Assembly: GCA_025351615.1 (NCBI GenBank)
Contig: JANXVP010000461.1
Coordinates: 1 to 27,233 of the forward strand
Direction of reading: 5' to 3'
Source of the DNA: Ramlibacter sp.
Lineage (GTDB): Bacteria > Pseudomonadota > Gammaproteobacteria > Burkholderiales > Burkholderiaceae_C
Length of the DNA stretch: 27,233 bases
Shown: positions 1 to 27,233 of the stretch, piece by piece
How the letters are laid out: every line of letters starts with the position of its first letter
Numbering within the stretch: the first letter of the stretch is position 1
Notes under the pieces: generated by a model
The model's database searches: none
What the model saw: only the letters and a program-made list of their open reading frames with translations
What the model was told of the DNA's origin: nothing
Position numbers and translations under genes: made by a program

Positions 1-561
1 GTGCGGGCGCTGGCGTTCAGCAAGGAAGACCAGCCGCTGGTGAAGCCGTTGTGCCTGATTACCGCCAAGCCTGCGATGTTTGTCGCCAACGTGGCCGAGG
101 ACGGGTTCGACAACAACCCCTACCTCGACCGCCTGCGCGACTACGCGGGCAAGCAGAACGCGCCGGTGGTGGCGATCTGCGCCAAGATGGAAGCCGAGAT
201 GGCCGACATGAGCGACGAGGACAAGCTGATGTTCCTGTCCGAGATTGGCCAGCAGGAGCCCGGCCTGAACCGACTGATCCGCGCTGCGTTCAAGCTGCTC
301 GGACTGCAGACCTATTTCACGGCCGGCGTCAAGGAAGTGCGCGCCTGGACCGTCGCTGTCGGCGCCACCGGTCCTCAGGCGGCTGGCGTCATCCATACCG
401 ATTTCGAGCGCGGCTACATCCGCGCGCAAACCATCGCGTTCGACGACTTCATCGGGTTCAAGGGCGAGCAAGGCGCCAAGGACGCGGGCAAGATGCGCAG
501 CGAAGGCAAGGAGTACATCGTCAAGGATGGCGACGTGATGAATTTCCTGTTCAACGTCTGA
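1..561 (+). CDS. ychF: Ribosome-associated ATPase YchF/OLA1, C-terminal part (5' end outside window)
   Basis: The reading frame is open from the first base and ends at TGA 559-561, so the GTG at position 1 is probably just an internal valine. The 186 residues match the C-terminal half of YchF (family about 363 aa): the end of the G-domain/helical region, then the TGS-like domain. Recognisable stretches are [15 protein letters not shown] (about residues 104-118), the [11 protein letters not shown] segment and the terminal [12 protein letters not shown]. YchF is a cytosolic P-loop protein that prefers ATP to GTP, binds ribosomes and is linked to stress and redox responses. The Walker motifs would lie upstream of the window. 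Family identity is very secure; nothing can be said about the N-terminal half. Confidence 0.95.
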
Positions 562-571
562 CGGGTTGACG

Positions 572-1042
572 CTAGGCCGGCCACACCCACAGCAGCGCCA
601 CCGTCATTGTGACGTAGCGCAGGAACTTGCCGATCAGCATGTAGGCGACGCAGGGCCAGAACGGCAGCTTGAGCCAGCCGGCCACCGCGCACAGCGGATC
701 GCCGACGATCGGCAGCCAGGACAGCAGGCACGCCTTGGGCCCCAGCCGCTCGAGCCATTCCAGCGCCTTGACGTGCGACTTCGAGTGGCCGTACTTGTCC
801 ACCACCTGATGGGCGCCAAAGCCCATCCACCAGTCGAGCATGCCGCCCAGGGTGTTGCCGGCGGTCGCGACCACCATCGCGCTCCAGAACAGGCCGGGAT
901 TCAGGCGCAGCAGGCCGAACAGGACCGGCTCGGACCCCAGCGGCAGCAGGGTCGCCGAAATGAACGACACGATGAACAGGGTGCTCAGCCCGTACTGCGG
1001 CAGGGCCAACAGCACGAGGACGGAGTCGAGCCAGGTTTGCAT
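572..1042 (-). CDS. YqaA/DedA-like inner-membrane protein
   Basis: A 156-residue hydrophobic protein read from ATG 1042 (MQTWLDSVL). The frame extends upstream to 1144, but that extension (residues rich in Arg/Pro) is not membrane-like and would overlap the dusB promoter region, so the later ATG is preferred. Hydrophobic segments are visible near residues 5-25, 35-60, 100-125 and 130-155. Stretches such as LPLGSEPVLFGLL, GNTLGGMLDWWMG and LPIVGDPLCAVAGWL are characteristic of the YqaA branch of the DedA/SNARE-associated (VTT) family, thought to be lipid or small-molecule transporters of the inner membrane. The specific substrate is unknown. It converges on ychF with only 10 bases between the stops and is divergent from dusB. 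Confidence 0.85.
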   Translation of the reverse strand: MQTWLDSVLVLLALPQYGLSTLFIVSFISATLLPLGSEPVLFGLLRLNPGLFWSAMVVATAGNTLGGMLDWWMGFGAHQVVDKYGHSKSHVKALEWLERLGPKACLLSWLPIVGDPLCAVAGWLKLPFWPCVAYMLIGKFLRYVTMTVALLWVWPA

Positions 1043-1128
1043 GCGGGCCTGAGTATATGGAATGGGTGGACGGGAACCTGTAGGCGCATACGCATTTATC
1101 GTTTGGCCGGCCCGGCTTCCGGCGGGCA

Positions 1129-1134
1129 TACAAT
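1129..1134 (+). promoter_or_regulatory. Candidate -10 box for the dusB-fis-purH operon
   Basis: TACAAT lies 38 bases before the dusB ATG, in the 130-bp divergent spacer between the yqaA-like gene and dusB. The ten bases ATACAATCGT around it occur again in front of the rubredoxin gene (from 6361). A convincing -35 element at the right distance is not visible (TTGGCC at 1103 would give a 20-base spacer), so this is a weak call. Confidence 0.3.
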
Positions 1135-1172
1135 CGTGCCTCATTTTTCAGCAGCAGCGCTTTTCACGTTTC

Positions 1173-2228
1173 ATGAACATCGGCCCCTACACCTTGTCGA
1201 ACAACCTGTTCGTGGCGCCGATGGCAGGCGTGACCGACCGGCCGTTCCGCCAGTTATGCCGCCGGCTCGGCGCCGGCTATGCGGTGAGCGAGATGGTGAC
1301 CTCGCGCCGCGAGTTGTGGAACACGCTGAAAACTTCGCGGCGCGCCAACCACGACGGCGAACCGGGTCCAACCGCGGTGCAGATCGCCGGCACCGACGCG
1401 GCGATGATGGCCGAGGCCGCCGTCTACAACATCGAGCGCGGCGCCCAGATCATCGACATCAACATGGGTTGCCCGGCCAAGAAGGTCTGCAACAAGTGGG
1501 CCGGCTCCGCGCTGATGCAGGATGAACCGCTGGCGCTTGCGATCGCCCGGACCGTGGTCGATGCCTGCGCACCCCACGGCGTCCCGGTGACACTCAAGAT
1601 GCGCACCGGCTGGTGCCAGCAGCATCGCAACGCGGTGACGCTCGCGCGCGGCTTCGAACAGGCCGGTGTCCAGATGCTGGCGGTGCACGGACGCACGCGC
1701 GAACAGGGCTATGGCGGCGAGGCCGAATACGAGACGGTCGCGGCAGTGAAGGCCGCTGTGCGGATCCCGGTGGTGGCCAATGGGGATATCGCGACGCCCG
1801 AAAAAGCGCGAGCGGTGCTGGCGTGCACCGGCGCCGACGCCATCATGATCGGCCGGGCCGCGCAGGGCCGGCCCTGGATCTTTCGCGAGGTGGCGCATTT
1901 CCTGGCGACGGGCAGCCACCTGGCGCCGCCGCTGGTGGCCGAGGTGCGCCGCCTGCTGCTCGATCACCTGCAGGACCACTATGCCCTGTATGGGGAATTC
2001 ACCGGCGTGCGAAGTGCTCGCAAGCACATCGGCTGGTACGTCAAGGCCTTGCCAGGGGGCGTTGCCTTCCGTGCCCGCATGAACCTGATCGACGAACTTG
2101 AAGAACAAATGCAGGCGGTTGCGGCGTTCTTCGACAAGCTGGGTGTGGAGACCGACCGGATCCCGGTCGCTACCGCCATCGGCATCGGCGTCGACAGTGA
2201 CTCCATGGCGGCAGAAGCAGACGCATGA
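1173..2228 (+). CDS. dusB: tRNA-dihydrouridine synthase B
   Basis: 351 residues from ATG 1173 ([11 protein letters not shown]); the frame is open further upstream but the family starts here. It is an FMN-dependent enzyme that reduces specific uridines of tRNA to dihydrouridine with NADPH. The N-terminal TIM-barrel shows [12 protein letters not shown] (residues 15-26), and the catalytic cysteine is C100 in [22 protein letters not shown] and the phosphate-binding [11 protein letters not shown] / [18 protein letters not shown] segments follow. A helical tRNA-binding domain forms the C-terminus ([13 protein letters not shown]). It is the first gene of dusB-fis-purH; its TGA overlaps the fis ATG (ATGA at 2225). 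The dusB-fis pairing is the classical arrangement in gamma- and betaproteobacteria, where dusB carries the operon promoter. Confidence 0.96.
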
Positions 2229-2464
2229 GCAAAAAACACATCGAGGAATGCGTGCGGACCAGCCTGGAGGGTTACTTCCGCGACTTGCGCGGGACCGAGC
2301 CGGACGGGATGTACGAGATGCTGGTCAAGGCGGTGGAAAAACCGCTGCTGGAAGTGGTGATGGCCCAGGCCGACCAGAACCAGTCCAAGGCAGCCGAGTG
2401 GCTCGGCCTGAACCGCAACACCCTGCGCAAGAAACTGCTCGAACACAGGCTGCTCAAATCATGA
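2225..2464 (+). CDS. fis: Fis-family nucleoid-associated DNA-binding protein
   Basis: 79 residues. The N-terminal helical dimerisation part ([20 protein letters not shown]) is followed by a C-terminal helix-turn-helix, [20 protein letters not shown] (about residues 53-72), which is the hallmark Fis/NtrC-type DNA-binding motif. Enteric Fis (98 aa) bends DNA, organises the nucleoid, and activates rRNA and other growth-linked promoters; this shorter form is typical of betaproteobacteria. It is coupled by ATGA overlaps at both ends, to dusB upstream and to purH downstream (its TGA 2462-2464 overlaps the purH ATG 2461-2463). Its synthesis is therefore probably tied to translation of dusB, and this start is fixed by the overlap. 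Confidence 0.93.
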
Positions 2465-4050
2465 ACGCACTCATCTCCGTGTCCGACAAGAGCGGCATTG
2501 TGGAATTCGCGCAGGCGCTGCACGCGCTGGGGGTGCGGCTCATCTCCACCGGCGGCACGGCGAAGCTGCTGGCGGACCATGGACTGCCGGTGACGGAAGT
2601 GGCGCAACTCACCGACTTTCCCGAAATGCTCGACGGCCGGGTCAAGACGCTGCATCCCAAGGTGCATGGCGGCCTGCTCGCCCGGCGCGATCTGCCGCAA
2701 CACATGGCTGCATTGAAGCGGCACGGCATCGCCACCATTGACCTGCTCGTCGTCAACCTCTATCCGTTCGAGGCGACGGTCGCCAGCCCAGGCTGCACGC
2801 TGGAAGATGCGATCGAAAACATCGACATCGGCGGCCCGGCGATGGTCCGCAGCGGCGCCAAGAACTGGAAAGACGTAGCCGTCGTCACCGACGCGTCACA
2901 GTACGAGCCGGTGCTCTCGGAGTTGAAAGCCGGCGGGTTGAGCGAGACCACCAGATTCGCGCTGGCCGTGGCCGCCTTCAACCGCATCAGCAATTACGAC
3001 GCCGCGATCAGCGACTATCTTTCGGGGTTTGGCCAGGACGGGTCCCGCAGCCTGTTTCCGGGCCAGGCCAACGGTCGCTTCGTCAAGCTGCAGGACCTGC
3101 GCTATGGCGAAAACCCGCACCAGCAGGCGGCGTTCTACCGCGACCTTCACCCCGCGCCGGGCTCGCTGGTGTCGGCGAAACAGTTGCATGGCAAGGAGCT
3201 CTCGTACAACAACATCGCCGATGCGGATGCGGCCTGGGAATGCGTCAAGAGCTTCAGCGAACCGGCCTGCGTGATCGTCAAGCACGCCAATCCGTGTGGC
3301 GTCGCGCTCGCGGCCGACCCGTTGCAGGCGTACACCAGGGCCTTCCAGACCGACCCGACCTCGGCCTTCGGCGGCATCATCGCCTTCAACCGCACGCTCG
3401 ACGCCGTTGCGGCGCAGGCAGTGTCCAGGCAGTTCGTCGAGGTGCTGATGGCTCCGGATTTCACGCCGGAAGCGCTCGAGGTGTTCAAGAGCAAGGTCAA
3501 CGTCCGGATCCTGCAGATTGCGATGCCCGCTTGGTACGGCAAGGCGGGGAGCGCGCAACGCAGCGACTGGGACAACGGCCGCAATGCGATCGACCTGAAG
3601 CGGGTGGGGTCGGGCCTGCTGATGCAGACAGCCGACAACCGCGAATTGACGCTCGGTGAACTGCGGGTCGTCAGCAAGCTGCAGCCCTCCGCGCAGCAGC
3701 TGCAGGACCTGCTGTTCGCCTGGAAGGTCGCCAAGTACGTCAAGTCGAATGCGATCGTCTTCTGCCGCGACGGCATGACCGTCGGCGTCGGTGCGGGCCA
3801 GATGAGCCGGCTCGACTCGGCCCGCAACGCCGGCATCAAGGCCCAGCATGCGAACCTGTCGCTGGCCGGCACGGCCGTCGCAAGCGACGCGTTCTTCCCG
3901 TTCCGCGATGGGCTCGACGTGGTAGTCGATGCCGGCGCCACTTGCGTGATCCAGCCCGGCGGCAGCATGCGCGACCCCGAAGTGATCGCGGCAGCCGATG
4001 AGCGCGGCGTCGCAATGGTGTTCACCGGCGTCAGGCACTTTCGGCACTGA
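2461..4050 (+). CDS. purH: Bifunctional AICAR formyltransferase / IMP cyclohydrolase
   Basis: 529 residues, the full length of the family. It catalyses the last two steps of de novo purine synthesis: transfer of a formyl group from 10-formyl-THF to AICAR, then ring closure to IMP, in the cytosol. The N-terminal MGS-like cyclohydrolase domain (about 1-150) shows [31 protein letters not shown] and [14 protein letters not shown]. The C-terminal transformylase domain carries the catalytic Lys-His pair K274-H275 in [10 protein letters not shown], then [13 protein letters not shown] and the terminal [21 protein letters not shown] and FTGVRHFRH. Last gene of dusB-fis-purH. Its stop codon lies inside a hairpin shared with the opposite hemL stop. 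Confidence 0.97.
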
Positions 4051-4066
4051 GGCCGGGCGGCCTCAG
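4047..4066. terminator. Perfect hairpin spanning the purH and hemL stop codons
   Basis: CTGAGGCC at 4047-4054 pairs perfectly with GGCCTCAG at 4059-4066 around a GGGC loop. The stem contains the purH TGA (4048-4050) on one arm and the hemL stop (TCA, 4063-4065) on the other. There is no T-tract on either side, so it may be a Rho-dependent or processing structure rather than a classical intrinsic terminator, and it would act on both strands. Confidence 0.5.
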
Positions 4067-5379
4067 CCGCGAGGTGGCGAGGTCTGGAAAATCTCGTGCG
4101 CGGCGGCCACGGTCTGTGCGATGTCCTGCTGGCTGTGCGCCGAGCTGACGAAGCCGGCTTCGTACAACGCCGGTGCGATGTAGATGCCGCGGTCCAGCAA
4201 GCCGTGAAACAGGCGGTTGAACATCGGCCCATCGGTCTTCATCACCTGGCCGTAGGTCTGCGGCAGCGCATCGAGCAGGAAGAAACCGAACATGCCGCCC
4301 TGGCAATCGCCGCAGAAGGGCACGCCGGCAGCGCGGGCCGCCGATTGCAGTCCTTGCACCAGACTCAGCGTGCTTGCCGACAGCGCATCGAAGAAACCAG
4401 GCTTGCCGATCTCGCGCAGGGTCGCCAGGCCGCAGGCGGTCGCCACTGGATTGCCGGACAGCGTCCCGGCTTGGTAAACAGGTCCCAGGGGGGCGAGTTG
4501 CTCCATGATGGCGCGGGGGCCGCCGAAGGCCGCCAGCGGCATGCCGCCGCCGATGACCTTGCCGAGCACCGAGATGTCGGGCGCAAAACCGGGAATGGAT
4601 TGGGCATAAACGCTTTGGGCGCCGCCGAGCGCAACCCGGAAGCCGGTCATGACCTCGTCGAATACCAGCAGGGCGCCGTACTCGGTGCAAAGCTCACGGC
4701 AGCGTTGCATGAACGCAATGCCGGCGCGCACGAAATTCATGTTGCCAGCGATCGGTTCGATGATCAGACAGGCGAGGTCGCGGCCATGCAATGCGAAAGC
4801 TTCTTCAAGTTGCTCGATGTTGTTGTATTCCAGCACGATCGTGTGCTGGACGACCTCGGGCGGAACGCCGGCGCTGGTCGGGTTGCCGAAGGTCGCAAGG
4901 CCGGAGCCTGCCTTCACCAGCAGCGCATCGGCGTGGCCGTGGTAGCAACCCTCGAACTTGATCAGCTTGTTGCGCCCGGTGGCGCCCCGCGCCAGCCGGA
5001 TGGCGCTCATCGCCGCTTCGGTTCCCGAACTCACCAGCCGCACCATCTCCATGGACGGCACCAACCGCAGGATCTCCTCGGCCAGTTCGACCTCGCGCTC
5101 GGTCGGGGCGCCAAAAGAGAAACCGTCGAGTGCGGCCTTCTGGACCGCTTCGACCACGGCGGGATGGCCGTGCCCCAGGATCATCGGGCCCCAAGAGCCG
5201 ATGTAGTCGATGTAGCGCTGCCCGTTGGCGTCCCAGAAATACGCGCCCTGGGCCCGCTGGACGAAGCGCGGCGTGCCGCCGACGGCCCGAAAGGCGCGCA
5301 CTGGCGAATTCACGCCGCCCGGGATGACCTGGCGGGCACGGTCGAACAGTTGCTGGTTGCGATCAATGTTTGGTGTCAT
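4063..5379 (-). CDS. hemL: Glutamate-1-semialdehyde 2,1-aminomutase
   Basis: 438 residues from ATG 5379 ([12 protein letters not shown]); the open frame continues upstream inside thiD but the family begins here. A PLP-dependent class III aminotransferase-fold enzyme, it converts glutamate-1-semialdehyde to 5-aminolevulinate in the C5 haem pathway. Visible motifs are [11 protein letters not shown] (20-30), [41 protein letters not shown] (240-248) and the PLP lysine K274 in [17 protein letters not shown]. The start lies inside the 3' end of thiD (17-base overlap), so the two are probably co-transcribed. No clear Shine-Dalgarno precedes this start, consistent with coupled translation. Confidence 0.96.
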
Positions 5380-6301
5380 GGGCGGGCATGTCGAAAACTT
5401 GCAGGGCTTGCGCTTCTTCTTCCGTGAGGGACGCGGCCTCTCCCTCGGGCTGGGCCCAGAACAGCCGGTCCGGAACGACGTTACCCATGCCGGGGCGAAA
5501 GCCTCCGTCCAGGCAGCGGTCCAGGTACCCCAGTGCTTCGGTCGCTGCAGCAGCGAGGTCGCTGCCGCTGGCCACGAGTGCCGCGAGCGCGGCTGACAGG
5601 GTATCGCCGGCTCCGGAGAACACGGCTTCGAAGCGTTCGAACTTTTCGCTGCCCAGGACCGCCTCGGGCGTGGCAAGAACGTTGTCCAGGAACTGATCCG
5701 GCAAGGGGATGCCGGTCACCAGCGTGTAAGGCACGCCCATCTCGGACGCGGCCTTGGCGATGTCGCGCGCAGTGGGGCTGCGGTCGCTGCTCCACTCCGG
5801 CAATAGCCACCGCCACAGGGTGCTGTGGTTTCCTACCAACACGGTGGTCTGCGGCAACAACAATTCGCGGAAGGCATCGAGGTACAGGTCGATCTGCCCC
5901 TCGTCCCACCAGGAAAGGTTGGGCATGTAAGCCACCAGTGGGACATCCGCGTAATCCGCGGCGATCTCGGCAATCGTGCTGAGGTTCTCGGGACTGCCGA
6001 CGAAGCCGACCTTGATGACCTGCACCGGAACGTCTTCGAGGATGGCCCGGGCCTGCTCCGCCACGGCCTCTTCATCGAAGACGAAATGATCGAATATCTC
6101 TGCGGTGTCCCGGGCGTAGGCGCCTGTGACGATGGCCAGCGCATGCGCACCGACCGATGCAATCGTCGTCACATCCGCGGCAATGCCGCCGGCGCCGCTG
6201 GGGTCGTTGGCGTTGAAGACGATCACGCATGCAGGCGTCGCGTCGTCGTCCGTGTCGGCGCCGTCGGTGCCGACGGGGATGGGGGAGATGGAGGTGGTCA
6301 T
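5363..6301 (-). CDS. thiD: ThiD-like hydroxymethylpyrimidine (phosphate) kinase, ribokinase superfamily
   Basis: 312 residues from ATG 6301 ([11 protein letters not shown]); an upstream ATG at 6358 would add 19 residues not expected for the family. The ribokinase-like fold is recognisable from [19 protein letters not shown] (26-44, the ThiD-type substrate loop), [12 protein letters not shown] and the C-terminal anion hole [15 protein letters not shown] (228-242). ThiD phosphorylates HMP and HMP-P for thiamin synthesis. An unusual feature is GAGD (230-233): to my knowledge most ThiD proteins have G-T/S-G-C here, whereas pyridoxal kinases have GTGD. The first 23 residues are Asp/Thr-rich and probably disordered. 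It overlaps hemL and is divergent from the rubredoxin gene. ThiD-like is the safest call; the exact substrate is not certain. Confidence 0.8.
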
Positions 6302-6361
6302 GGGCCTGGCTCCGGCCGGGTCTGCCGCGCGCTGCGCGCTCTGTGGGCAACACGGCATCGA

Positions 6362-6367
6362 TACAAT
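6362..6367 (+). promoter_or_regulatory. Candidate -10 box for rubredoxin-pil operon
   Basis: TACAAT sits 31 bases before the rubredoxin GTG, in the 97-bp divergent spacer with thiD. It is part of the same ATACAATCGT decamer seen before dusB (from 1128). No good -35 sequence is apparent. On the opposite strand TAGAAT (complement of 6374-6379) could serve thiD. Confidence 0.3.
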
Positions 6368-6398
6368 CGTTGCATTCTATTCGAAGGCCCTTTAAGCT

Positions 6399-6572
6399 GT
6401 GACTGAAGCAAAAACCTGGATGTGTCTGATTTGCGGGTGGATCTACGATGAAGCCACCGGAGCCCCTGAGCACGGTATCGCCGCGGGCACCCCCTGGTCT
6501 GAAGTTCCGATGAACTGGACCTGCCCGGAATGCGGCGCCCGCAAGGAAGATTTCGAAATGGTGCAGATTTAA
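6399..6572 (+). CDS. Rubredoxin
   Basis: 57 residues from GTG 6399 to TAA 6570-6572. Two CxxC knuckles, C9-L-I-C12 (followed by GWIYDEATG) and C42-P-E-C45 (followed by GARKEDFE), bind one iron, and the surrounding aromatic residues W7, Y16, W33 and W40 fit the rubredoxin core. It is a small one-electron carrier of the cytosol; partner enzymes are not identifiable here. GTG 6399 is chosen because it gives the normal family length; the next in-frame ATG (6420) would begin right at the first knuckle and leave too little N-terminus. It lies 74 bases upstream of pilG and is divergent from thiD. Rubredoxin immediately before pilG is an arrangement I associate with this bacterial group. Confidence 0.92.
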   Translation: MTEAKTWMCLICGWIYDEATGAPEHGIAAGTPWSEVPMNWTCPECGARKEDFEMVQI

Positions 6573-6646
6573 AAAAAGGGACGAGCAGTTTCACATCTTC
6601 GGATGATGCCGCGCCCAACGTTTTACAGATTGAGGAGCAGCGTCAC

Positions 6647-7045
6647 GTGAGTACGACTGGATCCGGGTTCAAAGTCCTGGTGATCGACGACAGCAACACC
6701 ATCCGGCGCAGTGCGGAGATCTTCCTGAAGCAGGGTGGCCATGAAGTCATGCTTGCCGAAGACGGTTTCGACGCGCTGGCCAAAGTCAACGATTACCAGC
6801 CCAACCTGATCTTCTGCGACATTCTGATGCCGCGGCTGGACGGTTACCAGACCTGCGCCATCATCAAGCGCAACGCCAGATTCGCATCCGTCCCGGTCGT
6901 GATGCTGTCCTCCAAGGATGGCGTCTTCGACAAGGCCCGCGGCCGCATGGTCGGCTCGCAGGACTACCTTACCAAGCCATTTACCAAAGACCAGCTGCTG
7001 CAGACGGTGCAGCAGTTCGGCGCTGCCGCCCAAGGAGTGATGTGA
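6647..7045 (+). CDS. pilG: PilG-type twitching-motility response regulator (single REC domain)
   Basis: 132 residues from GTG 6647, chosen because GAGGAG at 6632-6637 lies nine bases upstream and because the upstream extension overlaps the rubredoxin gene. A stand-alone CheY-like receiver: acidic pocket D14-D15, phospho-acceptor D58 in FCDILMPRLDGYQTC, switch Ser in VVMLSSKDG and the conserved Lys in YLTKPF. NTIRRSAEIFLKQGG and FDKARGRMVGSQDYLTKPF are typical of PilG. In the Pil-Chp system PilG is phosphorylated by the ChpA kinase and promotes type IV pilus extension and cAMP-related signalling. Its TGA overlaps the pilH ATG (TGATG at 7043-7047). Confidence 0.93.
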   Translation: MSTTGSGFKVLVIDDSNTIRRSAEIFLKQGGHEVMLAEDGFDALAKVNDYQPNLIFCDILMPRLDGYQTCAIIKRNARFASVPVVMLSSKDGVFDKARGRMVGSQDYLTKPFTKDQLLQTVQQFGAAAQGVM

Positions 7046-7410
7046 TGGCGATAAAAAAAGTGCTCGTCGTGGATGATTCCAGGACAGAGCTGATGTTCAT
7101 GACGGACCTGCTGCAGAAGAACGGCTTCGCGGTGAAGACGGCCGAGAACGCCGAAGACGCGTTTCGCCGGCTGGCCGAGGAAAAGCCGGACCTGATCCTG
7201 ATGGACGTCGTGATGCCCGGCCAGAACGGTTTCCAGCTGACCCGCGCCATCACCCGCGACCCGCTCTATGCCGACGTGCCGATCATCATGTGCACCAGCA
7301 AGAACCAGGAAACCGACCGCGTCTGGGGCATGCGCCAGGGCGCCCGCGACTACATCACCAAGCCGGTGAATGCCGACGAGCTGATGGCCAAGATCAAGGC
7401 CCTGAGCTGA
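7045..7410 (+). CDS. pilH: PilH-type twitching-motility response regulator (single REC domain)
   Basis: 121 residues from ATG 7045, which overlaps the pilG stop. AAGGAG lies just upstream, so an earlier GTG (7042) is unnecessary. A CheY-like receiver with D10-D11, phospho-acceptor D54 in LILMDVVMPGQNGFQ, CTSKNQETDRVWGMRQGARDY and K106 in YITKPV. The KNQETDRVWGMRQGA stretch is a PilH signature. In Pseudomonas PilH counteracts PilG and is linked to pilus retraction or acts as a phosphate sink for ChpA. The gap to pilI is 23 bases. Confidence 0.93.
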   Translation: MAIKKVLVVDDSRTELMFMTDLLQKNGFAVKTAENAEDAFRRLAEEKPDLILMDVVMPGQNGFQLTRAITRDPLYADVPIIMCTSKNQETDRVWGMRQGARDYITKPVNADELMAKIKALS

Positions 7411-7433
7411 AGCGCCGAGCCTTGTTCTGACCC

Positions 7434-7964
7434 ATGGCCAACCGCGAAGCCCTTCGAGAACTCCAAAGCCGGCTCGCCACCCGCCTGCAGGCCGCCCGCA
7501 CCGAGGGTGTCTCCGCGTCCTGGCTGGCGGTGGAATCGGCCGGCTCCCGCTACCTGTTCCCGCTGGCCCAGTCGGGGGAAATTTTCCCCTTCTTCAGCGC
7601 CCAGTATGTGCCCTATACCCATCCTTGGTTCCTGGGGGTCGCCAACCTGCGGGGCGGGCTTTACGGCGTGGTCGATCTGGCGAGCTTTGTCGCCGGCCGC
7701 GCGCCGCCGATGCGTTCCGACGCCACCCGGGCCGAATCCCGGCTGGTGGCCCTCAACTCAGCGCTGGAAGTCAACTGTGCGCTGCTGATCGATCGCCTGG
7801 CGGGCCTGCGCAACGTCGACGCCTTCACCTCTTCAAGCGGGCCGGCCGAAGGCTCGCCCGGCTACTTCGGCAGCGGCTACACCGACACCAACGGTGCGTT
7901 CTGGCAGGAAATCAACCTGCAGGCGCTGTCGCAACAACCCCAGTTTCTCAGTATCAGCGCTTAA
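7434..7964 (+). CDS. pilI: PilI, CheW-like adaptor
   Basis: 176 residues with a single CheW domain covering most of the chain. Characteristic elements are YLFPLAQSGEIFPF (about 39-52), VPYTHPWFLGVANLRGGLYGVVDLASF (about 61-87) and a C-terminal TNGAFWQEINLQAL helix. PilI couples the PilJ receptor to the ChpA kinase at the cell pole. Together with position between pilH and pilJ this makes the call firm. The start ATG 7434 is the first in frame after the pilH stop; a strong Shine-Dalgarno is not evident. Confidence 0.9.
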   Translation: MANREALRELQSRLATRLQAARTEGVSASWLAVESAGSRYLFPLAQSGEIFPFFSAQYVPYTHPWFLGVANLRGGLYGVVDLASFVAGRAPPMRSDATRAESRLVALNSALEVNCALLIDRLAGLRNVDAFTSSSGPAEGSPGYFGSGYTDTNGAFWQEINLQALSQQPQFLSISA

Positions 7965-7985
7965 AGCACCCCGGAAGGCCGCACC

Positions 7986-10259
7986 ATGTCCGTCGTCGAC
8001 CAGCTCAAAAACATGTTCTCGAAGAAGTCACACGAGATTTCGGGCGGTCCCAGCGGCGAGCTGAGCCTGGGAATGCCCACCTCACGGGACTCGATGCGCC
8101 GCGACAGTACCCGCGCGATGATGGCCCACGGTGACGGGGAGGACAGCGTGGCGGGCGAAGAATCGATGGAGCTTGCGCCGGGGGATCGCGCCGAACTGGT
8201 CAACGTCCCCTTCCTCGGGCGTCGTACCGCCGGTGCACACCAGCGGATCCTGTTCGTTCTGCTGGCGCTCTCGCTGCTGGTGCTGGCCATCGTGGCCGGC
8301 CTCGCCGTGCGCCAGGCCGACCGGGCTGCCCAGCAGGTGGCCGGCACCGGCCAGTCCCTGATGGAGTCGCAGCGCCTGGCGAAGTCGGTGTCACAAGCCC
8401 TCGTGGGCAGCGGGCAGGCGTTTCCCGACGTGAAGGAAAGCGCCAGCGTGCTGGCGCGCACGGTGCGTGGCCTGAAGGAGGGCGACCCGGACCTGAACAT
8501 CAAGCCGGTCGCCAACGAATACCAGGAGCAGGTCGACAAGATCACCCCATTGATGCAGCGCGCCGAAAAGAACGCCGCCATCGTGATGGGGCAGCAAAAA
8601 ATCCTGACGCAGGTCGGCACGGCGCTGCGCACCATCAACCGCCAGTCGTCCGACCTGCTGGAGATCGCCGAAACCGTATCCTCCCTCAAGCTCCAGCAGA
8701 ACGCCCCGTCGGCTGAGATCTCCGCGGCCGGCCAGCTCGTGATGCTGACGCAGCGCATCGGCAAGTCGGCCAACGAATTCCTGACCGTGGAGGGCGTGAG
8801 CCCGGAAGCCGTGTTCCTGCTGGGCAAGGACCTGAATTCGTTCAAGGAAATCGCGCAGGGACTGCTCGACGGAAGCGCCGAACTGCGGCTGGCCGGTTCC
8901 CGCGATCCGCAAACCCGCGAGCGGCTGGACGCCCTGCTGAAACTGTACGAACAGACGCGCACCCAGGCCGGCGCTATCCTGGGCAATCTGCAGGGACTGG
9001 TCTCGGCGCGCGAAGCGCAATCCGCAATCATTGCCGACAGCGAGCCGCTGCGCCGCTCGCTGCAGGATCTGCAGGGCAAGCTGTCGTCCCAGACCGGCCT
9101 GGGTGTCGGCGCGTTGGCCACCCTGGCGCTGTCGTCGCTGTTCGCCATCGGCTGCGCGGTCGGGCTGGCATATGTCCAGTTGCAGGACAGCCGCAAGCGC
9201 CAGAGCGTCGCCGAGCAGCAGCGGCTGGAAGCCGAGCAGCAGGAGCAGGAAGCCAAGCGCGTGAATGACGCGAACCAGGCGGCCATCTTGCGGTTGATGA
9301 ACGAATTGCAGACGGTGGCCGAGGGCGACCTGACGCAGGAGGCGACGGTGACCGAGGACATCACGGGCGCGATTGCCGACTCGGTGAATTACACGGTCGA
9401 AGAGCTGCGTCAGCTGGTGGGCAACGTCCAGAACACGGCCACCAAGGTGGCGCAGACAACGGCCCAGGTCGAAAGCACGTCGACCGAACTGCTGGCGGCC
9501 TCGACCGAACAGCTGCGCGAGATCCGCGAAACCGGCCAGTCGGTGCTCGACATGGCCGGTCGGATCAACCAGGTGTCCGGCCAGGCCCAGGAGTCGGCCC
9601 AGGTGGCGAGGCAGTCGCTGAAAGCCGCGGAATCGGGCCTGACGGCGGTGCAGAACGCGATCGGCGGCATGAACTCGATCCGCGACCAGATCCAGGAAAC
9701 CTCCAAGCGCATCAAGCGGCTGGGCGAGTCCTCCCAGGAGATCGGCGAAATCACCGAGCTGATTTCCGACATTACCGAGCAGACCAACGTGCTGGCGTTG
9801 AACGCCGCCATCCAGGCCGCCTCGGCTGGCGAGGCCGGGCGGGGCTTCTCGGTGGTGGCCGAGGAAGTGCAGCGGCTGGCGGAGCGTTCCGCCGATGCCA
9901 CGCGCCAGATCTCGGCGCTGGTGAAGGCGATTCAGACCGACACCCAGGACGCCGTCGCCGCCATGGAGCGCTCCACGCAGGGTGTGGTCGAGGGCGCGAA
10001 GCTGTCCGACAACGCCGGCACCGCGCTGACCGAGATCGACCAGGTGTCACGCCGGCTCGCCGATCTGATCGAGCAGATTTCGGCCTCGGCATCCAAGGAG
10101 GCCGAGTCGGCCAACGTGGTGGCCGGCAACATCCAGCATATTTTTGCGGTGACCGAACAGACGGGTGAAGGCACCCGGTCCACGGCGCAGCAGGTGCGCG
10201 AGCTGTCGCGGATGGCCGAGGAACTGCGCCAGTCGGTGTCTCGCTTCAAGATCGCCTGA
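7986..10259 (+). CDS. pilJ: PilJ, methyl-accepting chemotaxis-type receptor of the type IV pilus system
   Basis: 757 residues. A 75-residue cytoplasmic N-terminus precedes transmembrane helix 1 (about 88-109). A periplasmic region of about 260 residues follows (PilJ-type helical sensor, with repeated motifs such as [14 protein letters not shown]), then TM2 (about 374-396). After it come a HAMP-like segment and a long coiled-coil signalling domain with the hairpin tip [18 protein letters not shown] (about residues 597-614) and [19 protein letters not shown]. The protein ends in VSRFKIA without a CheR-tethering pentapeptide. In Pseudomonas, PilJ senses the pilus/surface state through PilA contacts. 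The transmembrane and tip positions were estimated by eye. GGAAGG precedes the ATG. Confidence 0.93.
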
Positions 10260-10311
10260 GCGGCGCAGTGGCTTCTCTGCACGCCCGGCACTAGTTCCAT
10301 CCAGGGGCCCC

Positions 10312-13300
10312 ATGCAAGTCAACGAAACCGATCTGGACCTCGCAGCCAACGACCTGGGCCCTCTGGCCTGGGTGCTGGACGAACTGCGCAAGTCGCTGGA
10401 CGCCGCGTCCGCTGCGCTGCGCCGTTTTGTGCGCGACGCGAATCTCGCGCGTGGCTCGGACATGGCGTCGGTGGACGATGGCCACTTGCGGATCGCGCGC
10501 CAGCAACTGCACCAGGCGGTCGGGGCACTGGAAATGGTCGGCATGGGCGCGCCCGCGCACATGCTGCGTGGCATGGAAGCCGCGGTGCAGAAATTTGTCG
10601 AACGTCCGGAGCTTTGCAGCGAAGCGGCGTCGGCCAAGATCGAGCGCGCGGGCTTCGCCCTCACCGAGTTTCTCGAAGGCCTGCTGCTGGGCAAGCCGGT
10701 GACGGCAGTGGCCCTGTTCCCGCAATACCGCGATGTCCAGGAACTGGCAGGAGCCGACCGCATTCATCCTGCCGATTTGTGGGCACTGGACTGGCGCTGG
10801 ACCGAGCCGGCAACGCCGCCAGTTACCCAGACGCTGGTCTACGACCCCGCCGTGCGCAGCCGCATGGACCACGGAGTGCTGTCGGTGGTCAAGTCAGGCG
10901 ATGGCAAGGCGGCGCGGGATCTGGTGACATTGAGCCTGGGCCTTGCGGCTTCGCAGACGGCGCGCCAGCCGCGCATCTTCTGGAAGATCGCAGGCGGCTA
11001 TTTCGAAGCGCTCGCGCAAGGGCTGTTGCCGATCGACCTTTATGTCAAGCGGGCGGCTTCGCGCATCCTGATGCAATACGCTTCTCTGGCCAAGGGCGAG
11101 TCGACGGTCTCCGACCGGCTGGCGCAAGACCTGGTGTTCTTCTGCTCCCAGGCTGTTCCCGCGCGCGCGACAGACGCGCCCGCGTTGACGGCGGTCCGCC
11201 TGGCGTGGAGCCTGGCCCGCTTCAAGCCCGTCGACTACCAGGTCAGCCATTTCGGCCGTTTCGATCCCTTGCTGCTTGCACAGGCGCGCAAGCGCATCGG
11301 CACCGCCAAGGAGACCTGGTCGGCGCTGTCCGGCGGGGACGCCAACAAGATCAAGCCGGTGGGGGAGCAGTTCCATCTGGTGACCGATTCGCTGATCAAG
11401 TTGCATCCGCCGAGCACGCCATTGGCAGAGGCGCTCAAGGCCGCCATCGACGCGGTGGTGCGGTCGGCACGGGCACCGGGCGCGGAGCTGGCGATGGAAG
11501 TCGCCACCGCCATCCTTTACCTCGAGGCCGCATTCGAAGACCTCGATCCGACCGATGCGCAGCTGGCGACCCGCACGGCGCGGTTGGCCGAGCGGCTGGA
11601 CGGTGTACGCCAGGGCGGCCAGGCCCAGCCGCTCGAGACCTGGATGGAGGAGCTGTACCGCCGCGTCAGCGACCGCCAGACCATGGGCAGCGTGGTCGGC
11701 GAACTGCGCGCGACGCTCGGCGAGCTCGAAAAGCTGCTGGACAACTTCTTCCGCAATCCGCAGGACAAGGGCCCGCTGCGCGATGCGCCGAACCACTTGT
11801 CGCAGATGCGCGGCGTGCTGTCCGTGCTGGGGCTCGACCAGGCCTCGCAGGCCGTGCTGCGGATGCGCGAAGCCGTCGAGGAAATGCTCATCGACGAGGT
11901 CGATGAGGAGAAGGCCCGTGCCGCCGGAACCTTCGACAAGCTCGGCAACAACCTGGGCGCGCTGGGCTTTCTGATCGACATGCTGAACTACCAGCCCGCG
12001 CTGGCCAAGAAGCTGTTCGTGTACGACGACCACACCGGCGAGCTCAAGCCCCTGATGGGACGCGCCGCCCATAGTCTCGGCGAGGCCGCCGCTGGCGTTT
12101 CGCTCGGCGACGACATGCTGTCGCAGGAAGTGGCATCCGTGGTCGGTGACGCCGATGCGGCGGCCGGCTCGCCCGGCCTGAGCGCGAAACTCGACACGCT
12201 GGCCGGCCATGCGGCCCTGGCGGGCCACACGGGAATGGCGCACGCGGCGCGCGAAGCGTCTGCCGCTGTCTCGGCGCAGGACTCCACGGCCACTTCTGCC
12301 GCCTTGGACGAGCTTGCGGCAGTTGTCCAGCCCGGGCCGGCCATGGCGCCGGCACCGGCGACTGCGCCAGCGACTGAAGACTTCGACGAAGAAGACATCC
12401 GCGACATCTTCCTGGAAGAGGCGCGCGAGGTCGTGCAGAACGCGCTGACAGCGCTTGAAACGCTCGCGGCCAATCCTTCTGACCTCAGCGAACTGACCAC
12501 CTTGCGCCGCGCCTTTCACACGCTCAAGGGCAGCTCGCGAATGGTCGGGCTGACCGAGTTCGGCGAGGCCGGCTGGTCCATGGAGCAGGTGCTCAACGCC
12601 TGGCTGGCGGAGCAGAAGCCGGCCAGCGAGGACCTGCGCACACTTGCAGCCGACGCGATGCGCGGCTTCGCGCTGTGGGTGGAAGACATTGCAGCGGGCA
12701 CCGACAGCGGCTGGAAGGCCAGCCAGTTCCGCACTGCCGCGGATGCCATGCGCACCGAGCAGCGGTTGGTGCCGCTGGAGTTCTCCACGGCCAGGCCTGC
12801 TGCTGAACAGCCCGCTGCGCCGCTGGAAAGCGTCGAGAGTTTTGAGTTGCCGCAGGCGTTTGCGCCGGTCGATTTTCCTGATCTGCCGCAGGAGGTGCCG
12901 GTAGCTCTGGAAGTTGCGGCAGCGCCGCAGTCGCCCGGGGACGCCGTGCTGCCGGACTTCAGTTTCGATGAGCTGGAGCCGGCACAAGCCCAACAACCGG
13001 CTGCGGAGGAGATCCCCGCCGACCTTGCCGTCGATTTTGGATTCGACTTCGGCGACCCTCCCGCGCCCGCACCGGCGCCGGTCACCATCGAAGGCATTGA
13101 CCTGGCCGGCCTCGCCGAGCTGTCGGACACGGCGCGCCGCGACATGGCGCCGACTTTCCTGGATTTGCCGCAGAACGATTTCGTTCTGTCGGGCCTGATG
13201 GGCGAGCTCGCTCCCTTGCCCGATGCCGCGCCGTTCGCCGAGTCGGAGTCGGCGCTGGCCGAAGAGCAGGTGAAAGTGATCGGCAGCCTGCGGATCGGCA

Positions 13301-16257
13301 TTCCCCTGTACAACGTGTACCTCAACGAAGCCGATGAGTGGTCCCGACGGCTCGAGACCGAGGTGTCGGAATGGGCGCTGGAGCTGAATCAGCCAGTGCC
13401 TGATTCGACGGTCGGCTTGGCGCATGCGCTGGCCGGCAGCTCGGCAACCGTCGGCTTCGACGCCCTCTCCGATGTCGCGCGGGCGCTTGAGAGCGCGCTC
13501 GGCCACACCCAGCTTCTTGCGTATGGCACGCCGCAGCACGGCCAGGCCTTCATCGCCGCGGCGGAGGAAATCCGCCGCCTGTTGCACCAGTTTGCCGCCG
13601 GCTTTCTCAAGGAGCCCGACGCTCGCGTGACCCGGGCGCTGCAGCAACTGCACGACATCGAGGCTCCCAAGCGCGCCGAGCAAGCCGAGGAAGAAGAAAT
13701 CGCCCGCAGCGGCTTTGGCAAGCTTGACTTTACCGCACCGCTTGCGTCAGTGCCGCCGGCTTTCGTGGCAAAGCCGGCGCCATCGGCTGGCACTGTGCCG
13801 CACGAGCCGATTGCGCCGGCCGCTGCAATGGTGATTGCGCCGGCTACGGCCGCGGTTGCACGCAACCTCGATGACGAGCATGACGCCATCGACGTGGCCG
13901 ACGTGATCGACCCCGACCTGTTCCCGATCTTCGAGGAAGAGGCAGGCGAGCTGCTGCCCCAGCTGGGTGGCGCCTTGCGCCAATGGGTGGCGCGTCCCGA
14001 CAACCGTGGCGCCCGCGACGAGGTCCTGCGCGCATTGCACACGCTCAAGGGCAGCGCCCGGCTCGCAGGCGCTCTGCGGCTGGGTGAAATGTCGCACCGG
14101 ATGGAATCGGAGATCGAGGAATTCGGACTGGAGGGCGTCCAGCCATCCAACCTCGAAGCGTTGCTGCAGCGGCTCGACGCAATGCAGGCCAACCTCGACC
14201 AGTTGCGCGCGAGCGGTGGAGGGCAGGCCGAGTCTGGGATGGCGCCGCTTGCCGACGCTGCGACGCAGCAGGCCCTGGTCCCGGACCAGACGCAGGCCAC
14301 GCCGGCTCCGGGCGCGACTCCCGCTGGCACGTCGTCAGCGCCTCGCACCGCGATCGCGCTTCCGGCCACCAGCACGCTGGCGCCGATTCGGCAGGCGTCC
14401 AACCAGGCGGTCCGGGTCCGGTCGCAATTGCTCGACCGGCTGGTCAACCAGGCCGGCGAGGTGATGATCACCCGCTCGCGGCTGGAGGCCGAACTCAAGC
14501 AGCTGCGCGCTTCGCTCACCGACCTGTCGGGCAACCTGGACCGGTTGCGGACCCAGCTGCGCGACATCGAACTGCAGGCCGAGTCGCAGATGCAATCGCG
14601 GCTGGCGCAGTCCAAGGACACGGCGGCCGGCTTCGACCCGCTCGAATTCGACCGCTTCACCCGGGTCCAGGAACTCACGCGGATGATGGCGGAGTCGGTG
14701 AACGACGTCGCGACGGTGCAGCGCAACCTGCAGCGCACGGTGGAAGCAACCGAAGACGACCTGATCGCGCAGGCGCGCCAGACCCGGGAGCTTCAGCGCG
14801 ACCTGCTGCGCACCCGCATGGTGGAGTTCGAGGGCATCTCGGACCGGCTGTACCGCGTGGTGCGCCAGGCGTCCAAGGAAACCGGCAAGCAGGTCAAACT
14901 GGACATCACCGGCGGCTCGATCGAAATGGACCGCGGCGTGCTCGATCGCATGACGCCGGCTTTTGAACACCTGTTGCGCAATTGCGTGGCCCATGGCGTC
15001 GAGACGCCGGAAGCGCGCGCGAAGGCCGGCAAGGAGCCGACCGGCACCATCGTGATCGGACTCAGCCACGAAGGCAACGACGTGTCGGTGCAGTTCGAGG
15101 ACGACGGCGCCGGACTCGACATCGCGCGCATCCGCGAGAAGGCGATGCAGCAGGGCATGCTCCAGCCGGGCCAGGAGCTGAGCGACCAGGACGCGGCCAA
15201 CCTGATTTTCATGCCCGGTTTTTCGACCGCCTCACAGGTCACAGAACTGGCTGGCCGCGGCATCGGCATGGACGTGGTGCGCTCCGAAGTCAACGCCTTG
15301 GGAGGCCGGATCGAGACCCGAACGCAAGCCGGCAAGGGGACCAGCTTCAAGCTGGTGCTGCCCCTCACCACCGCGGTGACCCAGGTGGTGATGATCCGCA
15401 GCGGGACGCTCTCCATCGGCGTCCCCGCGAACCTGGTCGAACTGGTGCGGCGCGCTCCGGCCAAGGAAGTGCAACAGGCCTACAACACCGGCACTTACGA
15501 GTTCGGAGGCGAAACATTGCCGTTCTTCTGGTCCGGCGCCCTGCTCCAGGCCTCCCAGCGCAGCGCCGAACCGCAAGGCAAGACCTTGCCGGTCGTGATC
15601 TTCCGCAGCGCCGCGCAGCGCATCGCGCTGCATGTGGACGAGGTGCTCGGCAACCAGGAAGTGGTCGTGAAGAACCTCGGACCGCAACTGGCCCGGCTCC
15701 CCGGCCTGGCCGGCATGACGGTGCTGGCTTCGGGCGCAGTGGTTCTGATCTACAACCCGGTTGCATTGACAACCGTGTACGGCGATGTCGCGCGGCGGCT
15801 CAGCGCCGACAACGCCCAGCCCGAGATGCTGGAACACGCTGGCCTGCGCCTGCCGGCTCTGGCGCCGGAGGTACCGCAGATTCCCCTGGTGATGGTGGTC
15901 GATGACTCCATTACCGTGCGGCGCGTGACGCAGCGGCTGCTCCAGCGTGAAGGTTACCGCGTCGTGCTGGCGGCCGATGGCCTGCAAGCGCTGGCGAAGC
16001 TGGCCGAGGAACGGCCGGCAGTGGTGCTGTCCGACATCGAGATGCCGCGCATGGATGGATTCGACCTGGCCCGCAACATCCGCGGCGACGCGCGGCTTGC
16101 CAAGCTGCCCATCATCATGATCACGTCGCGCATCGCCGAGAAGCACCGTGAGCACGCGCGTGAACTCGGCGTGGACCACTACCTGGGCAAGCCCTACTCC
16201 GAAGAAGAGCTGCTCAGCCTGGTCAAGCACTACTGCAGCACCGCCGTGCCGGCGTGA
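10312..16257 (+). CDS. chpA: ChpA/PilL-type hybrid chemosensory histidine kinase with multiple phosphotransfer modules
   Basis: 1981 residues from ATG 10312 (MQVNETDLDL); the open frame extends into pilJ but the family starts here. Phosphotransfer-like modules in order: an N-terminal FimL-like one with H67 (HQAVGALEMVG); a serine version at S497 (SQMRGVLSVLGL); a canonical Hpt at H736 (AFHTLKGSSRMVG); a variant at H1038 (HALAGSSATVGF, lysine lost); and a canonical Hpt at H1243 (ALHTLKGSARLAG). Ala/Pro-rich linkers separate them. A P1-to-kinase dimerisation helix region (about 1370-1500) follows, then the HATPase (N1557 in LLRNCVAHGVE, VQFEDDGAGLD, GRGIGMDVV), a CheW-like domain (about 1690-1830) and a REC domain with D1908 (VLSDIEMPRMDG). 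It is the kinase of the Pil-Chp system that phosphorylates PilG and PilH. Pseudomonas ChpA is longer (about 2470 aa, eight modules). Confidence 0.93.
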   Translation: MQVNETDLDLAANDLGPLAWVLDELRKSLDAASAALRRFVRDANLARGSDMASVDDGHLRIARQQLHQAVGALEMVGMGAPAHMLRGMEAAVQKFVERPELCSEAASAKIERAGFALTEFLEGLLLGKPVTAVALFPQYRDVQELAGADRIHPADLWALDWRWTEPATPPVTQTLVYDPAVRSRMDHGVLSVVKSGDGKAARDLVTLSLGLAASQTARQPRIFWKIAGGYFEALAQGLLPIDLYVKRAASRILMQYASLAKGESTVSDRLAQDLVFFCSQAVPARATDAPALTAVRLAWSLARFKPVDYQVSHFGRFDPLLLAQARKRIGTAKETWSALSGGDANKIKPVGEQFHLVTDSLIKLHPPSTPLAEALKAAIDAVVRSARAPGAELAMEVATAILYLEAAFEDLDPTDAQLATRTARLAERLDGVRQGGQAQPLETWMEELYRRVSDRQTMGSVVGELRATLGELEKLLDNFFRNPQDKGPLRDAPNHLSQMRGVLSVLGLDQASQAVLRMREAVEEMLIDEVDEEKARAAGTFDKLGNNLGALGFLIDMLNYQPALAKKLFVYDDHTGELKPLMGRAAHSLGEAAAGVSLGDDMLSQEVASVVGDADAAAGSPGLSAKLDTLAGHAALAGHTGMAHAAREASAAVSAQDSTATSAALDELAAVVQPGPAMAPAPATAPATEDFDEEDIRDIFLEEAREVVQNALTALETLAANPSDLSELTTLRRAFHTLKGSSRMVGLTEFGEAGWSMEQVLNAWLAEQKPASEDLRTLAADAMRGFALWVEDIAAGTDSGWKASQFRTAADAMRTEQRLVPLEFSTARPAAEQPAAPLESVESFELPQAFAPVDFPDLPQEVPVALEVAAAPQSPGDAVLPDFSFDELEPAQAQQPAAEEIPADLAVDFGFDFGDPPAPAPAPVTIEGIDLAGLAELSDTARRDMAPTFLDLPQNDFVLSGLMGELAPLPDAAPFAESESALAEEQVKVIGSLRIGIPLYNVYLNEADEWSRRLETEVSEWALELNQPVPDSTVGLAHALAGSSATVGFDALSDVARALESALGHTQLLAYGTPQHGQAFIAAAEEIRRLLHQFAAGFLKEPDARVTRALQQLHDIEAPKRAEQAEEEEIARSGFGKLDFTAPLASVPPAFVAKPAPSAGTVPHEPIAPAAAMVIAPATAAVARNLDDEHDAIDVADVIDPDLFPIFEEEAGELLPQLGGALRQWVARPDNRGARDEVLRALHTLKGSARLAGALRLGEMSHRMESEIEEFGLEGVQPSNLEALLQRLDAMQANLDQLRASGGGQAESGMAPLADAATQQALVPDQTQATPAPGATPAGTSSAPRTAIALPATSTLAPIRQASNQAVRVRSQLLDRLVNQAGEVMITRSRLEAELKQLRASLTDLSGNLDRLRTQLRDIELQAESQMQSRLAQSKDTAAGFDPLEFDRFTRVQELTRMMAESVNDVATVQRNLQRTVEATEDDLIAQARQTRELQRDLLRTRMVEFEGISDRLYRVVRQASKETGKQVKLDITGGSIEMDRGVLDRMTPAFEHLLRNCVAHGVETPEARAKAGKEPTGTIVIGLSHEGNDVSVQFEDDGAGLDIARIREKAMQQGMLQPGQELSDQDAANLIFMPGFSTASQVTELAGRGIGMDVVRSEVNALGGRIETRTQAGKGTSFKLVLPLTTAVTQVVMIRSGTLSIGVPANLVELVRRAPAKEVQQAYNTGTYEFGGETLPFFWSGALLQASQRSAEPQGKTLPVVIFRSAAQRIALHVDEVLGNQEVVVKNLGPQLARLPGLAGMTVLASGAVVLIYNPVALTTVYGDVARRLSADNAQPEMLEHAGLRLPALAPEVPQIPLVMVVDDSITVRRVTQRLLQREGYRVVLAADGLQALAKLAEERPAVVLSDIEMPRMDGFDLARNIRGDARLAKLPIIMITSRIAEKHREHARELGVDHYLGKPYSEEELLSLVKHYCSTAVPA

Positions 16258-16272
16258 ACAGCTGCTTCACGC
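16252..16272. terminator. Hairpin spanning the chpA and phrB stop codons
   Basis: GCGTGAA (16252-16258) pairs perfectly with TTCACGC (16266-16272) around a seven-base loop. The chpA TGA (16255-16257) and the phrB stop (TCA, 16267-16269) lie in opposite arms. On the + strand the stem is followed by GGTATTTTTCC, a short T-run, so intrinsic termination of the pil operon is plausible. Confidence 0.55.
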
Positions 16273-17754
16273 GGTATTTTTCCTGACCACTGAATAGCGC
16301 TCCAGCGTGCGTTGCCGCGCGTCGTCGTGATTCACCACGGGTGCGGGGTAGGTTTCGCCCAGGATGATGCCGGCGGCAAGCAGCTCCACCGGGCTGGCGG
16401 TCCAGGGGGCATGCAGCGCATCGGCGGGCAGGCCGGCCAGTTGCGGCAGGTACTTCAGGATAAAACGTCCTTGCGGGTCGAACTTGCGGCTCTGGGTCAC
16501 AGGATTAAAAATCCGGAACCAGGGTTGCGCGTCGCAGCCGGTCGAACTCGCCCACTGCCAGCCGCCGTTGTTGGACGCCAGCTCGTAATCGTTGAGGTGC
16601 TCGGCAAAGTACCGTTCGCCCCTGCGCCAGTCGATGCCCAGGTCCTTGGTCAGGAAGCTGGCCACGATCATCCGCAGCCGGTTGTGCATGTAGCCGCTCT
16701 GGTTGATCTGCGCCATGGCGGCGTCGACCAGCGGGTAGCCGGTGCGGCCTTCGCACCACGCCGCGAACAGCGTGTCCGCGTGCTTGCCATGCTCCCATTT
16801 CACGGCGTCGTAATCGCGCTTGAAGCTGTGGCTGTGGCCCTGCTCGTCGCTCACGTGGGGAAAGTTGGCCAGCACCTGGAAATAAAAGTCGCGCCAGATC
16901 AGCTCGCCCAGCCAGACCGAGGCTCCGGCGCTTGCTTGCTGCGACAGGCGGTGCGCCGTCGCCGCCAGCTCCCGGATCGACACTGTGCCGAATCGCAGGT
17001 GAACGCCGAGGTAGCTCGGACCCTTCACAGCGGGAAAGTCGCGCGCTTCGCCGTAGCGATCGATCCGCTCCAGGAACTCCGCCAGCAATTCGCGTCCGCC
17101 GCTGGCGCCAGTGGGCAGTTTCAGCTCGTGCAGGTTGGTCGGCTCGAACCCCAGCGCCTGCAGCGACGGAACCGCAAGCCGCATCGCCACCGGCCGCTGT
17201 GCCAATCCGGCTGCGTACTTCTCCACCGGGTAGCCCTTCAGATAGAACGCGTCGACCTTGGCCAGCCATGCTTTTTTGTAAGGCGTGAACACCGCATAGG
17301 GCTTGCCGCTCTGGGTGAGCAGCTCGGTGCGCTCGAAAACCGTCTGGTCCTTGAACGTGTGAAAGCCGATGCCGGCGTCGGCGAGTGCTCCACGAACCGC
17401 GGCATCGCGGGCAGCGGCTTGCGGCTCGTCATCGTGGTTGGCAAATACGGACTGCACCTGCAGCGCAAGGGCCACCCGCCCGATCTCGTGCACCGCAGCG
17501 CCATGGCAGGTGATCAGGCCGCCGGCGTCGCCCCCTGCCAATGCGCGCAACAGCGCGTCCAGCTCCACCAGCGACTCGCGGATGAACTCGACCCGGCGGT
17601 CCTGCCGCGGCAGGCTGTCCAGGATGGTGGAGTCGAACACGAACACGCAGTGCACCTGGCGGCACGATTTGAGCGCGTGGAACAGCGCGGCGTTGTCGCT
17701 CACCCGAAGGTCGCGCCGAAACCACATGAGGCCAGCGGGATAAGTTTTTTCCAT
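16267..17754 (-). CDS. phrB: Deoxyribodipyrimidine photolyase (cryptochrome/photolyase family)
   Basis: 495 residues from ATG 17754 (MEKTYPAGLMWFRRDLRVSDN); the upstream extension would enter yqgE and is not homologous. It repairs UV-induced cyclobutane pyrimidine dimers using blue light and FADH-. The N-terminal antenna-binding Rossmann domain begins with LMWFRRDLRVSDNAAL. The C-terminal FAD domain contains KGPSYLGVHLRFGTVS, LGELIWRDFYFQVL, EGRTGYPLVDAAMAQ, MHNRLRMIVASFLTKDLGIDWR and the highly conserved WASSTGCDAQPWFRIFNP stretch. It is a class I-type (bacterial) CPD photolyase by these motifs. It is convergent with chpA and divergent from yqgE with only 22 bases between the start codons. 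Confidence 0.95.
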   Translation of the reverse strand: MEKTYPAGLMWFRRDLRVSDNAALFHALKSCRQVHCVFVFDSTILDSLPRQDRRVEFIRESLVELDALLRALAGGDAGGLITCHGAAVHEIGRVALALQVQSVFANHDDEPQAAARDAAVRGALADAGIGFHTFKDQTVFERTELLTQSGKPYAVFTPYKKAWLAKVDAFYLKGYPVEKYAAGLAQRPVAMRLAVPSLQALGFEPTNLHELKLPTGASGGRELLAEFLERIDRYGEARDFPAVKGPSYLGVHLRFGTVSIRELAATAHRLSQQASAGASVWLGELIWRDFYFQVLANFPHVSDEQGHSHSFKRDYDAVKWEHGKHADTLFAAWCEGRTGYPLVDAAMAQINQSGYMHNRLRMIVASFLTKDLGIDWRRGERYFAEHLNDYELASNNGGWQWASSTGCDAQPWFRIFNPVTQSRKFDPQGRFILKYLPQLAGLPADALHAPWTASPVELLAAGIILGETYPAPVVNHDDARQRTLERYSVVRKNTA

Positions 17755-17764
17755 TGAGGTCAAG

Positions 17765-17770
17765 TAAAAT
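17765..17770 (+). promoter_or_regulatory. Possible -10 box for the yqgE operon
   Basis: TAAAAT ends six bases before the yqgE ATG (17777). If used, transcription would begin close to the start codon and yield a leaderless or nearly leaderless message. No clear -35 is seen at the proper distance, and no Shine-Dalgarno fits in this space. Low-confidence reading. Confidence 0.2.
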
Positions 17771-17776
17771 CCGATC

Positions 17777-18376
17777 ATGCCTGCCGACGAGACGACCATC
17801 AACCTGACGCACCATTTCCTGATCGCGATGCCGGGTCTCGAAGACGAAGCCTTCGCCAAAAGCGTCGTTTACCTGTGCGAGCACAGCGCCCGGGGCGCTC
17901 TTGGACTGGTGATCAACAAGCCCAGCGACATCAACCTGCAGGGCCTGTTCGACAAGGTCGAACTGCCGCTGCGGCGGGACGACCTGATGGGTATTCCGGT
18001 GTTTCACGGGGGACCAGTGCATACCGAGCGTGGTTTCGTGCTGCACGAGGCGCTCTTCGCGGGCGATGCCGCGCCGTCGGAGCCGGTGTATGCGGCCACG
18101 ATGACCATTCCCGGCGGGCTCGAGATGACCACCTCCAAGGACGTGCTGGAGGCGATGGCCACCGGCTCCGGTCCGCGCAAGGTGCTGGTGTCGCTGGGCT
18201 ACTCTGCCTGGGGCGAGGGCCAGCTCGAATCCGAACTGGCCGAGAACAGTTGGCTCACGGTCAGTGCCGACCCAGTCGTGATCTTCGACACCCCGGTCGA
18301 ACAGCGCTATGCGAAGGCGCTTTCCCTGCTGGGCCTTGAGGCCTGGATGCTTTCGCCGGTTGCGGGTCACGCATGA
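17777..18376 (+). CDS. yqgE: YqgE/AlgH family protein (UPF0301)
   Basis: 199 residues. The family signatures are LTHHFLIAMPGLEDEAFAKSV (about 10-30), VYLCEHSARGALGLVINKP (about 31-49), the central GIPVFHGGPVHTERGFVLH (about 75-93) and SLGYSAWGEGQLESELAENSWL (about 138-159). YqgE/AlgH proteins are cytosolic, of known fold but uncertain biochemical role; the name algH derives from an alginate-related phenotype in Pseudomonas. It heads a run yqgE-ruvX-pyrR-pyrB-pyrC' in which every junction overlaps (ATGA at 18373 with ruvX), so the genes are very likely translated from one message. Confidence 0.93.
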   Translation: MPADETTINLTHHFLIAMPGLEDEAFAKSVVYLCEHSARGALGLVINKPSDINLQGLFDKVELPLRRDDLMGIPVFHGGPVHTERGFVLHEALFAGDAAPSEPVYAATMTIPGGLEMTTSKDVLEAMATGSGPRKVLVSLGYSAWGEGQLESELAENSWLTVSADPVVIFDTPVEQRYAKALSLLGLEAWMLSPVAGHA

Positions 18377-18789
18377 GCCTGACGGCCATGCCTGAAATCC
18401 CCGACCACCTCCAATCTTTCCTGGCTTTTGATTTTGGCGCCAAGCGCACCGGCGTTGCCGTCGGCAATCGCCTGCTGCGGGCGGCCACCCCACAAGCCAC
18501 CATCCGTGCCGACGGCGATGCCCGGCTGTCGCAGGTCGAAGCGCGGGTGCGTGAGTGGCAGCCGGATGCGCTGGTCGTCGGCGTGCCCTTTCATCCTGAC
18601 GGCGCCAGCCACGACAATACCGCGCGGGCGAAAAAATTCGCGCGGCAGTTGCGCGGCCGCACCCGGTTGCCGGTTTACGAAGTGGACGAGCGTTACAGCA
18701 CCACGGAAGCGCTGGCCGGTGGAGCCGTCGATCCGGACGCAGGTGCGGCGTGTGTCATCCTGGAACAATTCCTCAGGAGCCTGCCGTGA
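18373..18789 (+). CDS. ruvX: RuvX/YqgF RNase H-fold nuclease (putative Holliday junction resolvase)
   Basis: 138 residues, RNase H-like fold. The first catalytic Asp is D20 in [17 protein letters not shown] (17-33). [11 protein letters not shown] and [14 protein letters not shown] follow, the latter carrying the conserved D-E-R-x-S/T-T signature, then [13 protein letters not shown], the last acidic site. The family (YqgF) is implicated in pre-16S rRNA 5'-end maturation in E. coli and in Holliday-junction resolution. An alternative start at M6 is possible. It overlaps yqgE (ATGA) and pyrR (GTGA at 18786-18789). Confidence 0.92.
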
Positions 18790-19316
18790 CCACCCCGAGC
18801 CGAGCCGCTCCGGCCGCGGGGGCCTTGTTGCTGGACGCCGAGGCGCTGTACCGGGAGCTGCAGCGTGGAGTGGAGCAGCTGCGCACGCCACAGACGCGCC
18901 TGGTCGGCATCACGTCGGGCGGCGCATGGCTGGCCGGGCGTCTGCACATCGACCTGGGCCTGTCGGGCACGGCGGGCGTGATTTCATCGGTCATGCACAG
19001 GGACGACTTCGCCAAGCGCGGTCTCTCGGGCGCGGGCCAGCAGACCCAGCTCGATTTCGACGTCAACGATTCGCACCTCATCCTGCTGGACGACGTGCTG
19101 TACACCGGCCGCACCATCCGCGCGGTGCTCAACGAGCTGTTCGACTACGGCCGTCCCGCCAGCGTGCAACTGGCGGTATTGGTGGATCGTGGCGGCCGCG
19201 AGCTGCCGGTGCAAGCCGGCTTCGCGGCGGCCCGGGTGACTTTGCCGGCGTCGCAGTCGCTCGAACTGGCGCGCGACAGCGCGGGCAGGTTCAGCTTCAA
19301 GCTGGAGGAAGCGTGA
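18786..19316 (+). CDS. pyrR: PyrR-family phosphoribosyltransferase (pyr operon regulator / uracil phosphoribosyltransferase)
   Basis: 176 residues from GTG 18786, which overlaps the ruvX TGA; AGGAG lies nine bases upstream of it. A type I phosphoribosyltransferase with the PRPP loop [18 protein letters not shown] (about 99-116), followed by [30 protein letters not shown], a stretch close to Bacillus PyrR. In Firmicutes PyrR binds pyr mRNA and controls attenuation, and has weak UPRTase activity. In this Gram-negative setting no attenuator is visible before pyrB, where the genes overlap directly, so an RNA-binding role here is unproven. The gene order pyrR-pyrB-pyrC' matches that known from Pseudomonas. 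Confidence 0.9.
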
Positions 19317-20284
19317 TGCTCTACAAACGCAATCCGCAGCTGAATAAGAACGGGGAGCTGATCCACCTGCTCTCGGTCGAGGGCCTGCCGCGCGACATTG
19401 TCACCCACATCCTGGACACCGCCTCGAGCTTTGCCAGCGTGAGCGATCGCGAGGTCAAGAAGGTCCCGCTGCTGCGGGGCAAGAGCGTGTTCAACCTGTT
19501 TTTCGAGAACTCCACCCGCACGCGGACCACCTTCGAAATCGCGGCCACGCGACTGTCGGCCGACGTGATCAACCTGGACATCGCGCGTTCGTCGGCGTCC
19601 AAGGGCGAGTCGCTGCTGGATACCATCGCCAACCTGTCGGCGATGGCGGCCGACCTGTTCGTCGTGCGCCACGGCGAGTCCGGTGCGCCTTACCTGATTG
19701 CCCGGCATGTGGCGCCGCATGTCCATGTGATCAATGCCGGCGACGGTCGCCACGCCCATCCGACCCAGGGCCTGCTGGACATGTACACCATCCGTCACTA
19801 CAAGAAAGACTTCTCGGGCCTGACGGTGGCGATCGTCGGCGACGTGCTGCACTCGCGCGTGGCCCGCTCCGACATCCACGCGCTGACGACGCTTGGTTGC
19901 GCCGAAGTGCGCGTTGTCGGTCCCAAGACCCTGGTCCCCGACGATATGGCGCAGATGGGCGTGCGGGTGTGCCATACGCTGCAAGAGGGCATCAAGGACT
20001 GCGACGTGGTGATCATGCTCAGGCTGCAGAATGAACGCATGAGCGGCGCGTTGCTGCCTTCCGCGCAGGAATTCTTCAAGAACTTCGGGCTCACCGAAGA
20101 GAAGCTGCAGCTGGCCAAACGCGACGCCATCGTGATGCATCCCGGCCCGATCAACCGGGGCGTGGAGATCGACTCCGCGGTGGTGGACGGCAAGCAGAGC
20201 GTCATCCTTCCGCAAGTGACCTTCGGCATCGCGGTGCGCATGGCGGTGATGAGCATCGTCGCCGGCAACGAGGCGTCAGCATGA
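19316..20284 (+). CDS. pyrB: Aspartate carbamoyltransferase catalytic subunit
   Basis: 322 residues; ATG 19316 overlaps the pyrR stop (TGATG). It forms N-carbamoyl-aspartate from carbamoyl phosphate and aspartate, the committed pyrimidine step. Carbamoyl-phosphate loop [12 protein letters not shown] (63-74), then [36 protein letters not shown] and the aspartate-side [12 protein letters not shown] near the C-terminus. No pyrI regulatory gene is adjacent. Instead pyrB overlaps a pseudo-dihydroorotase (pyrC', ATGA at 20281), consistent with a class A dodecameric ATCase of the Pseudomonas type. Confidence 0.97.
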
Positions 20285-21585
20285 AGATCCTGATTCGAAA
20301 CGGCCGGGTGATCGACCCGGCTTCGGGCTTCGACGAGATCTGCGACGTCGCGATCGCGGCGGGGCGGATCATCGGCATCAAGGCGATTGCGCCCGGCTTT
20401 TCAGCGAGCCGCGTGATCGACGCCAGCGGCTGCATCGTCGCGCCGGGGTTGATCGATCTCGCGGCGCGGCTGCGCGAGCCGGGCCACGAGCACGAGGGCA
20501 TGCTCGAAAGCGAAATGGCGGCGGCGGTGGCCGGAGGCATTACGGCCCTGGTCTGCCCACCGGACACCGAGCCGGTCCTCGACGAGCCCGGGCTTGTTGA
20601 AATGCTCAAGATGCGGGCGGAGAAGCTGCACCGGGCGCGGGTGTTTCCGCTTGGTGCGCTCACCCGCAATCTCCAGGGTGAAGTGCTCACCGAGATGGCC
20701 GAACTGACCGAGGCTGGCTGCGTCGGGTTCAGCCAGGCCGAAGTGCCGCTGGCGAACACCCTGGTGCTGCAACGGGCGTTGCTTTACGCGGCGACCTTCG
20801 GCTACACCGTCTGGTTGCGGCCCCAGGAACTGCATCTGGGCCAGGGTGTGGCGGCCAGCGGCGCGCTGGCCACGCGGCTCGGACTGGCGGGGGTGCCGGT
20901 CGCGGCCGAGACGATCGCGCTGCACACCATTTTCGAACTGATGAAAGCGACCGGCGCTTGCGTTCACCTGTGCCGCATCAGCAGCGCAGCGGGGATCGAC
21001 CTGGTGCGGCAGGCGCGTAACGCCGGGCTGCCCGTGACCTGCGACGTCAGCATCAACTCGCTGCTGCTGACCGATACGGACATCGGTTTCTTCGACAGCC
21101 GCATGCGCCTGAACCCGCCCTTGCGCCAGCAACGGGATCGCGATGCCCTGCAGCGGGGGTTGGCCGACGGGACCGTCGACGCGCTGGTCTCCGACCACAC
21201 CCCGGTCGACGAAAACGCCAAGACCTTGCCCTTCGCCGAGGCGGAACCGGGGGCGACGGGCCTCGAGCTGTTGTTGTCGATTGCATTGAAGTGGGGGCGG
21301 GACGGCGACGTCGACCTGCGGCGCTCGCTCGCCATCGTCACCAGCGAGCCGGCGCGCGTGCTGGGCAGTGCGCTGGGCACGCTGCAAGCCAGCGTGGGCC
21401 GGCTGGTCGAAGGCGGTGTCGCCGACGTGTGCGTATTCGACCCCGATGCGACGTGGACCATCACCCCAGCCGCGTTGCGCAGCCAGGGAAAGCACACGCC
21501 GTTCTCGGGTTACGAAGTTCCTGGCCGTGTTCGCTGCACTATTGCCGCCGGGCTGGTCGCCTACGAAGGCCAGGCCCCGCGCTGA
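20281..21585 (+). CDS. pyrC': Dihydroorotase-like protein PyrC' (probably non-catalytic ATCase partner)
   Basis: 434 residues of amidohydrolase fold: [13 protein letters not shown] at the N-terminus, then [15 protein letters not shown] (54-68), [42 protein letters not shown] and a C-terminal [17 protein letters not shown]. Active dihydroorotases have D-x-H-x-H-x-R-E-P-G at the first metal site; here positions 61 and 63 are Ala and Arg instead of His. The usual N-T after M-P is also changed (CPPDTEP), and FSQAEV replaces the usual loop. It therefore most likely cannot bind the zinc pair. Pseudomonas PyrC' has the same kind of loss and serves as a structural subunit of ATCase. An active pyrC should lie elsewhere in the genome. 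Confidence 0.88.
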
Positions 21586-21589
21586 CCGC

Positions 21590-22327
21590 ATGAACTCGCT
21601 GCGCGGCTGCTGGCGCCTTGGCCGTGCCCTTGGCGTCATTCTGGCTGGCTGGGCCACCGTTGTCTTGCTGTTCCCGCGCATGGGGGCTGCGCTGCAGGAA
21701 GTTCGGGTCCAGGCCTGGGCGCGGCAAATGCTCACGGTTCTGGGGATCGCCCTGGAACTGCGCGGCGACCCTCCTGCGCCGGGTCCCTTGCTGCTTGTCG
21801 CCAACCACATCTCATGGCTGGATATCCTGGTGATGCATGCGGCGCGGCATTGCCGCTTCGTGTCCAAGGCGGATGTCAAGCGCTGGCCGTTGATCGGCAC
21901 ACTGGCCACCGGCGGCGGCACGATCTACATCGAACGCGAGTCACGGCGCGATGCCATGCGGGTGGTTCACCGGATGGCCGCGCGCCTTGCAGCGGGCGAG
22001 ATCCTGGCAGTCTTCCCGGAGGGCACGACCAGCGACGGCGTGTCGCTGCTTCCATTTCACGGCAACCTGGTCCAGGCCGCCATCTCGGCCGGGGCGCCGG
22101 TGCAGCCGGTGGCCTTGCGGTTCATCGATGCAGCGACCGGTGAAACGAGCTTGACGCCTTGCTATATCGGGGACGACAGCCTGGTGGCGTCGCTCTGGCG
22201 CACTGTGAGCGGGCCGCCCGTCACCGCCATCGTGACCTATGGCGAACCGCAGCATGCGCAGGGCCGCGACCGGCGGCGCTGGGCACAGGACCTGCGCGCG
22301 AGCGTCGAACGGTTACGTCGGGACTGA
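21590..22327 (+). CDS. plsC: 1-acyl-sn-glycerol-3-phosphate acyltransferase (PlsC-like)
   Basis: 245 residues from ATG 21590, four bases after the pyrC' stop; the longer upstream frame overlaps pyrC' and is rejected. An N-terminal hydrophobic helix (about 11-30) anchors it to the inner membrane. The acyltransferase motif is NHISWLD (72-78; H73, D78, the HX4D catalytic pair). GGGTIYIERESRRDAM (motif II region) and VFPEGTTSDG (141-150, motif III) follow, then AGAPVQPVALRF (motif IV). It transfers an acyl chain to lysophosphatidic acid, or a related lysophospholipid, for phospholipid synthesis. It probably rides on the pyr operon transcript. The exact acceptor cannot be read from the sequence. 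Confidence 0.9.
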   Translation: MNSLRGCWRLGRALGVILAGWATVVLLFPRMGAALQEVRVQAWARQMLTVLGIALELRGDPPAPGPLLLVANHISWLDILVMHAARHCRFVSKADVKRWPLIGTLATGGGTIYIERESRRDAMRVVHRMAARLAAGEILAVFPEGTTSDGVSLLPFHGNLVQAAISAGAPVQPVALRFIDAATGETSLTPCYIGDDSLVASLWRTVSGPPVTAIVTYGEPQHAQGRDRRRWAQDLRASVERLRRD

Positions 22328-22385
22328 TGGATGCCGCAACCACGCCGGGAATTGCGCGCGCAACGCGACTCATCCGGCTTCAGGG

Positions 22386-22613
22386 TTATTCCGCAGGGTC
22401 AGGACGGCCTGAGGCCGCCTTGCGGAAGACGACTTCGCCGGTCGGCACAAACACCACCCGGATTTCCTGGCCGGAGGGTTTGGTGAAACTCTTGGCGGCA
22501 AGCGCCACTGCAAGTGCCCTGTCCCTGACCAGATAGTGCCCGGCTCCCGAAGCGGGCAGGAAGCGGCTTCCGAGCGGGTGGCTGCTTTCGATGCGGTAGT
22601 CGGCGGACGGCAT
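22386..22613 (-). CDS. Small hypothetical protein, 75 aa
   Basis: Read from ATG 22613 to TAA 22386-22388. The start is supported by AGAGGTGA directly upstream on the minus strand; an upstream ATG at 22685 would add residues with no such signal. The chain has a short beta-like pattern (GHYLVRDRALAVALAAKSF, then EIRVVFVPTGEVVFRK), suggesting a compact soluble domain. There are no cysteines, signal peptide or membrane segment, and I do not recognise the family. It lies convergent to plsC (58 bases between stops) and divergent from the KaiC-type operon, across the repeat-rich spacer. Confidence 0.65.
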   Translation of the reverse strand: MPSADYRIESSHPLGSRFLPASGAGHYLVRDRALAVALAAKSFTKPSGQEIRVVFVPTGEVVFRKAASGRPDPAE

Positions 22614-22687
22614 GGTCACCTCTGATTTGGTTGGATCCGGGCGTTGGCGTCTGTCATCCCGGCATTCAAATAGTAGGCCTCTCACAA

Positions 22688-22747
22688 GTCATGGCAATGA
22701 CCGTTACGGCATTTCCCGGTCACAACTGTAACGAGTTGAAATGCCGT
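22688..22747. repeat. Cluster of interleaved inverted repeats in the divergent spacer
   Basis: Four perfect dyads lie within 60 bases. GTCAT (22688-22692) pairs with ATGAC (22697-22701). CGTTAC (22702-22707) pairs with GTAACG (22728-22733). ACGGCATTTC (22706-22715) pairs with GAAATGCCGT (22738-22747). CAACT (22723-22727) pairs with AGTTG (22734-22738). They overlap, so they form alternatives rather than one stem. The position between the divergent 75-aa gene and the KaiC operon suggests an operator or RNA switch, but no protein is assignable. The rest of the 22614-22863 spacer shows no convincing promoter. Confidence 0.5.
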
Positions 22748-22863
22748 TGGGGTGACGTTAGTGAAGATGCCACCGCAATGTAAATCCCGTCTGTGCGGCG
22801 TCGCACATAGGAACAAAATCGTACTTTAGAAATATCGGGGTTCGCAGATTGCGAAGGGGTAGC

Positions 22864-23322
22864 ATGAAACTGGATCGGACATCCGACCAGCCTTTCATGG
22901 AAACGCAGGAAAGTCGCAAGCTTGCCGTCACCTTGCAGTATCTCGCTGCCCAAGGTGCCGACAGCGCGCAAATCACAGAGGCCATTGTTTCAACCTGGGT
23001 CGTGGTTGAAGCCGCGCTTCCTCCGGTCATCGGCAAGAAGGGCATCGCGGCGCTCTACACACGCAGCCTGTATCTGATCCGCGCTCGTTATCCCTGGCTG
23101 AGCGCAATCTTCGGTTCGGATGCGTCCATGGATTTGCCCCGGTTGCGAGCCGCGCTGGTCCAGCAGGAGAGCAGCAAGGCTGCAGCTGCAGGCGGCGCTC
23201 ATCTGCAGACGCTGTACGAGCTGCTGGACAGCCTGATCGGCCCGTCGCTGACCGGACAACTGCTTGGATCCGCGTGGGATAACTCGTTTGTCGCCTTCGC
23301 CGGAAAGGACATTTCGCAATGA
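22864..23322 (+). CDS. Unrecognised 152-aa protein, first gene of the KaiC-like operon
   Basis: Starts at ATG 22864 (MKLDRTSDQPFME) behind AAGGGG; an ATG at 22849 would add only five residues without a better signal. It is predicted by eye to be nearly all helical and soluble, with amphipathic helices such as ESRKLAVTLQYLAAQG, ITEAIVSTWVVVEAAL, LYTRSLYLIRARYPWL and LQTLYELLDSLIG, and an Ala-rich hinge (KAAAAGGA). There is no DNA-binding motif, membrane segment or metal site. I do not recognise the family; it does not look like KaiA or KaiB. Its stop overlaps the KaiC-like start (ATGA at 23319), so it is co-translated with the ATPase and is a candidate partner or regulator of it. Confidence 0.8.
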   Translation: MKLDRTSDQPFMETQESRKLAVTLQYLAAQGADSAQITEAIVSTWVVVEAALPPVIGKKGIAALYTRSLYLIRARYPWLSAIFGSDASMDLPRLRAALVQQESSKAAAAGGAHLQTLYELLDSLIGPSLTGQLLGSAWDNSFVAFAGKDISQ

Positions 23323-24800
23323 ACGACAAAGTCACCATCAACCGTTTGTCCACCGGGGTTCCCGGGCTCGACGAAATACTTGGCGGTGGATTGCCGGAGT
23401 TCTCGTTCAATCTCATCGCGGGGCCGCCGGGCTGTGGCAAGACCACCCTGGCGCACCAGATGATGTTCGCGCTGGCAACGCCCGAGCGGCCTGCGATTTA
23501 CTTCACGGTGCTGGGAGAACCGCCTTTGAAGATGCTGCGGTACCAGCAGCAGTTCGAGTTTTTCGACAGCGCCCAGGTCAACCGCTCGGTCCGCTTCATC
23601 AACCTGTCGGACGACGCGCTGGCGGGCAACCTCGACAACGTGCTCAACTGCATTGTCACCGAGGTGCAAACGCACAACCCGGCGCTGGTCTTCGTGGACT
23701 CGTTCCGTTCCGTGGTGCTCGCCAGCGAAACCGAGGGTGGCTCGAACAGCAACCTGCAGCATTTCGTGCAGCAGCTCGGGGTGCTGATGACGAGCTGGCA
23801 GGCCACCACTTTCCTGCTCGGCGAGTACTTTACCGAGAACGACGCCAACCCGGTGTTCACGGTGGCCGATGGACTGATCTGGCTGCGCCAGAGCGTGCAG
23901 GGCAACTCCATGGTGCGCAAGATGGAAATCATGAAAATGCGCGGCCAGGCGACGCTGCCGGGGCTGCACACCTTTCGCATCGGTGCTGCCGGCCTGATGG
24001 TGTTCGCGCCGGCACGGGTCGCGGTTTCGGCGCACGTCAATGAAATTCGGGTCCCGCCAGGCGCCCGTTTGCAGATGGGCGTGCCGCATCTGGACGAGAT
24101 GCTCGGCGGGGGCTTGCCACGCGGGCATTCGTTGCTGGTTGCAGGTCCTTCGGGGTCGGGCAAAAGCATTTTGGCCACTGCCTTCCTCGCCGAGGGTGCG
24201 CGCTGTGGCGAGACCGGCGTGATTGCTTTCTTCGAGCAGCGTCCGCATCGCGTGCGCGACGGTGTCATCCGCGGCCTGATCGAAAGCGGTCGCGTCGCCG
24301 AAGTGGACACCCAAGCGGCCGATCTGTCGATCGATGAGATCGTATTTGAGCTTTTAAACGAGATCCGCCGGCTCAAGGCGACCCGCGTCGTCATCGATTC
24401 CCTGTCGGGTTTCGAGCTCGTGCTGGCACCGACCTTTCGCGAGGATTTCAAGGAATCGCTGTTGCGCATGGTCGCCGCGCTGGAGCGCACAGGCGTGACG
24501 GTGTTGATGACGTCCGAACTGGAGGACCGCTACATTGATCTGCGCTTCAGCCCTTACGGCACGGCTTTCCTGACCGATGCGATCATTGTTCAGCGTTACA
24601 TCGAGCTCGGCAGCCGGCCGCGGCGCGTGATGGCAGTTGTGAAGATGCGGGGCAGCAAACATTCCAACGAACTGCGCGAATACACCATCGACGACAGCGG
24701 CCTTCAAATCGGTGAGATGCTGGCCGATCAGGAGGGACTGCTCGGCGGGCGACCGACGAGAAAAATTGGTGCGCAGGCTCCGCCGGATCATTCGTCGTGA
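23319..24800 (+). CDS. KaiC-like double RecA-domain ATPase
   Basis: 493 residues with two RecA/KaiC domains. Domain 1: GVPGLDEILGGGLPEFS (13-29), Walker A GPPGCGKT (35-42), a single glutamate E67 at the catalytic-Glu position (VLGEPP) and Walker B LVFVD (123-127). Domain 2: GVPHLDEMLGGGLPRG, Walker A GPSGSGKS (276-283), E306-Q307 in FFEQRP where KaiC has Glu-Glu, Walker B VVID (357-360), then KMRGSKHSNELREYTI (442-457). Length is close to cyanobacterial KaiC (519). From memory of KaiC, its phosphorylated Ser431/Thr432 correspond here to A416/F417, so clock-type autophosphorylation is doubtful. It probably forms a hexameric ATPase or kinase used in signalling. It overlaps the upstream 152-aa gene (ATGA) and the downstream kinase gene (GTGA). 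Confidence 0.9.
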   Translation: MNDKVTINRLSTGVPGLDEILGGGLPEFSFNLIAGPPGCGKTTLAHQMMFALATPERPAIYFTVLGEPPLKMLRYQQQFEFFDSAQVNRSVRFINLSDDALAGNLDNVLNCIVTEVQTHNPALVFVDSFRSVVLASETEGGSNSNLQHFVQQLGVLMTSWQATTFLLGEYFTENDANPVFTVADGLIWLRQSVQGNSMVRKMEIMKMRGQATLPGLHTFRIGAAGLMVFAPARVAVSAHVNEIRVPPGARLQMGVPHLDEMLGGGLPRGHSLLVAGPSGSGKSILATAFLAEGARCGETGVIAFFEQRPHRVRDGVIRGLIESGRVAEVDTQAADLSIDEIVFELLNEIRRLKATRVVIDSLSGFELVLAPTFREDFKESLLRMVAALERTGVTVLMTSELEDRYIDLRFSPYGTAFLTDAIIVQRYIELGSRPRRVMAVVKMRGSKHSNELREYTIDDSGLQIGEMLADQEGLLGGRPTRKIGAQAPPDHSS

Positions 24801-26956
24801 GAACACAGCCTGAACCCAATGGAAGCGGGATAGCCGACGCCGCTGGCGACCTCGCGCGGCTTCAGGAACAGGTCAAGCAGGCGCGCGACGAACTGGCCGA
24901 CCTGAACCGGCAACTGGCCCTGGCCCGCGTCCGGCTGGGCGACAACAAGGCGCTCCGGTTGCTGGAGGCGAACGAGCAGCTGGTGCTGGCGACGCTGGCG
25001 GCGCAGCGGGCCGCAGAAGCCAGCGAGCAGGCAGTGCACGAATTGATGGAAGCGGCGGAGCTGGATCCGCTCACGGGCCTGCCGACTGCGGCCCTGCTGC
25101 GCGCCCGACTGGCGCTTGCCATCGGCACTGCCGGCGTGAGTGGTGGCCGGGTGGCGCTGTTGCTGCTGAATCTGGCCGACTTCAAACTGATCAATGACAC
25201 GCTCGGGCACGCAATTGGCGACCAGGTGCTCAAGCTGGCTGGAGACAGCCTCGTGGCATCGGCCGGTGCCACGGCGACCGTCAGTCGACACCGCGGCAAC
25301 GAATTCCTGGTGTTGCTGCCGGATCTTGCGGACGTGTCGCAAGCAGTGGTCCAGGCCGCGTCCATCGTCGCGGCGCTCGGCGCCCCGACGATGCTGAACA
25401 ATCATGTATTGCGTTTAGCCGCCAACGTGGGCATCAGCGTCTTCCCGGAAGACAGCGCTGACCCCGACAGCATGATCGACCGGGCCATGGCAGCCATGTA
25501 CCGGGCCAAATGGAGCGGCGTGAGCAGTTACGCTTTCCAGGGCGAGACCGGTACCGCGGAACGAAGCCTGGAGCTGAGAACCCTCGAGGCGTTGCGGCGG
25601 CCGCTCGTCGACCGTCGATCGGCGACGGTGGAGTTCGAGCGCCATCATGCGCTGTTGCAGGAGGCGAACACGCAACTGGTGCTGGCTGCCATCAGCGCCC
25701 ATGAATTGCAGGCCGCAGCGGAGCAGGCGCAGCAACGGCAGACCACCTTTCTTGCCGTCCTGGCCCATGAACTGCGCAACCCGCTGACGCCGATCAGCAA
25801 CGCGGCGACCCTCCTGGGCCACATCCCATCCGACGGCCCGCTGCTGCCCAAGGTCCAGAAGATCATCGAACGCCAGGTCAGAAACATGTCACGCCTGGTC
25901 GAAGACCTGCTGGACGTTTCGCGGGCGACTGCCGGCAAGCTGAGTTTGCAGATGGAGGCGGTCGATCTCACAACCCTCATCGACAACGTGGTCGAGGCCT
26001 GCCGGCCGACGATGGATACCCGCCTGCAGCGGTTCGATATCCACCTGCCGCTGCCGGACCTCGAAGTGCAAGGCGACCCGGTGCGGCTGACGCAGATATT
26101 CACCAACCTGCTGGACAACGCTTCGAAGTACACGCCGCAGCGTGGTGAGATCCGTTTCACGGCAGTGTCCACTGACAATTCGGTGGTGTTGACCGTCGCG
26201 GACAACGGAATCGGGATTACCGAGGAAGCCTTGTCCACCATCTTCGAGCCCTTTGTGCAGGAGCAGCATGCAACCCTCTTCAACGGTGTGGGTCTGGGCA
26301 TCGGGCTCACCGTCGTGCGTGAACTGGTCGAAGGGCACGGTGGTACCGGAGAACACAACTCGCTCATTCTTAGCGCGACCGATTTGCAGGCCGCTCGCTA
26401 CTACCTCGATTCCATGATGGCCTGCTTAGAGGAAGAGGCTGCAATCACTGTGGCGATGGTTCTACCGAAGGACATGGCTCGCCTATATGAGGCCACCGAT
26501 CCGCTTTTCGGGACCGACGTAGCGCTCAAGTTTCCTGGCATTCAATACGACAGTTCGGAGGCGAGCAAGTGTCTTGCGCTGGGGCGCAGCACTGCCGCTT
26601 CATTTCATGCGATTCGGTGCCTTGAGACGGGGATAACCGCTATTTCGCGCTGTCTTGGCATTCCTGATCCAACTAAAGGCGCAGACAGGAATTGGGGCGC
26701 GGTGCTAGCAAAGGTGAAGGGCGAAATTGATCGTAGGTGGGTCGGGGGCGCATCCCGGTTCAGCGGTGATGGCGCTACCTTTGAAGGGTTGTATGGGGTG
26801 CTTGCGGCGCTCCAAAACCCGTACAGAAACGCGACGATGCACTTTGATCAAATCTACACCGAAGACGATGCAAAGCACATTGTTGCAATGGTGAAGGGCG
26901 TTATGCAGAAGATCGCTTCCCGGATGGACGAGAACGGGATACCGCTGGTGCCTTAG
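24797..26956 (+). CDS. GGDEF-like/histidine kinase fused in frame to a HEPN-like segment (chimera)
   Basis: 719 residues from GTG 24797, overlapping the KaiC-like TGA. Residues 20-90 form a coiled coil. A GGDEF-like domain (about 88-250) follows: DPLTGL, and FKLINDTLGHAIGD. Its signature is RGNEF (166-170), and the first metal Asp is N125, so cyclase activity is unlikely. A second coiled coil (280-315) leads to HisKA with phospho-acceptor H324 (AHELRNPL). HATPase has the N-box N441 (TNLLDNASKYT), D469 (VADNGIGI) and GLGIGLTVVRELVEGHGG. Normal homology stops at T517, before the final HATPase strand and any receiver domain. From about 26348 the frame runs into an unrelated HEPN-like stretch of about 200 residues with AT-richer codons. 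The kinase part belongs to the KaiC operon; the C-terminus is foreign. Confidence 0.85.
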   Translation: MRTQPEPNGSGIADAAGDLARLQEQVKQARDELADLNRQLALARVRLGDNKALRLLEANEQLVLATLAAQRAAEASEQAVHELMEAAELDPLTGLPTAALLRARLALAIGTAGVSGGRVALLLLNLADFKLINDTLGHAIGDQVLKLAGDSLVASAGATATVSRHRGNEFLVLLPDLADVSQAVVQAASIVAALGAPTMLNNHVLRLAANVGISVFPEDSADPDSMIDRAMAAMYRAKWSGVSSYAFQGETGTAERSLELRTLEALRRPLVDRRSATVEFERHHALLQEANTQLVLAAISAHELQAAAEQAQQRQTTFLAVLAHELRNPLTPISNAATLLGHIPSDGPLLPKVQKIIERQVRNMSRLVEDLLDVSRATAGKLSLQMEAVDLTTLIDNVVEACRPTMDTRLQRFDIHLPLPDLEVQGDPVRLTQIFTNLLDNASKYTPQRGEIRFTAVSTDNSVVLTVADNGIGITEEALSTIFEPFVQEQHATLFNGVGLGIGLTVVRELVEGHGGTGEHNSLILSATDLQAARYYLDSMMACLEEEAAITVAMVLPKDMARLYEATDPLFGTDVALKFPGIQYDSSEASKCLALGRSTAASFHAIRCLETGITAISRCLGIPDPTKGADRNWGAVLAKVKGEIDRRWVGGASRFSGDGATFEGLYGVLAALQNPYRNATMHFDQIYTEDDAKHIVAMVKGVMQKIASRMDENGIPLVP
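26348..26956 (+). pseudogene. HEPN-like protein segment, probably 5'-truncated, fused to the kinase
   Basis: About 202 residues in the same frame as the kinase. It shows ATDLQAARYYLDSMM, CLALGRSTAASFHAIRCLETG, ISRCLGIPDPTKGADRNWG and the motif R677-N-A-T-M-H682 in NPYRNATMHF, which fits the R-x4-6-H signature of HEPN domains (often RNases in abortive infection and toxin systems). I recall similar stand-alone hypothetical proteins from alphaproteobacterial mobile regions, with longer N-termini. An internal start at ATG 26414 is possible. No own ribosome site is evident, so expression probably depends on the kinase message. Function is inferred from one motif only. Confidence 0.55.
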
Positions 26957-27110
26957 GCGGAGCGATCACCTTCATAGCGCGCTCGAATGCCTTCCCTGAC
27001 TCGTCCACTTTAAGCGCCTTCGCAGTCTCAACGAACCGCTGATGCTGCGTCTTGCCCTTCAAGTCGGGCGGCTTATTTCTTGCCTTTCCGGCCTTTCCAG
27101 TGGGGTTCAT
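26901..27110 (-). CDS. Small basic hypothetical protein, 69 aa
   Basis: Starts at ATG 27110 behind AAAGGA (minus strand) and overlaps the 3' end of the HEPN-like segment by 56 bases in antisense. It is rich in Lys/Arg at both ends, with a helical centre (HQRFVETAKALKVDES, GKAFERAMKVIAPPK). The F-E/D-x-A-x(n)-A-F-E/D-x-A pattern resembles small uncharacterised proteins I have seen beside transposases. It begins 11 bases after the stop of the transposase-like frame, so it probably shares that transcript. No function can be given. Confidence 0.6.
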   Translation of the reverse strand: MNPTGKAGKARNKPPDLKGKTQHQRFVETAKALKVDESGKAFERAMKVIAPPKAPAVSRSRPSGKRSSA

Positions 27111-27121
27111 CCCATTTCCTT

Positions 27122-27232
27122 TCAGCTAACAGTCGTTTGATAGGTGAGCCGCTTGCCCTTCACACCGACCAGCAGGTTAAGCGCGCGCTCGAAATCGTTC
27201 ACGCCATTCGCAACGCGATTGGAGAAACGGAA
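27122..27232 (-). CDS. C-terminal end of a transposase, IS1595/ISXO2-like (5' part outside window)
   Basis: An open frame of 36 residues enters from beyond the window and stops at 27122-27124. It reads FRFSNRVANGVND, then FERALNLLVGVKGKRL and TYQTTVS. The F-R-x-N-R...G-V-x-D...G-K-R-L-T-Y pattern is what I recall for the C-terminus of ISXO2-like DDE transposases of the IS1595 family. None of the catalytic residues lie in the visible part, so the family call rests on this short stretch. The whole piece of sequence from 27111 to the window end holds nothing else. Confidence 0.6.
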   Translation of the reverse strand, partial: FRFSNRVANGVNDFERALNLLVGVKGKRLTYQTTVS

Positions 27233-27233
27233 A

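Follow-up and report, generated by a model that had tools for sequence, protein, structure and literature searches.

Does a reading frame that begins as the histidine kinase of a kaiC operon and ends, without a stop, as an unrelated HEPN-like protein encode a new signalling protein, or does it record the breakage of an old one? The question is raised by the window, the whole 27,233-nucleotide stretch analysed here (positions 1..27,233), which is the complete contig C321 of a draft genome (583 contigs, 91.1% complete). The preliminary description of this DNA proposed either a chimeric sensor kinase with a HEPN effector or a recent transposon insertion that inactivated the output of the KaiC operon. 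The features that bear on the question are listed below; L022 and L067 are loci from other genomes, and P0123 is a relative of the kinase.

22849..23322, + strand: small gene, 157 aa (listed from TTG), 5′ of kaiC, with a 4-base overlap
23319..24800, + strand: kaiC-like ATPase gene, 493 aa (Pfam KaiC, PF06745, in two stretches, E 8e-64), sharing 4 bases with the start of the kinase gene
24797..26344, + strand: truncated histidine kinase, residues 1–516, with GGDEF, HisKA and incomplete HATPase_c (from Pfam and identity to P0123)
26345..26365, + strand: join zone, between the last kinase codon (26342–26344) and the start of convincing HEPN alignment (26366)
26345..26956, + strand: HEPN-like gene, N-terminally truncated (about 90 codons gone), 203 codons and a stop, RNATMH present
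26901..27110, − strand: 69-aa ORF, antisense to the HEPN 3′ end over 56 bp, with related ORFs in L022 and L067
27122..27232, − strand: C-terminal 36 codons and stop of an IS1595-type transposase interrupted at the contig end (63.6% identity with the L022 transposase over 33 aa)

The first two genes (22849–24800) and the kinase form a three-gene operon linked by successive 4-base overlaps, and an ORF resembling the small gene, as judged by eye, also lies 5′ of kaiC in two further loci (L025 and L029). A histidine kinase gene immediately 3′ of a kaiC-like gene is likewise found in Ramlibacter tataouinensis (Rta_04330/Rta_04340), where the two are reported to be co-transcribed and a partnership, or simple timing pathway, has been proposed (PMC3164672). 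Unlike that pair, and with no orthology to Rta_04340 assumed, the window kinase has no end of its own and continues into the HEPN-like tail.

The ORF (24797–26956, + strand, GTG start, 719 aa) is open throughout, including across the join, so that the kinase does run in frame into an unrelated segment, as first described. Identity to P0123 ends at G516 (...VEGHGG, codon 26342–26344) and alignment to the HEPN family becomes convincing from residue 524 (codon 26366), which places the break at approximately 26345–26365, a zone compatible with the originally proposed 26345. G+C content at third codon positions is 0.798 in the kinase and 0.795 in kaiC, against 0.626 in the tail, in agreement with the earlier view of the tail as foreign and AT-richer. 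Both partners are cut at the join, the kinase at its 3′ side and the HEPN gene at its 5′ side, and, by protein comparison, they share at most a few bases there. The in-frame state of the join is, by simple reasoning, a 1-in-3 event when taken alone.

Pfam domains of the ORF comprise GGDEF (residues 87–241), HisKA (315–380, profile positions 2–66 of 66) and HATPase_c (426–518), the last of which is matched only over profile positions 1–91 of 111 and so falls short of the complete domain of a functional histidine kinase. P0123, an intact protein of 569 aa and the closest relative among those listed (97% identity over 517 kinase residues), reads SVTATSRGKGLGSELTVTLPL after GHGG, then extends into a further tail, and so supplies the ATPase strands absent from the window kinase. 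The last ATPase strand is therefore missing, as had been noticed, and the intact kinase exists in a relative. An ATPase domain without its last strands would be expected to be inactive and the kinase dead; the KaiC partner kinase would then be lost, leaving the kaiC operon without kinase output.

The same-genus kinase loci compared (L007–L017) continue normally to a stop in 11/11 cases. Matches to the kinase were found in 58/59 genomes of the genus, most of them paralogues, covering the HisKA–HATPase part only. Relatives at E ≤ 1e-60 numbered 1705, and the longest among the 120 listed did not exceed 585 aa, with lengths up to about 905 aa, and thus a 719-aa protein, eligible. Besides P0123, one protein from Ramlibacter sp. 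(P0169, 545 aa) and the kinase of genome G019 (G019:C457) were each 63% identical to the window kinase, and at the DNA level the closest relative in the genus (60 genomes) was only that of G019, at 71%. A P0123-type kinase tail was sought in the window's own assembly and not found; the search gave 11 matches at E ≤ 1, read as paralogues, the best of them with 52% and 55% identity. The gene 3′ of the kinase in G019 (L024) was matched at contig C200 of the window's own genome, and more of the same stretch at C583 and C353. C200 was considered as the site of the missing kinase end and rejected, since the gene there sits behind a different hybrid kinase; gene order is therefore uninformative on this point.

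The tail (203 aa) has zero Pfam family matches up to E 1; a search with it recovered 287 proteins at E ≤ 0.001 (best 3.6e-91), which is more than chance would give, as is the 97% match between the kinase part and P0123. The family has a median length of 280 aa, and 9 of the 120 listed members are shorter than 230 aa. The window copy begins at approximately residue 96 of family member P0001, with about 90 N-terminal residues absent and, among them, three of the four helices of the N-terminal bundle; it retains 18/18 invariant residues. Within the tail the first in-frame ATG is at 26414, and there is a TTG at 26384. The R-N-x3-H motif pointed out previously is present as RNATMH, which fits the Rx4-6H motif of the HEPN superfamily, where R is followed by a polar residue; all 120 listed relatives contain R[NSDH]xxxH, the first match having the form RNxxxH in 115 and RNATMH in 99. 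A structure model of the tail fragment folds as a helical HEPN domain (mean pLDDT 85.8), in keeping with the HEPN-like character first ascribed to it, and its eight best PDB matches include four titled HEPN (2hsb, 3o10, 1wol and 4nqf) as well as RnlA, whose family is counted as HEPN in the abstract of PMC3710099. Foldseek alone gave no match at E ≤ 0.001, and searching the PDB by sequence returned nothing useful. For the fold of the whole chimera, a mixed alignment (A4) was discarded because it had placed HEPN proteins on the kinase.

The tail thus resembles the HEPN superfamily, as outlined in the same source (PMC3710099), in its Rx4H motif with N after R, and differs from it in that the tail and its close relatives fall below every Pfam, NCBIfam and PADLOC family cut-off. 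For the Pfam HEPN family PF05168, for example, the relatives P0002, P0118 and P0122 score 12.6, 12.7 and 17.7 bits against a cut-off of 22, and only 1/57 members of the A2 alignment match it at E ≤ 0.01. PADLOC (5 proteins) and NCBIfam gave no match for the HEPN proteins or for the 69-aa ORF.

What follows the tail points to its origin. The suspected mobile-element neighbourhood is real: behind the tail lie the 69-aa ORF and the end of an IS1595-type transposase, of which 36 C-terminal residues are present, 35 of them without a Pfam match. The same three genes, in the same order, make up a 2081-bp element (5674–7754) in a betaproteobacterial MAG contig (L022). Read by eye, the ends of this element are inverted and near-identical (GGCGATATTATACTT) and are flanked by an 8-bp duplication (TTTGGAAA). 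The L022 transposase scores above the cut-offs of PF12762 and NF033547, and the HEPN gene of the element is complete, starting 36 bases inside the transposon end. Window and L022 share 52% identity in the HEPN protein (181 aa), 45% in the small ORF (60 aa) and 64% in the transposase end (33 aa).

The three genes recur in a genome of the same genus (L067, from G043), there with a transposase without a start and a HEPN gene without its 5′ part, the encoded HEPN protein being 43% identical to that of the window. This HEPN gene appears to be cut at a place similar to that in the window, by the apparent end of another insertion sequence (about 4690–4807), which we take to be of the IS21 type; at 2752–3470, the transposase piece sits behind a gene that we presume to resemble an AbiEi-type antitoxin. 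The small ORF and the HEPN gene overlap antisense at their 3′ ends in all three loci (window 56 bp, L022 62 bp, L067 53 bp), giving a recurrent module of IS1595-type transposase, small ORF (ending in ...RPSGKRS..) and convergent HEPN gene (window 26345–27232, L022 5674–7754, L067 3463–4761). Because the tail, the 69-aa ORF and the transposase end repeat this gene order, the tail is seen to be both foreign and mobile.

The L022 element is like known IS1595-type insertion sequences with passenger genes in holding an IS1595 transposase together with a gene not concerned with transposition. Insertion sequences that carry passengers have been termed ‘transporter ISs’, a HEPN-like passenger not being mentioned for them in the accessible part of the source (PMC3129680). 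Unlike such elements, the window holds a remnant, with one end lost, the passenger cut and the other end past the contig. No description of the module was found in the literature searched, much of it accessible in part and the IS1595 family paper lying outside its coverage; IS1595 and HEPN were mentioned together only in unrelated places. The module may represent a simple insertion sequence with a cargo for addiction or defence.

At E ≤ 0.001 the HEPN gene was detected in 3/61 relative genomes, and at E ≤ 1e-20 in 2/399 genomes of the order, 4/398 of the phylum and 2/369 of the class (own genome counted each time; the genome sets partly overlap, and G043 lies outside the 61 relatives). The tail is absent elsewhere in its own genome. 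The IS1595 domain occurs in 13/59 genomes of the genus, own included, and no inverted ends were recognised in six same-genus IS1595 loci (L055–L058, L060 and L062). An IS1595-domain gene at contig C311 of the window's own genome was considered as the continuation of the element and rejected, being a weak relative (33.2 bits) and a different transposase. No IS1595-type transposase end was found near other HEPN relatives (L019/L030, L020/L032, L021/L023, L047–L049 and L051–L053) in the stretches examined, indicating that the gene also lives outside the IS1595 context, and in the divergent locus L054 an IS1595-type transposase end lies approximately 1 kb behind the HEPN relative. Distant HEPN relatives in two places (L020/L032, G080:C1; L050/L054, G1020:C57) have one in-frame stop each (TGA and TAG, respectively) and are perhaps decaying copies. 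A phage origin was considered and rejected: the phage collection gave no match, and one viral contig (L023) has, over 8567 bases, the same gene list as the Rudaea locus L021. Five plasmid records showed matches (23–32% identity), and in the three plasmid stretches inspected no IS1595 gene is annotated (the gene table is incomplete), one of them having an IS3-type and an unnamed transposase.

On this evidence, we consider the join to have arisen by recombination between the histidine kinase gene of the kaiC operon and an IS1595-type remnant with a HEPN-like passenger, as a real and recent break that is in frame by chance (probability roughly 0.6). That the break is recent follows from the retention of all 18 invariant HEPN residues and of an open frame. 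The transposon insertion put forward in the preliminary description is upheld as regards the mobile element, but not as a plain insertion, since that would leave a transposon end at the join, where instead the passenger gene is interrupted and has lost about 90 codons, together with any L022-type end. The L022-type end was sought at the join and matched at best 11/23 bases, which is also the most frequent score among 500 randomly chosen places. The join therefore lies inside the passenger gene rather than at a transposon end, and a simple insertion boundary at 26345 was rejected. With no L022-like end at the join beyond chance, and the other end past the contig, the window holds a remnant and not an intact IS1595-type element.

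As a route to the recombinant junction, an IS1595-type element would have inserted in or behind the kinase, as a separate step that we assume. A deletion reaching from within the kinase into the passenger gene, or another illegitimate recombination, would then have eliminated the 3′ end of the kinase together with the end of the transposon and some 90 codons of the passenger, the frame being preserved at odds of 1 in 3. The outcome would be loss of the KaiC partner kinase, any HEPN activity being a by-product of the kaiC operon, and the cell might produce some HEPN domain fused to a dead kinase. Against this reading, both L022 and L067 appear only distantly similar to the window (HEPN 52% and 43%, respectively). 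The missing kinase end and the remainder of the transposon were sought in the window's own assembly and not found, so that no second breakpoint is seen. The join may, moreover, be an artefact.

The less probable, though still considerable, alternative is an assembly or library chimera of kinase DNA with a mobile-element fragment, perhaps from another community member, in which case the real kinase would be intact. The genome is fragmented into 583 contigs, and the join lies 889 bases from a contig end that itself falls within the transposase gene; each of the joined genes is interrupted partway, P0123 shows that a closely related kinase is intact, and the tail differs in composition and occurs nowhere else in the genome. 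In a finished contig, moreover, library or assembly chimerism would look identical to a recombinant. However, a short-read assembly mis-join normally requires a longer shared stretch than the few bases, at most, that the parents share by protein comparison, and a related remnant, L067, exists in the same genus.

A selected, expressed fusion, in which the partner kinase of KaiC acts as sensor scaffold for a HEPN RNase effector, is very unlikely. The frame is open, the whole HEPN domain is retained with its motif and is predicted to fold, and the 4-base kaiC/kinase overlap would couple the product to kaiC. However, the proposed chimeric sensor kinase has no counterpart: the tail region was present in only 2 of 1437 candidate proteins scored (395–1258 aa), neither of them a kinase, and as noted no listed kinase relative exceeds 585 aa, so that the 719-aa architecture does not recur in several species and no kinase–HEPN fusion family emerges. 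The two are natural fusions that place the HEPN region behind a response-receiver domain (P0121, 429 aa) and behind a TetR-type domain below the Pfam cut-off (P0122, 498 aa); nothing else supports a signalling use of the HEPN domain. The incomplete ATPase domain, the loss of three of the four N-terminal bundle helices, and the transposase and small ORF still directly behind the HEPN gene also argue against selection. If the join were nevertheless real and expressed, a KaiC timing operon would have had its output kinase equipped by a mobile element with a HEPN RNase domain, creating a KaiC-coupled RNase in one step; in a milder form, an undescribed IS1595-borne HEPN gene with its small overlapping ORF would act as an addiction or defence module, its HEPN repeatedly captured by host regulators, with P0121, P0122 and the window as three cases. 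Either form is a long shot.

Simple insertion of a variant IS1595-type element, with its own end at 26345 and a naturally short passenger, can hardly be right: the element type fits and the nine listed members below 230 aa suggest that short versions may exist, but several of these come from contigs of approximately 1 kb and may be incomplete, similarity to P0001 comes as close as about 20 bases to the join, which gives the gene the look of one that was cut there and did not begin there, the join bears no resemblance to the L022 end, and the first in-frame ATG comes only at 26414 (TTG at 26384).

The join is thus best regarded as mobile-element debris breaking a KaiC-partner kinase, or else as a draft-genome artefact that would invite mis-annotation as a novel signalling protein. 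What can be reused is the combination of an IS1595-type transposase, an antisense-overlapping small ORF and a HEPN-like gene, which co-occur in the window, L022 and L067, the HEPN-like gene being named by none of the libraries searched. The small ORF and the HEPN-like gene might be a toxin-type pair carried on a simple insertion sequence, an idea open to direct test.
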